From positions 1 to 51,782 of the IMG/VR virus record IMGVR_UViG_3300030385_001835: DNA of 51,782 nt. The stretch is one strand, 5' to 3'. The notes below the pieces were generated by a model. It saw only the letters and a program-made list of their open reading frames with translations, made no database searches and was not told the origin of the DNA. The position numbers and the translations under genes were made by a program. Positions 1 to 51,782 of this stretch are shown here, in pieces; positions within the stretch are counted from its first letter, which is position 1, and each line of letters starts with the position of its first letter. The stretch comes from a virus.

Positions 1-88
1 ACTTCAAGGCTTTGTTCTCTGCTTGTAGGTGTGCTATTTTTCCTTTAGCTTCGCCTAATAAATTGTAGTAATAGTCTACTGATTCCAT
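1..88 (-). CDS. Partial small coiled-coil protein, cut by window start
   Basis: Only the first 29 codons lie inside the window; the gene runs off the left edge. The visible N-terminus differs from the complete copy at 50975-51154 only at residue 2 (Glu instead of Lys), and the shared DNA is 114/115 identical over 1-115. It ends in the LQAENKALK coiled-coil module found in several genes near the junction. The start ATG overlaps the end of the 76-435 gene, and its ribosome binding site (AAAGGA) lies inside that gene's last codons. The function is unknown. If the map is circular, this may be an alternative version of the 50975-51154 gene rather than a separate gene. Confidence 0.7.
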   Translation of the reverse strand, partial: MESVDYYYNLLGEAKGKIAHLQAENKALK

Positions 89-115
89 CGTATATCCTTT
101 GGTTCGGTTGGTGTT
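1..115. repeat. Terminal direct repeat, left copy 1
   Basis: 114 of 115 bases match 51067-51181 in the same orientation; the single difference is C85 versus T51151. This indicates circularity, terminal redundancy or two alleles of one junction. Confidence 0.95.
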
Positions 116-435
116 ACTACTTCATAAATGGCTTGGAGAATTTTTTCTTTACCCTTGGGAGATGTCGCTAGTCCACATCCATAAACAAGACCTACAGAAA
201 ACCCTTCCTCTGGTGTGTCATATTCTTTGGGCAAGCCTTCTTCGTCGATAACAATTTGATACGCTGACAATATTTGCTCATCACTAAGCCCCTTCCATAT
301 CTCGTTGAAGTGGTCGGTTGGGTTCCATGCTTTTAAATGATAAACCCAATCTTTACTTTCATGTGTTAAATAAGAGCCTGACCAAGCGTACCCCATTAAC
401 CCAGCATATACTTTCTTCTTTTCTATTGTAAACAT
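76..435 (-). CDS. Hypothetical protein, possibly Phage-ABA-sandwich-like
   Basis: A 119-residue soluble protein. An N-terminal LMGYAW motif, a central WNP-D-FNEIWKGL segment and a later run of small residues before a final helix resemble the layout of the short phage ABA-sandwich family, whose role is unknown. The 748-1125 neighbour has the same layout (EFMGWK, then EWSP-D-NAWPEIWDMM), so the two look like distant paralogues. The start ATG overlaps the TAA of the upstream gene (TAATG). The C-terminal TPTEPKD tail is largely the translation of the Shine-Dalgarno sequence for the next gene. The gene is missing from the otherwise similar stretch at 51151-51739. The family assignment is tentative. 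Confidence 0.6.
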   Translation of the reverse strand: MFTIEKKKVYAGLMGYAWSGSYLTHESKDWVYHLKAWNPTDHFNEIWKGLSDEQILSAYQIVIDEEGLPKEYDTPEEGFSVGLVYGCGLATSPKGKEKILQAIYEVVTPTEPKDIRWNQ

Positions 436-746
436 TACCCTTCCCCCTTTGGTTCGGTTGGTGTTTGTAGGTCGAGTAAGAGTATTATTGGTTTTAATAT
501 TTCTAAACCTTTATCATTTTTCAATACCCATGCCTTGTAGATTCTCCTCATCTTAAACCATCTTAAACAACTATACAAATGCTCCTTCAAGGCTTTGTTC
601 TCTGCTTGTAGGCTTTTATTCTGTTCATCTGCTAAGAATAGATTGCTATTTTGGTCTCTTATCTCAGATTGTAGGCCGTTAATCTTAGATTCCATAATAG
701 ATATAGTATCATAAGCAAACTTTAGTTTTACATGTTCTATATCCAT
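435..746 (-). CDS. Small coiled-coil protein with LQAENKALKE module
   Basis: A 103-residue protein that I do not recognise. Residues about 10-60 are heptad-rich and contain the LQAENKALKE module. The C-terminal half (LYSCLRWFKMR, then KAWVLKNDKGLEILKP) is nearly identical to the 51151-51462 protein, while the N-terminal third is unrelated. The two are therefore mosaic paralogues or alleles. The ATG lies one base after the stop of the upstream gene, with a GGAGGGGGA ribosome binding site inside that gene's last codons, so translation is probably coupled. It ends in the TPTEPK tail that hides the next gene's ribosome binding site. Confidence 0.7.
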   Translation of the reverse strand: MDIEHVKLKFAYDTISIMESKINGLQSEIRDQNSNLFLADEQNKSLQAENKALKEHLYSCLRWFKMRRIYKAWVLKNDKGLEILKPIILLLDLQTPTEPKGEG

Positions 747-747
747 T

Positions 748-1125
748 CTATTCCCCCTCCAATGTTTTAATTAAAGCTTGCCAGCATACTTCTGGTTTAG
801 CTCGATGAGATTTCCACCTTAAAGCTAATTCGGTATCCTCTCCAAACCCACCTGTTGCGGTAGGGTGTGCGTTATCATAATGCATTTGAACTAAATTCTT
901 ATCGTATTCTTTAATCATTCGCCAATTCATCATATCCCATATCTCAGGCCAAGCGTTGCGGTCTTTTTGTGGAGACCATTCTTGTATGGGAAGCCTAAGC
1001 CCTTGATCACTTGACCCTCTATTTGTTATTAAGTCAGTATGGTAAACCCCATCTCTAACATAAGAGTCAATTTTCCACCCCATAAACTCAGCGACCAGCT
1101 TCTTCTCTTGTTCTAATTGGTTCAT
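748..1125 (-). CDS. Hypothetical protein, Phage-ABA-sandwich-like
   Basis: A 125-residue protein. The layout (N-terminal EFMGWK, central EWSPQKDRNAWPEIWDMM, then a histidine/alanine stretch and a C-terminal ALRWKSHRAKPEVCWQAL helix) resembles the small ABA-sandwich proteins common in phage early regions; this is a motif-level resemblance only. The start ATG directly follows the stop of the upstream gene (TAGATG). The first codons (MNQL) and last codons (IKTLEGE) are shared with the 42-residue gene at 51611-51739 although the middles differ completely. That points to recombination through conserved gene ends. No function is known. Confidence 0.65.
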   Translation of the reverse strand: MNQLEQEKKLVAEFMGWKIDSYVRDGVYHTDLITNRGSSDQGLRLPIQEWSPQKDRNAWPEIWDMMNWRMIKEYDKNLVQMHYDNAHPTATGGFGEDTELALRWKSHRAKPEVCWQALIKTLEGE

Positions 1126-1386
1126 CTAGTTAGCCTCCTTTGGTGGTGTTATAGACAATTCATACTTAAATGTTTTCAAAGCTTGCTCCATTCCTTGAAT
1201 AGAATTATGTATTTCATGTTCAGTCATTTTAATCCGTTGAGCTATTTTCATAGCGTTAACAATGTCACTAGCTGGTACTGGCCCAGAGCATTTAGCAAGT
1301 ATAAACTCAGGCTCACCTTCAAATCTAGTCTCAATAACGTGCCATTCTTTAGTTGAAATTTCTCTAGTTTCGTAAAAATACATCAT
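1126..1386 (-). CDS. Hypothetical protein, 86 aa
   Basis: I do not recognise this small soluble protein. It is predicted mixed alpha/beta, with an amphipathic C-terminal helix (roughly residues 45-75). The start overlaps the stop of the cupin gene (ATGA). A second ATG follows immediately, so the exact start could be one codon later. The C-terminal PPKEAN is encoded by a purine-rich stretch containing AAAGGAGG, which is the ribosome binding site for the 748-1125 gene. It belongs to the tightly packed early operon. Confidence 0.6.
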   Translation of the reverse strand: MMYFYETREISTKEWHVIETRFEGEPEFILAKCSGPVPASDIVNAMKIAQRIKMTEHEIHNSIQGMEQALKTFKYELSITPPKEAN

Positions 1387-1742
1387 TCCCCCTCCTTTGG
1401 TGGTGCTGGTAGTGGCACCTTGCCACTTACTTCACTACGGTAACTGTCCTCATCCATGTGAGTAGTGCTTACTTCCCATATGATACTATCCATAAGACCA
1501 GTGAACCTATGCTCAGTGTAAGGTTTAATGCGTACTGTATCACCTGGGTCCATAATAGTAACCTTATCATCATGCTCTAGCATAACAAGACCACTGTGTA
1601 CTGTGAATGTCTCATCCTTCACCTTGTGATGGTGCATGGAGCATCTGTAGTCTCTAGTGAGGTGTAGTGCCTTAAAGCAATATAACTCATTGTTTACTAT
1701 CCAGTTTTCATCACCCCATACCTTATTGTGCCATTCACTCAT
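1383..1742 (-). CDS. Cupin-fold protein
   Basis: A 119-residue single-domain cupin. The motif CSMHHHKVKDETF (about residues 36-48) gives the histidine/glutamate metal ligands of cupin box 1, and PGDTVRIKPYTEHRF (about 68-82) gives box 2 with the last histidine. The closest general resemblance is to the small sugar-phosphate-isomerase/epimerase-type cupins found in aquatic phages; substrate unknown. I chose the start at 1742 because its ATG overlaps the stop of the 1739-1882 gene (ATGA). The frame stays open to 1844, but that extension overlaps the membrane peptide gene. The C-terminal PPKEGE is the translated ribosome binding site of the next gene. Confidence 0.8.
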   Translation of the reverse strand: MSEWHNKVWGDENWIVNNELYCFKALHLTRDYRCSMHHHKVKDETFTVHSGLVMLEHDDKVTIMDPGDTVRIKPYTEHRFTGLMDSIIWEVSTTHMDEDSYRSEVSGKVPLPAPPKEGE

Positions 1743-1882
1743 TGGTTGCCCCCCCAAGGAGACCATACTAGACACCCTACTAAATACCCCCATAAAGCAC
1801 AGTTTAAAGCCCATCCTTCTGATAAGCTTATACCTAATACACAAATACTCCCCCCTAATACAACACCTTTCAATATATTCAT
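1739..1882 (-). CDS. Small membrane protein, 47 aa
   Basis: A 47-residue hydrophobic peptide with a glycine-rich first segment (KGVVLGGSICVLGI) and a second tryptophan/leucine-rich segment (ALWGYLVGCLVW). It probably forms one or two short membrane helices. A strong AAGGAG ribosome binding site sits 5 bases before the ATG, and the TGA overlaps the cupin start, so the cupin is probably translated by coupling. The function is unknown. Confidence 0.6.
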   Translation of the reverse strand: MNILKGVVLGGSICVLGISLSEGWALNCALWGYLVGCLVWSPWGGNQ

Positions 1883-1912
1883 CTAATCTCCTTAGTTAAT
1901 ACTACTGTACCA

Positions 1913-2338
1913 TTACTCAGTGTCAGAGTCAAGTCTTTCTTTGTTATAAAACAATGCTTTCTCAATATCCTCTTGCACCTTGTCTTTATCCTTAAAACCT
2001 GCACGTAATCTGTACTTAAGCTCATTACCAAGACAGTATGCTTCATAAGGTGTTAAGTCACTCTTCCACAAGTCTAATAGGTGTGATATAATATCTTTAA
2101 CCTCCATAGGGTAATGCTTATAGTGTTCTGGGTGATTAACCATGTCTTCTTTATCAGAACTCCAAGCCTCTACTCTACCTTCAGCTCTTATTGTTGAAGC
2201 AAATTGTCCGAAAGACTTGTCCATTGGCACATCACCCCTCTCCTTCTCAGCCAACCTAGCCAAGCAATAAATACAAAAGTCGCCTGACAAAAGAACTTGA
2301 ACACCACTTGTGCAATCTGGATCTATACACTTACTCAT
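1913..2338 (-). CDS. DUF3310 protein with N-terminal Cys-rich motif
   Basis: A 141-residue protein. The C-terminal two-thirds (from about residue 66, MVNHPEHYKHYPMEVKDI through the LGNELKYRLRAGFKD segment) is a clear DUF3310 domain. This domain also occurs in T7 gp1.7, a phage nucleotide kinase, so a role in nucleotide metabolism is plausible next to the reductase but is not shown. The N-terminus has paired cysteines (CIDPDC and CIYC) that may bind zinc. The start overlaps the end of the upstream gene by 8 bases. Confidence 0.8.
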   Translation of the reverse strand: MSKCIDPDCTSGVQVLLSGDFCIYCLARLAEKERGDVPMDKSFGQFASTIRAEGRVEAWSSDKEDMVNHPEHYKHYPMEVKDIISHLLDLWKSDLTPYEAYCLGNELKYRLRAGFKDKDKVQEDIEKALFYNKERLDSDTE

Positions 2339-2489
2339 CCTTCTTCTCCTTCTTAGTAAAGTAATCTTCGCCCCATTGGCAGCTATTGGTATCTGGTTGT
2401 GCGTTCTTTACAAACACCTTAGAGCATATGGGGAAGCTATTACATTCTGAGCACACATGATTCCCTTGCATCTTATAGGACCAGCTCAC
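2331..2489 (-). CDS. Small Cys-rich hypothetical protein
   Basis: A 52-residue peptide if translation starts at GTG 2489, where the GTG overlaps the previous TGA (GTGA) and a GGAGG lies 6 bases upstream. Starting at ATG 2471 gives 46 residues but has no ribosome binding site. It contains a CSECN and a later C-S-K motif, possibly zinc-binding, and a lysine-rich end whose codons carry the ribosome binding site for the DUF3310 gene. The function is unknown. Confidence 0.5.
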   Translation of the reverse strand: MSWSYKMQGNHVCSECNSFPICSKVFVKNAQPDTNSCQWGEDYFTKKEKKDE

Positions 2490-2764
2490 TCTCCCCCTCC
2501 ATCTAATTTCTCACTTTCCGTAAGCTTATCCTTTAGCTCCTGTATACGCCTCTCATGCACTAGGCGTGTCTCTACAGTAGGTATACGCTCATCTGAGGTG
2601 ATTAAGATACCTGTCTTATATACCCCATCTTGAAACCCCTGTATATCGAATACGAATACAGATGATTGGTGATAGGCAGGCGTACCGTCCTTGTCTATGA
2701 ATATTTGGTTGTCTTCATCTACTCTTAGTCTTTTGAATGTGTAGTATTCTGATGTCTGTGTCAT
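2486..2764 (-). CDS. Hypothetical protein, 92 aa
   Basis: I do not recognise this small soluble protein. The first 60 residues are strand-rich (YYTFKRLRVDEDNQIF, SSVFVFDIQGF). A charged helix (about residues 65-85, RRIQELKDKLTESEK) follows and could form a coiled coil. The last codons (LDGGGE) encode the ribosome binding site of the following tiny gene. It sits in the early operon between the reductase cluster and the DUF3310 gene. Confidence 0.6.
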   Translation of the reverse strand: MTQTSEYYTFKRLRVDEDNQIFIDKDGTPAYHQSSVFVFDIQGFQDGVYKTGILITSDERIPTVETRLVHERRIQELKDKLTESEKLDGGGE

Positions 2765-2773
2765 ATTATCTCC

Positions 2774-3004
2774 TTATTGTTCAATGGTTTCTATTCCATA
2801 ACTCTGGTCATATTCACAAGATATTGATAACTTAGGGTTAAGATTAAAAATAAGTTTCTTAATGCTTTCTATGTTTCCCTCTGTTACTGGCATCTCAAGA
2901 TCAACATGGTCTTCACAGTTAAACCAAACGGTTAGACCTGTCTTTCCTTCTTTATAAAGGGGAACTGCTATATCAAGTGACAACATGTTTTCTGTGTCAT
3001 ACAT
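2774..3004 (-). CDS. Hypothetical protein downstream of reductase
   Basis: A 76-residue protein if translation starts at ATG 3004. The frame is open up to a GTG at 3040 inside the reductase gene, but the ATG follows an AAAGGA just downstream of the reductase stop and avoids the 20-base overlap. No family is recognised; the sequence alternates beta-like segments (LSLDIAVPLY, GLTVWFNCED) with one helix (NIESIKKLIFNL). Its position suggests co-expression with the reductase, but nothing indicates a functional partnership. Confidence 0.55.
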   Translation of the reverse strand: MYDTENMLSLDIAVPLYKEGKTGLTVWFNCEDHVDLEMPVTEGNIESIKKLIFNLNPKLSISCEYDQSYGIETIEQ

Positions 3005-3020
3005 GTTCTTTAAGTATCCT

Positions 3021-5894
3021 TTAGATTTCACACTGACCACCTTGACATGCTATTGTATCACCTATTACTGTGTTATCATCTGTTTCCACTATCTTAGTTA
3101 AGTCCACCTTCTTAAGTGCCTTCATAAGTGTTTCATACTTCTCCTTAGTACAGTCTTCAAATGGTGCTTGAATATACTGTCCACCATCATAAGGGAGTAC
3201 TGCTATCCCATTGTAGAAGTCTCTATTAGCCCACATCCAGGCACCTACCTTCTTCCACTCATCAGGCTTTACACTAATGGTGCAAGATACGTTGTGTGTG
3301 TTAGAGCCTGCTATGTGACCATTACGGACCCATTCAGTGCTGAAGTACTTTACACGCTCTAGTAAGTCAAAGACGTCCTCAGTGCGGTATATGGACCTGT
3401 CAGGGGACTTCTGTGGGAGTACTAGTATTACACCAGTAGGTTTAGCTTTGTCCTGTTCTATCATAGCAGGGTTATGCTCCATAAGGTACTGTGCAATAGG
3501 TTCTGACTTCTCAAACCTCATTCTACGTAAGTAGTACTTAGCATGTCTACCGTGAATACCAGATGCAGTGCCACATACTAGTGAAGTGGTACCTTCTGGC
3601 TTAATGCAAGTAGTACGTGCAGCAGGGTTAATCCCTATGAGTTTAGCTGTCTCAGTATTACGCTTAACTACTGCTTCTGCTACTGCTGGCCAATCATACT
3701 TCTTATAGTTATTACCATCTGCTATACCTGTTACACTAACACCTAGTAGAGCCTCTTCCTCACAGTTAGTCTGCCATTCATCACCTAAGTAGTGAAAGTC
3801 CGTGAAACCAGCTTGTAGAGTGCCTAGGAAGCTTGCTGTCTTAGCTCTAGCTATAAGGTCTGCTTGAGAGGTTACAGTGCTAAAGTTAATGGTAGTAAGG
3901 TTACAGAACTGCTTATCCTTTAGTGCAATCTCACAGTTATGAACAACAACACCTTCAACTACACCCCAATGGTTATCATTCCGTATATTGAAATCATAAA
4001 CAACTTCACCTCCTGATAGCTCGGTCACACTCAACACTTTTGGTGATTTTGAAGCTATTAATTCATCCAAAGCATCTCTCTTATACTGATGTACAAAAGA
4101 TATGCACTGTGCAAACTTAACGACAGAATCTAATCTTGTTATGTTGACATCATAACTTTCTTTACAAGTGTACGTTCCATTTGGGAACTTAACTTCTTTA
4201 GACTTGTTTGTAGTTATATAATTGTCTATAGAAGATACACTAAGCCAATTGCTTAATTGTTGAGCTAATCTACGACAAGTAGTTTTATAAGCTACTCTAT
4301 GGTTTTTAATTACAGAGCCATTTGCAGAATACATCCCACACAAAAACCCAAGTATGTCATCAGGTATAGTCTCAGGCATTTCTCTTTCGGGAAGTACTTT
4401 CGATTGAAGGTTATATTTTTTTGCTATCTCCATTGCTTCGAGACTGTAGTATGCTCTCTTGCCTTCTTCATAAGGTATGTCAAATAAATCAGCAATCTCT
4501 TTATCATTTTCCCCTATGTTTATTTCTAGACCTCTATGAGACTTACTATTCATTCTAGTGAGAACAGCATCCCCTTGTAAGAACCCTGCTTTTGTAGCTT
4601 CAGAAATCTCTTTATTCATTGTATAAGGGACTTTTAATCTATGACCTTCCAGCTCTATTGCGTGACAACTTAAACCATTAGCGGTCATAAATATGTGATC
4701 AGGTGTGCAGGTTATTGTTTTTTTGTTTGATAATCTAACCTTAACGGTTTCTTTAACTCCTGTTTTCCATACCTCACCTCTATAAACTTCGCCATCTATA
4801 CCTACAAGGTCACATTCACCTTCAAGCTCATCAAACCGCTTGTAACCATCTCTGGTAAGCAAATTGTTCTCACCCGTGAAACAACAAGGATTAGTCCCTA
4901 CGTCTGGGTCATTAGTCCAGTAGATACCAGGTTCACCAGTGCCAGAGTTCTCTACGAACTTCCAGAAGTCATTGTACTGCTCTTTGGTAGTCTTAGGTGC
5001 ATAGTCAATTTCATCTGCAGCCATACCCACTTGATCCATCCAGTTTGAATAACCCTCACGCATAGCCACTGCACTCACATTCACTCTAGCACGATGTGGG
5101 TTAGTATCCCAGTAGGCACCTGCCTTGTACCCTAGCATACCCTCATCTGTCATATCAAACAAGCATATCATAGCTGCTCTACGGATACCACCACTGTATA
5201 CTGCATCTGCTATGAAACAACACAAGTCTGATACTTCACATGAACTAAGTCTCTGACCTACTTCCTTACCATCTAGTACACCTTGCATACGGGATAGTGA
5301 AGTGCGAAGAGGTTCGGGACCAGGCGCCTTACCACCTGCTGTAATAAGTGGCATACCCTTCTCTCTAATGTCTGAGAAGTCAAACTTAGGTTTATAAGTG
5401 CCTTTGAGATAGTGATTCATTAGCACCTTAATAGCATCAGCCCAACCTTCAATTGTATCTGACACTAGGAACTTACGTACAGCCTTCTTACCTGCCTTCA
5501 TGAGAGGTTCCTGTATAGGAGGGAGCTGGTCTATATGTCGGTGCTGAACACTGTATCCTACACCACTCCCTCCCAGGAGGAGAAACATTGTATTAGAGAA
5601 GAACTCTATATCCTTAGCACTGTGATATGCACAGTTATATACTCTGCTATGATTACGCTCTACTGGTACTCCAGCGAACTGAGCCATACGCATTGAACCT
5701 AGCACCTTAAGTTGACGCTCAAACTTCATAGCCTTGGTAATCTTATCAGCTAAGTCAGGGTACTTCTTAATGAGACAGTCTTCTTTACGGTCACATATCT
5801 CATCCCATGTTTCTCTACGGTCTAAGTCTTTGCGGTGTTTAGCATACTTTGTGTTGATTGTAATGTCCGATGCTATCTTGTTTGATAATTCCAC
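3021..5894 (-). CDS. nrdJ: Class II adenosylcobalamin-dependent ribonucleoside-triphosphate reductase, intein-split
   Basis: A 957-residue precursor. Removing the 316-residue intein leaves about 641 residues, somewhat shorter than the roughly 740 of the monomeric Lactobacillus RTPR it resembles. The enzyme reduces NTPs to dNTPs using a cobalamin-generated thiyl radical. Visible active-site features are the thiyl cysteine C337 in the NPC motif and a redox pair, C88 (RVYNCAY) and C664 (QFCNL). After splicing, C337 and the QFCNL cysteine are 11 residues apart, matching C408/C419 of the Lactobacillus enzyme. The C-terminal shuttle cysteines are C950 and C955 (CQGGQCEI). A class II enzyme works without oxygen but needs B12 from the host. 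It overlaps the upstream gene by one base (TAATG) in the early operon. Confidence 0.93.
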   Translation of the reverse strand: MELSNKIASDITINTKYAKHRKDLDRRETWDEICDRKEDCLIKKYPDLADKITKAMKFERQLKVLGSMRMAQFAGVPVERNHSRVYNCAYHSAKDIEFFSNTMFLLLGGSGVGYSVQHRHIDQLPPIQEPLMKAGKKAVRKFLVSDTIEGWADAIKVLMNHYLKGTYKPKFDFSDIREKGMPLITAGGKAPGPEPLRTSLSRMQGVLDGKEVGQRLSSCEVSDLCCFIADAVYSGGIRRAAMICLFDMTDEGMLGYKAGAYWDTNPHRARVNVSAVAMREGYSNWMDQVGMAADEIDYAPKTTKEQYNDFWKFVENSGTGEPGIYWTNDPDVGTNPCCFTGENNLLTRDGYKRFDELEGECDLVGIDGEVYRGEVWKTGVKETVKVRLSNKKTITCTPDHIFMTANGLSCHAIELEGHRLKVPYTMNKEISEATKAGFLQGDAVLTRMNSKSHRGLEINIGENDKEIADLFDIPYEEGKRAYYSLEAMEIAKKYNLQSKVLPEREMPETIPDDILGFLCGMYSANGSVIKNHRVAYKTTCRRLAQQLSNWLSVSSIDNYITTNKSKEVKFPNGTYTCKESYDVNITRLDSVVKFAQCISFVHQYKRDALDELIASKSPKVLSVTELSGGEVVYDFNIRNDNHWGVVEGVVVHNCEIALKDKQFCNLTTINFSTVTSQADLIARAKTASFLGTLQAGFTDFHYLGDEWQTNCEEEALLGVSVTGIADGNNYKKYDWPAVAEAVVKRNTETAKLIGINPAARTTCIKPEGTTSLVCGTASGIHGRHAKYYLRRMRFEKSEPIAQYLMEHNPAMIEQDKAKPTGVILVLPQKSPDRSIYRTEDVFDLLERVKYFSTEWVRNGHIAGSNTHNVSCTISVKPDEWKKVGAWMWANRDFYNGIAVLPYDGGQYIQAPFEDCTKEKYETLMKALKKVDLTKIVETDDNTVIGDTIACQGGQCEI
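3936..4883 (-). other. Intein inside the ribonucleotide reductase
   Basis: Codons 338-653 of the reductase. The N-terminal splice block begins with C338 (CFTGENNLLTRDGY). Block B is TCTPDHIF with the conserved Thr-x-x-His around residue 400. The C-terminal blocks are VYDFNIRNDNHWG and VVVHN, with H652 and N653 followed by C654 as the +1 nucleophile. Joining the flanks restores GTNPC-CEIALK, the expected reductase sequence. Two LAGLIDADG-like helices (GFLQGDAV, about 437-444; GFLCGMYSANGSV, about 516-528) indicate a homing endonuclease domain. The second motif has Asn525 where an Asp is usual, so endonuclease activity may be lost. Splicing residues look intact. Confidence 0.93.
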
Positions 5895-6106
5895 TATAAT
5901 ACTCCTATTTTAGTAATTTCACTTTCTAGAAACCACCAGTTTAAATCCTCTGTAGTGTCAGGGTGATATCTGCACACTCCTACACTTGTAAACACAAATT
6001 CCCTTGTTACATATGACATTCTAACAACACCTAATGCACCAGCCTCTATGGACACTAAGCCTCTCTTGTCAGAGGCGTTTATAACAACTACGTCACCTGG
6101 TTCCAT
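5894..6106 (-). CDS. Small beta-barrel-like protein, paralogue family member 1
   Basis: A 70-residue protein starting MEPGDVVVIN, with a central GALGVVRM turn and ending EITKIGVL. The same three landmarks occur in the neighbour at 6106-6342 and in the plus-strand gene at 35853-36059. The pattern (hydrophobic strand, glycine turn, hydrophobic strand) suggests an SH3/KOW-like barrel; this is inferred from the sequence pattern only. Start and stop overlap neighbouring genes by one base, so it is translated together with the reductase. The function is unknown. Confidence 0.65.
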   Translation of the reverse strand: MEPGDVVVINASDKRGLVSIEAGALGVVRMSYVTREFVFTSVGVCRYHPDTTEDLNWWFLESEITKIGVL

Positions 6107-6342
6107 TATAGCTCACCTATCTTAGTAATACAGTCTTCATGATACTTTACAAAGAACTGATAATCTATAGAGTCATTAAAACCGTGAGTAACCAAGACTA
6201 CATCTGGGTCATAAGGGCCATCCTTTTGTTCAACGACACCTAACACTCCAAAAGCATTATACTGTGTTGCTTCGAATAACCAATCTTGCTCACTGTTCGT
6301 AACAACTACCACATCTCCAGCTTTCAGTTTATTGTATCCCAT
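6106..6342 (-). CDS. Small beta-barrel-like protein, paralogue family member 2
   Basis: A 78-residue protein with KAGDVVVVTNS near the N-terminus, FGVLGVVEQ in the middle and CITKIGEL at the end. It is a clear paralogue of the 5894-6106 product. The start lies 14 bases inside the 3' end of the regulator gene. Its function is not known; a small nucleic-acid- or protein-binding barrel is possible. It lies second in the early operon. Confidence 0.65.
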   Translation of the reverse strand: MGYNKLKAGDVVVVTNSEQDWLFEATQYNAFGVLGVVEQKDGPYDPDVVLVTHGFNDSIDYQFFVKYHEDCITKIGEL

Positions 6343-7021
6343 ATTTTCTCTCCATATTTAATCGTTTCTTAATCTTCTTAATATATCGTCTAACCCTATC
6401 CTGTACACCTTGCTTGGACACCCCGTTATTTCTAGGGAGACTTCCAATAGCCTGAAATGTCATACGCTCAACAAAGTAGTCCCACAAGTCCTTATAGACG
6501 TCTGAGTCCTTGTCAGGAGCCAGTGTAGCCATTAACTCCTTTACGTGTGTCATTTCCTCTTCTGCATGAAGAGGGTAGTTAGGGTCTGCTATGTCCTCTG
6601 GTACGTCCACAGGGAAGGTTAGTTCATAACCCTTGAACACCTTAGTCTTGTTAGAACCCTTGAAAGCAATCTTAATAGCATGGGTGAGAGGTTGATTCTC
6701 TAGCTTGTTATCCCTTGCTTCCTTCATTAAGTGCTTGTTGAATATGGTACTTAGGCTGATACGAGCTTTAAAGTCCTTTACAGACTGCTCTGCTCTACGT
6801 TCAGCTCTAGCCACTATCTTATCCACTTCAAGGAACATCTCTTCTATAGCGAATATAGCGTCACTGTCTACCTCTTCTGGTAATAAGAACCGTTTAAAGT
6901 GTGTCTTCTTAAAGCCTATGTCTTTGTCGAACTTCGCTAAGTACTCCAAAAACAATGCTTGTTTCTCTTTTTTGCTACCTCTAAGGAAGCTCTGGGTGTC
7001 TTGTAAGTCATTTTCATTCAT
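6329..7021 (-). CDS. Sigma-region-4-like DNA-binding regulator
   Basis: A 230-residue charged, mostly helical protein. The C-terminus (about residues 188-222; FQAIGSLPRNNGVSKQGVQDR followed by a basic helix) resembles the helix-turn-helix of sigma factor region 4, including the GVSKQ-V recognition-helix pattern. No sigma region 2 is visible, so a repressor or activator is as likely as a sigma factor. It is the first gene of the early minus-strand operon. The -10 box ends 6 bases upstream of the ATG, so the mRNA probably begins at or next to the start codon and lacks a ribosome binding site. Confidence 0.65.
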   Translation of the reverse strand: MNENDLQDTQSFLRGSKKEKQALFLEYLAKFDKDIGFKKTHFKRFLLPEEVDSDAIFAIEEMFLEVDKIVARAERRAEQSVKDFKARISLSTIFNKHLMKEARDNKLENQPLTHAIKIAFKGSNKTKVFKGYELTFPVDVPEDIADPNYPLHAEEEMTHVKELMATLAPDKDSDVYKDLWDYFVERMTFQAIGSLPRNNGVSKQGVQDRVRRYIKKIKKRLNMERKYGIQ

Positions 7022-7027
7022 AATATG

Positions 7028-7056
7028 AGTGTACTACCAATTTAACCAAATGTCAA
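7028..7056 (-). promoter_or_regulatory. Early promoter, minus strand (leaderless)
   Basis: On the minus strand, TTGACA (7051-7056), a 17-base spacer and TACACT (7028-7033). The ATG of the regulator gene starts at 7021, where transcription would begin. It is divergent from the late promoter at 7136. Confidence 0.75.
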
Positions 7057-7135
7057 GTCTAATCGTAACTAAACACCTTTTTTGAGTTATTTGAGTCTAG
7101 ATAAGAGGTATTTCATAAAATAAGTACTTTTTCTC

Positions 7136-7164
7136 TTGACTTTGGTGTTTTAATTGTATATGAT
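7136..7164 (+). promoter_or_regulatory. Late-region promoter, plus strand
   Basis: TTGACT (7136-7141), a 17-base spacer and TATGAT (7159-7164). Transcription would start near 7171 and run through a leader of about 390 bases before the first gene. Confidence 0.7.
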
Positions 7165-7216
7165 TAGTATGGAGAACGTTTGGTATGGTAGAAGGTATAC
7201 GTAACTAAATTACTAT

Positions 7217-7463
7217 CCGCAGCTTGAAGAATCTCAAACGGGGGCTGCGATATCAAAACAACCTAAGAGTGCGGAGAGTAGACTTGCTTCGCTTAAACCA
7301 AAGTGGCGAACTGCCCCTAATTGATGGGGGTTCCGAAGTATGGGTGACTCGTACGGGCTTCGGAGGGATTATCAATCAAAAGCGATGAACTCAGCATGAC
7401 GATAATCATGTTAAGATCTCCAGACAGCAAAACTTACAAATATTTTTTTTGTAGATTTTGCTG
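7217..7463 (+). ncRNA. Candidate structured RNA in the late leader
   Basis: This stretch is gene-free and contains consecutive stem-loops that are GC-rich for this genome. They are CGCAGC/GCTGCG (7218-7223 with 7244-7249), GCGGAG/CTTCGC (7271-7276 with 7287-7292), GAAC plus CCCC with GGGG plus GTTC (7308-7317 with 7326-7333), CCGAAG/CTTCGG (7333-7338 with 7358-7363) and GATTATC/GATAATC (7367-7373 with 7401-7407). A long hairpin, CAGCAAAA...TTTTGCTG with an inner 7-bp extension, spans 7425-7463. It does not match any riboswitch, tmRNA, RNase P or intron consensus I know. It could be a regulatory leader, a packaging signal or an independent small RNA. Confidence 0.5.
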
Positions 7464-7512
7464 GGGAGCTATACTCTGAATCTAACAATCAAATAATCTA
7501 TTAAAAGTATAA

Positions 7513-7537
7513 GGTACTAGAGTATAATACTAGTACA
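7513..7537 (+). promoter_or_regulatory. Inverted repeat around a TATAAT box
   Basis: GTACTAG (7514-7520) and CTAGTAC (7530-7536) form a 7-bp inverted repeat with a 9-base loop. The loop contains TATAAT (7523-7528). No good -35 lies 16-18 bases upstream, so this may be an operator, an RNA hairpin just before the first late gene, or a weak second promoter. Confidence 0.35.
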
Positions 7538-7557
7538 TAATACTACAGGCATTGAAT

Positions 7558-7827
7558 ATGACATACACTAAAGCAGAATACGACAATCTAAAGAATCATG
7601 GAGTAGAAGCTCAAGATGATTACTTAGTAGGAGTACAGATTAACACTAATCAAGTGTTGAACAGCATATTAGCATTACTGGAGAAGAATGATAGAACAGC
7701 TAAGATACTACCTGCTAGCGTTAAGAGTAACCTTGACAAACCTAGCGCACCAGCACGAACTGGTGCAAAGACCGTGGCAAGTACACCTAGAGGGTCTAGG
7801 AAGAAGTCTAAGGGTACAGCGAGATGA
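7558..7827 (+). CDS. Hypothetical basic-tailed protein before terminase
   Basis: An 89-residue protein. The first 55 residues are predicted helical. The C-terminal third is a low-complexity Pro/Ala/Ser/Lys/Arg tail (SAPARTGAKTV, RGSRKKSKG) that looks disordered and nucleic-acid binding. The frame is open from a TTG two codons earlier, but the ATG at 7558 is preferred. It overlaps the next gene by 4 bases (ATGA). Its place directly before terminase fits a packaging accessory role, which is inference. Confidence 0.6.
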   Translation: MTYTKAEYDNLKNHGVEAQDDYLVGVQINTNQVLNSILALLEKNDRTAKILPASVKSNLDKPSAPARTGAKTVASTPRGSRKKSKGTAR

Positions 7828-8609
7828 ACGAAGACGAAATATTAGATAGTATCCCTATAGTCACAGACTCAAGGGGTAAGTACACTAATGCCAGTGCAGA
7901 TACTACAGCTAACAATGGGTCTAGGGGTAAGCTTAACAGTGACCAGCTAGATGAACGTGCAATACTACATGCTAAGCGTGTAGGTGCAGGATACCCTAGT
8001 TATAAAGAGATTGTAGAGCATTGGTATAAGGCTTACAACATTACTATGGCACTCTCATCAGAGTATGAGTGGGCAGAGAATAACAATGACCGTATAGACC
8101 GTGAGATAGCTCGGTTAGAAGAGAACGGTGACATGCCTATAGTGGCAGTGTCAAATAGTCAGATTACGGGTATGCTTGCTAAGAGTGCAAGAACCATTAC
8201 TGACACTCTAAGGACTAATAAGCTTGCTCAGTCAGACTTAGTACAATGTGCTAGGTTAATGGCTGACCCGTATAAAGCGATAGGTGCTACAGGTGCAGAA
8301 GCATATTATACTTGTAGTGATGAGCAAAGAGAGATATTTGATAAACGCTTAGACCATTTAATTAAGTTAAATGACTCTAGGACAGCTTCATTGAACGCTA
8401 TATCTAAGTCTACTTCAGACCAAGGTAAAGTGCTCACAGACCTAATGAAGGTGGTAGTGGAACTTAATAAGTCTGGTCAGAATGTCGATAAGATGATTGC
8501 TAAGAAAGCAAAAGAACAACTTAAAGAGGCAGGACTTAAATTACAGGAAACGGAAGCACTAAAAGAGGTAGACCCTCTTGCTCCAGTATCAGATGAAGAA
8601 AGACTCTAA
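7824..8609 (+). CDS. Putative terminase small subunit
   Basis: A 261-residue, largely helical, charged protein directly upstream of the large terminase gene. Residues about 60-90 (YPSYKEIVEHWYKAYNI) could form the N-terminal DNA-binding region. The centre (about 150-230) is helix-rich, and the lysine/glutamate-rich C-terminus (about 225-250, IAKKAKEQLKEAG) could form a coiled coil. No signature motif is visible, so the assignment rests on size and gene order. It overlaps the large subunit by 17 bases. Confidence 0.5.
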   Translation: MNEDEILDSIPIVTDSRGKYTNASADTTANNGSRGKLNSDQLDERAILHAKRVGAGYPSYKEIVEHWYKAYNITMALSSEYEWAENNNDRIDREIARLEENGDMPIVAVSNSQITGMLAKSARTITDTLRTNKLAQSDLVQCARLMADPYKAIGATGAEAYYTCSDEQREIFDKRLDHLIKLNDSRTASLNAISKSTSDQGKVLTDLMKVVVELNKSGQNVDKMIAKKAKEQLKEAGLKLQETEALKEVDPLAPVSDEERL

Positions 8610-10206
8610 AGAACTTGAAGCCCTCATGCGAAGGGATCTATACACTTGGATGACTAGCAGGTCGCTATTACCTAATGGCAAGCCTTATTCATTTAAGGGT
8701 CATGAGTATATGGAGCAGATAGCTAAACATACTTGGGTTCCTGGTGATCATGTTTACATAATGAAGTCATCTCAGTGTGGTGCAAGTGAATACGCTATTA
8801 ACTGGATGCTATGGATGCAAGAGCGTAATCTACCTGATTGGCAGGGGATTGGTTACTTGTTTCCAGCTACAGAGCAATTAAGAGATCATATCAAAGCTAG
8901 GGTTCAACCAATAATGGAGTTCCCTAGGTTTGCTAAGTTTCTTAAGAGTAATAATCTAAGGTTCTTTAGATATAATAATAGACCTATTTACTTTAGAGCT
9001 GCACAGACTAGAAGGGATTTAATCTCATGGTCTGCTGATGCTGCTGTAATGGATGAGTTTGATGAGTTTGGAGACCCTATTGCTGCAGTAGATACTGTAT
9101 CAGCTAGGTTTAATCATAGTAAGTATAAGTGGATATTAGGATTAAGTACTCCTACATATCCTGATATTGGTATAGACGCTGCTTTTAGTACTTCTATACA
9201 GCACCATTGGTTCATAGAGTGCAGTGAGTGTAAGGATAAGTTTTCCCCTCTTCAAGAGGTGATGACAAGTAACTTTGAGAGTTGTGTAATACGAGGTGAG
9301 GATGGTAAAGCAGGTTTTCTGTGTCCTCATTGTGGTGAACTTACACAGACTAATGGTGCTCCTGGTGAATGGAGAGTCACTAATGAAGGTAAGGGTAAGA
9401 AGCAACGATATGCTTATGCTATAAGTCAGTTATTCGTAAGTCATGCTAACCTTGATGCCTTAATAGATAAATATGAAGATGCTCACAACATGCAAGAGTT
9501 TTATAACTCAAACCTTGGTATCCCCTATAGTCCAGCTAACGCTAAGATTTCTAGAGGGGATCTTGTGGATTGCGCTATTGGTGATACTAATAATCACCTT
9601 GGCAGTAAAGAGTCTACTATTGCAGGAATAGATGTCGGTAAGAAGTGCCATTACATTATAGCTAATCAAGACAATGAGGTTAAAGACCTTAATGTGATAG
9701 CTTATGGCACATGTACGTTTGATGACCTACCAGAGCTTCTGAGGAAGTTTAGTGTAGATACCCTAGTAATTGACTTACGACCTGAAGAACAGTCCGTAAA
9801 GAAGCTTATAAGGGGACACAGGAGGTGGTTTGCAAGTGATTATAACACTAGTAATGCTATTGACTGGTATGACTTTACGAGGGCCGATACTGGTGGGAAA
9901 GGCGGTTCTATTAGAGTGGTGAAGAACCACAGAACGCAAACGTGTGACGCTTTGATTGAAGCAGTCTCAGTGCGGAAGAGATTTATCTTTCCCCAGCAGA
10001 TTAAACAAGACAACCAGTTCTTAAAGCAAATGTGTGCTTTACAGAGGATGGAAAAGAAAGAGAACGATACTGGAGAGATTAGAGCATACTATGGTAATGG
10101 TGGAAAGGCTGACCATTACTTTCATGCTGCAGCTTATTTATTCTTAGCTTCTCTAGTAAAACGTACAGCAGGATTTGCAAGGCCAGGGCCACAATTTCAC
10201 GGATAA
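8593..10206 (+). CDS. terL: Terminase large subunit, GpA-type
   Basis: A 537-residue packaging ATPase/nuclease. The ATPase half contains KSSQCGASE (the GpA-type Walker A, which also lacks the usual GK in lambda), then AAVMDEFDEF as Walker B. Paired cysteines (CSECKDKF and CPHCGEL, about residues 207-256) form the zinc-finger-like insert typical of this family. The nuclease half shows IAGIDVGKK, LVIDLRPEE and KADHYFHAAAY, supplying the metal-binding acidic residues. Translation is taken from ATG 8593; an in-frame TTG at 8578 is less likely. It converts ATP hydrolysis into DNA translocation into the prohead and cuts the concatemer. Confidence 0.9.
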   Translation: MKKDSKELEALMRRDLYTWMTSRSLLPNGKPYSFKGHEYMEQIAKHTWVPGDHVYIMKSSQCGASEYAINWMLWMQERNLPDWQGIGYLFPATEQLRDHIKARVQPIMEFPRFAKFLKSNNLRFFRYNNRPIYFRAAQTRRDLISWSADAAVMDEFDEFGDPIAAVDTVSARFNHSKYKWILGLSTPTYPDIGIDAAFSTSIQHHWFIECSECKDKFSPLQEVMTSNFESCVIRGEDGKAGFLCPHCGELTQTNGAPGEWRVTNEGKGKKQRYAYAISQLFVSHANLDALIDKYEDAHNMQEFYNSNLGIPYSPANAKISRGDLVDCAIGDTNNHLGSKESTIAGIDVGKKCHYIIANQDNEVKDLNVIAYGTCTFDDLPELLRKFSVDTLVIDLRPEEQSVKKLIRGHRRWFASDYNTSNAIDWYDFTRADTGGKGGSIRVVKNHRTQTCDALIEAVSVRKRFIFPQQIKQDNQFLKQMCALQRMEKKENDTGEIRAYYGNGGKADHYFHAAAYLFLASLVKRTAGFARPGPQFHG

Positions 10207-10208
10207 CT

Positions 10209-11774
10209 ATGATTCTAGAAGACAACTTAAAATTAGCTCCATTAGTGGCTCCCTCCAAGGGGGGAGTTTCACAGGAGATTAGTGCTCAAGTACTAACTAT
10301 TGCAGAAGCGATACAGAATGACGTAATAGCACAGCGTACACTTAATAACGTGTACCCACAGATGCATTGGGACTTCTATCACTCATATCAAGAGAAGTAC
10401 TTTATACAGCGTAAGAATGAAGATGATACACAGTTCATTGACCGTAAGGCTAATGCTATTGTAACTAACTACGTTCGCTTTATAACGGACCTTGATACTC
10501 GTTTTCTATATGGTAGACCTAATAAGATTGGTAGACAGTATGGCCCTAGTGAGAAGACAGAAGCTCGTTTTAGAGAGATAAATAAGCTTATTAATATTGA
10601 TAACCTACAGATGGAGTCTAAGCGTACAGCTTCTCTCTATGGTGAACAGGGTATAAGACTCATAGCAGTGGATAAGACCACAGGCTCACAAGTAGGCACT
10701 AGCTCTAAACTAGGCAATAACGTATACCCCCATCCTGTCCCTCTAGACCCTAGAGAGACTTTTTTTATGATTAATCCCTATGGTAAGCTTACTGCAGTGG
10801 TTATGGAAAGTCAGTTTACAGACTATTTAGATGGTGAGAGAACAGTAGTGGTAATGGAACTCGTTACTAATGATAGTAGATGGGTATGGCATGATGAGAA
10901 GCTACAAGTGGCTGAAGTTAACCGTTATACCCTTAGAGATGAGTTTATCCTACAGAAGAACAACCCACAGCAAATAGACAGTGTACAGGACATGCTTAAG
11001 CTTCAGACAGCTCTTAACGAGTGTATGACTGATAACAAGTACTTCTTCGCTAAACACGGTAGACCTCAGCTAGTGTCCTCTGTGGACCTTAGTAAGGTGA
11101 TAGGCAAGGGTGATACTGTATGGGAAATTAGTATGGATGATGATGAGACTAAGAAGGTTATGGACCAGCTTGGTTTTCTTGTTTGGGATGGTAAGATGGA
11201 GGCTTCTAAGGAACATGCCCTAGAGCTTCAATCAGCACTGTTTAAGGTGGCTAGTACTGCTGCAATCAGTACAGGTGACCTAAAGGGTATTGGTAACTTA
11301 CGTAGTGGTGCTGCGCTTATAACAGCCTATGCACCTAGTATACAGAAGGCACTTGAACAACAGATTATATGGGCAGAGAATGAAGAGAGATTGGCTTTTG
11401 CTATTGCTTCGTTTGATGCTCTTATCCATGGAACAACAGTGGAGAAAAGGTTTCCCGAATTGGACTTCGTTATGAGGTTTCCAAAGGAGAGTGGCGTACC
11501 AGGGGAAGAGATTATCAACGCTGAAGTAAGACAAATAAACTTCAACTCACATCTTAAGACATTACATGAACTTGTGCAAGATGAACATCCAAAGTTCTCT
11601 AAAGCAGAAGTTGATGCATACAGAGGACAGATTGTTCTTGATTCTAGAGAAGTGGCTGATGCAACGAGAGCGTTTGAACAATTGGGCGGTGATGAAGGCG
11701 AAGGAGGTGATTCTAAGAATAAGACCAAGTCTTCATCAAAGAAATCGAATGAGCAGACAAAATCAACTAAGTAA
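10209..11774 (+). CDS. Portal protein, SPP1 gp6-like
   Basis: A 521-residue protein immediately after the large terminase. N-terminal features (RKANAIVTNYVRFITDLDTRFLYG) match the SPP1-type portal pattern in which a membrane-like helix region is followed by a wing beta domain. The middle contains DPRETFFMINPYG and MELVTNDSRW, and there is a long stem helix near residues 370-400 (SGAALITAYAPSIQKALEQQ). The last 35 residues are a disordered Lys/Ser/Gly tail. It forms the dodecameric ring through which DNA enters and leaves the capsid and to which the tail attaches. Confidence 0.85.
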   Translation: MILEDNLKLAPLVAPSKGGVSQEISAQVLTIAEAIQNDVIAQRTLNNVYPQMHWDFYHSYQEKYFIQRKNEDDTQFIDRKANAIVTNYVRFITDLDTRFLYGRPNKIGRQYGPSEKTEARFREINKLINIDNLQMESKRTASLYGEQGIRLIAVDKTTGSQVGTSSKLGNNVYPHPVPLDPRETFFMINPYGKLTAVVMESQFTDYLDGERTVVVMELVTNDSRWVWHDEKLQVAEVNRYTLRDEFILQKNNPQQIDSVQDMLKLQTALNECMTDNKYFFAKHGRPQLVSSVDLSKVIGKGDTVWEISMDDDETKKVMDQLGFLVWDGKMEASKEHALELQSALFKVASTAAISTGDLKGIGNLRSGAALITAYAPSIQKALEQQIIWAENEERLAFAIASFDALIHGTTVEKRFPELDFVMRFPKESGVPGEEIINAEVRQINFNSHLKTLHELVQDEHPKFSKAEVDAYRGQIVLDSREVADATRAFEQLGGDEGEGGDSKNKTKSSSKKSNEQTKSTK

Positions 11775-11811
11775 AACGGTATTAAAGGGTATTTAAAAAG
11801 GACAGTATAAT

Positions 11812-12555
11812 ATGAGTATGGATAATTTTTTATCTGCATTAGATAAGTTAGACCTCACAGACGAACAGAAGACAGCTCTCAGAGAGCCTGTAACCTCTTT
11901 AAATAAAGAGAAGGGAGTAATGGGGTCAGACCTTTTAACCATCAAGAGCGAGCTAGAAGGTGCTAATAAGCAGAACCTATCGTATAAGGAAGTTACAGCC
12001 ACTTTAGCCAAAGCAGGTATAGATGCTAAAGACGCTAGCGCACTAATAGAGAAATTAGGTGTACAGAAGACTCAAGACGATACGAATGACGAATTTAAGA
12101 GAATGATTAAAGAACGTGATACAGAGCTAGAAGGCTTTAAATCAGATGCACGTTTAAGAACTTTAGAAGCAAAACTAGATCCCTTGTTAAACCTTGCGGT
12201 TGAAGGATTTGCTGATACAGAAGGTAAAAAAATAGAACTTCTCCCAGATACCTTGACAGGATTGAAGGCAGAACTCTATAAAGGAATTAAGGACGGTGAC
12301 GATGACGTAATCGTTAACGACAGAATAAACAAGGCATTACTTGAAGCTAAGTCTAGTCAAGACACTATGCTCAAGAGAAACGGCTTGATGCAGGAGAATA
12401 ACACTACTCATCAGGTTAATGAAAATATTTTGGCAGGGTCAGGGTCAAAAGAGGCATCACCAGCTACAGCAATGCAGCAACTAATGAATAATGGTGGAAA
12501 CACTATCACATCTGCAGCACAAGCAATTCAGCTTGCGTCACAGACTAATACATAA
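11812..12555 (+). CDS. Putative capsid scaffolding protein
   Basis: A 247-residue acidic, mostly helical protein between portal and capsid genes, the usual position for a scaffold. The middle (about residues 80-135) is a strongly charged coiled coil (EFKRMIKERDTELEGFKSDAR), and the C-terminus is Gln/Asn/Thr rich and probably flexible (SAAQAIQLASQ). An AAGGA lies 9 bases before ATG 11812; a second ATG follows two codons later. It is expected to direct prohead assembly and then leave or be degraded. No protease gene is recognisable nearby. Confidence 0.7.
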   Translation: MSMDNFLSALDKLDLTDEQKTALREPVTSLNKEKGVMGSDLLTIKSELEGANKQNLSYKEVTATLAKAGIDAKDASALIEKLGVQKTQDDTNDEFKRMIKERDTELEGFKSDARLRTLEAKLDPLLNLAVEGFADTEGKKIELLPDTLTGLKAELYKGIKDGDDDVIVNDRINKALLEAKSSQDTMLKRNGLMQENNTTHQVNENILAGSGSKEASPATAMQQLMNNGGNTITSAAQAIQLASQTNT

Positions 12556-12573
12556 TAATAGGAGATAGAACAT

Positions 12574-13608
12574 ATGTCATCAGATGGCTTAATTCTAAAT
12601 AAAGAACTCGATTTTTACCCTGGTATATTCGCTGAGTTGAATCCTTATAGCAATCCTGTGTCTACTTTGTTAGCACAGAAAGGTTTTAAGATTCTACCTC
12701 AGAAAGCATATACATACACTACTCACTCTAACGCTGAAGCCTCTAGTGCAGATTTAAAACCTGATAATGCTTCCCCTACTTACGGTTCTAGTGGGTTCTT
12801 GACTGGTTCTAATACTGCTCAGGTCTTTTATAAAGCCGCAAAGGAATCTTGGGCCAGAGAAGGCGATCAAGACTTAGGACGTACACTCGGTTGGCAGGGC
12901 GCTTCTAACCCTTCTCTTGAACCTAGTGCCTTAGCTCGTGCTAAAGCAGAACAAATTGCTGGCATCAAGTCAGAGTTGGAATACATTGGTCGTGAAGGTG
13001 TCTACGAAGGAAACACTAGCATCGGTACAACTACTGCATGGCAACAACGTGGTTATCGTTATGCGCCTGGTATTCAGCAAGCAATCGCTGATGGAGCTGT
13101 AGATGGAGCTGGTGATGGTACTTTAGGTACTCTTACTTTTGACGTAGTTAATGATGGTTTAGAAAGTGTATGGGCTTCCCGTATGTGGACTAACGGTCGT
13201 CCTCTTACTTGCGTAACAAACTCTAAAGGTAAGAAAGGTCTTTCAGCCTTATTTACTAACAAGTTTGACTTCGGTAAGAACTCAGAAAGCCGTGTTGAAG
13301 CTGGTGTTAATATTGAACGATTCACTACTGACTTCGGTAACGTTGACGTAGTACTAGCTCATAACGTACCTGCTAATACAATGTACTTTCTTAACTTGGA
13401 TGAAATGCAACTTGTTGCCCGTCCTAGACCTGGTAAATCAATCTTCTTTGAACAAGCGATTGATAGTGGTGAAAAAGCTTCTAATGCTGTTGGAATCTAT
13501 GCTGAACTAGGCATTGATCATGGTGTTGGTTCAACTCATCTACGTTTACGTGGTGTTGGTGATGCTTCCGACTTAGGTGTTGGTGGAGAAACTATTTCCG
13601 CAACCTAA
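12574..13608 (+). CDS. Major capsid protein
   Basis: A 344-residue protein following the scaffold. A helical segment (about residues 113-150, LARAKAEQIAGIKSELEYIGR) followed by a beta-rich C-terminus (LAHNVPANTMYFLNLDEMQ, then GIYAELGIDHGVGSTHLRLRG) agrees with HK97-fold capsid proteins of the SU10/DUF5309-like type; the subfamily is a guess. Codon use differs from neighbouring genes, with many CGT arginine and GGT glycine codons, as expected for a very highly expressed gene. A strong GGAG site precedes the ATG, and a terminator follows directly. Confidence 0.85.
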   Translation: MSSDGLILNKELDFYPGIFAELNPYSNPVSTLLAQKGFKILPQKAYTYTTHSNAEASSADLKPDNASPTYGSSGFLTGSNTAQVFYKAAKESWAREGDQDLGRTLGWQGASNPSLEPSALARAKAEQIAGIKSELEYIGREGVYEGNTSIGTTTAWQQRGYRYAPGIQQAIADGAVDGAGDGTLGTLTFDVVNDGLESVWASRMWTNGRPLTCVTNSKGKKGLSALFTNKFDFGKNSESRVEAGVNIERFTTDFGNVDVVLAHNVPANTMYFLNLDEMQLVARPRPGKSIFFEQAIDSGEKASNAVGIYAELGIDHGVGSTHLRLRGVGDASDLGVGGETISAT

Positions 13609-13616
13609 ATAGTACT

Positions 13617-13649
13617 GAGAGGGGTGGTAATTCACCCTTCTCTTTTTTT
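13617..13649 (+). terminator. Terminator after the capsid gene
   Basis: A 10-bp stem GAGAGGGGTG / CACCCTTCTC (one wobble pair) with a 6-base loop, followed by a run of seven T. It separates head genes from the glycosyltransferase cassette. Confidence 0.9.
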
Positions 13650-13652
13650 ATC

Positions 13653-13679
13653 TTGACATTCCCATTCCTTTTGTATAAT
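13653..13679 (+). promoter_or_regulatory. Promoter of the glycosyltransferase cassette
   Basis: Perfect TTGACA (13653-13658) and TATAAT (13674-13679) hexamers separated by 15 bases. The short spacer would lower strength. It lies directly after the terminator, so the cassette is its own transcription unit in addition to any read-through. Confidence 0.75.
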
Positions 13680-13711
13680 AAGGGTAGAGGGACAAATTAA
13701 CAAGGAATTAT

Positions 13712-14344
13712 ATGAGTAAAAGCAAGAAACTTCCCATTACGCTATGTGTTATAACCCACAATTCTGAAGACAGGATTAAGGATATGCTATTAAAACACAA
13801 GGATATAGTGGATGAAACCATTGTTGTTGTACAGAAAAGCACAGACAATACCCTTGACAGAGCCAGAGAAACTGGAGCTGTGGTTGTTGAGCGGAGATGT
13901 AAAGGAACATCTGACCCAGATAGAGACTGGTTATTCGCCTTGGCAAGGAATGAATGGGTATTATACTTGGATGATGATGAGTATATCAGCACAGTCCTTG
14001 AAGGAAAGTTAGAAGCACTTATAGAAGAAAACGTAGATATTTATTGGTTAAAGAGAACTAACCTAGTGGATGGAGTGGATATACACCCTATCTTGGGCAA
14101 TGATATGCAAGCTAGACTGTTCCGTAAAGGGGCTTTAACCTACCCTGATGCGATACACACGTATCCTAAGCCTAGAAGAGAGGCTAAAGTAGCTTTTGTG
14201 GACTATGATATAGTACATGACCGTAATTTTGAAGACTTAAAGAAAAGCAATCGTGGTAGAAACGTAATTGCTGATAGAGACCAGATAGGAATGCAAGAGC
14301 AGTTTATAGCTAAAGTAGATAACTATTTGGAGTCTCAGAGATAA
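13712..14344 (+). CDS. Family 2 glycosyltransferase
   Basis: A 210-residue GT-A fold enzyme. LPITLCVITHNSEDRI at the N-terminus is the nucleotide-sugar entry strand, and YLDDDEYIS (about residues 87-95) is the metal-binding DXD motif. HDRNFEDLKKSNRGRN near the C-terminus matches the acceptor-side region of SunS-like family 2 enzymes. It transfers a sugar from a nucleotide donor; substrate unknown. It is the first gene of a five-enzyme cassette and has an AAGGA ribosome binding site. The ATG of the next gene overlaps its TAA. At about 210 residues it is compact, with no membrane segment, so it is cytosolic. Confidence 0.85.
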   Translation: MSKSKKLPITLCVITHNSEDRIKDMLLKHKDIVDETIVVVQKSTDNTLDRARETGAVVVERRCKGTSDPDRDWLFALARNEWVLYLDDDEYISTVLEGKLEALIEENVDIYWLKRTNLVDGVDIHPILGNDMQARLFRKGALTYPDAIHTYPKPRREAKVAFVDYDIVHDRNFEDLKKSNRGRNVIADRDQIGMQEQFIAKVDNYLESQR

Positions 14345-15252
14345 TGGAAGTATTAATCAACAATGCACATGAAGAAGGTTCTGGTGGCGGTGGCTATTGG
14401 GCTTCACAGATTACTAAGGCTATAACAGAGTTTGCCTCTGTAGACCTTATGCGACCTCCTTCTGCACTTAGGCGTGAGAATAACCCTGAGTTATCATGCA
14501 AAACAAGCATGTTTAGCCCAGATAAGCAATACGACTATTTTCTTGATATAAATCATTTCCAGTCTACTACTCAAGCTAATGCTAAAAAGAACATTAAAGT
14601 AGTATATTTTCCTAATTCAATGCAGACCAATAAGGGGTTTGATGAGTTAGTAACGCTTTCTGATTATAGTGCCAAGTACATAAAAGAGTACTGGTACAAG
14701 GATTCCAAGGTTATTGCACCTTATTCTAAGAACCTTACACCTAGCAAGAAAGAAGAGAGGTCTATCTGTGTTGTGGGTAATATGTTTTATGAAGCTGATG
14801 GTCACTGTAAGAACCAACACGTTTTGCTTGATTGCTTAAGAGAGTTAGGTAAAGGGTGGAAAATGTACGTTATAGGCAACGTAGTCAATGAGGCTTATTA
14901 TAAGCACCTTGTACAGATGTCTACTGATTTAGAAGTTAGTTTCTTCCCTGGTTGCACAGATGAGGTGAAAGAGGCTATTATACGTAAGAGTAAATTCTTT
15001 TGGCATGCTAATGGTTATGGTAGAATTAGACCAGACCAAACAGAGCATTTCGGTATTGCACCAGAAGAAGGTTTGAAGGCAGGGTGTTTAACATACGTTC
15101 ATGCCTCAGGTGGAGCGCAGGACTTCTGTACTTCATGGAAAGACCCTCAAGACCTTATAGAGTTAACTAAGAGTGAAGCACCTAATCCTGATAAACCTAA
15201 CTTCTCTAGTCATAATAAGGCTGTAGAGTTCTGGAAAGGAGTGTTAGCATGA
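14344..15252 (+). CDS. GT4-like glycosyltransferase
   Basis: A 302-residue GT-B fold enzyme. The N-terminal glycine-rich EEGSGGGGYWASQIT loop is followed by a Rossmann-type second half containing SICVVGNMFYEAD and MYVIGNV. EHFGIAPEEGLKAGCLTYV (about residues 237-255) is the E-x7-E donor-binding motif of GT4 enzymes. It is soluble and without a signal peptide. The gene overlaps its upstream neighbour by 1 base and the methyltransferase by 4 bases, so the cassette is translationally coupled. Donor and acceptor cannot be read from the sequence. Confidence 0.8.
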   Translation: MEVLINNAHEEGSGGGGYWASQITKAITEFASVDLMRPPSALRRENNPELSCKTSMFSPDKQYDYFLDINHFQSTTQANAKKNIKVVYFPNSMQTNKGFDELVTLSDYSAKYIKEYWYKDSKVIAPYSKNLTPSKKEERSICVVGNMFYEADGHCKNQHVLLDCLRELGKGWKMYVIGNVVNEAYYKHLVQMSTDLEVSFFPGCTDEVKEAIIRKSKFFWHANGYGRIRPDQTEHFGIAPEEGLKAGCLTYVHASGGAQDFCTSWKDPQDLIELTKSEAPNPDKPNFSSHNKAVEFWKGVLA

Positions 15253-15692
15253 AACTACACTTAGGTTGTGGTAATGACTATAAAGAGGGTTTTTGGAACG
15301 TAGATATCGGTGACTGTAAGAAGGACCAAGAGATGGATATAAGCCGTCCTTTTCCATTACAGGATAACAGTTACACTTACGTATACGCAAAGCACGTACT
15401 AGAGCATATCCCAAGGGAGAGCTTCTTTGATGTGTTTAGAGAAATTCATAGGGTTATGGCACATGGAGCTGTTCTAGAGTTCTGTGTACCGCATGCAGGT
15501 AGTGATAACTACTGGACAGACCCTACTCACACTATGCCCTATACAGTCCGTACAATGGACTTCCTAATAGAGGGTAAGCAATTACGTGAGAATGGTAAGA
15601 TTTACGGTGCAGAGTACTCTTTTGAAGAAGTAGAGGCACCAAAGGTGGATGGAGTTTACACTGTATATTTTAAGCTCCGTAAGGTTAAATAG
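15249..15692 (+). CDS. SAM-dependent methyltransferase, class I
   Basis: A 147-residue short methyltransferase. MKLHLGCGNDYKEGFWNVDI (residues 1-20) contains the SAM-binding GCG loop and the acidic end of strand 2. YVYAKHVLEHIPRE (about 47-60) is motif IV of the Methyltransf_11 type, and REIHRVMAHGAVLEFCVPH follows as in that family. Given its place between glycosyltransferases, O-methylation of a sugar is the likely role, which is inference. It overlaps the previous gene by 4 bases. Confidence 0.8.
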   Translation: MKLHLGCGNDYKEGFWNVDIGDCKKDQEMDISRPFPLQDNSYTYVYAKHVLEHIPRESFFDVFREIHRVMAHGAVLEFCVPHAGSDNYWTDPTHTMPYTVRTMDFLIEGKQLRENGKIYGAEYSFEEVEAPKVDGVYTVYFKLRKVK

Positions 15693-15702
15693 GAATTATT
15701 AT

Positions 15703-15834
15703 ATGAAATGCGCACACTGTCAAAAAGTCCACAATCACCGCTATGAGTGTGATGAAATCAAGTCCTTACGTAAGTTCGTAGGTGACGATAGCTATCAAGC
15801 TAAACTAGTTAGCAAGAAAAAGAGAAGGAATTAG
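15703..15834 (+). CDS. Small zinc-binding-type peptide
   Basis: A 43-residue peptide with CAHCQKVHNHRYEC at the N-terminus (C-x2-C ... H-x-H ... C) and a basic tail (VSKKKRRN). The ATG at 15703 follows AGGAATTATT. It is unlike the enzymes around it, and its function is unknown; a nucleic-acid or adaptor role is possible. Confidence 0.55.
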   Translation: MKCAHCQKVHNHRYECDEIKSLRKFVGDDSYQAKLVSKKKRRN

Positions 15835-15838
15835 AATT

Positions 15839-16981
15839 ATGAAGAAATACCTCTTAACACGTTTTGGTGGAATGGGTGATGCTGCACCAATTATGGTAGT
15901 AGCTAAACAGCTTAAGAAGCTGGGTCACAGTGTTGATATAGCACTTAGAGAAGATGACCATGGTAATAAACAAATAGACTTCCTAGAGAACACTGACTGT
16001 GAAGAGGGTTCAATGACCTTCAAAGAGATTGGTCCTTGGAAGACTAGATGTGTAAAATTTCAGCATGGATGGGTAGATATTCAGAGTATATACCATAATT
16101 ACGATGAAGTGATTGACTTTATGAATATCATAGAGCAGAATAGCACTTGTATCAGTTCCTTTGCAGTTAACCCTACAGATGAGTGGATGAAGCATAGAAA
16201 CAGTAATTGGGTCAATTGGTATGATTTACACTTAGCATGGGCTAATATAGACCCTACTAGTGTACCTGATGAAGAGAAGAGACCTGAGTTCGTATTGTCT
16301 GATAATGAGCTTAAAGAGGTCGCTAAGATTAAAGAGGGGTCTGATGGCGTAATAGTCATCAACCCACACGCTAGTTCATTAGCACGTACCTGGTATCAAG
16401 CAGATGATATGATACCTTTACTGCTTAAAAAGTACCATAACCATAGGATATACTCGTGGCAGGCCGATACAGCCTCATACAGGGTTTATAGTGGGTCAGG
16501 GTTCCATGAGCACCAGTCAACCCTTAAAAGCTCTCTACGGGCCTCTATGTGCGTTGTAGCGAGTGCTGACATCTATATAGGTGCTGACACTGGGTATACA
16601 CACGTAGCAGAAGGCCTTCAGATACCCCATATAGCCGTTTACAGCTCTGTTCCAGCTTGGACTAGAGCTAAGTACTATAAGTACCAAACAGCCGTAGATA
16701 AGGGTCCATACAGCTTTGCTTTGACACTAGGTGATCCACATCGTATTGAAGAAGGCATGGAAGACTTATCTAAGAAGGAAAAGAGACTAATGGAGATTCA
16801 TGAGTCAGGTGCCACTATAGAAGTAGCTGCCAAAGAGATGAATACTACTCCAGAAGGGATAAACTTAGAAATGGACGCTTTACAGAGAAAGGTATCATCC
16901 TTTGAACGTATACAGTCTAAAGCATTAACAGCCGTAACAGTAGAAGAAGTTATGGGTCTGATTGAAGGGGTATTGGCATGA
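15839..16981 (+). CDS. Glycosyltransferase family 9 (heptosyltransferase-like)
   Basis: A 380-residue GT-B enzyme. The N-terminus YLLTRFGGMGDAAPIM is the typical start of LPS heptosyltransferase-like proteins. The C-terminal domain contains INPHASSLARTW and ADIYIGADTGYTHVAEGL (about residues 242-259), the D-TG-x-H donor-binding motif of family 9. The last about 70 residues (AAKEMNTTPEGINLEMDALQ) form extra helices, possibly a helix-turn-helix-like add-on. Family 9 enzymes usually add heptose or related sugars to LPS core, so the host envelope or a virion glycan could be the acceptor. It overlaps the next gene by 4 bases. Confidence 0.8.
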   Translation: MKKYLLTRFGGMGDAAPIMVVAKQLKKLGHSVDIALREDDHGNKQIDFLENTDCEEGSMTFKEIGPWKTRCVKFQHGWVDIQSIYHNYDEVIDFMNIIEQNSTCISSFAVNPTDEWMKHRNSNWVNWYDLHLAWANIDPTSVPDEEKRPEFVLSDNELKEVAKIKEGSDGVIVINPHASSLARTWYQADDMIPLLLKKYHNHRIYSWQADTASYRVYSGSGFHEHQSTLKSSLRASMCVVASADIYIGADTGYTHVAEGLQIPHIAVYSSVPAWTRAKYYKYQTAVDKGPYSFALTLGDPHRIEEGMEDLSKKEKRLMEIHESGATIEVAAKEMNTTPEGINLEMDALQRKVSSFERIQSKALTAVTVEEVMGLIEGVLA

Positions 16982-17685
16982 GAGTAGGATTTATAATTCC
17001 AGCATACAAGAACCCTAAACAACTAGAAAAGTGTTTAAGAGCTATAGATAATCAAGAGACAAAACACCAGTATGACATCTTTGTACATGATAATGATGAG
17101 AACAATATTGGGTTCACTAAGGCTATTAACTTAGGTCTTAAGAAGTTTGTTGACTATGACTATACTGTTGCACTTAATCAAGATTGCTATATCGAACCTA
17201 GCTTTGTTAATAAACTAGTTAAGTTCATGGAAGCTCACCCTAAGTGTTTTATTTCGGGTGTTAAGCAACTTTCCATTGAAGATACTGATTATATAGTACA
17301 CGGTGGTTGTACTCAAGCTTACCCTAATGGTAGGCATATAGGTGGGCGTAAGTCCCAGAACTCTTGCTCAGTAAGTAAGAAGATGCCTTGGATAAATGGT
17401 GCCTGTATGATAGTGAATATGTCCCTCTTACCAGTAGTAGGTAATATGGATGAGAACTACTTCCTTGTAGGTAGTGACTCCGATTGGTGCTATACAGCCA
17501 ATATGAAGAATACAGAAGTATGGTATTGTGCAGACATTGAAGTAATACATGAAATGGGTGTCTCAGCTAGTAATGAGCCTGGACCCATGGATGTGTATAA
17601 GATGCTTGATATGGTGTATTTCAGAGATAAGTGGGTTAATGATGGATTGTTTAGGGAAATCTCACAGGAAGTTCATGTTTCATGA
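16978..17685 (+). CDS. Family 2 glycosyltransferase (rhamnosyltransferase-like)
   Basis: A 235-residue GT-A enzyme. VGFIIPAYKNPKQLEKCLRA opens the nucleotide-binding domain. NNIGFTKAINLGL (about residues 43-55) is the NxG-x2-x-x-N motif of rhamnosyltransferase-like GT2 proteins, LNQDCYIEP supplies the D-x-D-like metal site, and the acceptor helix region contains YFLVGSDSDWCYTA. It is the last enzyme of the cassette. The acceptor is unknown. Confidence 0.82.
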   Translation: MRVGFIIPAYKNPKQLEKCLRAIDNQETKHQYDIFVHDNDENNIGFTKAINLGLKKFVDYDYTVALNQDCYIEPSFVNKLVKFMEAHPKCFISGVKQLSIEDTDYIVHGGCTQAYPNGRHIGGRKSQNSCSVSKKMPWINGACMIVNMSLLPVVGNMDENYFLVGSDSDWCYTANMKNTEVWYCADIEVIHEMGVSASNEPGPMDVYKMLDMVYFRDKWVNDGLFREISQEVHVS

Positions 17686-17706
17686 ACGGTGAAGGAATAG
17701 TTAATA

Positions 17707-17931
17707 ATGGAAATGGAAGAACGATTACAGAATATTGATACCAATGTACAAGAACTAACCATTTCAATGGAGAAGCACATCTCCTTATCAGAAGGTCTTG
17801 ATTTACCTAACCGTATGACAAAAGCAGAGACAAGTATAGAAAACAAACCTAGCTGGGGAGGCATAAGTGCTGCCATAGGTGGGTTATCGTTAGTGATAGG
17901 TATGATATATACAGTAGCAAAGGGAATATAA
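17707..17931 (+). CDS. XhlA-like membrane protein / possible holin
   Basis: A 74-residue protein with an N-terminal coiled coil (ERLQNIDTNVQELTISMEK) and a single C-terminal membrane helix (ISAAIGGLSLVIGMIYTVA, about residues 53-71). This is the architecture of XhlA/haemolysin-like phage proteins, which act at the inner membrane with holins. A lysis role is possible, but the endolysin lies elsewhere (42839-43384), and the gene sits between glycosyltransferases and fibres. Confidence 0.55.
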   Translation: MEMEERLQNIDTNVQELTISMEKHISLSEGLDLPNRMTKAETSIENKPSWGGISAAIGGLSLVIGMIYTVAKGI

Positions 17932-17932
17932 G

Positions 17933-18055
17933 ATGTGGGTTAACGGTAAAATGACAGAGCGCAAACAAGACGATAGAATAGGTATGCTATCTATGGAATG
18001 GGTTTCGCTTGTCAAGCAATCGTATCAAAAGTTTTTATATAAGGAAGTAGAATAA
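17933..18055 (+). CDS. Short hypothetical protein, 40 aa
   Basis: A 40-residue peptide starting MWVNGKMTER and ending FLYKEVE. The ATG lies two bases after the previous stop, and its own TAA overlaps the next ATG. It is recognisable only by its tight fit between genes. The function is unknown. Confidence 0.45.
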   Translation: MWVNGKMTERKQDDRIGMLSMEWVSLVKQSYQKFLYKEVE

Positions 18056-18282
18056 TGGCAACACTAGACCCCAAAGCTCTAGCTACAATTCGCAGAGCAG
18101 TTACTAAAGGTGAACAACCTGATTTCAAAAAGAAGGTATTAAACGATTCTTTGCAAGGAATAGAGGATTGGTTCGTATCACAGAAGGCAGAGATAGCCTC
18201 TTTATTGCCCCCTGTTGGAGCTACCATGAAGAAACGTATATTAGCCCATTATTTTGAATTTAAATTTAATCAGGAGAAATAA
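18055..18282 (+). CDS. Hypothetical protein, 75 aa
   Basis: A 75-residue helical protein (LATIRRAVTKGEQPDFKKK, then a helix around IEDWFVSQKAEIASLL). No family is recognised. It overlaps both neighbours by one base (TAATG), so it belongs to the fibre/tail transcription unit. Confidence 0.55.
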   Translation: MATLDPKALATIRRAVTKGEQPDFKKKVLNDSLQGIEDWFVSQKAEIASLLPPVGATMKKRILAHYFEFKFNQEK

Positions 18283-18779
18283 TGGCTACATTTAGAATGT
18301 CCATACTTGGGTTCTCAACCAAGCCAGACTCAAGCGGTGACGTATTCCCCGAACCTCAGAGCGTTAAAGGGACGAATGATTTCTTTGACCAACTAGTATA
18401 TATATTTAATGACTCTGGTACTAAAATAGGCTTATATGGCTCATTTGAAGTACCAGAGAATTATGTCGGTGGAGCTAAGTTTGTTCCTGCTTGGGATACG
18501 ACTGCTACAAGTGGGGATGTTGAGTGGGATATTGATTATAGAGCAGTAGCTGCTGGTGAATCGGTAGACCAAGCCACAGCTCAAGAGGCATTGAATCAAA
18601 ACGATACTGCTGGTGGTTCTGCTCATTTACTACAAGTAGCTGAATTATCGGCAACTGCTGGTAATTTCTCCCCAGGTGATTTAGTACAGTATATCATATA
18701 CCGTGATGGTGTAGATGCTGGTGATACCATAGCCGCTTCTGTTAGATTGTTAAAATTAAACTTCGAATGGACTAATTAA
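18282..18779 (+). CDS. Putative virion structural protein, beta-rich
   Basis: A 165-residue protein dominated by beta-type segments (IGLYGSFEVPENYVGG, GDVEWDIDYRAVAAG, SPGDLVQYIIYRDGVDAGD). This pattern is typical of small virion decoration or fibre-associated proteins. I recognise no family. It is followed within 2 bases by the lectin-domain gene, supporting a role on the virion surface. The evidence is context and composition only. Confidence 0.55.
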   Translation: MATFRMSILGFSTKPDSSGDVFPEPQSVKGTNDFFDQLVYIFNDSGTKIGLYGSFEVPENYVGGAKFVPAWDTTATSGDVEWDIDYRAVAAGESVDQATAQEALNQNDTAGGSAHLLQVAELSATAGNFSPGDLVQYIIYRDGVDAGDTIAASVRLLKLNFEWTN

Positions 18780-18781
18780 GA

Positions 18782-19519
18782 ATGGCAAGAACCTTTGTAG
18801 CCTCAAGCTCTCAGTATATAGACTGTGGAAACATAACAGCATTAAATAGTGCCAGTGAATTTACTATTGGTGGGTGGTTTAAAAGAACCGCATCTGGGAA
18901 AAATTCCATTCTAGGAAAAAGGCTCTCCACTACCAACCAATTGTTCATTAATGTGAATACAGATGGAAATGTTTATTGCTCTGTAAGGAATGGAGGTACT
19001 AAAAACGAAGTGTTTTCCAATTCAACTACAGATTGGCTACATGTTATTATGGTATTTGATGGTTCTTTATCAGAGCCAGATAGGATAAAAGTATATACTG
19101 GTGGTTCACCTCAAAGTACAACCCCAGGTGGAGGAAGTCATCCAACGATTAGTGGTTCATATACAAATTCTTATAGGTTGGGTGCTCTTCATACTGCCGT
19201 GTATTCGGACGGTTCACAAGCTGAGCAGAAAGCGTGGTCTGTAGCATTGACCGCTGCCGAAGTATATCAGAATTTTTACGGTAAAACCCCTAGAGCAGAT
19301 AAATTATTATTATACGCCCCTTTGGGTTATGGCTCCCCTGAACCAGATTTATCAGGTAGTGGGAATAACGGTGTTGTAACTAATAGTGCAACTATTGGCG
19401 ACCACCCACCAATACAAGCCCCTTGGGGAGTAGATGCAGAGTATTGTCTTTATGAGGCAGCAGCAGCAGCAGGAAACCCTTATTATTATTACTTACAACA
19501 ACAACTTTTAGCAGGTTAA
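18782..19519 (+). CDS. LamG/concanavalin-like lectin-domain protein
   Basis: A 245-residue protein. Residues about 1-150 form a jelly-roll: SQYIDCGNITALNSASEFTI, then TIGGWFKR, WLHVIMVFDGS, YRLGALH and QAEQKAWSVALTAAEVYQNF. The last is the classical end motif of LamG-like phage and bacterial domains. The C-terminus has a poly-Ala and a Tyr-rich stretch. Such domains bind carbohydrates, so it is probably a tail fibre or head-surface adhesin that contacts host or environmental glycans. Confidence 0.75.
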   Translation: MARTFVASSSQYIDCGNITALNSASEFTIGGWFKRTASGKNSILGKRLSTTNQLFINVNTDGNVYCSVRNGGTKNEVFSNSTTDWLHVIMVFDGSLSEPDRIKVYTGGSPQSTTPGGGSHPTISGSYTNSYRLGALHTAVYSDGSQAEQKAWSVALTAAEVYQNFYGKTPRADKLLLYAPLGYGSPEPDLSGSGNNGVVTNSATIGDHPPIQAPWGVDAEYCLYEAAAAAGNPYYYYLQQQLLAG

Positions 19520-19523
19520 TAAT

Positions 19524-21962
19524 ATGCAATTTTTAGATGTAGATGTAGCAATAGCTATACCAGTAAACATAGCTGCTTTGACAGATGATACTGACTTTAT
19601 AACACCAGAGCTAACTGTAGCGTATAATGCTGCAGGTATGGCCCTAGTATGGAATTTCACCACTACAGCAGGAGTAACTACTCAAACAGCAGTTACACCT
19701 ACCACTGGTGATGACCATGATTGGACTCATTTAGGTAAGGGTATGTATACTCTAGAGATACCTTTAAGTGGTGGGACTATAAACAATGATACAGAAGGTT
19801 ATGGTTACTTTAGCGGTACTATTACTGGTGTACTGCCTTTCACTGGCCCTACTTATGGGTTTAGGGCAGCAGCTTTAAATGACCAATTAATAAATAGTCA
19901 AACTACAGGTGATTACCCTGCGACTAGAACCTCTATAAGTAATATTGGAGCATCTACGGGTGGAGGCTTGACTTTTGCACCTTCTGAAGATAACACAGGT
20001 GGAGCTATAGACCCTTCTTCTGCTGCTTTTGTAGGCTCAGTTTCTAGTGGAACGTTTTCAAGCACAGGCCCAGGGACTACAAATTCTCACTCAATTAATG
20101 ATGCAGGCGATGACATTGATGTTGTTTATGGATATCAAGTAGGTGGGAATAGACAAGGAACAGTTCTTACTGTTTTTGCAGACGTAGACGGTGGGAACGA
20201 TGATATTAATGTTAAAGTTTACGATCATGTATCAGCAGGATGGATTACAGTAGGTAATATTGATGATGACGATCTTTTAAGCATACCTCTTACGGCTCCT
20301 TTTACTGGAACAAGCTCAGAGCTAGGAAAGGTTTATGTTAGGTTTGAAACGGACTCTACTACTCCATCAAATTTAAGGGTTTGGGAATGCTTAGTTTCAG
20401 CAGTACAAGTAGACTCAAGTATTGGCTATTCTAATGGTACAATATGGATAGACACTATTACTGGTGTAGCAGGAACAGAAAACCATGTTAACGGAACAGG
20501 AGACAACCCTTCTGACAGTTTGGCTGATGCAACTACAATATCTTCTAATATAGGGATTAAAAGGTTTGAGATTGCTCCTGCAAGCTCTATAACCTTTGCT
20601 GCAAGTGAAACCCAGAAAATATATAAAGGTGATGGTTGGAACCTCACACTAAATAGTGCAGACATTTCTGACACGCACATTCACGGTGCCCATGCTGTTA
20701 GCGGTATATGTACAGCAACGTCTTTGTATGTGTTTGAGCATTGTGTATTTACTGACGTAACCTTAAATTCTGGCGGTTATGTCCATATAACAGCTATTCA
20801 AGGAACATTAACGTTAGGGAACGCAGGGTCATACCATATCCACAATTGTTATTCCGATAGTAACACAGGTGTTGTAATTGACTTTAATGGCGTAGGAGCT
20901 TCAACATTACACATTCATGGTTTTGAGGGTAAAATAACTTTCAAAAACTTAGCGTCTGGACATGTTGTTCATTGTGGTGGGGGTGGTCAAGTATTTACTG
21001 ACACTTGCACAGGTGGGCAAATTCATCACTTTGGTCAGTTTAGATACGCTGACGTAGGTGGTAATGTGACTGAGATACAGTCTGACATTGAAAATGATGT
21101 TGATGAAATACTAATAGACACTGCTGCAATTACTCCAGGTGGAGATGCTACAGAAGCTAAACAAGATACTATTATCTCTAACTTAGCTACCGTAGATGGT
21201 GTTGCAGATGCTATTCTAGTAGACACTAGCACTACAATTCCTGCAACTATAACCACACTAACTACAAACGTAGCTACAGTGGATACAGTGGTAGATGGAA
21301 TACAAACAGATTTAAGCAACGCTACAGATGGGCTAGGAGCGCTTAAAGCTCTAATAGACACAGTTAATACAGACTTAGCTAATGGTACAGATGGTTTAGG
21401 AGCTTTAAAGACTCTTATTGACACTGTAGATACCGTAGTGGATGGGATACAGACAGACCTTAGTAATGGTACGGATGGTTTAGGAGCACTTAAGAGTGCT
21501 ATAGATACCGTAGACACTAATGTAGATACTGTTCTAGTAGACACTGCAACAACTATACCTGCAAGCATCGCAGCACTTAATGATATATCAACTGCACAGG
21601 TAAATACAGAAGTAGACACTGCTCTAACAGACTATGATGGTCCTACTAGAACAGAAGCTACTGCTGACAAAGATTCTATTGAAACACTGATAAATGCACT
21701 TAACGATATAAGTACAGCACAAGTTAATGCAGAAGTAGTAGACGTAATAGACACTGATACTACAGTAGAGCTAACAGCACCTCCTTCAGCTACAAGCTCA
21801 CTAAGAGCTAGAATAGGATGGTTGTTTGCACTAGCACGTAATAAGATTACACAGACAGCTACTATAGCGACTCTACGTAATGATGATGATGATGGAAGCA
21901 TTGCTACTTCAACTGACTCTGATAACGGCACTACTGCTACCAGAGGGGAATGGACACCGTAA
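19524..21962 (+). CDS. Large fibre/structural protein with coiled repeats
   Basis: An 812-residue virion protein. The N-terminal about 120 residues are an Ig-like/beta domain (PVNIAALTDDTDF..., GKGMYTLEIPLSGG). The middle (about 300-510) is Gly/His-rich and beta-helical in character (HIHGAHAVSGICTATSLYVF, GHVVHCGGGGQVF). From about 515 to 740 there is a coiled repeat region with units built on GIQTDLSNGTDGLGALK. The C-terminus (PPSATSSLRARIGWLF, then TLRNDDDDGS) resembles the end of many phage fibre-like proteins. It is probably a trimeric side or tail fibre. Confidence 0.7.
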   Translation: MQFLDVDVAIAIPVNIAALTDDTDFITPELTVAYNAAGMALVWNFTTTAGVTTQTAVTPTTGDDHDWTHLGKGMYTLEIPLSGGTINNDTEGYGYFSGTITGVLPFTGPTYGFRAAALNDQLINSQTTGDYPATRTSISNIGASTGGGLTFAPSEDNTGGAIDPSSAAFVGSVSSGTFSSTGPGTTNSHSINDAGDDIDVVYGYQVGGNRQGTVLTVFADVDGGNDDINVKVYDHVSAGWITVGNIDDDDLLSIPLTAPFTGTSSELGKVYVRFETDSTTPSNLRVWECLVSAVQVDSSIGYSNGTIWIDTITGVAGTENHVNGTGDNPSDSLADATTISSNIGIKRFEIAPASSITFAASETQKIYKGDGWNLTLNSADISDTHIHGAHAVSGICTATSLYVFEHCVFTDVTLNSGGYVHITAIQGTLTLGNAGSYHIHNCYSDSNTGVVIDFNGVGASTLHIHGFEGKITFKNLASGHVVHCGGGGQVFTDTCTGGQIHHFGQFRYADVGGNVTEIQSDIENDVDEILIDTAAITPGGDATEAKQDTIISNLATVDGVADAILVDTSTTIPATITTLTTNVATVDTVVDGIQTDLSNATDGLGALKALIDTVNTDLANGTDGLGALKTLIDTVDTVVDGIQTDLSNGTDGLGALKSAIDTVDTNVDTVLVDTATTIPASIAALNDISTAQVNTEVDTALTDYDGPTRTEATADKDSIETLINALNDISTAQVNAEVVDVIDTDTTVELTAPPSATSSLRARIGWLFALARNKITQTATIATLRNDDDDGSIATSTDSDNGTTATRGEWTP
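21280..21560 (+). repeat. In-frame tandem repeats in the fibre gene
   Basis: Three imperfect units of about 75-100 bases encode variants of TDLSNGTDGLGALK followed by a hydrophobic IDTV segment. Short related DTxxTIP units flank them. They form the coiled-coil shaft and are likely sites of length change by recombination. Confidence 0.75.
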
Positions 21963-22216
21963 TGGCTATAGATACTGCTGAAAAGAGGTTCTCAATGATG
22001 GGGTTTGGATTACCCTTCATTAAGCATATAATACCTCAAGGTGCATTAGGTAAGGCTGGTAGGGCTACACTTATGGATTTATACAGTGGCATCCCTTTAG
22101 AAGAACTGTCTATTATTAATATGAGACATACTTGGGATTATACTACTCAAGATATAGTCACAATGAAGATTAAAACAGCTATTAGTACACTTAAATTTAA
22201 GGTAGACAATTCATGA
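21962..22216 (+). CDS. Hypothetical protein, 84 aa
   Basis: An 84-residue protein with no recognised family. Residues 10-35 (MMGFGLPFIKHIIPQGALGK) look like a loop plus helix; the C-terminus is strand-rich. Start ATG 21962 overlaps the fibre gene's TAA, and the 3' end overlaps the connector-like gene by 4 bases. It is presumably a small virion or assembly protein. Confidence 0.55.
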   Translation: MAIDTAEKRFSMMGFGLPFIKHIIPQGALGKAGRATLMDLYSGIPLEELSIINMRHTWDYTTQDIVTMKIKTAISTLKFKVDNS

Positions 22217-23241
22217 AAAAAGTGATACTAGGTGATACTATTGTCTTTACTACTACTCTACACGAGATAGATGACACTCCTATAACAGGTGGTGCAGTTA
22301 ACTTGGACATTACTGACTCCTCTGGGAGTTTAGTACTAAGTGAGAATATTGTACATACTACAGATGGGACATACACAGAGACTAAATCAACTGTAGGATG
22401 GGCTTTAGGGCCGATTAGACAGAACTGGACAGCTAAGACTACAGGAGGCACACAGAGCTTTATAGGTGCTAATGAAGTCAAGATAGTCAATTCTGGTACA
22501 GAGTTTCAGTCCTATGTGTTCGTAAGTGAGCTAGAAGGGTACTTCCCAGGTGTTAGGGACTATATAGACAATCAATCAGAAGACCACGTTATAGCATCGT
22601 ATAAGTACGCTAACAGGCTCATAGACAGCCTAGGGTACTTTACACCACTTGCTAAGAACGATGATGGGTTCTTTGACCAATCAGTACGTGACTTCTGTGC
22701 ATGGGACTCTATTCACCGTATAGTTAAAGCAGATCAGATTGTACGTACAGAGAAGGATTCAGATGGTAACTACTGGTTTGATGGGTTCAAGGACTCAGCT
22801 AATGACGTATATGATGACTGGTCTAGTAAGAGAGTAGTATTTAAGAGTAAAGTTAGTGCAGGAGAGGCGGGCATACTTCCCTCCAGACGCACACAGGGGT
22901 CATCTACAGGCACTTGTCTAACTAACCATGATGAAACATATGGAAGTGGGTTTAGAGGCTCAGATTACCGCAGAGACTGGTCTGTAGAGATTACTGGTAC
23001 TGGTACAAGCGGAGGTCTCAAGGAGTGTTCGTTTAAGTGGTCAAGAGATGGTGGTCTCGGTACTACTACAGGTACAACTACTGACGGATGGGCGCACCTT
23101 GCAGACCAAGTATATATTAGGTTCACTAGAGGAACCAGCACAGCCACAACAGGTATATTCGTTGTAGGTGATAAGTGGGAATGGGAAACTAACCCTGTTC
23201 GTAATCAAGTAGGTGGCAAGAATGTCGCCAGAGGATATTAA
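22213..23241 (+). CDS. Putative head-tail connector with Ig-like flanks
   Basis: A 342-residue protein in three parts. An N-terminal Ig-like/BppU-like beta domain (residues 1-95, GDTIVFTTTLHEIDDTPITG) is followed by a helical middle (about 100-215, FPGVRDYIDNQSEDHVIASY and FFDQSVRDFCAWDSIHRIV) resembling gp6-type connector helices. The C-terminal beta part is Gly/Thr/Ser-rich (about 240-340). The gene is upstream of gp10- and tail-terminator-like genes, the normal place for a head-tail adaptor. The assignment rests on order and fold impression. Confidence 0.5.
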   Translation: MKKVILGDTIVFTTTLHEIDDTPITGGAVNLDITDSSGSLVLSENIVHTTDGTYTETKSTVGWALGPIRQNWTAKTTGGTQSFIGANEVKIVNSGTEFQSYVFVSELEGYFPGVRDYIDNQSEDHVIASYKYANRLIDSLGYFTPLAKNDDGFFDQSVRDFCAWDSIHRIVKADQIVRTEKDSDGNYWFDGFKDSANDVYDDWSSKRVVFKSKVSAGEAGILPSRRTQGSSTGTCLTNHDETYGSGFRGSDYRRDWSVEITGTGTSGGLKECSFKWSRDGGLGTTTGTTTDGWAHLADQVYIRFTRGTSTATTGIFVVGDKWEWETNPVRNQVGGKNVARGY

Positions 23242-23242
23242 G

Positions 23243-23497
23243 ATGAGTGAAGTTATAACAGGTACATGTAAATGGTTTGGTAGTTCTGGACAGGCGTATG
23301 GATATATTACTTACCATGAAGGTAGTGAGATATACGTGCATTACACCCAGATTAAACGTAAGAACCTAAGAGACCCTAAGTTTAGGGATATGAAGAAGAA
23401 TGACACAGTAGAGTTTGTTATATCACCAGGGTATCATAATGATGGTACACAAGCAGTAGAAGTGGAGATAATCACTCATGCCGACAATAACGATTGA
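23243..23497 (+). CDS. Cold-shock-domain protein
   Basis: An 84-residue OB-fold protein. TGTCKWFGSSGQAYGYITY (about residues 6-24) corresponds to the RNP-1 region of cold-shock proteins. IYVHYTQIK (about 29-37) corresponds to RNP-2, and DTVEFVISPGYHNDGTQAVEV closes the barrel. Start ATG 23243 follows a GAGGAT site; an in-frame upstream ATG lies inside the previous gene. Cold-shock proteins bind single-stranded RNA or DNA and melt structure. Finding one inside the connector/tail operon is unusual. It overlaps the next gene by 20 bases. Confidence 0.85.
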   Translation: MSEVITGTCKWFGSSGQAYGYITYHEGSEIYVHYTQIKRKNLRDPKFRDMKKNDTVEFVISPGYHNDGTQAVEVEIITHADNND

Positions 23498-23951
23498 TAG
23501 TAGTGGATGGAAGAGGTTAAGTAAGCAGTTGAAAAACTACCTTAAAACTGGTATTCTAAAAAACGTAGATCATGCTTCTCGTAAGATAGCCGACCTAGTA
23601 CAAACACATATCAAATCAGGCAGAACTGCTGATGACAACCCTATGCCATTAGTATCAGAAGCCACTATGAAATCCCCTATAAGACATGGGAGTGATAAAG
23701 CTATACGTGGAGAGGTTAGATCGTCTCGTACTCCTTTGTTTGCAAGAGGTGGTGCTATAAAGAGTATCAAGAGCAAGCGCAGGAACAACACTTTTGAAGT
23801 AGGGCCGACTACCAATCATGGTAAGTTAGTGTTTGAATATAACGCTACTAAAGCAAAGGTTAAAAGAGACCCTATAGTGGTTAGTGAAGCTCACTTGGAT
23901 TTTATTGAGAAAGAAATACTCAATGGTCTTGATAAAATCATAAGAGGATAA
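23478..23951 (+). CDS. HK97 gp10-like head-tail joining protein
   Basis: A 157-residue basic protein. The N-terminal helical half (GWKRLSKQLKNYLKTGILKNVDHASRK) followed by a beta-rich half (TPLFARGGAIKSIKSKRRNNTFEVGPTTNHGKL) and a C-terminal helix (AHLDFIEKEILNGL) matches the virion-morphogenesis / gp10-like layout. It sits directly before a terminator-like gene, as in many siphoviruses. It probably helps join head and tail. Confidence 0.6.
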   Translation: MPTITIDSSGWKRLSKQLKNYLKTGILKNVDHASRKIADLVQTHIKSGRTADDNPMPLVSEATMKSPIRHGSDKAIRGEVRSSRTPLFARGGAIKSIKSKRRNNTFEVGPTTNHGKLVFEYNATKAKVKRDPIVVSEAHLDFIEKEILNGLDKIIRG

Positions 23952-23953
23952 CA

Positions 23954-24391
23954 ATGGCTATACAAGATTTAGATGATATTATAAGTTTTATTGAAACAGA
24001 ATTAAAAACACTTACCCAACTCGATACGGTAGTATATCTAGGTGCTGACGACCCAGAGCCTAACGTAAAGAAGCAGGGTGCAGTGATTTCTGTACCTGAC
24101 GAGGATTTACTTACTACAGAGCACAAATACATTGGACCTCATCTGACCGAAACATGGTCCATTAATGTAGATGTGATACTGAAAGTTAAGTCAAAGACTC
24201 CTAGGAAGCGAGTATCAGATGCGTATGGTACTAGCTACTGGATTAGACAGCTAACGGCATTATTCCTCAACAACACCAATAGTGGAGCGTTCGTCCGTTC
24301 TCAGTGGGTTAGAGGGGATATAGAAGAAGTTAACTCTGGCATTACAATCAAAGGACTAGTCGTAATAGAGATATTAAATAAGTATACTTAA
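23954..24391 (+). CDS. Putative tail terminator/completion protein
   Basis: A 145-residue protein. The N-terminal helix (IISFIETELKTL) is followed by alternating strands (TVVYLGADDPEPNVKKQGAVI, ETWSINVDVILKV) and a C-terminal strand (IKGLVVIEILN). This agrees with the alpha/beta layout of tail terminators that cap the tail tube. It lies immediately before the tube proteins. The assignment is mainly positional. Confidence 0.55.
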   Translation: MAIQDLDDIISFIETELKTLTQLDTVVYLGADDPEPNVKKQGAVISVPDEDLLTTEHKYIGPHLTETWSINVDVILKVKSKTPRKRVSDAYGTSYWIRQLTALFLNNTNSGAFVRSQWVRGDIEEVNSGITIKGLVVIEILNKYT

Positions 24392-24401
24392 GGAGTAATA
24401 C

Positions 24402-25466
24402 ATGTCAAAAGGATATGATGGATGGATAGTAGCCAGACCAGGTAATGGTTGGGGTTCCACCACAGTAAAAGAAGGGTTTGCACTGTTTGTAGATAGTGTT
24501 GATTTAGGACCAAACAAAGAATTTACCGAAAGACCAGAGAAGATCGTTCATGGTAGAGCGTTACAAGCATCTATGAGGACTTCTGGAGCACTTAAACCTG
24601 GTGGGTCAGTAGACTTCCAACCACGCTCAGATGACTTCCCTATGCTTGCTATGGCACATTATCAGATGTACGAAGGAAAAGTATCTGCTTCAGTAGCTAC
24701 ATATACCATTGTACCTGTTAAAACACAGCCTGATTGGAGTGGTGCTTCATATGGTTCTGGTAGTTATTCTACTGCTGCAGGTGATATGTTCGTAATTGAC
24801 GTATGGCAGAAAATGCATGCTGCTGGTAGTGGTACTGCTAATATTCAGAAGTATACCTCCTCTATCATAGATGAGCTTACTGTAACTGCTGCTGCTAATG
24901 AAGACCTTAAAATGTCTTTCACACTCAAGTCAGATAGCTATGCTACAGCTTATTCAGCAGCATCAGCAGACCCAGGTGGAGTTTCTGCTGTAGGTAGTTA
25001 CTCTACTAACTCACAGTATGAGTTCTTTGTAGGTACTATGACTATTGCAGGTGAAGATAATACAGCTATTGACATCACTAGTTTCTCAGTTACTTCTAAG
25101 AATGGTGCAGAAGAACGTATCGTTATTGGTAAACGAGACCCTTCTAAATACCCTTTTGGTAGAATCATGGTAGAAGGCGAGTTCACACTTGATCTTCCTA
25201 ATGATGGGTTAAAACACATGGGTTCTATGTTAGACAACGAAGCTTTTGCTATAACAGGCACTTGGTTCAATGCTGCAGATGACCAGATTGCGTTTAACAT
25301 GCCTAACTGTAGACGTAACCCGTTCTCAGTCAATCAAGGTGGTGGAGAAGAAACTAATGAGTTGTCAGTACCTTACACTGCATATGAAAGTGCAGATAAG
25401 ACTACTGCGCCTATTACATGGACTGTTATAACTGCTGGATTAGGTTCAGCGTTTGAGATTGTGTAA
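24402..25466 (+). CDS. Major tail tube-like protein A
   Basis: A 354-residue beta-rich protein with a strong AAGGAG site. It begins SKGYDGWIVAR, contains paired-strand segments (GSVDFQPRSDDFPMLAMAHYQM, TVTAAANEDLKMSFTLKSDS) and ends with a conserved-looking ETNELSVPYTAYES. The next gene encodes a protein with the same start (KGYD), the same -QANEDFKVKADFKFK- segment and a matching SIPFEAYEN end, so the two are diverged tandem copies. Size, copy arrangement and place before the chaperone/tape-measure genes indicate tail tube proteins. They could build one mixed tube, or one could be a minor or decorated form. Confidence 0.7.
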   Translation: MSKGYDGWIVARPGNGWGSTTVKEGFALFVDSVDLGPNKEFTERPEKIVHGRALQASMRTSGALKPGGSVDFQPRSDDFPMLAMAHYQMYEGKVSASVATYTIVPVKTQPDWSGASYGSGSYSTAAGDMFVIDVWQKMHAAGSGTANIQKYTSSIIDELTVTAAANEDLKMSFTLKSDSYATAYSAASADPGGVSAVGSYSTNSQYEFFVGTMTIAGEDNTAIDITSFSVTSKNGAEERIVIGKRDPSKYPFGRIMVEGEFTLDLPNDGLKHMGSMLDNEAFAITGTWFNAADDQIAFNMPNCRRNPFSVNQGGGEETNELSVPYTAYESADKTTAPITWTVITAGLGSAFEIV

Positions 25467-26638
25467 TGGCTAAAGGTTACGATTCATCACTAGTTATATG
25501 GAGTACAGACGGATGGTTTGACACTGGTACGTCTAACCCGTATTGTCCACTACTTAATGGAGAAGGGTTGAGTCGTACCCATATTGTTTCAGAGAGAAAT
25601 AGCATGGTCCGTAGTACACGGGCTATGCTCCCTGACTCAGTAGTATTTGAAGAAAGTAAGCCTGAAGGGTTCATAGAAATCATTCCTAGAATGGAGAACC
25701 TAGCGCCTATCATGATGTCTCACTTTCAGATGACTAAGCAGACATTTACAGGTTCATCTTATATTGACACTTACGTACCTTCTAAGTTTAACCCAGTGTT
25801 TACTCAGAATGATGTGTACGGTAGTGGAGTGTATGGAGACCCATCAGGAGACGCTTATAGCGTTGATATATGGAAGAAACAAGCTGACCCTATACACGCA
25901 GGGGAAGACACTGTACAGATGTTCCAGAGGGGTATATGTAACACTCTAGACATGTCTATGCAGGCTAATGAAGACTTTAAGGTAAAAGCAGATTTCAAGT
26001 TTAAAACATGGGGTACTAAGAATGTCACTCAAAACCCAGGCGATAGCAATTATGGTAGCTATACTACAGGCTCTATTACTGATTGGAGTCATGGTACATG
26101 GGCAGTAGACATAACTAACTTTAACCCTACTTATCCAGATGGAATACCCACTGGTATGTCAGGTATAAGTATCACATGTAGTAACAATATAACAGAACGT
26201 AAGACACTAGGTGCAGAGTCAAGACAGACATTTAACTTTGGTGACTACACTGTAAAGGGTGAGTTTACCACTGAGTATGCACTAGAAGACTATCAGAACA
26301 TGAATGATACTTCCTTCTCAATAGAAGGTACTATATTCCACTCTGATACTGAGTATATGGTTGTATCAATGCCTTACTGCTTGGTTAAGCCTCATGAGTA
26401 TAACCTTAAGAAGCCTGATGAATTAATAGAGTTTAGCATACCATTTGAAGCATATGAGAACAATGGTACTGCACCTATAAAAGTTACTGTACACACAGAT
26501 GTACAAGGATTAGATCTAGATTTTACATTCTATGATGCAGAGTTCGGAGCTAGAACACTCTCACAGTACGATTTTGCAGATGCAGGAAGTGCAGTAAGAA
26601 CTCTAAGTGAATATGACTTTGCAGACAGGGATATTTAG
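25466..26638 (+). CDS. Major tail tube-like protein B (paralogue)
   Basis: A 390-residue paralogue of the preceding product, with landmarks in the same order: AKGYDSSLVIW, PEGFIEIIPRMENLAPIMMSHFQM, MQANEDFKVKADFKFK and ELIEFSIPFEAYEN. It carries an extra C-terminal tail of about 35 residues with the duplicated motif RTLSQYDFAD / RTLSEYDFAD, which may be exposed on the tail surface. It shares its ATG with the upstream TAA (TAATG). Confidence 0.7.
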   Translation: MAKGYDSSLVIWSTDGWFDTGTSNPYCPLLNGEGLSRTHIVSERNSMVRSTRAMLPDSVVFEESKPEGFIEIIPRMENLAPIMMSHFQMTKQTFTGSSYIDTYVPSKFNPVFTQNDVYGSGVYGDPSGDAYSVDIWKKQADPIHAGEDTVQMFQRGICNTLDMSMQANEDFKVKADFKFKTWGTKNVTQNPGDSNYGSYTTGSITDWSHGTWAVDITNFNPTYPDGIPTGMSGISITCSNNITERKTLGAESRQTFNFGDYTVKGEFTTEYALEDYQNMNDTSFSIEGTIFHSDTEYMVVSMPYCLVKPHEYNLKKPDELIEFSIPFEAYENNGTAPIKVTVHTDVQGLDLDFTFYDAEFGARTLSQYDFADAGSAVRTLSEYDFADRDI

Positions 26639-26644
26639 GATAAT

Positions 26645-28675
26645 ATGGCTACAACTACTAAAGTAATAGTACAAGTACACGAACGTGTTACAGAAGTACA
26701 AATAGACGCTGATTTACAGTCAAGGGAACTAGGGTTTATCTCTGGTGCTAAGGTACTTAGAGTAAGTGAAGATGATGGTACTAAGCATAATATATGGGCG
26801 CAGGATAGTGCTACAGTGGTGTATGATAACCTAATCACCTTGTCCTCTACCACAGCCTCTCAGGCGTTGTTTACAGACGGTTCTAAGGGTGTTGTGAGTA
26901 ATGCACTTACTGGTACTGGTAACGTAGTAATGAGTGCTAGTCCTACTCTAACAGGCACTATAACTGCTATCGCACTGCACTTAACAGGTAGTCTGGATAT
27001 AGACACTGATTTAAATGTAGATGGTGATGTTGTAATAGATGGTTCTACTGTAATAGCTGGCATTGTAGGAATAGGCAATACAAGCCCAGGAAGTATATCC
27101 CACGCTAATGCAGATGATTTAGTGATAGGTAGTAACTCTGATACGAATAGTGGTTTAACTATTGCTTCAACAACATTGGGCACTATTGCTTTTGGTGATA
27201 CTGCTGATGATAACGTAGGTAGAATTACCTATGACCATGCAACCGACACGATGAGCCTCCACACAACTGGTGAGGGTTCCATCTTTATAGATAGCTCTCA
27301 AAACGTAGGAATAAACATATTTAGCCCAACAGCTAAATTTCACATTTTTGATGATACAGGTACGACATCAGCTAATCACACTTTAGAAGTTGAAGGAACG
27401 GTAATAAATAGCAGTCCTAATATAACTATAAAGAATGATGCTAGGACTTATCAAATAGTTGTTACAGGTAATGACGGAGATAAGTTTGTAATAAGAGATG
27501 ATACAGAAGGCTCTGACATGATTACTGTTGATGGTAGTGGAAGTGCTATAACCTTACATGAAGCAGTTACAATGAACGGTTCGGCTGTTATCAGTGGCAA
27601 CTTAGGAGTAGGCTCTGCAACAAGCCCAGCCAGTATAGTACATATCGCACAAGATCATCCTACACTTACTATAGAAAGTACAGATACAGCACATGCTGAT
27701 GGTGAGGTGTTATCAAGAATAGCTTTTCATACAAATGATTCATCAAGACAAGGCGTTTCTGCTAAGATAGAAGCAATAGCTCAAGGTACGGCTGGATCTA
27801 CAGAAATAGTTTTTACAGGTTATCGCTCAGATGATTTAAGAGAGTTTTTAAGCTTAAGTACTGTTGGACATGTGCTTAGTAATGCAGATGTTAATATTAC
27901 ACAAAGCCTAGACGTAGATATAGACTTAAGCGTAGATGGTGACATTAATTTACCAACTTTAGGCAAAAAAATAACACTTGGTTCCGATTCAGAAATATAC
28001 GAAAACGCAACGGGTTTAGTAATTGATAATGTGAGTAGTGGAGGTAGTGATGGGGATGTACTACTAAGAACTTCCAATGTGAACGGTAACGTACTATTGG
28101 CTGATACGTCAGGTACACTAGTCACTCTTAACTCCACATCAATAACCCTTGCTTTAGGTCCAGATTTAAGAATAACAAGTGGAGAGTTAGCGCTTAAAGA
28201 AACCACAACGCCTACAAGTACTGCTGGGTGGGGTGAGATATACACACAGACTGATAATAATTTATATTTTCAAGATGGGGCAGGCGTAGAGAAGGAGGTT
28301 ATCACAGGAAACATAGGCACATTTACTATGACTGCAACAGGGTTTACAAGTAATCCTACAGGTACAGCTTCATGGTCACGCTCTGGTAATATTATAACAC
28401 TTAGAACTCCTGTATCACTTACTGGTGCATCTAATGCAGTAGGACATACCTTGACAGGCTTGCCTTCTGAAATCCACCCTGGACAAGTACAGAATATTAC
28501 TTTTGTTAAAATGGGGTTAGATAACGGGGTAAAGGTTGACGTGCAGTTCTCAGTACAGACAAGCGGTGTAATTAACCTGCTTTATTGGAATGGTACAACA
28601 TACTCTACATCATGGACAAGCTCTGGTACAAAAGGTACTCAAGCTTACTTAACAATCTGCTATCAACTAGGTTAG
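26645..28675 (+). CDS. Tail fibre-type structural protein
   Basis: A 676-residue fibre protein rich in Thr/Ser/Gly/Asp. Repeated short motifs of the form SLDIDTDLNVDGDVVIDGST and VGIGNTSPGSISHANADDL recur at about residues 115-150, 215-235, 310-330 and 420-440. They are typical of fibre proteins annotated with GIGT-SP repeats that precede intramolecular chaperone or adhesin domains. The C-terminal about 120 residues (TMTATGFTSNPTGTASWSRS...) form a separate beta domain, a likely receptor-binding tip. No S74 peptidase signature is visible. Confidence 0.7.
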   Translation: MATTTKVIVQVHERVTEVQIDADLQSRELGFISGAKVLRVSEDDGTKHNIWAQDSATVVYDNLITLSSTTASQALFTDGSKGVVSNALTGTGNVVMSASPTLTGTITAIALHLTGSLDIDTDLNVDGDVVIDGSTVIAGIVGIGNTSPGSISHANADDLVIGSNSDTNSGLTIASTTLGTIAFGDTADDNVGRITYDHATDTMSLHTTGEGSIFIDSSQNVGINIFSPTAKFHIFDDTGTTSANHTLEVEGTVINSSPNITIKNDARTYQIVVTGNDGDKFVIRDDTEGSDMITVDGSGSAITLHEAVTMNGSAVISGNLGVGSATSPASIVHIAQDHPTLTIESTDTAHADGEVLSRIAFHTNDSSRQGVSAKIEAIAQGTAGSTEIVFTGYRSDDLREFLSLSTVGHVLSNADVNITQSLDVDIDLSVDGDINLPTLGKKITLGSDSEIYENATGLVIDNVSSGGSDGDVLLRTSNVNGNVLLADTSGTLVTLNSTSITLALGPDLRITSGELALKETTTPTSTAGWGEIYTQTDNNLYFQDGAGVEKEVITGNIGTFTMTATGFTSNPTGTASWSRSGNIITLRTPVSLTGASNAVGHTLTGLPSEIHPGQVQNITFVKMGLDNGVKVDVQFSVQTSGVINLLYWNGTTYSTSWTSSGTKGTQAYLTICYQLG

Positions 28676-28701
28676 CATAAACAATCAACAAAGGATTAGG
28701 A

Positions 28702-28866
28702 ATGGAAAACACATTGCCATCAAACATAGACACAGAAATACTCAAGTTACACGGTGACTTAGGTGCCATAGCAAACGCTTATAAAGCATTAGCTACCACA
28801 GTACAGAATCTCACTAAAGAGAACCAAGAACTCAAAGCAGAACTAGAGGGCAACATAAATGATTAA
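28702..28866 (+). CDS. Short coiled-coil protein
   Basis: A 54-residue helical peptide ending in a heptad-rich segment (VQNLTKENQELKAELEG). It has an AGGATTAGGA ribosome binding site, and its end overlaps the next start by 8 bases. It may assist fibre or tail assembly, but nothing identifies it. Confidence 0.55.
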   Translation: MENTLPSNIDTEILKLHGDLGAIANAYKALATTVQNLTKENQELKAELEGNIND

Positions 28867-29137
28867 AGCAGAGATAGTAACAGTAAATCTTGTAGGGATG
28901 GAAGAGGATCGCTTAGAGGCATTCTCAGCCTCTCTAGGGGTATCTATGACTAAAGAGAGCCTAGAAGGTGCCGAAGGCAAGAAAACGTCTGTATCGGTCT
29001 CTAAGAGCCTCTCAGAGCTTGCTGAGGATATAGCATGTGCTTTTGAGTGTTACTCCAAAGACCAAGAGATTAAGCAAAGTGTACAGAAAGCTAAAAGAGA
29101 AGCACGAAGTAAACGAGAAGAATTAACCTATAAATAA
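28859..29137 (+). CDS. Hypothetical protein, 92 aa
   Basis: A 92-residue protein with an N-terminal strand region (AEIVTVNLVGM) and a long charged C-terminal helix (about residues 48-90, SLSELAEDIACAFECY ... KAKREARSKREEL). No family is recognised. It is located between fibre and tail-chaperone genes. Confidence 0.5.
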   Translation: MIKAEIVTVNLVGMEEDRLEAFSASLGVSMTKESLEGAEGKKTSVSVSKSLSELAEDIACAFECYSKDQEIKQSVQKAKREARSKREELTYK

Positions 29138-29147
29138 GGATTATATT

Positions 29148-29582
29148 ATGAGCAGAAAAGCAGTTAAAACCGTATCTAATGAACCTACTGAGTTTATCCC
29201 TGAGATATACAAAGACCTAGACCGTAATGCACCTAAGATGGAGGATAGACCTCTTATATTCGTAGGTGTAAAGACCAATAGAGACCTCTCATGGGAGCTA
29301 CAAGACCTTATAGAGCTTAAAGACCCTAATGACCCATCTAAAGGCATAAAGGGCATGGGAAAGGCTTACAAGCGCCTCTGGGAGAGCATTATACTAGAAG
29401 TGAAGAACTATGTCACCGAAGAGAATAATAAGCAAGTAGAGATTGAAAGTGTCACAGGCGATGACAAGAACAAGCTATGGGAAATCCAAGATGACGAGTT
29501 CTCTGCATGTGTCACAGAAGCTATTACCCATTTCTATGCTGCTTCTAAGCTAGAAGAGAGTGAAGTAAAAACCTCGGACTAG
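29148..29582 (+). CDS. Tail assembly chaperone G
   Basis: A 144-residue acidic protein immediately upstream of the tape measure gene, the standard place of the lambda G/GT chaperones that coat the tape measure during tail assembly. The C-terminal segment (WEIQDDEFSACVTEAITHFYAASKLEE) is helical. The reading frame ends at TAG 29580. A second frame, open from 29564, continues in the -1 register, so a frameshifted GT product is likely (see 29570-30058). Confidence 0.7.
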   Translation: MSRKAVKTVSNEPTEFIPEIYKDLDRNAPKMEDRPLIFVGVKTNRDLSWELQDLIELKDPNDPSKGIKGMGKAYKRLWESIILEVKNYVTEENNKQVEIESVTGDDKNKLWEIQDDEFSACVTEAITHFYAASKLEESEVKTSD

Positions 29583-30058
29583 GCTCTAGGTTCTACCATG
29601 AGTTAGGTAAGAAGAAGTCCTTAAATACCTATAAAGAACACTCATGCACCTCATGCAAAGCACAAGACTGGCCCAATAAGAGGGTCGGTCGAACGTGTTG
29701 CTTGAATTACCCAGTTACCGCAAAAGACTATTATCGTAACCCCGTAACATTAAACAGTGAAGAAGACTTATATGAGTTCTACGAGACTGATTCCAAGACA
29801 CAAGCAGAAGTTGCTAGTGAAAAGATGCATAAAAAAATCTTACCTGATGACTTCTATACTTGGATTTTCAAGAGGGGTATATGCCCTTATGGTATCATCT
29901 CACCCACTTCTAAGTATTGGATGGAACTTATGTCAATAATGGACACTGAAATGGGATTAAACCTACCAGACACGTATAGTAACGTGCCTTCTATATTTTT
30001 TGATGCATTACGTATTCATAGAGATTCTAGACCCGTAGAGGATACCAGTGGCAAGTAG
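29570..30058 (+). CDS. T extension of tail chaperone via -1 frameshift
   Basis: From 29564 the -1 frame relative to G is open, and it continues without a convincing start codon through 30058. If ribosomes slip one base back at the A-run 29567-29571 (codon AAA at 29568-29570), the fused product has about 303 residues: K141 of G, then NLGLGSRFYHELGKKK and onward. The extension holds a four-cysteine cluster (CTSCKAQDWPNK ... TCC), possibly zinc-binding, and overlaps the tape measure start by 11 bases. A TTG at 29702 could start a short independent protein, but the G/GT arrangement is the better explanation. Confidence 0.7.
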   Translation, partial: NLGLGSRFYHELGKKKSLNTYKEHSCTSCKAQDWPNKRVGRTCCLNYPVTAKDYYRNPVTLNSEEDLYEFYETDSKTQAEVASEKMHKKILPDDFYTWIFKRGICPYGIISPTSKYWMELMSIMDTEMGLNLPDTYSNVPSIFFDALRIHRDSRPVEDTSGK

Positions 30059-32435
30059 AGTTATAAAAATAATACTTCAAGAGAAGGGTGCTGCGAAAGT
30101 AGCTAAGAGTGTTGATAAGGTTTCCTTAAGCGCTAAGAATGTGGGTTCTGCTGTAGCTATTGCTAATAGGGAGCTTAAAAGATTAAAGCAAAGTCAGAAA
30201 GCCGCTACAGCAAGTAGTAAGAAGCTTGAGATAGCTACTAAGGGAATGACTAATCAGTTCATTAAAGTGAACTTAGCTTCTAGAGCTATATCTAGAGGCA
30301 TAATACTAATGACAAGTGCTTTTGCCTCTGGAATAGGTGCAGCTATAAGCTTTGAATTTACTATAGCCAAAATAAGCACTATATCAGGCGTAGCAGGCGA
30401 TAATCTAATGTCACTAGAGAATACTATCAAAGGGATAGCTTCTGTTAGCCCTAAGACCTCTACACAGGTAGCTCAGGCTGCTTTAGAGATGTCTAAGATG
30501 GGTTTAGCTGGCAAAGACCTAGAGAACGCTCTAGCAGGTGTAGTGAACCTCTCTGTGGCTCTGGATGAAGAAGTTAGCACTGTAGGTCAGACACTAGTTA
30601 ACGTAAAGAATGTGTTTCAGCAAGACGCTACAGAAATGCTTAATATTGCTGATAAGATGTTTACCACGCTAGGTAACTCAGCGCTTAACCTTGAGAAATT
30701 CGGTACCGCTTTTAGTTTTGCTGGGGCAAGTGCTAGATTGGCAGGAGTATCATTCGAGGAGCTTTCAGGCTTAATGGGAGTACTTGCTGACAATGGTATT
30801 AAAGCCTCTACTATCGGAACCCAGTTAAGACAAGTCTTCACTCGTTTAGATGACCCTACTTCTAACGTAAGTAAGTTACTAGGTGAACAATCTATTAAGA
30901 CTAGAGGTCTAAGTGAGACTTTGGGTATATTAAACGGTGTTATAAAGAACTCAGGAGATGCTAAGAAGCTCTTTGGTCAACGTGCTATCGGTGTTATTAA
31001 CATACTCACAGAGAACATCTCCAAGATAGAGGAGTTAACTAAGAAAACAGATGCAATGCAGAAGTCCACAGAGAAGGCTGCAGACACTCTTAGTTCTACT
31101 ACCGTTGAAGGAGGTTTAAGGAAAATCGCCTCTGCTTGGGAATTGTTATTTATTAACATGAACAAGGCACAGGGAGGATTTGTTCATAAAGTAGTTACTC
31201 TTCTAGCAGAAGACGTTAAACAACTAGCTGATAGCATGGGTGATGTTGTCACAAAAAGTCAATTTATTAGAGACTTCTTTAATGATTCAGAAAACACATT
31301 TGATGGTTTTACAAAACTAAACTTTTCAGAAATAAAGGCTGCAGGTGAACTTGCTTGGTTAAAGTATGAAGAAGGGATTAGGTTAGGAAAAGAGAAGGCA
31401 AAAAGTGCCAAGCCTAAAGAACTACCTGGGTTTTTACCTGGAGTACAAGGGGCTGATGAAGGCCCGTTTAGAGAACAGCAAAAGAAAAACGCAGAGCTTG
31501 CTAAGGCACAGGAAAAAGCAAGAGTGGACGCTACCATAGCTTCTATTAACGCAAAACAAGCAGAAGACGAAGCTGATGAGAAACGGATAGAGTCTATCAA
31601 GAAAAAAATGCTATTAGATAAAGCTGAAATACTAGTTATACAGCAAAAGATACTCGCACTAAAATCAAAGGAAGAGCTTAACAAGACTTTGGTAGAGCAG
31701 GCCAAAAACCAAGCTGAAATAGCCAAGGCTTTAATATCAGACCCTCAGACAAAGGACATTGCAGACTTACAAGACAAAAGAGATGTTTTGTTAAATCTAG
31801 ATGGCATAACCGCAGACCAGAGGTTAGCTGTACACGCAAAATTCTTAGAAGACAAGAAGACTATGACCGCACAGTTTTTTAGGGACGATTTAGCAGCAAC
31901 ACTCGATAACGTAGAGGCTGTGTCTAGTGCTCTCTTAGGGTTCACAGGAGCTTTAAGTAGGCTAGGCGCAGTACAGACAGAGAACGCTGTAAAACGTGCT
32001 GAAGCAGAAGGTAAATCAGAAGAACAAATACAAGCCATCAGAAAGAAGGGTTTTGAAAGTCAGAAGAAGTACTTATACTTACAGGCTATTATGTCCACTT
32101 CGCTAGGTGTTGCTAGAGCATTTGCCGACTATCCGTTCCCTATGAGTGCTATTGTAGCAGGATTAGTAGGCGCAGCAGGAGCTACAGAAGTTGCCACTAT
32201 AAACCAGCAGAAACTTGCTACAGGTTTTGAAGGCACAGTAACACAGCCTACTAGTATTATGGTAGGTGAAGAAGGTGCGGAAGACGTTATGATTAAACCT
32301 AGGTCAAAAGCAGGTAAGAGCGGCTCTGATGGAGCTGTAATTAACATAAACGTAGCTGGTGATATAAATGGTGAAGAACAGTTTATACAGCGTCTTAATA
32401 GAGGCTTAGAAGAGTTAGATAGGAGAACAGTATAA
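30048..32435 (+). CDS. Tape measure protein
   Basis: A 795-residue protein, the largest of the tail genes. It has an N-terminal coiled region and a hydrophobic segment (GIILMTSAFASGIGAAI, about residues 86-102). The TMP core follows (TISGVAGDNLMSLENTIKGI, ALEMSKMGLAGKDLENALAG, SFAGASARLAGVSFEEL, QLRQVFTRLDDPTSN), then long coiled coils (about 470-640). The C-terminal hydrophobic stretch and SIMVGEEGAEDVMIKPR are typical tape measure ends. At about 1.5 angstrom per residue the tail would be near 120 nm long. Confidence 0.92.
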   Translation: MASRVIKIILQEKGAAKVAKSVDKVSLSAKNVGSAVAIANRELKRLKQSQKAATASSKKLEIATKGMTNQFIKVNLASRAISRGIILMTSAFASGIGAAISFEFTIAKISTISGVAGDNLMSLENTIKGIASVSPKTSTQVAQAALEMSKMGLAGKDLENALAGVVNLSVALDEEVSTVGQTLVNVKNVFQQDATEMLNIADKMFTTLGNSALNLEKFGTAFSFAGASARLAGVSFEELSGLMGVLADNGIKASTIGTQLRQVFTRLDDPTSNVSKLLGEQSIKTRGLSETLGILNGVIKNSGDAKKLFGQRAIGVINILTENISKIEELTKKTDAMQKSTEKAADTLSSTTVEGGLRKIASAWELLFINMNKAQGGFVHKVVTLLAEDVKQLADSMGDVVTKSQFIRDFFNDSENTFDGFTKLNFSEIKAAGELAWLKYEEGIRLGKEKAKSAKPKELPGFLPGVQGADEGPFREQQKKNAELAKAQEKARVDATIASINAKQAEDEADEKRIESIKKKMLLDKAEILVIQQKILALKSKEELNKTLVEQAKNQAEIAKALISDPQTKDIADLQDKRDVLLNLDGITADQRLAVHAKFLEDKKTMTAQFFRDDLAATLDNVEAVSSALLGFTGALSRLGAVQTENAVKRAEAEGKSEEQIQAIRKKGFESQKKYLYLQAIMSTSLGVARAFADYPFPMSAIVAGLVGAAGATEVATINQQKLATGFEGTVTQPTSIMVGEEGAEDVMIKPRSKAGKSGSDGAVININVAGDINGEEQFIQRLNRGLEELDRRTV

Positions 32436-32830
32436 TGGCTAGATTTGGTACAACAGCTATATTTCATTGGACAGAAGGTGACACCTTGATTCTAGGTACT
32501 GGTATAGTCCTAGCAGAACAGGATATGTTTCAGTACCCATTTGAGACTGCTATAGAGACTGATGCAGTGTCCTATAGGAGTCATGGTGGTAAGAGATATG
32601 AATATCAGAACTGGAGTAAGAATAACCATACACTTAGTTTTGTAGGGTTAAGAGAATCTAAGCGTACTGAGTTTTATAACATGGTTAATTCTCTACCTAC
32701 CTTTAGGCTACAGTCTCCCCCTGGTGTTGACTTTGGGGCAGGTACATTCAGAGTAACACCTGGTTCTTGGTCTGACTCAGAGACTTCCTTTGAGAGATAT
32801 GATGTAAGTTTTACTATAGAGGATGCGTAA
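32435..32830 (+). CDS. Minor tail / distal tail protein
   Basis: A 131-residue beta-rich protein (YEYQNWSKNNHTLSFVGLRES, TFRLQSPPGVDFGAGTFRV, ERYDVSFTIEDA) directly after the tape measure, where the distal tail protein or hub-adaptor is normally found. Start and stop overlap both neighbours by one base. The specific family is not recognised. Confidence 0.6.
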   Translation: MARFGTTAIFHWTEGDTLILGTGIVLAEQDMFQYPFETAIETDAVSYRSHGGKRYEYQNWSKNNHTLSFVGLRESKRTEFYNMVNSLPTFRLQSPPGVDFGAGTFRVTPGSWSDSETSFERYDVSFTIEDA

Positions 32831-34668
32831 TGTCAACTTGGGGTACAGGAGATACAAACGGAGTAAGAGTTAGTTATGATATTGACTTTGATGGTACTAC
32901 TAACAGGTTTAGAAGTGATGATATAATAGATATTTCCTCACTATCTAATGCTGGTGATACTGTCTCTAGTAGACGTAAGATAGCTGACTTAACCTTTAGT
33001 TTATATGATGGTGATGGTAGTATATGGGATAGCCTAGGTAATGGTACAAGCGCCTTTGGCAAGTCCGTTGCACTTAAGATTCATGTAGGTGGTACTTACA
33101 GTAAGATAGAGACTAATAATGGTACATCTTTTCAATTCATAGGCACTGAGGGCGCTGATACCTTTCAGGCTCATCAAGGTGAAGTTGTATTCGTATCTAA
33201 GAGTGACAAACTCATTACTTTACGTACTCAGAATAAACTTAACAAGATTAAGAAGCTACGTTGGCAAATGCCTGTTAGGATATACGGTGCAGCTCACTCT
33301 ATAGGTAGTATCTATGGGTCTTTTGGGTTCTATCAGGACTTTAGTAGTTTCACGGTAGAAGACCATTGGAATACTCGTATGCTTCCTTACAGTCTTTATA
33401 ACAAGTCTGAGGACAGTACAGAAGGTGAATTTTATGCTCACATGAGTACAGGGATTGTCACAGGCTTAAATAATGGTACAGGTATCTATGACACTTCTGG
33501 TACAGGTATACAGGACTTTAAACATAGTGATTTTGAGTGGCTAGACACTCCTTATCACATGCAAAACCCTGCTAAGTCATTCAAAGGGACTCTCTTTGGT
33601 ACTCTTATAGGCACAATCTCTGATGATGATAAAGCTAAAACTTATGGGTTTACAAACCTACAGGATGCTGATACTAAGAACACTGCGAATGACCCAGCTA
33701 CAGAAACAGGCACTTATCCTATTGGGAAAATTAGAGCTGGGTTTGGAGAAGCGTTTCCTACTGGAGATGGTAATAAGATAGCAGAATCCCAGTTAATCCA
33801 CATGGTAGGAGACCCTACAGCAGTTGTAAGACATTGCTTGTTTGGTAAGATGGTGTCAGACTTCTTAGATGAAGACACTGATATGGGTAATACCTTTGGA
33901 GTGAGTCAGAAAATTTCAGCCTTCCAAGTATATGACCAGATTATAGACCCTGAGACTACTGTAGACCAGCAAGTAACAGATGCCCTTGAGATGACTTCAT
34001 CCATATTCTTCGTTAACACTAGTAATGAGTTTGAAATGGCCGTATATGGTCCTATTGACTTTAGACAGACTATTGACATAATCGGCACTAATAAGGTTAT
34101 AAGCTCATCATACAATAATGATATTAACGACTTCTACAATAGGGTGTCTTTAAAGTATTCTTGGAACTTTGCAAACGGTAAGTTTGACAAAGAGAAGTTT
34201 GGTACTACGGATGGCTGGTCAGTGCTTAACGATAGAACCTTGGCTTTAGATTCTAAATGGGTAAGGAATGATAACCAGGCTGATGATTTTGTGACTAAAC
34301 TATTGAATAGACATAAGAACACTAGCCCTGAGATTAAACTAGCTTTATCCCTAGAAGAGTCAGGCAGAGAACTAGGCAGTTTGGTGTCCATAGAGGACCC
34401 TACGTCCTTCTCAGGCACAAAGATAGTACAGATCATAGAATACACAAAAGACTTCTCAGGGGGCCGTAAAGTGTCTCTAAGGTGTCTTGATGGTGAGTCT
34501 CTTCATAGGCAGAGAGGATATGCTAAATGGGAAGATGGATCAGACTTAGAAAGCTTGGTAACAGGCACATCAAACTCAGGATGGGGTAATGCTCTTTTGG
34601 GTAGCAGTAATGGAACAGTAAATAATATAGAAGAACCTTTATTTGGCACTCACTTTGTGTGGTGGTAG
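32830..34668 (+). CDS. Tail hub/tip-like protein
   Basis: A 612-residue protein following the distal-tail-like gene. Beta-rich N-terminal repeats (VSYDIDFDGTTNRFRSDDI, KIADLTFSLYDGDGSIWDS, GEVVFVSKSDKLITLRTQNK) are followed by a C-terminal part, ELGSLVSIEDPTSFSGTKIV then DFSGGRKVSLRCLDGES. The latter resembles the ring-forming beta domain of gp27/hub proteins. It probably forms the tail tip that connects fibres to the tube. The assignment is by order and fold impression. Confidence 0.55.
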   Translation: MSTWGTGDTNGVRVSYDIDFDGTTNRFRSDDIIDISSLSNAGDTVSSRRKIADLTFSLYDGDGSIWDSLGNGTSAFGKSVALKIHVGGTYSKIETNNGTSFQFIGTEGADTFQAHQGEVVFVSKSDKLITLRTQNKLNKIKKLRWQMPVRIYGAAHSIGSIYGSFGFYQDFSSFTVEDHWNTRMLPYSLYNKSEDSTEGEFYAHMSTGIVTGLNNGTGIYDTSGTGIQDFKHSDFEWLDTPYHMQNPAKSFKGTLFGTLIGTISDDDKAKTYGFTNLQDADTKNTANDPATETGTYPIGKIRAGFGEAFPTGDGNKIAESQLIHMVGDPTAVVRHCLFGKMVSDFLDEDTDMGNTFGVSQKISAFQVYDQIIDPETTVDQQVTDALEMTSSIFFVNTSNEFEMAVYGPIDFRQTIDIIGTNKVISSSYNNDINDFYNRVSLKYSWNFANGKFDKEKFGTTDGWSVLNDRTLALDSKWVRNDNQADDFVTKLLNRHKNTSPEIKLALSLEESGRELGSLVSIEDPTSFSGTKIVQIIEYTKDFSGGRKVSLRCLDGESLHRQRGYAKWEDGSDLESLVTGTSNSGWGNALLGSSNGTVNNIEEPLFGTHFVWW

Positions 34669-34677
34669 GAGTAAACA

Positions 34678-35166
34678 ATGGCAACAGATATAGATAACAC
34701 CGCAGCATTTAGCTTTAACAATATGAAACCTGCAGCAGATGAGGAAATAACAGCTTTATGGGGTAAGAATATTGCTGATAACACAGGGGCTTTGTACCAT
34801 GGAGGAAGGGAGGCTTTTAACGTTCAACTAGTATTTGGAAACTCTCCTAGTGCAGGCATGAATGGAACTACTCATTATAGAAAATACCCAGGAAACACAA
34901 CCCTACATGGAACTCTTCATTTAAGTAGTTATAAGCCTGCTGGAGTAGCAACAGGTACGGGAGGTATTTTAATTGATGGGACTGCTGTCATACAAACTGA
35001 TTTTGGTAACGGTAATTTTGACAACCAAAAAGTCTCTTTTACTCATGACGCTTCTAATTATACTGATTTTAGTGATTACGATGTTGCTTGGTTTATAACA
35101 CCTGATTTATCAGGTGAAACACAAGTCTTTACTTTGGGGTGCGCTGCTCACGGCACTCAGATTTAA
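34678..35166 (+). CDS. Tail tip-associated structural protein
   Basis: A 162-residue protein rich in Gly/Asn/Thr (GTTHYRKYPGNTTLHGTLHL, DGTAVIQTDFGNGNFDNQKV) with a beta-sandwich look. It is the last gene of the late operon before a strong terminator. It could be a tip or fibre-attachment protein; no family is recognised. Confidence 0.55.
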   Translation: MATDIDNTAAFSFNNMKPAADEEITALWGKNIADNTGALYHGGREAFNVQLVFGNSPSAGMNGTTHYRKYPGNTTLHGTLHLSSYKPAGVATGTGGILIDGTAVIQTDFGNGNFDNQKVSFTHDASNYTDFSDYDVAWFITPDLSGETQVFTLGCAAHGTQI

Positions 35167-35189
35167 CCTCAATCTTCTCAAACTAAATT

Positions 35190-35220
35190 GGACTCTTCTT
35201 CGGAAGGGTCTTTTTTTTGT
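35190..35220 (+). terminator. Terminator at end of structural operon
   Basis: An 8-bp stem GACTCTTC/GAAGGGTC around a TTCG tetraloop (35191-35210), followed by eight T and then a second T-rich run. Confidence 0.95.
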
Positions 35221-35237
35221 CTTTTTTTTTAAAGTAC

Positions 35238-35266
35238 TTGATTATAATATAATTCTATGCTATAGT
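35238..35266 (+). promoter_or_regulatory. Promoter of lipoprotein/GroES-like unit
   Basis: TTGATT (35238-35243), a 17-base spacer and TATAGT (35261-35266). It lies just after the structural terminator and 21 bases before the lipoprotein ATG. Confidence 0.75.
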
Positions 35267-35287
35267 ATATTTAACCAAGGAGATTAA

Positions 35288-35521
35288 ATGAAATACTTAA
35301 TACTAATTACACTAATTATAACAGCATGTAGTAACACTACGGAACCTACTGTATGCAATGAGTATGAGTCTGTTTACATAGTCACCACTAATGTAGATGG
35401 TGTTTTGGAGCATGAACCTTACTCTAACTCAGCAGAGTGCGTAAGAGCATCAGAATCATATAAGAACGAAGGCGTTAGTTCTTCGTGTCAAAGAATAGTA
35501 GACAACACAGGATGTAACTAA
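35288..35521 (+). CDS. Small lipoprotein
   Basis: A 77-residue protein with a short signal peptide (YLILITLIITAC) whose lipobox predicts acylation at C14. The mature part has four further cysteines (near residues 23, 50, 66 and 76) that could form disulphides in the periplasm. Phage lipoproteins of this size often block superinfection at the outer membrane or act as outer spanins; neither can be decided here. It has its own promoter and an AAGGAG site. Confidence 0.75.
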   Translation: MKYLILITLIITACSNTTEPTVCNEYESVYIVTTNVDGVLEHEPYSNSAECVRASESYKNEGVSSSCQRIVDNTGCN

Positions 35522-35539
35522 ACAACAAAGGAGTAAATA

Positions 35540-35860
35540 ATGGAAGTATTTGATGCAGCATTAATGGTAGAGGACGCAGCACCTAAAGTAGAGAAGTCAG
35601 GTATTGTGACTGCTTCAGGCGCAGAGTTCTCTAGTATTACAGAGGGTGATACAGTCATCACAGTAAGAGTAGTAGGAGTAGGTGAAGGGTACTATATCCC
35701 TGAGTCAGGTAAGTGGATGCCATTGCACCAGAAAGTAGGAGATGTAATAGCAGTGCACCCTACAGCAGTGTTTAAGGCGAGATACCAAGGTAGTGAGTTC
35801 TGGCGTATTAATGCTGCAGATGTACTGTTTAGAGTTAGCAAGGGAGTTGAACATGAGTAG
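35540..35860 (+). CDS. GroES-like co-chaperonin candidate
   Basis: A 106-residue protein. The order of motifs fits GroES: GDTVITVRVVGVGEG, a mobile-loop-like YYIPESGKWMPLH, VGDVIAVHPTAVFKARYQG, and RINAADVLFRV in place of the usual ending R-x-x-D-I-L. Phage co-chaperonins such as T4 gp31 and cyanophage GroES modify host GroEL for capsid folding. The similarity is moderate. It overlaps the next gene by 8 bases. Confidence 0.5.
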   Translation: MEVFDAALMVEDAAPKVEKSGIVTASGAEFSSITEGDTVITVRVVGVGEGYYIPESGKWMPLHQKVGDVIAVHPTAVFKARYQGSEFWRINAADVLFRVSKGVEHE

Positions 35861-36059
35861 ATTTAGAGCAAATGATGTGGTAGTTTGCCTTGAGCAAGGT
35901 AGTATTAAAGACACTAATTTACTATACGGTCAGATAGGTGTTGTAGAAGAGTCTTTGAAAGGCATAGTTAATGTAAAGTGTTCTGACAACATGTTCGATG
36001 ACTGGGTTATTGACACCTTGTTTGAAGAACATGAGATTGTTAAAATAGGTGTTCTATAA
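35853..36059 (+). CDS. Small beta-barrel-like protein, paralogue family member 3
   Basis: A 68-residue protein with RANDVVVCLEQ, GQIGVVEES and EIVKIGVL landmarks, matching the two minus-strand genes at 5894-6342. The start ATG 35853 sits inside the end of the GroES-like gene (ATGAGTAG) with a GGGAG site. The longer frame upstream overlaps that gene and is unlikely. The function is unknown. Members of the family occur in both an early and a middle operon on opposite strands. Confidence 0.6.
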   Translation: MSRFRANDVVVCLEQGSIKDTNLLYGQIGVVEESLKGIVNVKCSDNMFDDWVIDTLFEEHEIVKIGVL

Positions 36060-36988
36060 TGAAACTATCAGTATCATCTTATAACAAGTACTTATCATGC
36101 CCTAGGTTATACTGGCTAGAGAAGGTGGAGGGGTGGGTAGATACCACCGCAAAGCCTTGGTTAGCGTTTGGTAGTAACTTTGGTGAGATAATGTCCATAG
36201 CTGACTTACACGGTGTAGATGAAGCAGAGCGTAATATTGACGCTATGATAGAAGACCCGTTCAAAGCAGCAGAAGCTAATTATCTATTACGTAAGTGGGA
36301 ACTTAAGTATAAGTCCAGCCCAGAACCAGTCGCTACAATAGATGGTGTATCTGGTATAGAGTATGAGCTTGCACTTGACTTATCCCACCTGGTTAATGAC
36401 CGTTTTGAGTTGATATTCACAGGGTTCATTGATAAAGTGTTTGAGAAGGAAGGTGAAATACGTATTAATGAGCGTAAGACTACAGTGGACCCTATTAACC
36501 TTAAGTCAGCGTACTGGAATAGGCTCTTGTTTGACACTCAGATAGTAGCGTATTGTTGGGCATTAGGCTTGCAATTAGGTACTCCTGTGAGCAGAGTTAC
36601 GTATGAAGTCTTTAGGAAGCCTAATAAGGCCGTTGACGCTAAGTTATTCGCTCATGGTACAGATGCACTGGAATATAGAGAAAAGCTCTTAAACAGCCTC
36701 TCTGTGCCTGTGGCGAGGTCTGCTGAGATGGTTATGCGTAAACACGTATTCATCACTGAGGACTTGAAAGAGGACTTTCTCACTGAGTTTGTTAAGGTAG
36801 CTACTCAAATACATGAATCTAAGCTATTAGGCAAGGATATGGATAGACCAGAGATGGAGTGGTTAAGAAACAAGAATACCTGTGATATGTACAGAGGGTG
36901 TGTCTATAAGCCGTTCTGTGGTCGTCAGAGTCCTATTGAGCAGACTGATTATATCGTACAAGTAAAAAAGGAAGATACACATATTTAG
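36059..36988 (+). CDS. PD-(D/E)XK nuclease, Cas4/RecB-like with Fe-S cysteines
   Basis: A 309-residue nuclease. SVSSYNKYLSCPRLYWLEKV (residues 3-22) opens the domain with one cysteine. GFIDKVFEKEGEIRINERKT (about 121-140) holds the catalytic D and E-x-K, and LFDTQIVAYCWAL supplies the Q-x3-Y motif. The C-terminus CDMYRGCVYKPFC gives three more cysteines for a [4Fe-4S] cluster, as in Cas4/AddB nucleases. It probably works as a recombination exonuclease together with the Sak4-like ATPase and ssDNA-binding protein downstream. Confidence 0.85.
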   Translation: MKLSVSSYNKYLSCPRLYWLEKVEGWVDTTAKPWLAFGSNFGEIMSIADLHGVDEAERNIDAMIEDPFKAAEANYLLRKWELKYKSSPEPVATIDGVSGIEYELALDLSHLVNDRFELIFTGFIDKVFEKEGEIRINERKTTVDPINLKSAYWNRLLFDTQIVAYCWALGLQLGTPVSRVTYEVFRKPNKAVDAKLFAHGTDALEYREKLLNSLSVPVARSAEMVMRKHVFITEDLKEDFLTEFVKVATQIHESKLLGKDMDRPEMEWLRNKNTCDMYRGCVYKPFCGRQSPIEQTDYIVQVKKEDTHI

Positions 36989-36990
36989 TA

Positions 36991-37019
36991 TTGACTTTAG
37001 TGAAAAGTAGTGGTAATAT
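36991..37019 (+). promoter_or_regulatory. Promoter of replication/recombination unit
   Basis: TTGACT (36991-36996), a 17-base spacer and TAATAT (37014-37019), 26 bases before the ATG at 37045. It starts a long plus-strand unit ending at the terminator at 42791. Confidence 0.75.
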
Positions 37020-37044
37020 ATTAATATAACAACAAGGAGTAAAT

Positions 37045-37350
37045 ATGAAATACGGAGTACTAGTAAAGGATTTTAATGATAGCGTGGATATATGGGGGTT
37101 TAATTTTCCTTATGAAGGATTGAAAGCAGGACATTTGTTCGAATGGACAGGAAAAAACTCTATGCCAGATTATAGTGGTCTGTTTGTCAGTGAAGGGAAT
37201 TATATTCCTATGTCAATTGCTGCTGAAATATCAGAGTCAGAATACATCCGCTTAAAGGCACTACAAGAACCAGAGTACACTGAGCGTACTATGCAGCAGT
37301 TAGAGGACGAACTAGGATATAAGGTTAAAATCATCAAAGGAGAGGAATAA
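37045..37350 (+). CDS. Hypothetical protein, 101 aa
   Basis: A 101-residue protein that I do not recognise. The N-terminal half is strand-rich (YGVLVKDFNDSVDIWGFNFP) and the C-terminal half helical (SESEYIRLKALQEPEYTERT, MQQLEDELGYKVK). It is the first gene of the replication unit and overlaps the ATPase gene by one base, which suggests a linked but unknown role. Confidence 0.55.
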   Translation: MKYGVLVKDFNDSVDIWGFNFPYEGLKAGHLFEWTGKNSMPDYSGLFVSEGNYIPMSIAAEISESEYIRLKALQEPEYTERTMQQLEDELGYKVKIIKGEE

Positions 37351-38132
37351 TGATTAAAGTAAAGAAAGCAGAACCACGTAAACATAAGCGTGTAGTACTA
37401 GGAGGGGAGCCTGATATTGGGAAGTCCACTGCTGCAGCTAAATGGTGTGATAATGCACTATGGGTTGATCTTGATAAGAGAATCCCTGCTGAAGTAGTAG
37501 ATAACTGTAGTGTCCTAGAAGGCATTAGGGACTATAACTCACTTAAGATTGCACTTAAGAGTGTATTAGATGAACCTAAGCTAGAGTATAATGGGCTAGT
37601 GATTGATACTATGACTATTCTAGAGTCAATGGCTAAGGACTACTCTATCACCCAGGACTATAAAGGCGATGCTAACAACTATGCTGACTTTAGTAAAGGT
37701 GAGAAGACTAATCTACCTATCCATGTGAACAGTATTCTAAGTATCTTAGACCGTATTGGTGAGAAACATGGTATTGACGTTATTATCATCTGTCACTCCG
37801 AGATTAAGCCTGAGAAGAATCCTAATGGTGATAACTATGATAAAGTAGCACTAAGCCTTACTAAGACTATACGGTCCCGTGTAATGCAGTGGGCTGATTA
37901 TGTAGGGTTTGCATGGTTAGACGTTAATGTAGTAACAGAAGGTCTGTCTAAAGTAGCTAATAAAGGTACTCGCATGATTAGCTTCCGTAACAACCCTAAG
38001 TGGGATGCTAAGGGATCTGATATTGCACAAGTAGAGTTTGATATAGATGGTGAATGGATGTTAGGGTTAAAAGCTACACCCGTTGTAGAAGTAGCTAAGA
38101 AGAGTGGTTTAGTAACCAAGGAGCATAAGTAA
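37350..38132 (+). CDS. Sak4-like RecA-fold ATPase
   Basis: A 260-residue AAA/RecA-like NTPase. VVLGGEPDIGKSTAAAKW (about residues 13-30) is the Walker A motif, and YNGLVIDTMTILE (about 80-92) is Walker B. VIIICHSEIKPEKNPNGDNY is the sensor-like strand found in phage NTP-binding proteins of the Sak4 type. Such proteins promote single-strand annealing and recombination and are usually encoded next to an ssDNA-binding protein, as here. Confidence 0.82.
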   Translation: MIKVKKAEPRKHKRVVLGGEPDIGKSTAAAKWCDNALWVDLDKRIPAEVVDNCSVLEGIRDYNSLKIALKSVLDEPKLEYNGLVIDTMTILESMAKDYSITQDYKGDANNYADFSKGEKTNLPIHVNSILSILDRIGEKHGIDVIIICHSEIKPEKNPNGDNYDKVALSLTKTIRSRVMQWADYVGFAWLDVNVVTEGLSKVANKGTRMISFRNNPKWDAKGSDIAQVEFDIDGEWMLGLKATPVVEVAKKSGLVTKEHK

Positions 38133-38581
38133 TGAGTCAGTTGGCTGGAAAGTTTAAAGCAAAGGTTTTATATCCTGAACCTTCTAAATCAGGAGCACCT
38201 AGTCCCTATCTACAGGTACTATTCAAATTAACCCATCAACTCGTTGGTGAAGATTGGGAAGAAATCCCAGAAGAAAGTCAAGACCTAGCATCATACACTT
38301 ACTGGACTCGTAAAGAGAAAAGAGAAGGTGCCAAGATGTCAGCATTTGAAGTGAGCAAAGCAAGCTTCAAGAAGGCATGGGGATTCGATATGACGGATTG
38401 TGAGAGTATTGAGGATATGAGTGGTAAGCTTAAGGCTGTATCAGACCATATGATTCTAGTACTTGAAGAAGACGTAGATTCAAACTTCCATAAGATTAAG
38501 TGGATTAATAACCCTACATACTCAGGTGGCCCAGCAAAGAGTAAGAAGACTGGTCTAGCAGAGTTACAGGAGTTATTCTAA
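38132..38581 (+). CDS. Putative ssDNA-binding protein
   Basis: A 149-residue protein. The N-terminal half contains OB-like strands (GKFKAKVLYPEPSKSGAPSP, YLQVLFKLTHQL) and the C-terminus is a flexible Lys/Gly/Ser stretch ending in an acidic/hydrophobic ELQELF. That ending resembles the C-terminal tip of SSB proteins that contacts partners. Its place after the Sak4-like ATPase supports an SSB or annealing-accessory role. The family is not certain. Confidence 0.5.
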   Translation: MSQLAGKFKAKVLYPEPSKSGAPSPYLQVLFKLTHQLVGEDWEEIPEESQDLASYTYWTRKEKREGAKMSAFEVSKASFKKAWGFDMTDCESIEDMSGKLKAVSDHMILVLEEDVDSNFHKIKWINNPTYSGGPAKSKKTGLAELQELF

Positions 38582-38598
38582 ATTCTAGAATAGAGAAC

Positions 38599-38722
38599 GG
38601 GATGGATGACTCAGTAGGTAGAGAACTTTGGGCGAAGGTTAAAACAGCTCTAAAGTACACAGAGTGTTCACTTATAGTTTTAGACAAAGGCATGAGGGTT
38701 CGAGTCCCTCACCATCCCACCA
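38599..38722 (+). tRNA. tRNA-like element with enlarged anticodon arm
   Basis: The ends form a tRNA frame. Acceptor stem GGGATGG (38599-38605) pairs with CCATCCC (38712-38718), followed by discriminator A and an encoded CCA (38720-38722). The D arm is CTC-AGTAGGTA-GAG (38610-38623). The T arm is GAGGG-TTCGAGT-CCCTC (38694-38710). CTTTG (38626-38630) pairs with CAAAG (38685-38689) as the anticodon stem, but 54 bases lie between them instead of 7. The extra bases fold into TAAAAC/GTTTTA and CTCT/AGAG stems. The acceptor has an extra A-A opposition at the base. No trustworthy anticodon can be named. It sits between the SSB-like and primase-helicase genes. Confidence 0.5.
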
Positions 38723-38749
38723 CTTATCACACCCCACTAAAGGAACCAC

Positions 38750-40531
38750 ATGGAATTTTCAGAATACAAGTACGTAGGATACAAGAAGAAGCTTAACTCC
38801 ATACCTCTTATCTTAGAGGAGTCCACAATACCCCAGGACTATGATGGTGAACGATACAAGTCAGTATACAGGTTCAATGATGATATACTAGAGTATAAGT
38901 CTCTAGCAGGACTCAAGCAGGGTATTAAGTTCTATGCTGATTACTTAGTGCTAGATATAGATGATAAAGATTTACAAGGTGCTGTGACTTCCTTGGGGAA
39001 GGTGTTAGAGTACTTGGAGTTCAGAGAGGTGGGATATGAAGCATGGTTTAGTGGTTCCAAAGGCTTTCATATATTAATACCCACCTCTCAGTTCGGTTTC
39101 CAACCTACAGATGATGCAGATATACTTAAGCAAATGGCTAATGGTATAGCAGACAAGTGTAAGGTTAAGATTGACACTAGTATATACAACGTGTCACGTA
39201 TACTCCGTATAAAGGGTTCTAAGCATGGCAAGAGTGGATTATATAAGATACCACTAGAAGACCCTACCATTAGCTTAGAGGCTATGCAGGAGCTTGCTAA
39301 GGCGCCTATAGAAGACCCTTTCCCAGAACCAGATGATTACGTAATGAATGACACACTAAGTGCTGTGTATAGCCGTATCACTGATGCTACTAAGATTAAT
39401 CGCACTATACTCCCTACAGAGGACGTTAAGGGTAGTAGTATATTCACCTTCCCTAAAGAGGGTGGTAGGAATGATGCTTGCTATAAGACCTCTAGGAAGC
39501 TCGCTAGGAGGTCCATAGGAGAGACTGAAGCCCTTATGATTATGGAAGGGTGGAATAGACAACTAGAACAACCGTTGAACCAGACAGAGCTTAAAAAGGC
39601 TGTACTGAGTGCCTACACTAAGGGTATGAATGAGTTAGTGGATGAGAGTAATTATAAATCACAGTTCTTCAATGCTGAGAGGTCATTACGCAGTGTTAAG
39701 AAGGCTATTACTAATCTAAAGGACACTATAGTTAAGACAGGGTATAAGGAGATAGATGCGTACACTATGGGTTTTTGGAAACAGGATACTATATTCATCA
39801 TAGCTAGACCTGGTAACTTCAAGACTTGTATTGCTTCTAGCTTCTTACAGCGTATGGGTGAACAGTCTAATAAGAAAGTTATATACTTCTCTATGGAAAT
39901 GTCGCCTGATAGACTTAACATGAGACACATGCAAAATGCAGAGAGCCTTAACCAAGTGGAGTTAATAGAGCAAATAAAGAAAGGTTATGCCTTTGAGAAG
40001 TACAGAGAGAAGTTTAAAAACGTAGAGGTTATTGGTCTTAGCTCATTGAGCATAGATATGATAATTGGTCTAATTGATTGGTTCATTGAAGAAAAGGGGG
40101 AAATAGGTGCTATTGCTTTTGATTATCTTAGTTTGTTTAGGGGCTGTGCCAATAATACTGAGCGTACATCTCAAACTATCACGGAACTCAAAACTAGAGT
40201 TGCTAAAGCTGCGAATTGCCCTACAATCTGCCTTGTACAGGGTAGGCGTAAGTTTGAAGGTGACGGAGGCAATATTGAGATTTCTAGAGACGCTGGTAAG
40301 GATAGCTCGTCTATAGAAGACAGTGCTGACTTTATGCTAGGTTTTTGGAAGCATGAAGGCAAGCAGTATGGTAAGTTCCTTAAGAGTAGAACATTTAACA
40401 GTGAGAAGTTCGATGAGAACCCTTACTTTGAAGTAGATATAGACAAGCCTTATATGAGACTGAATGACTTCAAGTTTCTCAATAGGGATGAAGTACCTAA
40501 GTTTAAACAACCACAATACAATCAGGAGTAG
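38750..40531 (+). CDS. AEP-type primase fused to DnaB-like helicase
   Basis: A 593-residue replication protein. The N-terminal half shows archaeo-eukaryotic primase motifs: YLVLDIDDKD (about residues 64-73, the D-x-D metal site), FSGSKGFHILIP (about 100-111) and RILRIKGSKHGKSG (about 146-159). The C-terminal half is a DnaB/RecA-type helicase: IIARPGNFKTCIASSF (about 349-364) as a Walker A with Phe in the usual Gly position before Lys, KKVIYFSMEMSPDRLNMR as motif H1a, and GAIAFDYLSLF as Walker B. It would unwind and prime phage DNA at the fork. No phage DNA polymerase is seen, so the host polymerase is probably recruited. Confidence 0.82.
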   Translation: MEFSEYKYVGYKKKLNSIPLILEESTIPQDYDGERYKSVYRFNDDILEYKSLAGLKQGIKFYADYLVLDIDDKDLQGAVTSLGKVLEYLEFREVGYEAWFSGSKGFHILIPTSQFGFQPTDDADILKQMANGIADKCKVKIDTSIYNVSRILRIKGSKHGKSGLYKIPLEDPTISLEAMQELAKAPIEDPFPEPDDYVMNDTLSAVYSRITDATKINRTILPTEDVKGSSIFTFPKEGGRNDACYKTSRKLARRSIGETEALMIMEGWNRQLEQPLNQTELKKAVLSAYTKGMNELVDESNYKSQFFNAERSLRSVKKAITNLKDTIVKTGYKEIDAYTMGFWKQDTIFIIARPGNFKTCIASSFLQRMGEQSNKKVIYFSMEMSPDRLNMRHMQNAESLNQVELIEQIKKGYAFEKYREKFKNVEVIGLSSLSIDMIIGLIDWFIEEKGEIGAIAFDYLSLFRGCANNTERTSQTITELKTRVAKAANCPTICLVQGRRKFEGDGGNIEISRDAGKDSSSIEDSADFMLGFWKHEGKQYGKFLKSRTFNSEKFDENPYFEVDIDKPYMRLNDFKFLNRDEVPKFKQPQYNQE

Positions 40532-40535
40532 AATA

Positions 40536-40655
40536 ATGGAAGAAGCACCAGAAAAAGGAATGATAATTTACACCAGATGCGGTGAATGTGGCAACCGTGT
40601 AGACTACTGCCACTGTAATGATAACGACTTACTTGTAGAGGAGGAGCCTTGTTAG
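40536..40655 (+). CDS. Small zinc-ribbon peptide
   Basis: A 39-residue peptide with CGECGNRVDYCHC (two cysteine pairs) and an acidic tail. The ATG at 40536 follows AGGAGTAGA. The longer frame starting at 40464 lies inside the primase-helicase gene and is rejected. It may be a small regulator or protein-binding zinc ribbon; the function is unknown. Confidence 0.55.
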   Translation: MEEAPEKGMIIYTRCGECGNRVDYCHCNDNDLLVEEEPC

Positions 40656-40852
40656 AGATACCAGACTTAGATACACCAGAAGGAGTAACTAGCTTTATGA
40701 AGGCACTACTAGATGAGATGGAGATACTTATCGAAGTAGGTATGAAGTTACAACAAAAGCATACGGAGTTATTAGAGGTTCACACTTCACGTATGATAGA
40801 ACTTAATCACTTAAGAAACATAGTATGGGGAGAAGAGAATGAAGAGTATTAA
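40649..40852 (+). CDS. Small helical protein with TTG start
   Basis: A 67-residue helical protein (MKALLDEMEILIEVGMKLQQ) with a likely coiled coil. No ATG is available near the 5' end. The TTG at 40649 has GAGGAGGAG just upstream and overlaps the previous stop region by 7 bases. The function is unknown. Confidence 0.5.
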   Translation: MLEIPDLDTPEGVTSFMKALLDEMEILIEVGMKLQQKHTELLEVHTSRMIELNHLRNIVWGEENEEY

Positions 40853-41054
40853 ACCAGAAGACGTACCAGTAACTACTATTATGACCATAGTGGAAGCAGG
40901 ACAGTTATTAGACACTGTAATAGACATGAAGTACTTACTAGAGGGTGATGCGCATGATGATGTCATTATACAGATACTTGAGACAGTAGGTTTAGCACAG
41001 GCTATGATAGAGTATATGAATACTAATGTAGATAAGACAGGGGAGTTTGAATGA
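40839..41054 (+). CDS. Hypothetical protein, 71 aa
   Basis: A 71-residue acidic helical protein (IMTIVEAGQLLDTVIDMKYL, then IIQILETVGLAQAMIEYM). It overlaps neighbours on both sides (14 and 4 bases), consistent with coupled translation in the replication unit. No family is recognised. Confidence 0.5.
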   Translation: MKSIKPEDVPVTTIMTIVEAGQLLDTVIDMKYLLEGDAHDDVIIQILETVGLAQAMIEYMNTNVDKTGEFE

Positions 41055-41542
41055 GAATAATTGCATTAGACCTAGCTTCCACTACAGGCTTTGCTGTAGG
41101 CGCTACAACAGGGCCAGCAGATGACTCTGGGAGCTTAGACTTTAGATTAGGTAAAGGAGCAGGGAAGTGTACTGGTAAGTCCTTCTATGACTTCTATGAG
41201 TGGTTAGATGATCTTATACAGGCACAGTTGATCATATTCCAAGAACCTATTACCTTAGTATACGAGAGACCCTTGTGTAACTTCTATAACACAGTACGAG
41301 TAGCTCATGGTTTTGCTACTGTAGTACAGGTGCTAGAGGGTAAGTACCAGGATAAGGGAGTAGTATGCACCAATGTACCACCTACTAGTATTAAGAAGTT
41401 CTGGACTGGTACTGGTAGGGCTGATAAGGAGCTTATGCTTGCTACTGCTAGGGAACAGTACCCTCAGTGTGGTGGACATGATCAGGCAGATGCTCTTGCT
41501 ATACTGCACTTCTGGCAGGAGGTGTATGATGAAAAGATATGA
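41051..41542 (+). CDS. RuvC-like Holliday junction resolvase
   Basis: A 163-residue RNase-H-fold nuclease. IIALDLASTTGFAVG (residues 3-17) holds the first catalytic Asp, TLVYERPLCNFYN (about 74-86) the Glu, and GHDQADALAILHFW (about 143-156) the last pair of acidic residues. VPPTSIKKFWTGTGRADKEL matches the RuvC-type loop before the last helix. It would resolve branched DNA before packaging. It overlaps the next gene by 14 bases. Confidence 0.85.
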   Translation: MRIIALDLASTTGFAVGATTGPADDSGSLDFRLGKGAGKCTGKSFYDFYEWLDDLIQAQLIIFQEPITLVYERPLCNFYNTVRVAHGFATVVQVLEGKYQDKGVVCTNVPPTSIKKFWTGTGRADKELMLATAREQYPQCGGHDQADALAILHFWQEVYDEKI

Positions 41543-41726
41543 TGTAGGAATGGATTTCACAGGTGGCTCTCCCGATATGGACGAGTATCCTGATGGAGAA
41601 TGGGTTAGTTACAAAGAGATTAACAAGCTAAAGAAACTGTGGAAAGAGTTTAAAAAAGAAGCTGTTTTCTTTGACACTATACCTGACTCTGTGGATGAGA
41701 TTGACGAAATACTAGGAGACAACTAA
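41529..41726 (+). CDS. Hypothetical protein, 65 aa
   Basis: A 65-residue charged protein (SYKEINKLKKLWKEFKKEAV, then an acidic tail). The ATG at 41529 is 6 bases after GGAGG; an ATG three bases earlier is also possible. The longer frame from 41373 is inside the resolvase gene. The function is unknown. Confidence 0.5.
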   Translation: MKRYDVGMDFTGGSPDMDEYPDGEWVSYKEINKLKKLWKEFKKEAVFFDTIPDSVDEIDEILGDN

Positions 41727-41905
41727 TGGACAAGATATACATGCCTGAAGGCACCTATATAGATGATTCACGCAAGCTAATGGGACTAGGTGATACTAAT
41801 ATAGTGATAGTAAATAACGAAGCTTTCATAGTGTTTAAAGAGTCACATAGTATACTAAGAGTATGGAAGAGTGCAACAATAATCATTAACGAGGAGATAG
41901 TATGA
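41726..41905 (+). CDS. Hypothetical protein, 59 aa
   Basis: A 59-residue protein, beta-rich (TNIVIVNNEAFIVFKESHSI). The start overlaps the previous TAA (TAATG) and the end overlaps the next ATG (ATGA). I recognise nothing further. Confidence 0.5.
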   Translation: MDKIYMPEGTYIDDSRKLMGLGDTNIVIVNNEAFIVFKESHSILRVWKSATIIINEEIV

Positions 41906-42096
41906 GTAGAGAACAATCAGTGGAGATAGAAAAGGTAAAGAACGGGTGGATAATGACAACAACCCCTGTTCTTGCTGATGAAATTCACGTTTACAATGAC
42001 TTCCGACTATTGGCGAACGCTTTGTGTACCTATATGGGAGAAGGTGACTTAAAGTGTATCTATGATCCGTTTAACAAAGGAGAATCAAATGAGTAG
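41902..42096 (+). CDS. Hypothetical protein, 64 aa
   Basis: A 64-residue protein (VEIEKVKNGWIMTTTPVL, FRLLANALCTYM) with a strand-strand-helix character. The AAAGGAG ribosome binding site of the next gene lies in its last codons. No family is recognised. Confidence 0.5.
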   Translation: MSREQSVEIEKVKNGWIMTTTPVLADEIHVYNDFRLLANALCTYMGEGDLKCIYDPFNKGESNE

Positions 42097-42748
42097 AATA
42101 TTACACATAGGGGATTTGCATTTACCCTTCACACATAAGGATTACTTGAAGTTCTGTAAGAAGGTGTACAAGCAATACAAGTGCAATAAGGTAGTGTTTG
42201 CAGGTGATATAATTGACCACCATGCTATGTCCTACCATGAGAGTGACCCTGATGGTTTAAGTGCTGGGAACGAGCTTAGAGAGGCCCAGAGAATGATTAA
42301 GCCATGGGTGAAGGCATTTCCTAAAGCGGTAGTTACTATTGGCAATCATGATGCGTTACCTATGCGTAAGGCTATCACGTTTGGTATACCTAAGTCTATG
42401 CTACGGTCACTAGCAGAGGTGTATGAGACTCCTGGATGGGATTGGGTGCTAGAGAAGACTATAGATGGAGTAAGCTATATACACGGTAAAGGGTATGGTA
42501 AGAACGCTGCACTTAACACTTGTATACTAGAGCAGAAGAGTATAGCACAAGGCCATGCTCATTCATATGCTGGTGTACAGTTCTTTGCTAGCACCTCTAG
42601 TCGTCTGTTTGGGTTGAACAGTGGTTGTGGTATTGATATAGCATCCTATGCCTTTGCCTATAACAAGAACTTCTCAGTAAGACCTATACTAGGCTGTGGT
42701 GTAGTAATTGAAGGAGTGCAACCTCATTTCATACCTATGGAGTTGTAG
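42089..42748 (+). CDS. Calcineurin-like metallophosphoesterase
   Basis: A 219-residue enzyme. ILHIGDLHLPF (D-x-H), VVFAGDIIDHH (G-D-x2-D), TIGNHDALP (G-N-H-D) and IAQGHAHSYAG (G-H-x-H) give the complete dimetal site of the family. It could be a phosphodiesterase, a phosphatase or an Mre11/SbcD-type nuclease-like enzyme; the substrate cannot be read. The start is placed at ATG 42089, after AAAGGAGAATCAA. It is the last gene of the replication unit. Confidence 0.85.
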   Translation: MSRILHIGDLHLPFTHKDYLKFCKKVYKQYKCNKVVFAGDIIDHHAMSYHESDPDGLSAGNELREAQRMIKPWVKAFPKAVVTIGNHDALPMRKAITFGIPKSMLRSLAEVYETPGWDWVLEKTIDGVSYIHGKGYGKNAALNTCILEQKSIAQGHAHSYAGVQFFASTSSRLFGLNSGCGIDIASYAFAYNKNFSVRPILGCGVVIEGVQPHFIPMEL

Positions 42749-42790
42749 ACTAAATACTAGTTCATATAACCTACATATTAGGGCATAGAG

Positions 42791-42819
42791 AAGGGAGGCT
42801 TAATAACCTCCCTCTTTTT
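42791..42819 (+). terminator. Terminator after metallophosphoesterase
   Basis: A 7-bp stem AGGGAGG/CCTCCCT with an 8-base loop, followed by CTTTTTG on the plus strand. It lies between converging units. The minus-strand side has only a weak T-run. Confidence 0.8.
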
Positions 42820-42838
42820 GTATCTACTTATGTATAAG

Positions 42839-43384
42839 TTATTGCTTAAAGAACCTCCTAAGAGCATATAAAGCATCAAGCGCTTCTTCATCGGTAACTG
42901 CGTTACCTAGCTCCTTGTAAGAGTCTCTAACTGGATTACTTTCTGTATCAGAAGGATTAGTAATATACTCCTCTACGAAGTCATCTACACTGAAGTTAGG
43001 ACAGGTCTTAGTACTGAACTCATTGTGCCCATAGATATCATCACTACTAATACCATACTCTTCCATGAGACGCTCACACAGCTCCTTGAGGGACTTATAC
43101 TGAGCAGGGGTGAACTCATCTACCCCTATGAGACATATGCCTATAGAGTCGTGGTTTCGACCTAGACAGTGTGCTCCTTGTATATCAATAGACCTTCCAG
43201 GCTCTACAATACCATCAGCACTAGACTCGTTTAAATTATAGTACCTAGAGTCATTAAGTATCACATAATGATAACCTATTTCATCAAAACCCCTGTCCCT
43301 ATGCCATTCATCTATGACTTTAGCACTCCCCCAATTACTATCAGAGCAATGGATAATTATCTTAGTTGGTTTGAACTTACTCAT
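42839..43384 (-). CDS. N-acetylmuramoyl-L-alanine amidase endolysin (T7 lysozyme-like)
   Basis: A 181-residue amidase_2-fold endolysin that cleaves the MurNAc-L-Ala bond. Zinc ligands are visible in KIIIHCSDSNW (His), IQGAHCLGRN (His region) and HNEFSTKTCPNF (the K-x-C motif of T7 lysozyme). Tyr in IGYHYVILN is also conserved. There is no signal peptide, so it needs a holin. The start is set at ATG 43384, which has an AAGGAG site; the frame is open upstream to 43438 but overlaps the DUF1353 gene. In T7 the homologue also inhibits phage RNA polymerase; no such polymerase is present here. Confidence 0.9.
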   Translation of the reverse strand: MSKFKPTKIIIHCSDSNWGSAKVIDEWHRDRGFDEIGYHYVILNDSRYYNLNESSADGIVEPGRSIDIQGAHCLGRNHDSIGICLIGVDEFTPAQYKSLKELCERLMEEYGISSDDIYGHNEFSTKTCPNFSVDDFVEEYITNPSDTESNPVRDSYKELGNAVTDEEALDALYALRRFFKQ

Positions 43385-43394
43385 ATTATACTCC

Positions 43395-43796
43395 TTATTT
43401 AACCGTGTATATTTTCTTTTTGTTCTTAGGGTGAGCATGCTTACCTTTAGCCCATTTTAAGCCTTTAGCAAAGTACCATTGACGAAACTTTGACATCCCT
43501 CTCTCATCCAGCCATATAACAAACAATCCATCTATCAGAACCCGAAGGTCTTGTGGCAAAAGGCCAAGCCTTAAAAGCTCGTACAGTATATCATGCCGAA
43601 CGGATGGGACTTGAGTGTTTTCAGTGTCTATAGTAGGTCCAGAAGCAAGATCACTTGCATAGCCTTTTAGACCTGTTAAAACACAGTCTATTAAAGTTAT
43701 AAAATCAGTTTCTATTCTAAAGCCTCTAAATTCATTTGGTAAAACACACAGTTCATCCTCTGCTAATTGTATTTTATATCCTTTGCGGTATCTCAT
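43395..43796 (-). CDS. DUF1353 family protein
   Basis: A 133-residue protein. GYASDLASGPTIDTENTQVP and RHDILYELLRLGLLP (about residues 45-83) match the DUF1353 signature (D-x-A-S-G-P, then V-H-D-x-L-Y), commonly encoded in phage lysis cassettes. The basic C-terminus (KWAKGKHAHPKNKKK) may contact nucleic acid or membrane. The role of the family is unknown. It is directly upstream of the amidase. Confidence 0.75.
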   Translation of the reverse strand: MRYRKGYKIQLAEDELCVLPNEFRGFRIETDFITLIDCVLTGLKGYASDLASGPTIDTENTQVPSVRHDILYELLRLGLLPQDLRVLIDGLFVIWLDERGMSKFRQWYFAKGLKWAKGKHAHPKNKKKIYTVK

Positions 43797-44003
43797 TTAA
43801 CCTCCATATCCGTTATCACTAGTGTCTACAGGCGCATACTCAGGCACATCTACCTGTTCATATACCCTATCTCTCCATTCATTCATAGCCTCTAACTGCC
43901 CTTCTGACATACCATACATATAGCCTAGTATACCAAGACTACCCATAAGTGCCATAAGCCCTATTAGTGCTATGCCTGTCATTATCTTTGCTTCTGTTTT
44001 CAT
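43797..44003 (-). CDS. Single-pass membrane protein, candidate holin/spanin
   Basis: A 68-residue protein with one membrane helix (IMTGIALIGLMALMGSLGILGYMYGM, about residues 7-32) and a charged C-terminal part facing the other side. With the DUF1353 and amidase genes following in the same unit, it is the best holin candidate of the lysis group, or an inner-membrane spanin part. It overlaps the upstream gene by 4 bases. Confidence 0.6.
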   Translation of the reverse strand: MKTEAKIMTGIALIGLMALMGSLGILGYMYGMSEGQLEAMNEWRDRVYEQVDVPEYAPVDTSDNGYGG

Positions 44004-44224
44004 ACTAACTTCTCCATTAACTCGTTAAGTGTACCATACACATGCTCCCAGAACTCATCCTCACTCATACTCCAGTCATGGAACTTATGTGTAAGGTCTA
44101 CACCATATAATACTACACTAGTAAGTGTAAAGCTATATATAGCTGTGCCTAGGTCTTGTTCAATAGTCTCCAAGTCATACTCTATGAGTACGTCATCTAG
44201 ACTAGGTGTTGTTCTCTTTAACAT
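44000..44224 (-). CDS. Hypothetical protein, 74 aa
   Basis: A 74-residue acidic protein (LIEYDLETIEQDLGTAIYSF, SMSEDEFWEHVYGTLNEL). ATG 44224 is preferred because AAAGGAG stands 7 bases upstream. The frame can be extended 12 codons to 44260, but that start lies inside the previous gene and has a weak site. Its leader region is duplicated at 44508-44542. The function is unknown. Confidence 0.5.
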   Translation of the reverse strand: MLKRTTPSLDDVLIEYDLETIEQDLGTAIYSFTLTSVVLYGVDLTHKFHDWSMSEDEFWEHVYGTLNELMEKLV

Positions 44225-44246
44225 CTGCTTACTCCTTTGTTGTGGT

Positions 44247-44456
44247 TTATTTAAGTCCATGTTTTCTTTTTATTTCTATTCTAATCAGGTCAGCACTGCT
44301 TGGTTCTTCGTTGTTTAGACTAGGTAGACTCCAATCAGCATCAAAGTACTGACACCCTCTACAGAAGTCTACACCTTCAAACAATTGCTGAGTACACCCA
44401 TGACACCCTCCATGAAATATAACCTGCCCATAATTGTCGTTTTCTTCAAGTTCCAT
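44247..44456 (-). CDS. Small cysteine-rich protein, putative zinc finger
   Basis: A 69-residue protein with CHGC (about residues 18-21) and CRGC (about 32-35), probably one zinc ribbon, followed by an acidic middle and a basic end. It has an AAGGAGAAGG site. It is first of the genes leading into the lysis group. The function is unknown. Confidence 0.55.
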   Translation of the reverse strand: MELEENDNYGQVIFHGGCHGCTQQLFEGVDFCRGCQYFDADWSLPSLNNEEPSSADLIRIEIKRKHGLK

Positions 44457-44477
44457 AACCTTCTCCTTGTTTATTGT

Positions 44478-44519
44478 TCAATGTCCTTTAAATAATCTAG
44501 CTGCTGCTCTCTTTAGCAT
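44478..44519 (-). pseudogene. Chimeric 13-aa remnant of integrase tail
   Basis: A 13-codon frame whose first four residues (MLKR) equal the start of the 44000-44224 product and whose last nine (AAARLFKGH) nearly equal the integrase C-terminus. It is preceded by the same AAAGGAG leader. It is best explained as a scar of a duplication and deletion between repeats (44213-44247 with 44508-44542; 44465-44505 with 44707-44747), not as a functional gene. Confidence 0.6.
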
Positions 44520-44523
44520 CTGC

Positions 44524-44697
44524 TTACTCCTTTGTTGTGGTTATTGTACATTCTGTGATATAAAACGTTCCTTTAAAATTGTAGCCTGTTGTAGTATAGG
44601 TTTTTGTGTTTGTAACATCCATACCAATATGCTTCTTGCCAAACATTCTGGCTAACAAAACCATATACCACTTAGCGTATAAATCCTTTAACTCCAT
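44524..44697 (-). CDS. Hypothetical protein, 57 aa
   Basis: A 57-residue protein with an amphipathic N-terminal helix (LKDLYAKWYMVLLARMFG) and a Thr-rich strand region (TNTKTYTTTGYNFKGTFYIT). It is located between the integrase and its duplicated tail, so it may have been brought in with the duplication. The function is unknown. Confidence 0.5.
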   Translation of the reverse strand: MELKDLYAKWYMVLLARMFGKKHIGMDVTNTKTYTTTGYNFKGTFYITECTITTTKE

Positions 44698-44719
44698 CTA
44701 TCTTCCCCTTGTTTATTGT

Positions 44720-45649
44720 TCAATGTCCTTTAAATAATCTAGCTGCTTCCTTCTTACCTAGTTGTTCGTAAATCATAGTTGTCTTAATATCCTTATGCCC
44801 TAATTGCTTCTGAGCTACAGTTACTCCGTACCTAGGGTCATGTATAATATTAGTAGCACACCCTCTACGTAGGTCATACTGCTGTTTATCAGGTAGTCCA
44901 ATCTTCTTAAGTGTTCTCTTAAACAGTTCGTGAGATGATGTAGGATGGAGTTTATTCCCTCTAGCAGTAACCCATAGTGTATCAGAGACTACAGCAGTTC
45001 GACTTGCTCTGTGTTGCATAGCGAAGTTAATATAGTGTGCTATCTCATCAGTAACGAACAAGTAGCGTGATACCTTACCAGCTTCTCTTGCTTTAGAACC
45101 TTTAATAGCAATCAATCTATCCTTACCATTGTCATCCATTACTATATCAGATACTTTAAGGTCCATCATTTCTTGAGGTCTCATGCCAGTAGCGAATAAG
45201 AATAGCATTATATTACACATGAGCACTTCAGACTCTATAAGTTTACAGTACTTGCTGTTCATATAGTCTTTAATAGCTAGTGTATCATCAAGTGTAAAGG
45301 GGTTGGACTCTGCTGCTTCATGTCTCAGCTTAGGCATGTAGAGTGCAGGATTAGAGTCATAAGCTACACCAAAACTCCTAGTACCCCAAGAGTATAGTCT
45401 TTTGATATGCTCTTTAAGACCGTTAACTTTAGCGTTACTTGCTCCCTCTACTTTCATCTTAGCATACCAGGCGTGTGATACAGTGGTAGCAGTTACAGGG
45501 TCAGAGGTGTATGTTAGAACAGGGTTCATCATTTCTAACAGTGTGTGTGATAGTCTAGTGTACTTGGTTATTGAAGCAGGTGATAGAGTAATCACTGATG
45601 GGCTACTGAGGTAGGCTTGTACTAGTTCTCTGAATGTGGTTGGTTTCAT
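44720..45649 (-). CDS. int: Tyrosine site-specific recombinase (integrase)
   Basis: A 309-residue recombinase. The N-terminal SAM-like domain (residues about 1-115) binds core/arm DNA. The catalytic domain shows ATGMRPQEMMDLKVSDI with Arg I, a Lys-containing beta-hairpin (IKGSKAREAGK), box II YDLRRGCATNI, LGHKDIKTTMIYEQL with the second His, and the Tyr nucleophile. Box II has Tyr in place of the usual first His of H-x-x-R, a tolerated but less common variant. It would integrate the phage at a host att site. The attP position is not certain; the tRNA-like element at 38599 is one candidate but lies 6 kb away. Confidence 0.92.
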   Translation of the reverse strand: MKPTTFRELVQAYLSSPSVITLSPASITKYTRLSHTLLEMMNPVLTYTSDPVTATTVSHAWYAKMKVEGASNAKVNGLKEHIKRLYSWGTRSFGVAYDSNPALYMPKLRHEAAESNPFTLDDTLAIKDYMNSKYCKLIESEVLMCNIMLFLFATGMRPQEMMDLKVSDIVMDDNGKDRLIAIKGSKAREAGKVSRYLFVTDEIAHYINFAMQHRASRTAVVSDTLWVTARGNKLHPTSSHELFKRTLKKIGLPDKQQYDLRRGCATNIIHDPRYGVTVAQKQLGHKDIKTTMIYEQLGKKEAARLFKGH

Positions 45650-45673
45650 GTGTTATCTCCTTGTTCTATTTAC

Positions 45674-45702
45674 ATAGTACTACAGTATGAATAGAATGTC
45701 AA
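45674..45702 (-). promoter_or_regulatory. Integrase promoter, minus strand
   Basis: On the minus strand, TTGACA (45697-45702), a 17-base spacer and TACTAT (45674-45679), 25 bases before the integrase ATG. No terminator is visible between the integrase and the lysis-type genes, so these may share this transcript. Confidence 0.8.
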
Positions 45703-45935
45703 GAGAATGTTATATTTAATTGCCACTACACAAATTTTCTTAGGACTACGCATTTGGGCATACCCTACACAAAACTGGCATATGTTTGAAGACTACGAGT
45801 GAATCGCATACGTTTCAAAAACCTAAAACCCTCTCATACGCACACACAGCCCAATACAGCCATTATCTCATTTAGGGTGCTCTGACTACTATAAACGGTG
45901 AAAGTCTCTATAAACGCTTATATAACCTATTTAAG

Positions 45936-46226
45936 CTAACCCTCGTACTTGCAGCCAAAGAACCGCTCGCTATTAGCCACAAACTCTCTACCTGACATCT
46001 GAGGGTAGGACCAACGGTGAGTATACCCATCTTTGCATATGGTAATGGTATTGCATATATAGCTTACGTGTCCCATTTGCCCCTCGCTAATGAACACACA
46101 CGTAGGTTCTACCCAGTACGGGTACTTACGCCCTGTGTGTGATACGCCTAGGTACGTACGTATACGTGTAGGAAGGTATTTACAAAAAGTGGCCAAAAAT
46201 CTAGGGAAAAGCTTTCTATTAGACAT
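45936..46226 (-). CDS. Hypothetical protein near Fur-like operator
   Basis: A 96-residue basic protein with several aromatic residues and four cysteines (near residues 15, 43, 57 and 64, plus one near the end). I do not recognise it. The ATG has an AGGAG site 8 bases upstream. The upstream 80 bases carry palindromes, including a Fur-box-like site, so expression may respond to a repressor. No partner gene is adjacent; the integrase lies downstream after a 286-base gap. Confidence 0.5.
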   Translation of the reverse strand: MSNRKLFPRFLATFCKYLPTRIRTYLGVSHTGRKYPYWVEPTCVFISEGQMGHVSYICNTITICKDGYTHRWSYPQMSGREFVANSERFFGCKYEG

Positions 46227-46257
46227 GGTTTATGCTCCTGGTAAAGTGGTCAACAGA

Positions 46258-46305
46258 GATATTGAGACTGAATCGCAATCTCTACTGAGAATGATTCTCA
46301 ATATC
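46258..46305 (-). promoter_or_regulatory. Operator cluster with Fur-box-like palindrome
   Basis: TGAGAATGATTCTCA (46286-46300) is a perfect 7-1-7 palindrome that differs from the Fur 7-1-7 consensus TGATAATNATTATCA only by a symmetric change. It sits inside a larger inverted repeat GATATTGAGA (46258-46267) / TCTCAATATC (46296-46305). A TATAAT in minus-strand sense is at 46323-46328 without a clear -35. Confidence 0.5.
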
Positions 46306-46612
46306 ATATTGGGATATCCGATATTATACTAATGCTCTCAAACGCACAGAGAGGGGTATTAAAGCCATTCAATATAATAGACGTATTATATAGGTTTATC
46401 TGGTAGAGTGCTTTAAACGTCCTTATCATGAGGATACTATACCATAGAAATAGATTGATTGCCATAACTATTTTAAATAAGTGATATTAGTTATTAGGTG
46501 ATATTAAGCCATTGTAGGGGGTTTGGGGGTATATGCTGCCAGAGCATAGGGTATAGGCTAAAGGCTCTTAAATAAGCTCTAAGGAGTGTCTGTGGGAAGC
46601 TACACTTTAGGG
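46306..46612. other. Gene-free stretch
   Basis: About 300 bases with no credible gene on either strand. It contains ACGCACAGAGAG (46342-46353), which also occurs near 50049, and a GT/AT-rich segment. It may hold regulatory or attachment sequences; nothing further can be named. Confidence 0.5.
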
Positions 46613-46640
46613 CACAAAAAAACCCTAAGTTAATAGGGCT
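46613..46640 (-). terminator. Terminator, minus strand
   Basis: In minus-strand sense, CCCTA-loop-TAGGG (46623-46638) followed by a run of seven T (46615-46622 on the other strand). It ends the 49394-46665 transcription unit. Confidence 0.85.
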
Positions 46641-46664
46641 AAAGAGTAGTTTAAAGGGTTTGTT

Positions 46665-46961
46665 TTACTGTATTAAGTATTCAATGCTTTTATTATTATT
46701 TATATTTATACACTCTAAACAAATATAGCAATTGTTTTCCCAATAAATCTGTGCTTTAGACGGGTTTTTTGTTTCTGTGCTAGGCTTAGGCTCATTAACT
46801 CCCTTTAAACATCTAGAACAACAAAGTTCTTCCTTATTTATTTCGATAATAGCCTGTTTTATAATATCTCCAGCCTTATGTAGTTGGTGTTTCCTCCATC
46901 CTTCCGTTTTTCTGCCTAGTTCATGTATTTTATTTGCTAAATCATTTAATTGTTTGTTCAT
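46665..46961 (-). CDS. Hypothetical protein with four-Cys motif
   Basis: A 98-residue protein. The N-terminal helix (QLNDLANKIHELGRKTEGWR) is followed by CCSRC and CYICLEC, which could form one zinc site. ATG 46961 is used; a TTG three codons earlier is possible. It is the last gene of this unit. The function is unknown. Confidence 0.55.
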   Translation of the reverse strand: MNKQLNDLANKIHELGRKTEGWRKHQLHKAGDIIKQAIIEINKEELCCSRCLKGVNEPKPSTETKNPSKAQIYWENNCYICLECININNNKSIEYLIQ

Positions 46962-46976
46962 AATATTCAATTCCCT

Positions 46977-47270
46977 TTAAAGTTTATATATCCCTAGTTC
47001 TAGCTTTTTACAAGTGTTCCAAATATCAAGAGCCATTTCTGATTCTATGATAGTAGTGGGTTCACTATCGCTTGAATAAGCGACTAAGCAATACTTCATC
47101 ATACTCTCAAAATCCCTATCTATTGGATCATCCTCAGCAATAAAAAGTTGGATTCTATTTTCATCGTTACGATCTGATATAATACCAATAGAAGGGTTTA
47201 GATCGTTCCCATAGCTAGTGTTATAAAATCCTAAGTCTTTTAAGTATGTTTCTAATGTTAATTCATGCAT
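46977..47270 (-). CDS. Hypothetical protein, 97 aa
   Basis: A 97-residue acidic protein (SIGIISDRNDENRIQLFIAE, MMKYCLVAYSSDSEPT). It has an alpha/beta look and no recognised family. Its ATG follows one base after the upstream stop. Confidence 0.55.
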   Translation of the reverse strand: MHELTLETYLKDLGFYNTSYGNDLNPSIGIISDRNDENRIQLFIAEDDPIDRDFESMMKYCLVAYSSDSEPTTIIESEMALDIWNTCKKLELGIYKL

Positions 47271-47271
47271 T

Positions 47272-47448
47272 TTAATTTACCTCTAATATTAAGTTAAGCC
47301 ATTTAGGTGATATATTGGTTCCAAAGATTTCAGCTTGTTGCACTAATAATGTGATTTTATCAAGTTTGTTTTGTAACTCAATGGATTGGTCACAGTTGCA
47401 AGGTGCTTGAGCGTTTGCTTCTAGTTGTTTTTCTTGTGTGTAAGTCAT
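47272..47448 (-). CDS. Hypothetical protein, 58 aa
   Basis: A 58-residue helical peptide (SIELQNKLDKITLLVQQAEI) with a CNC motif near residue 18. It fits exactly between the genes on both sides (gaps of 1 base), which supports it being real. The function is unknown. Confidence 0.5.
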   Translation of the reverse strand: MTYTQEKQLEANAQAPCNCDQSIELQNKLDKITLLVQQAEIFGTNISPKWLNLILEVN

Positions 47449-47449
47449 A

Positions 47450-47614
47450 TTATTTAGTCTCTCTAATTAAATTTTCTACTTCGCTTGATCTACTATCTGG
47501 CTGTTCTCCTTCCCAAGCTCCACAGAAATCACAGCTTTTATAGGATTTTGTTTTTTTGTGAATATAATTTCTCGAACACTCGCAATCCCAGTAATTTGCA
47601 TTTGTTTTGATCAT
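47450..47614 (-). CDS. Small zinc-ribbon-like peptide
   Basis: A 54-residue peptide with CECS near residue 12 and CDFCG near residue 31, a plausible zinc ribbon, and a charged tail. An AGGAG site lies 10 bases before the ATG. The function is unknown. Confidence 0.5.
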   Translation of the reverse strand: MIKTNANYWDCECSRNYIHKKTKSYKSCDFCGAWEGEQPDSRSSEVENLIRETK

Positions 47615-47616
47615 GT

Positions 47617-47853
47617 TTAAAAATCTCCTAATTTTGAATTTAATGTGATAGAGTAACGACCTAATTTCTCATTAATAGTAGATACTCTCTTTGTAATTTG
47701 TTCTTTGACTAAATGTAACTCATTTTGGGTAAAAGGTGTAACAATATTATGGAATTTTATTTCATCAAGTACTTTATCTAAGTGAGTGAATATTATTTCT
47801 TTTGCTTTCTCATTAGGTGTTAGGGTTATTTGGGTTTGGAGTGCTTTTATCAT
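47617..47853 (-). CDS. Hypothetical protein, 78 aa
   Basis: A 78-residue helical protein (EKAKEIIFTHLDKVLDEIKF, LHLVKEQITKRVSTINEKLG). It overlaps the next upstream gene by one base. No family is recognised; a coiled coil is possible. Confidence 0.5.
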   Translation of the reverse strand: MIKALQTQITLTPNEKAKEIIFTHLDKVLDEIKFHNIVTPFTQNELHLVKEQITKRVSTINEKLGRYSITLNSKLGDF

Positions 47854-48221
47854 TATTTAACCCCTAAGTTTTCATCTTTTAGTTTTTTTTCCATGGCTTC
47901 TTCTAGTTCTTCATAATCAGACCAGATTTCTTCTACGGCTTCCCTAGCTTGTTCAGAATAATAAACCCATTGGCCAGATTGGATTAATTTATGATAATCA
48001 CTGACACCTTCACACAAACCTTCTTCTATCGCTTGCTCAACATATTCCCAATTATCTACTGCCCACTTTCTAATATCATAATAGTAGATATCCATTTCAG
48101 AGTCTATAATAGAGTTCATTGAACCGTCATAGTCTATAGCTTCATATAGTTCATGCTCGTCTGAATAATCAGAAAGGTCTAGTTTTTTGTGTTTGATTGA
48201 ATCGAGTATATCTTGTTTCAT
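47853..48221 (-). CDS. Hypothetical acidic protein, 122 aa
   Basis: A 122-residue, very acidic protein with many Tyr and Asp/Glu residues (DEHELYEAIDYDGSMNS, EQAREAVEEIWSDYEELEEA). Strong acidity in a short phage protein can indicate DNA mimicry (anti-restriction or inhibitor), but no known family is recognised. A lysine-rich end balances only part of the charge. Confidence 0.5.
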   Translation of the reverse strand: MKQDILDSIKHKKLDLSDYSDEHELYEAIDYDGSMNSIIDSEMDIYYYDIRKWAVDNWEYVEQAIEEGLCEGVSDYHKLIQSGQWVYYSEQAREAVEEIWSDYEELEEAMEKKLKDENLGVK

Positions 48222-48222
48222 G

Positions 48223-48336
48223 TTATTTAGCTCCTTTTGCTTTGTTTATAAAGTACTGTTCTAGGTCGTTTAAGTTAGGATACTTCTGCATTAATTTCAA
48301 AGTGATAGTGTAAGATTTGCCGTTGACTGTTAGCAT
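48223..48336 (-). CDS. Hypothetical peptide, 37 aa
   Basis: A 37-residue peptide (LTVNGKSYTITLKLMQKYPN, then a helix). It has an AGGATACTTATT leader, and its stop is directly followed by the next ATG, whose AAAGGAG site lies in its last codons. The function is unknown. Confidence 0.4.
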   Translation of the reverse strand: MLTVNGKSYTITLKLMQKYPNLNDLEQYFINKAKGAK

Positions 48337-48391
48337 AATAAGTATCCTTGTTGAGTGATTTAATTAATATACGGTCTAAGTTAATATATTC

Positions 48392-48652
48392 CTAATCGTT
48401 TTGAGTAAATAAATCATTTAATTTATAATTATAATTAATAGTGCTATTTGCTAGTATATAGGCTTGTACTTGATCAAAGCGTTCTACTGTGACCAAAGGA
48501 GTGACTGCATTATAAGTATATATCTCAAAGTATCCATTATTCTTAATAGTTAGATCAAAACCTAGATTGAAACACTCTAATTTAAGTGCTAGTAATTTAA
48601 TCTCATAGGCTTTAAATGCTTTAAATTGGGTTTGTGTGTATGTGTTGTTCAT
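48392..48652 (-). CDS. Hypothetical protein, 86 aa
   Basis: An 86-residue protein. The N-terminal helix (FKAFKAYEIKLLALKLECFN) is followed by strands (FDLTIKNNGYFEIYTYNAV) and a C-terminal helix. No family is recognised. Confidence 0.5.
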   Translation of the reverse strand: MNNTYTQTQFKAFKAYEIKLLALKLECFNLGFDLTIKNNGYFEIYTYNAVTPLVTVERFDQVQAYILANSTINYNYKLNDLFTQND

Positions 48653-48681
48653 AGTGTTTAATCCTTTTTAATGGTTTGGGG

Positions 48682-49035
48682 TTATAGTTCAAAATCACTG
48701 TAAAAGTGTATGGCTAATATATCTGCATAGTCTGTAAAACGGTATTCAATACATTTTTTATCTATTTGTACTGTGGTTTTGGTTTGTGTGAAGCAATGTT
48801 GAATATTATGGGAAGAGGTGTTTTTATTGGAGTAGCCACCACCTTTAAAGTCAAAGATTGAGACAGTGAACCAATAAGAGAAAGTGTTAGGTGCTATCGT
48901 TATTGTATGTGTACTATCCATGGATTGAAAGTCTATTGCACTCTCTAGAGTCTCTAATTGGGTGTTAGGGGCTTCTGTGGGGTTAGTAGTGCAATTGGCT
49001 AGTATTAGGGTTGTGAGTAGTAGTAGTGTTTTCAT
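48682..49035 (-). CDS. Lipoprotein
   Basis: A 117-residue protein with a signal peptide (TLLLLTTLILANC) and a lipobox predicting acylation at C15. The mature part is Thr/Ser-rich with two further cysteines (near residues 81 and 94) and aromatic strands (TFSYWFTVSIFDFKGGGY). It is the second lipoprotein in this genome. It is likely exported to the envelope; superinfection exclusion or host fitness are possible roles. Confidence 0.7.
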   Translation of the reverse strand: MKTLLLLTTLILANCTTNPTEAPNTQLETLESAIDFQSMDSTHTITIAPNTFSYWFTVSIFDFKGGGYSNKNTSSHNIQHCFTQTKTTVQIDKKCIEYRFTDYADILAIHFYSDFEL

Positions 49036-49060
49036 TGTTGGTTATCCCGTTAAGTGTTAT

Positions 49061-49327
49061 TTAGATTATTTTTTCGCCTAAATGTTTTTCAATTAATAAG
49101 CTCATTTTTATTTTAGTCTCATTAGATACTAGGTCTAAAGAACAGCCTTCCATTGAGTTAAAAAAGCAACTGCTTACTTCTTCAATAGAAGGTAATAATT
49201 CGGATTCGTTGGTACTAATACTGTATAAGTTATCGCCTGCAAAAGTACACAAAGATCTTAATTCACTGTCGTTGTCTATTTCTTTTTGTAATTCAACGTT
49301 GTTTAAGAATAATTCGAAGTCAGTCAT
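49061..49327 (-). CDS. Hypothetical protein, 88 aa
   Basis: An 88-residue acidic protein with three cysteines (LRSLCTFAGDN, EVSSCFFNSMEGCSLD). It is the first gene after the promoter at 49366. No family is recognised. Confidence 0.5.
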   Translation of the reverse strand: MTDFELFLNNVELQKEIDNDSELRSLCTFAGDNLYSISTNESELLPSIEEVSSCFFNSMEGCSLDLVSNETKIKMSLLIEKHLGEKII

Positions 49328-49365
49328 AATAAATCCTTGTTAGTAAGTAACTCACCTACCCCACT

Positions 49366-49394
49366 AACTTAGTGCCATAATTGTAATTTGTCAA
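49366..49394 (-). promoter_or_regulatory. Promoter of the right minus-strand unit
   Basis: On the minus strand, TTGACA (49389-49394), a 17-base spacer and TAAGTT (49366-49371), 39 bases before the ATG at 49327. Confidence 0.75.
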
Positions 49395-50107
49395 ATGATT
49401 TTATCACTTATTTTATATTTATTTTAAAGTGCCTAATTATACGTTTTATTAGGTGCCTTATACAGTGCCTACTATAGCGCCTTATTAGGTGCCTAGTATA
49501 GCGTATAGTAGTATATAGGGTATAGTGTATTATAGGGTGTATTATAGTGTATTACTGTATATAGGGGTATACTGTGAGTAGTGGTATATTAGGTATATAG
49601 GGTACTAGTAGTATATGGTAGTATATAGTGTAGTATGTAGTAGTATATAGTAGTGGTGGAGAGTGGTGTGTGTGTGGTGGTACCTAATCTCCCACATTGG
49701 GGGTGTAGTAGGTAGTGGTGTATGGTTGTGTGATAGTTGATTGTTTTGTGTGAATACATCCTATTAGACTCATATTTCAATACATGGTATAAAACAGGCT
49801 TATTTAGGGGTATTTTAGGATATTCTATAGATATATATAGGGAATTGTATATTCTATTCATATATATATGTACAATACAGTCCATATAGAGCATATATAA
49901 GAATATATGAGAGAATTTAAATATATTATGAAGGGGTGGGGCTGGGGTATTCTGGTAAATCCAGTCATAGGGCTATCAACTCGTATATCCACACCTGAAT
50001 ACTACACTATACCAATACGACCTACCCTATGGCACTAGATTACCCTGAGACGCACAGAGAGAGGCATACAGGCGCTTACTAAGGTGCCTAGTCCATAGCT
50101 TAGGGTA
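49395..50107. other. AT-rich low-complexity gap, possible origin region
   Basis: About 710 bases without a credible gene. 49430-49500 repeats GTGCCT/AGGTGCC with TATAGCG-type linkers. 49500-49680 is built from TAGTATATAG-like words with strong T/A/G strand bias. 49760-49930 is A/T-rich with many ATATAT steps. Such iterated, easily melted DNA between two transcription units is a reasonable place for a replication origin or packaging site. No DnaA box cluster was recognised. Confidence 0.4.
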
Positions 50108-50134
50108 TAAAAAAAGAGCCTGTATAAGGCTCTG
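50108..50134 (-). terminator. Terminator of the early operon, minus strand
   Basis: In minus-strand sense, AGAGCC-TTATACA-GGCTCT (50115-50133) followed by T7. If the map is circular, this ends the operon that starts at 7056. Confidence 0.9.
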
Positions 50135-50160
50135 TGTGAAGATTAATGGAGAGTGGGGAT

Positions 50161-50436
50161 TTAGGTATATTTAGGCTGTTCGTACTTAACTTCCACAGTG
50201 TCTTTACCAGTGTTAAATCCTGACTGTGTTTTTGCTAGTGTATGGAATACACCATCTAATTTAAACACCATTTCAACGCTACCTTCACGCTCTATAAAGG
50301 CTATTTCCCTGTCAAGCATCTCTGCTTTAACATAAGACTCTGTGTTACATAAAAATAAAATTCTATCTGGCTGTTTTGTCTCTACAAGGTCAAACACTAC
50401 TTTATTCTTGTCCCATAATACTATCGACTTACTCAT
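50161..50436 (-). CDS. Hypothetical protein, 91 aa
   Basis: A 91-residue protein, beta-rich (KSIVLWDKNKVVFDLVETKQ, EMVFKLDGVFHTLAK). It overlaps the upstream gene by 8 bases. It is the last gene before the terminator. No family is recognised. Confidence 0.55.
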   Translation of the reverse strand: MSKSIVLWDKNKVVFDLVETKQPDRILFLCNTESYVKAEMLDREIAFIEREGSVEMVFKLDGVFHTLAKTQSGFNTGKDTVEVKYEQPKYT

Positions 50437-50611
50437 CCTTAAACCTCTCTTCCATATCGTACCAGTACCCTAACCATGCTAGTTCCTCAAGCAGTGCTTC
50501 ATTATAGTCCCAAAAGTGTAGATCCTGCTGCTTCATCCACTTTAGATAGGTGTTTACATTGGCTATTTTAGCGTCTGACTGACTTTCTATATAGTTCATT
50601 ATGTCGTGCAT
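50429..50611 (-). CDS. Hypothetical protein, 60 aa
   Basis: A 60-residue helical protein rich in Trp/Tyr/Glu (NTYLKWMKQQDLHFWDYNEA, ELAWLGYWYDMEERF). It has an AAGGAG site. The function is unknown. The 208 bases upstream (50612-50819) hold no gene that I can support. Confidence 0.5.
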   Translation of the reverse strand: MHDIMNYIESQSDAKIANVNTYLKWMKQQDLHFWDYNEALLEELAWLGYWYDMEERFKDE

Positions 50612-50819
50612 ACCTACTCCTTGTGCCTATACCAGGCGCTTGTTACTGTGTAGTATACAGAGGCTAGATGAGGTTCGACCCCATTAACAGCTTCTTATTC
50701 TCTTAACCCCTGCAGCGGTGAGCTGACTCTCTTTAAGCATGATACTACTGTGTGAAAAAAAATAAAATTATTTCGTACTTCTATACGAGATACTAGTGCT
50801 TATAGGTGCTAACTCTTGC

Positions 50820-50972
50820 TTAAGTGCGAGATATTAGATAATCACAATCAGTGCCTTCTATAGGTGCCTTAGTGAAGTATGACTGTAAGTACTTACTAGG
50901 GGTAGCAGTGTACCTATAGCACTTGTTCTTAATGCTGCATCCAGTGCCTGGGCATAGTGTTATATCTGGCAT
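50820..50972 (-). CDS. Conserved-type small Cys-rich protein, 50 aa
   Basis: A 50-residue peptide: MPDITLCPGTGCSIKNKCYR, then YTATPSKYLQSYF, ending near CDYL. This C-x4-C-x5-CYRYTA layout is familiar from small uncharacterised phage and bacterial proteins; four cysteines may hold a metal. The ATG follows the previous stop closely. The function is unknown. Confidence 0.65.
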   Translation of the reverse strand: MPDITLCPGTGCSIKNKCYRYTATPSKYLQSYFTKAPIEGTDCDYLISRT

Positions 50973-50974
50973 GG

Positions 50975-51154
50975 TTAGTTATCCTTTGGTTCGGTTGGTG
51001 GTTGTAGGAGGTTGTTAATCTTCTTTGATAACGAGTTTATTACACAATTTCTCGTTTCTAATTTCAACTTCAAGGCTTTGTTCTCTGCTTGTAGGTGTGC
51101 TATTTTTCCTTTAGCTTCGCCTAATAAATTGTAGTAATAGTCTACTGATTTCAT
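50975..51154 (-). CDS. Small coiled-coil protein with LQAENKALK module
   Basis: A 59-residue coiled-coil protein (AKGKIAHLQAENKALKLKLE), the complete counterpart of the truncated gene at 1-88. It ends in PPTEPKDN, whose codons carry an AAAGGA site before the next gene. The start overlaps the end of the 51151-51462 gene by 4 bases. The function is unknown. Confidence 0.6.
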   Translation of the reverse strand: MKSVDYYYNLLGEAKGKIAHLQAENKALKLKLETRNCVINSLSKKINNLLQPPTEPKDN

Positions 51155-51181
51155 CGTATATCCTTTGGTTCGGTTGGTGTT
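51067..51181. repeat. Terminal direct repeat, right copy 1
   Basis: Partner of 1-115. After this repeat the two copies diverge: the left one continues into the 76-435 gene, which is absent on the right. Confidence 0.95.
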
Positions 51182-51462
51182 TGTAGGTCGAGTAGGAGTT
51201 TTATTGGTTTTAATATTTCTAAACCTTTATCGTTTTTCAGTACCCATGCTTTATAAATTCCCCTCATCTTAAACCATCTCAAACAACTGTACAGATTCTC
51301 CTTCAAGGCTTTGTTCTCTTCATATACCCTTGTATTATCCCTAACAGCATCGTTTGCAACTTCCTTCAAGGCTTTGTTCTCTGCTTGTAGAGCTTCAACG
51401 TCTGATACCAAATAAAACACCCCATGTTCAGATTTATCATAAAAACCGTTATATCTTTGCAT
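51151..51462 (-). CDS. Coiled-coil protein, mosaic paralogue of the 435-746 gene
   Basis: A 103-residue protein. The N-terminal third (MQRYNGFYDKSEHGVFYLVS) is unique. The middle carries two LQAENKALKE-type modules (near residues 25 and 49). The last about 50 residues (NLYSCLRWFKMRGIYKAWVL, then LEILKP) nearly equal those of the 435-746 product. The gene looks assembled by exchange of modules. The ribosome binding site for the next gene lies in its PTEPKDI tail. The function is unknown. Confidence 0.65.
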   Translation of the reverse strand: MQRYNGFYDKSEHGVFYLVSDVEALQAENKALKEVANDAVRDNTRVYEENKALKENLYSCLRWFKMRGIYKAWVLKNDKGLEILKPIKLLLDLQTPTEPKDIR

Positions 51463-51465
51463 TTA

Positions 51466-51609
51466 TCATCTCTCCCTTAGATTGTTAAGTATCCCAGTAA
51501 CACATTTAGGGCAAGTGTTGGAATTGAATGGCTTAAACCTCGCTACTCTGTAGTATTTTCCACAAGCATTGCACAGTATATCTATAAAGTTTAAATCAGA
51601 GTTATCCAT
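51466..51609 (-). CDS. Small zinc-ribbon peptide, 47 aa
   Basis: A 47-residue peptide with CNACG and CPKC motifs spaced as in a zinc ribbon. I chose ATG 51609, one base after the previous stop with GGAGGGGGA upstream, rather than the longer frame from 51693, which overlaps the upstream gene. The start context is identical to that of the 435-746 gene. The function is unknown. Confidence 0.6.
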   Translation of the reverse strand: MDNSDLNFIDILCNACGKYYRVARFKPFNSNTCPKCVTGILNNLRER

Positions 51610-51610
51610 T

Positions 51611-51739
51611 CTATTCCCCCTCCAATGTTTTAATTTCCACTTTATATTCGTAATAGTGTTTATCACATTGTACGCATCCATACACACAAGCAATAAAGGC
51701 TATTAGTCGGAATAAATCTCTGTAAACTAATTGGTTCAT
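51611..51739 (-). CDS. Small membrane-type peptide, 42 aa
   Basis: A 42-residue peptide: MNQLVYRDLFRLIAFIACVYGCVQC contains one hydrophobic helix, followed by a charged tail ending IKTLEGE. Its first four and last seven residues equal those of the 748-1125 product while the rest is different, so it occupies the same slot in the alternative junction. The function is unknown. Confidence 0.5.
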   Translation of the reverse strand: MNQLVYRDLFRLIAFIACVYGCVQCDKHYYEYKVEIKTLEGE

Positions 51740-51782
51740 CTAGTTAGCCTCCTTTGGTGGTGTTATAGACAATTCATACTTA
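51727..51782. repeat. Terminal direct repeat, right copy 2
   Basis: 56 bases identical to 1113-1168, reaching exactly to the last base of the window. Joining here would give a circular map of about 50.6 kb that bypasses 1-1168. Confidence 0.95.

Follow-up and report, generated by a model that had tools for sequence, protein, structure and literature searches.

A candidate structured RNA on the minus strand of a divergent control region in an isolated phage genome

Between the leftward and rightward gene blocks of the virus record IMGVR_UViG_3300030385_001835 lies a stretch (7171-7500) whose minus strand folds more stably than shuffled sequence and into a well-defined structure. We tentatively favour the reading that it encodes a lineage-specific structured RNA, transcribed leftward, which would act as a leader or as a processed RNA, both in cis and as an antisense. 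As a structured-RNA candidate it is reasonable but unproven. In the following, we describe its genomic setting, the folding of the two strands, the search for relatives, and the explanations that compete with this proposal. 'The window' refers throughout to the whole stretch of DNA that was analysed (51,782 nucleotides), which is one entire virus record; all coordinates are given on it and those of the main features are collected in Table 1.

Results

A non-coding control region between divergent genes

The gap at 7022-7557 is real: by ORF lists and codon-usage scoring, it is a non-coding control region of 536 bases. The ORFs inside 7171-7557 (54, 19 and 27 codons) have codon-usage scores of -8.9, +1.4 and -6.2 bits, against +25 for the gene next to the gap, so that none is credible and a protein-coding reading is rejected; the gene-free stretch of about 390 bases reported in the initial annotation is thereby confirmed. 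Its description of the genome as otherwise packed with genes holds in part, in that the coding fraction is 0.89, but the gap (about 530-536 bases) is merely the fourth-largest, after gaps of 1015, 833 and 539 bases. In the other large gaps, no 330-nt tile folds beyond z -3.3. The largest low-coding gap (45650-46664) adjoins an integrase (44720-45649), contains many short palindromes as well as divergent promoter-like sites (45669-45702), and is a candidate attP or regulatory region; its plus-strand tile 46090-46419 has a fold z of -3.3. The 833-base non-coding stretch (49328-50160), upstream of a leftward gene run and possibly an origin or promoter region, has TATAG/GTAGTATA-like low-complexity repeats and a strong G-over-C skew (0.44).

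Leftward from 7021 run the genes for a sigma-like protein of 230 aa, for which no PDB match was found, two small proteins and, as the fourth gene, a class II ribonucleotide reductase, whose intein bears a LAGLIDADG homing endonuclease domain. Rightward from 7558 follow a small gene, a 261-aa gene in the terS position with no family match, and the genes for the terminase large subunit (TerL), the portal and an SU10-type capsid. Glycosyltransferase- and methyltransferase-like genes (13712-17685) come directly after the capsid gene within the structural operon, which is closed by a clear rightward intrinsic terminator at 35185-35230 (GGACTCTTCTTCGGAAGGGTC, then T-runs); a small lipoprotein-like ORF lies past it, near 35289-35521. 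Since 39 of the 58 starts (about two thirds) are preceded by a Shine-Dalgarno-like sequence, ordinary bacterial signals apply. The ends of the record overlap imperfectly (1-115 with 51067-51181; 1113-1168 with 51727-51782), and the genome map is therefore probably circular. Viewed over 1-1168 and 51067-51782, this overlap comes in patches of 90-100% identity with length differences of ~200 and ~250 bases, which looks like a strain-variant circular genome assembled as linear, or like a small gene family duplicated there.

The gap is enriched in promoters: three of the 31 sigma-70-like sites that match at 10 of 12 positions in the window (both strands) fall within it, where ~0.3 would be expected for a gap of that size. 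Among them is the rightward promoter at 7136-7164, recognized already in the initial annotation. A second rightward promoter (7501-7528) overlaps an imperfect dyad (7506-7544), which is the sole perfect copy of its kind in the window and possibly an operator or activator site. The dyad also overlaps a possible leftward -10 box (7511-7506), which has no matching -35; RNA initiated leftward from this box would begin at about 7499, where helix P1 (described below) has its first base. No intrinsic terminator was found in 6000-9000 on either strand, and thus none of the kind that an attenuator leader carries ahead of its first gene.

Table 1. Features of the control region and its neighbouring genes
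Feature	Position	Strand	Evidence
Class II (B12-dependent) ribonucleotide reductase with intein	3021-5894	-	Pfam intein, LAGLIDADG and RNR-II domains
230-aa protein, weak phage sigma-factor family match in C-terminal part	6329-7021	-	phrog_1740, E 7e-4
Non-coding gap between divergent gene blocks	7022-7557		ORF lists, codon-usage scoring
Leftward promoter TTGACA-17-TACACT, just before sigma-like gene	7028-7056	-	10/12 match
Candidate rightward promoter TTGACT-17-TATGAT	7136-7164	+	10/12 match
Candidate structured RNA, closed multibranch fold, read 7500 to 7171	7171-7500	-	MFE -87.1, z -4.92
P1, 5' side, irregular AU-rich closing helix, pairs with 7173-7198	7471-7499	-	pair probabilities 0.67-0.88
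P1, 3' side, pairs with 7471-7499	7173-7198	-	pair probabilities
P2, long AT-rich hairpin (the AT hairpin of the initial annotation)	7418-7468	-	z -6.9 minus, -5.7 plus
P3, hairpin CUUA-A-CAUGAU-UAUC-GUCAUG-C-UGAG	7390-7415	-	pair probability 0.94-0.96
P4, hairpin: 13-bp helix GCUUUUGAUUGAU/AUCAAUUAGGGGC, 6x6 internal loop, 7-bp helix UCCGAAG/CUUCGGA	7313-7383	-	pair probability 0.97-0.98
P5, small weak hairpin	7297-7307	-	pair probability 0.59
P6, three-way junction	7199-7292	-	inner stems pair probability 0.94-0.98
P6 arms	P6a 7243-7263, P6b 7222-7239	-	pair probabilities
Candidate rightward promoter TTAAAA-16-TATAAT, within dyad	7501-7528	+	10/12 match
Candidate leftward -10 box TATACT, weak	7506-7511	-	read from sequence
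Imperfect 39-bp dyad AGTAT-aag-GTACTAG-agtataata-CTAGTAC-ata-ATACT	7506-7544		inverted repeat
First rightward gene, ~90 aa, no family match	7558-7827	+	codon score +25
Terminase large subunit	8578-10206	+	phrog_675, E 7e-82

The well-defined fold lies on the minus strand

The region was initially annotated as a plus-strand RNA on the strength of a series of stems, which are present in the sequence: CGCAGCUU/GGGCUGCG, UUCGCU/GGCGAA, GCCCCUA/UGGGGGU, UCCGAAGU/GCUUCGGA and AGCAUGA/UCAUGUU, together with an AT hairpin at 7425-7463. On that strand, however, the core that they form folds no better than chance. In the region of the GC-rich stems (7200-7420), 40 of 200 shuffles fold equally well, and the core at 7199-7415 is likewise no more stable than its shuffles; on this strand only the AT hairpin stands out. 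The full plus strand is more stable than its shuffles (z -3.5 and -3.2; -2.6 with another 200 shuffles), a signal owed mostly to the AT hairpin (7418-7468), which folds well on either strand. Moreover, the plus-strand fold is rearranged from one energy parameter set to the next, and its ensemble diversity over 7171-7500 is ordinary (57/200 shuffles).

By contrast, the minus strand of 7171-7500 is significantly stable, with a z of -4.92 in a first test. A second test gave z -4.27 with none of 200 shuffles as good, and two other parameter sets gave -3.55 and -3.65, so that z ranges from -3.6 to -4.9 with no shuffle as good. Its ensemble diversity lies below that of all 200 shuffles, and most of its stems have a pair probability above 0.9. 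With most of the AT hairpin excluded (7200-7420), no shuffle in 200 matches the minus strand, compared to the 40 for the plus strand. Set beside 1718 270-nt windows drawn from the two strands, minus-strand 7199-7468 has the lowest ensemble diversity, a rank that is sensitive to position, as a shift of the window by 2 nt raises the diversity from 0.054 to 0.096 and lowers the rank to 18 of 1718.

Broken down by element, P2 is equally good on both strands (0/500 shuffles on either), while 1/500 shuffles are as good as P4 on the minus strand versus 40/500 on the plus strand, and 4/500 versus 311/500 as good as P6; the boundaries of these elements were read off the minus fold, and the counts thus lean to that strand. 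The outer limits of the region (7171-7500), on the other hand, derive from the fold of the plus strand, and the comparison of the full strands is therefore free of any tuning towards minus. The strand contrast persists under Turner 1999 parameters, and the two Turner sets agree. With those of Andronescu 2007, the difference shrinks (full-length z -3.65 minus versus -3.29 plus) and the ensemble diversity is ordinary on both strands; under this set the stems persist, but little remains of the strand preference. All three parameter sets place P2, P3, P4 and P6 in the full-length fold of the minus strand.

Because the minus strand folds better and most of its stems reappear across parameter sets, we take it, with moderate confidence, as the likelier template. 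The proposed link of the RNA to the packaging genes is then probably wrong, and the probable link moves to the operon of the sigma-like protein and the reductase.

Relatives and known RNA classes

Searches of phages, plasmids, E. coli genomes, 179 phage loci and 300 bacterial genomes, collections that may lack the records closest to the window, revealed no relative of the gap sequence; blastn of the stretch against the phages, plasmids and E. coli genomes returned chance matches only. Its exact 16-mers occur in nine viral contigs, in every case in an unrelated context. The neighbouring genes led no further. TerL, capsid and helicase peptide searches of viral contigs gave no close relatives, and a ribonucleotide reductase search gave 28 loci (best 51%), none with the gap sequence. 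Two scans with TerL alignments (80 listed loci each) reached at best 31% identity among the matches listed, and these loci contain no similar stretch and share no long gap upstream of TerL. In genome contigs, a single TerL sequence found no match and a TerL alignment one distant Variovorax locus; the portal matched none of 50,697 phage records. By these protein comparisons, with no TerL relative above 31% identity among the matches listed and no match to the portal, the phage is isolated.

A covariance model built from the single P4-P6 sequence (R1) found only itself in the window, the 179 loci, 30 whole virus records and ~300 genomes; one further match, inside a TerL gene (E 0.42), was attributed to chance. 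Likewise, nothing in the window reaches an Rfam gathering threshold, in agreement with the earlier failure to assign the RNA to a known class. Relaxing the cutoff to E 10 adds only a plant miRNA model and a snoRNA model, both matched by chance at E ~4 and well short of their gathering scores, and brings up no cobalamin riboswitch aptamer core. The GOLLD and ROOL models do not match the ~330-nt candidate, ARAGORN finds no tRNA or tmRNA in the window, and no complementary target of the kind seen with the P4 and P1 antisense RNAs, that is, no match longer than 13 nt, occurs elsewhere in it. The idea of a new phage RNA outside the Rfam classes is still plausible, but the strand to which it was assigned is probably wrong.

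Discussion

The leftward RNA that we tentatively favour would have its 5' end around 7499-7530, beneath the dyad, and would fold into the closed multibranch structure P1 to P6. Given that no terminator follows 7171-7500 on the minus strand, it would probably extend into the sigma-like/ribonucleotide-reductase operon as its long 5' leader, or else be freed by RNase processing. Such a stable element at the 5' end would regulate leftward expression in cis and would also serve as an antisense against whatever RNA is made rightward from the promoter at 7136-7164. Against this proposal stand the leftward -10 box without a -35 partner and the lack of a homologue in the collections searched; furthermore, the highest promoter scores belong to the rightward promoter and to a separate leftward one at 7056, which would bypass the RNA. 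We consider it unlikely that the candidate goes further and represents a new class, namely a ~330-nt phage structured RNA driven from a leftward promoter of its own under control of the dyad, placed between an early (sigma-like, ribonucleotide reductase) and a late (packaging, capsid) block and possibly coordinating both as leader and antisense.

Several phage RNAs bear some likeness to the candidate. The put RNA of HK022, likewise structured and located immediately after a phage promoter, is ~65 nt long and forms two stem-loops; in the candidate, by contrast, the well-folded strand is the opposite one. The CI RNA of P4, the C4 RNA of P1/P7 and the antisense RNA of N15 are short (~70-80 nt) and processed, and resemble it in being antisense to a leader in their own genome, as we propose for the candidate; they have complementary leader targets, whereas the candidate has no match longer than 13 nt elsewhere in the window. 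The antisense leader RNAs of P4, P1 and N15 are named as a group alongside the ORF-less transcripts of ICP1, one example of which, ~300 bp between gp135 and gp136, was seen by RNA-seq (PMC7567579). The latter also derive from a gene-free stretch of a tailed phage, but the candidate is predicted from its sequence, and no similarity to phage records was found. Finally, GOLLD and ROOL are phage-encoded structured non-coding RNAs without a known role; many GOLLD members exceed 800 nt, and such RNAs often lie near tRNA genes (PMC12286853), while the candidate is far shorter, has no Rfam match and lies in a window without tRNAs. GOLLD, ROOL, the ICP1 transcripts and the P1/P4/N15 RNAs are the nearest in kind, and the candidate shows none of their defining features that were tested.

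The main rival explanation, doubtful on balance yet a serious contender, is that the gap serves as regulatory DNA and perhaps also in packaging, with divergent promoters, a dyad operator and possibly a cos or pac site, and that the fold reflects DNA palindromes (P2, the dyad) and chance pairing instead of a functional RNA. In its favour are the three 10/12 promoters as well as P2 and the dyad, which are symmetric on both strands. The gap also adjoins the terminase genes, near which cos or pac sites are often found, the overlapping contig ends fit a circular map, and the GC skew changes sign near 7200, though the direction of transcription flips there as well. What it leaves unexplained is that P4 and P6 are significant on the minus strand only, and a search for a TerS-type repeat array found none.

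The original model, in which a 387-nt structured leader transcribed rightward from 7136-7164 controls the late packaging operon by attenuation, antitermination or translation, now appears quite improbable. Its promoter is good and in the right place, the leader would be long and gene-free, and the full plus fold does reach z -3.2 to -3.5; but the plus core is chance-like (40/200 shuffles at 7200-7420), the ensemble is diffuse and its folds vary with the parameter set, attenuation would lack a terminator, and the second rightward promoter (7501-7528) could bypass the leader. Lastly, a divergent or unrecognised riboswitch for cobalamin or another metabolite, to which the structured stretch ahead of a B12-dependent reductase operon on the same strand might point, is very improbable, as Rfam has no riboswitch match even at E 10, there is no terminator switch, and the reductase is only fourth in the run, with a nearer promoter at 7056-7028.

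What looks by eye like a set of stems on one strand can in fact form in the RNA copied from the opposite strand, and strand-specific folding statistics alter which operon an RNA would serve. If the minus-strand RNA is real, it would be an orphan structured RNA at a divergent control point and a possible link between early and late transcription, in a phage lineage for which public collections contain almost no relatives.
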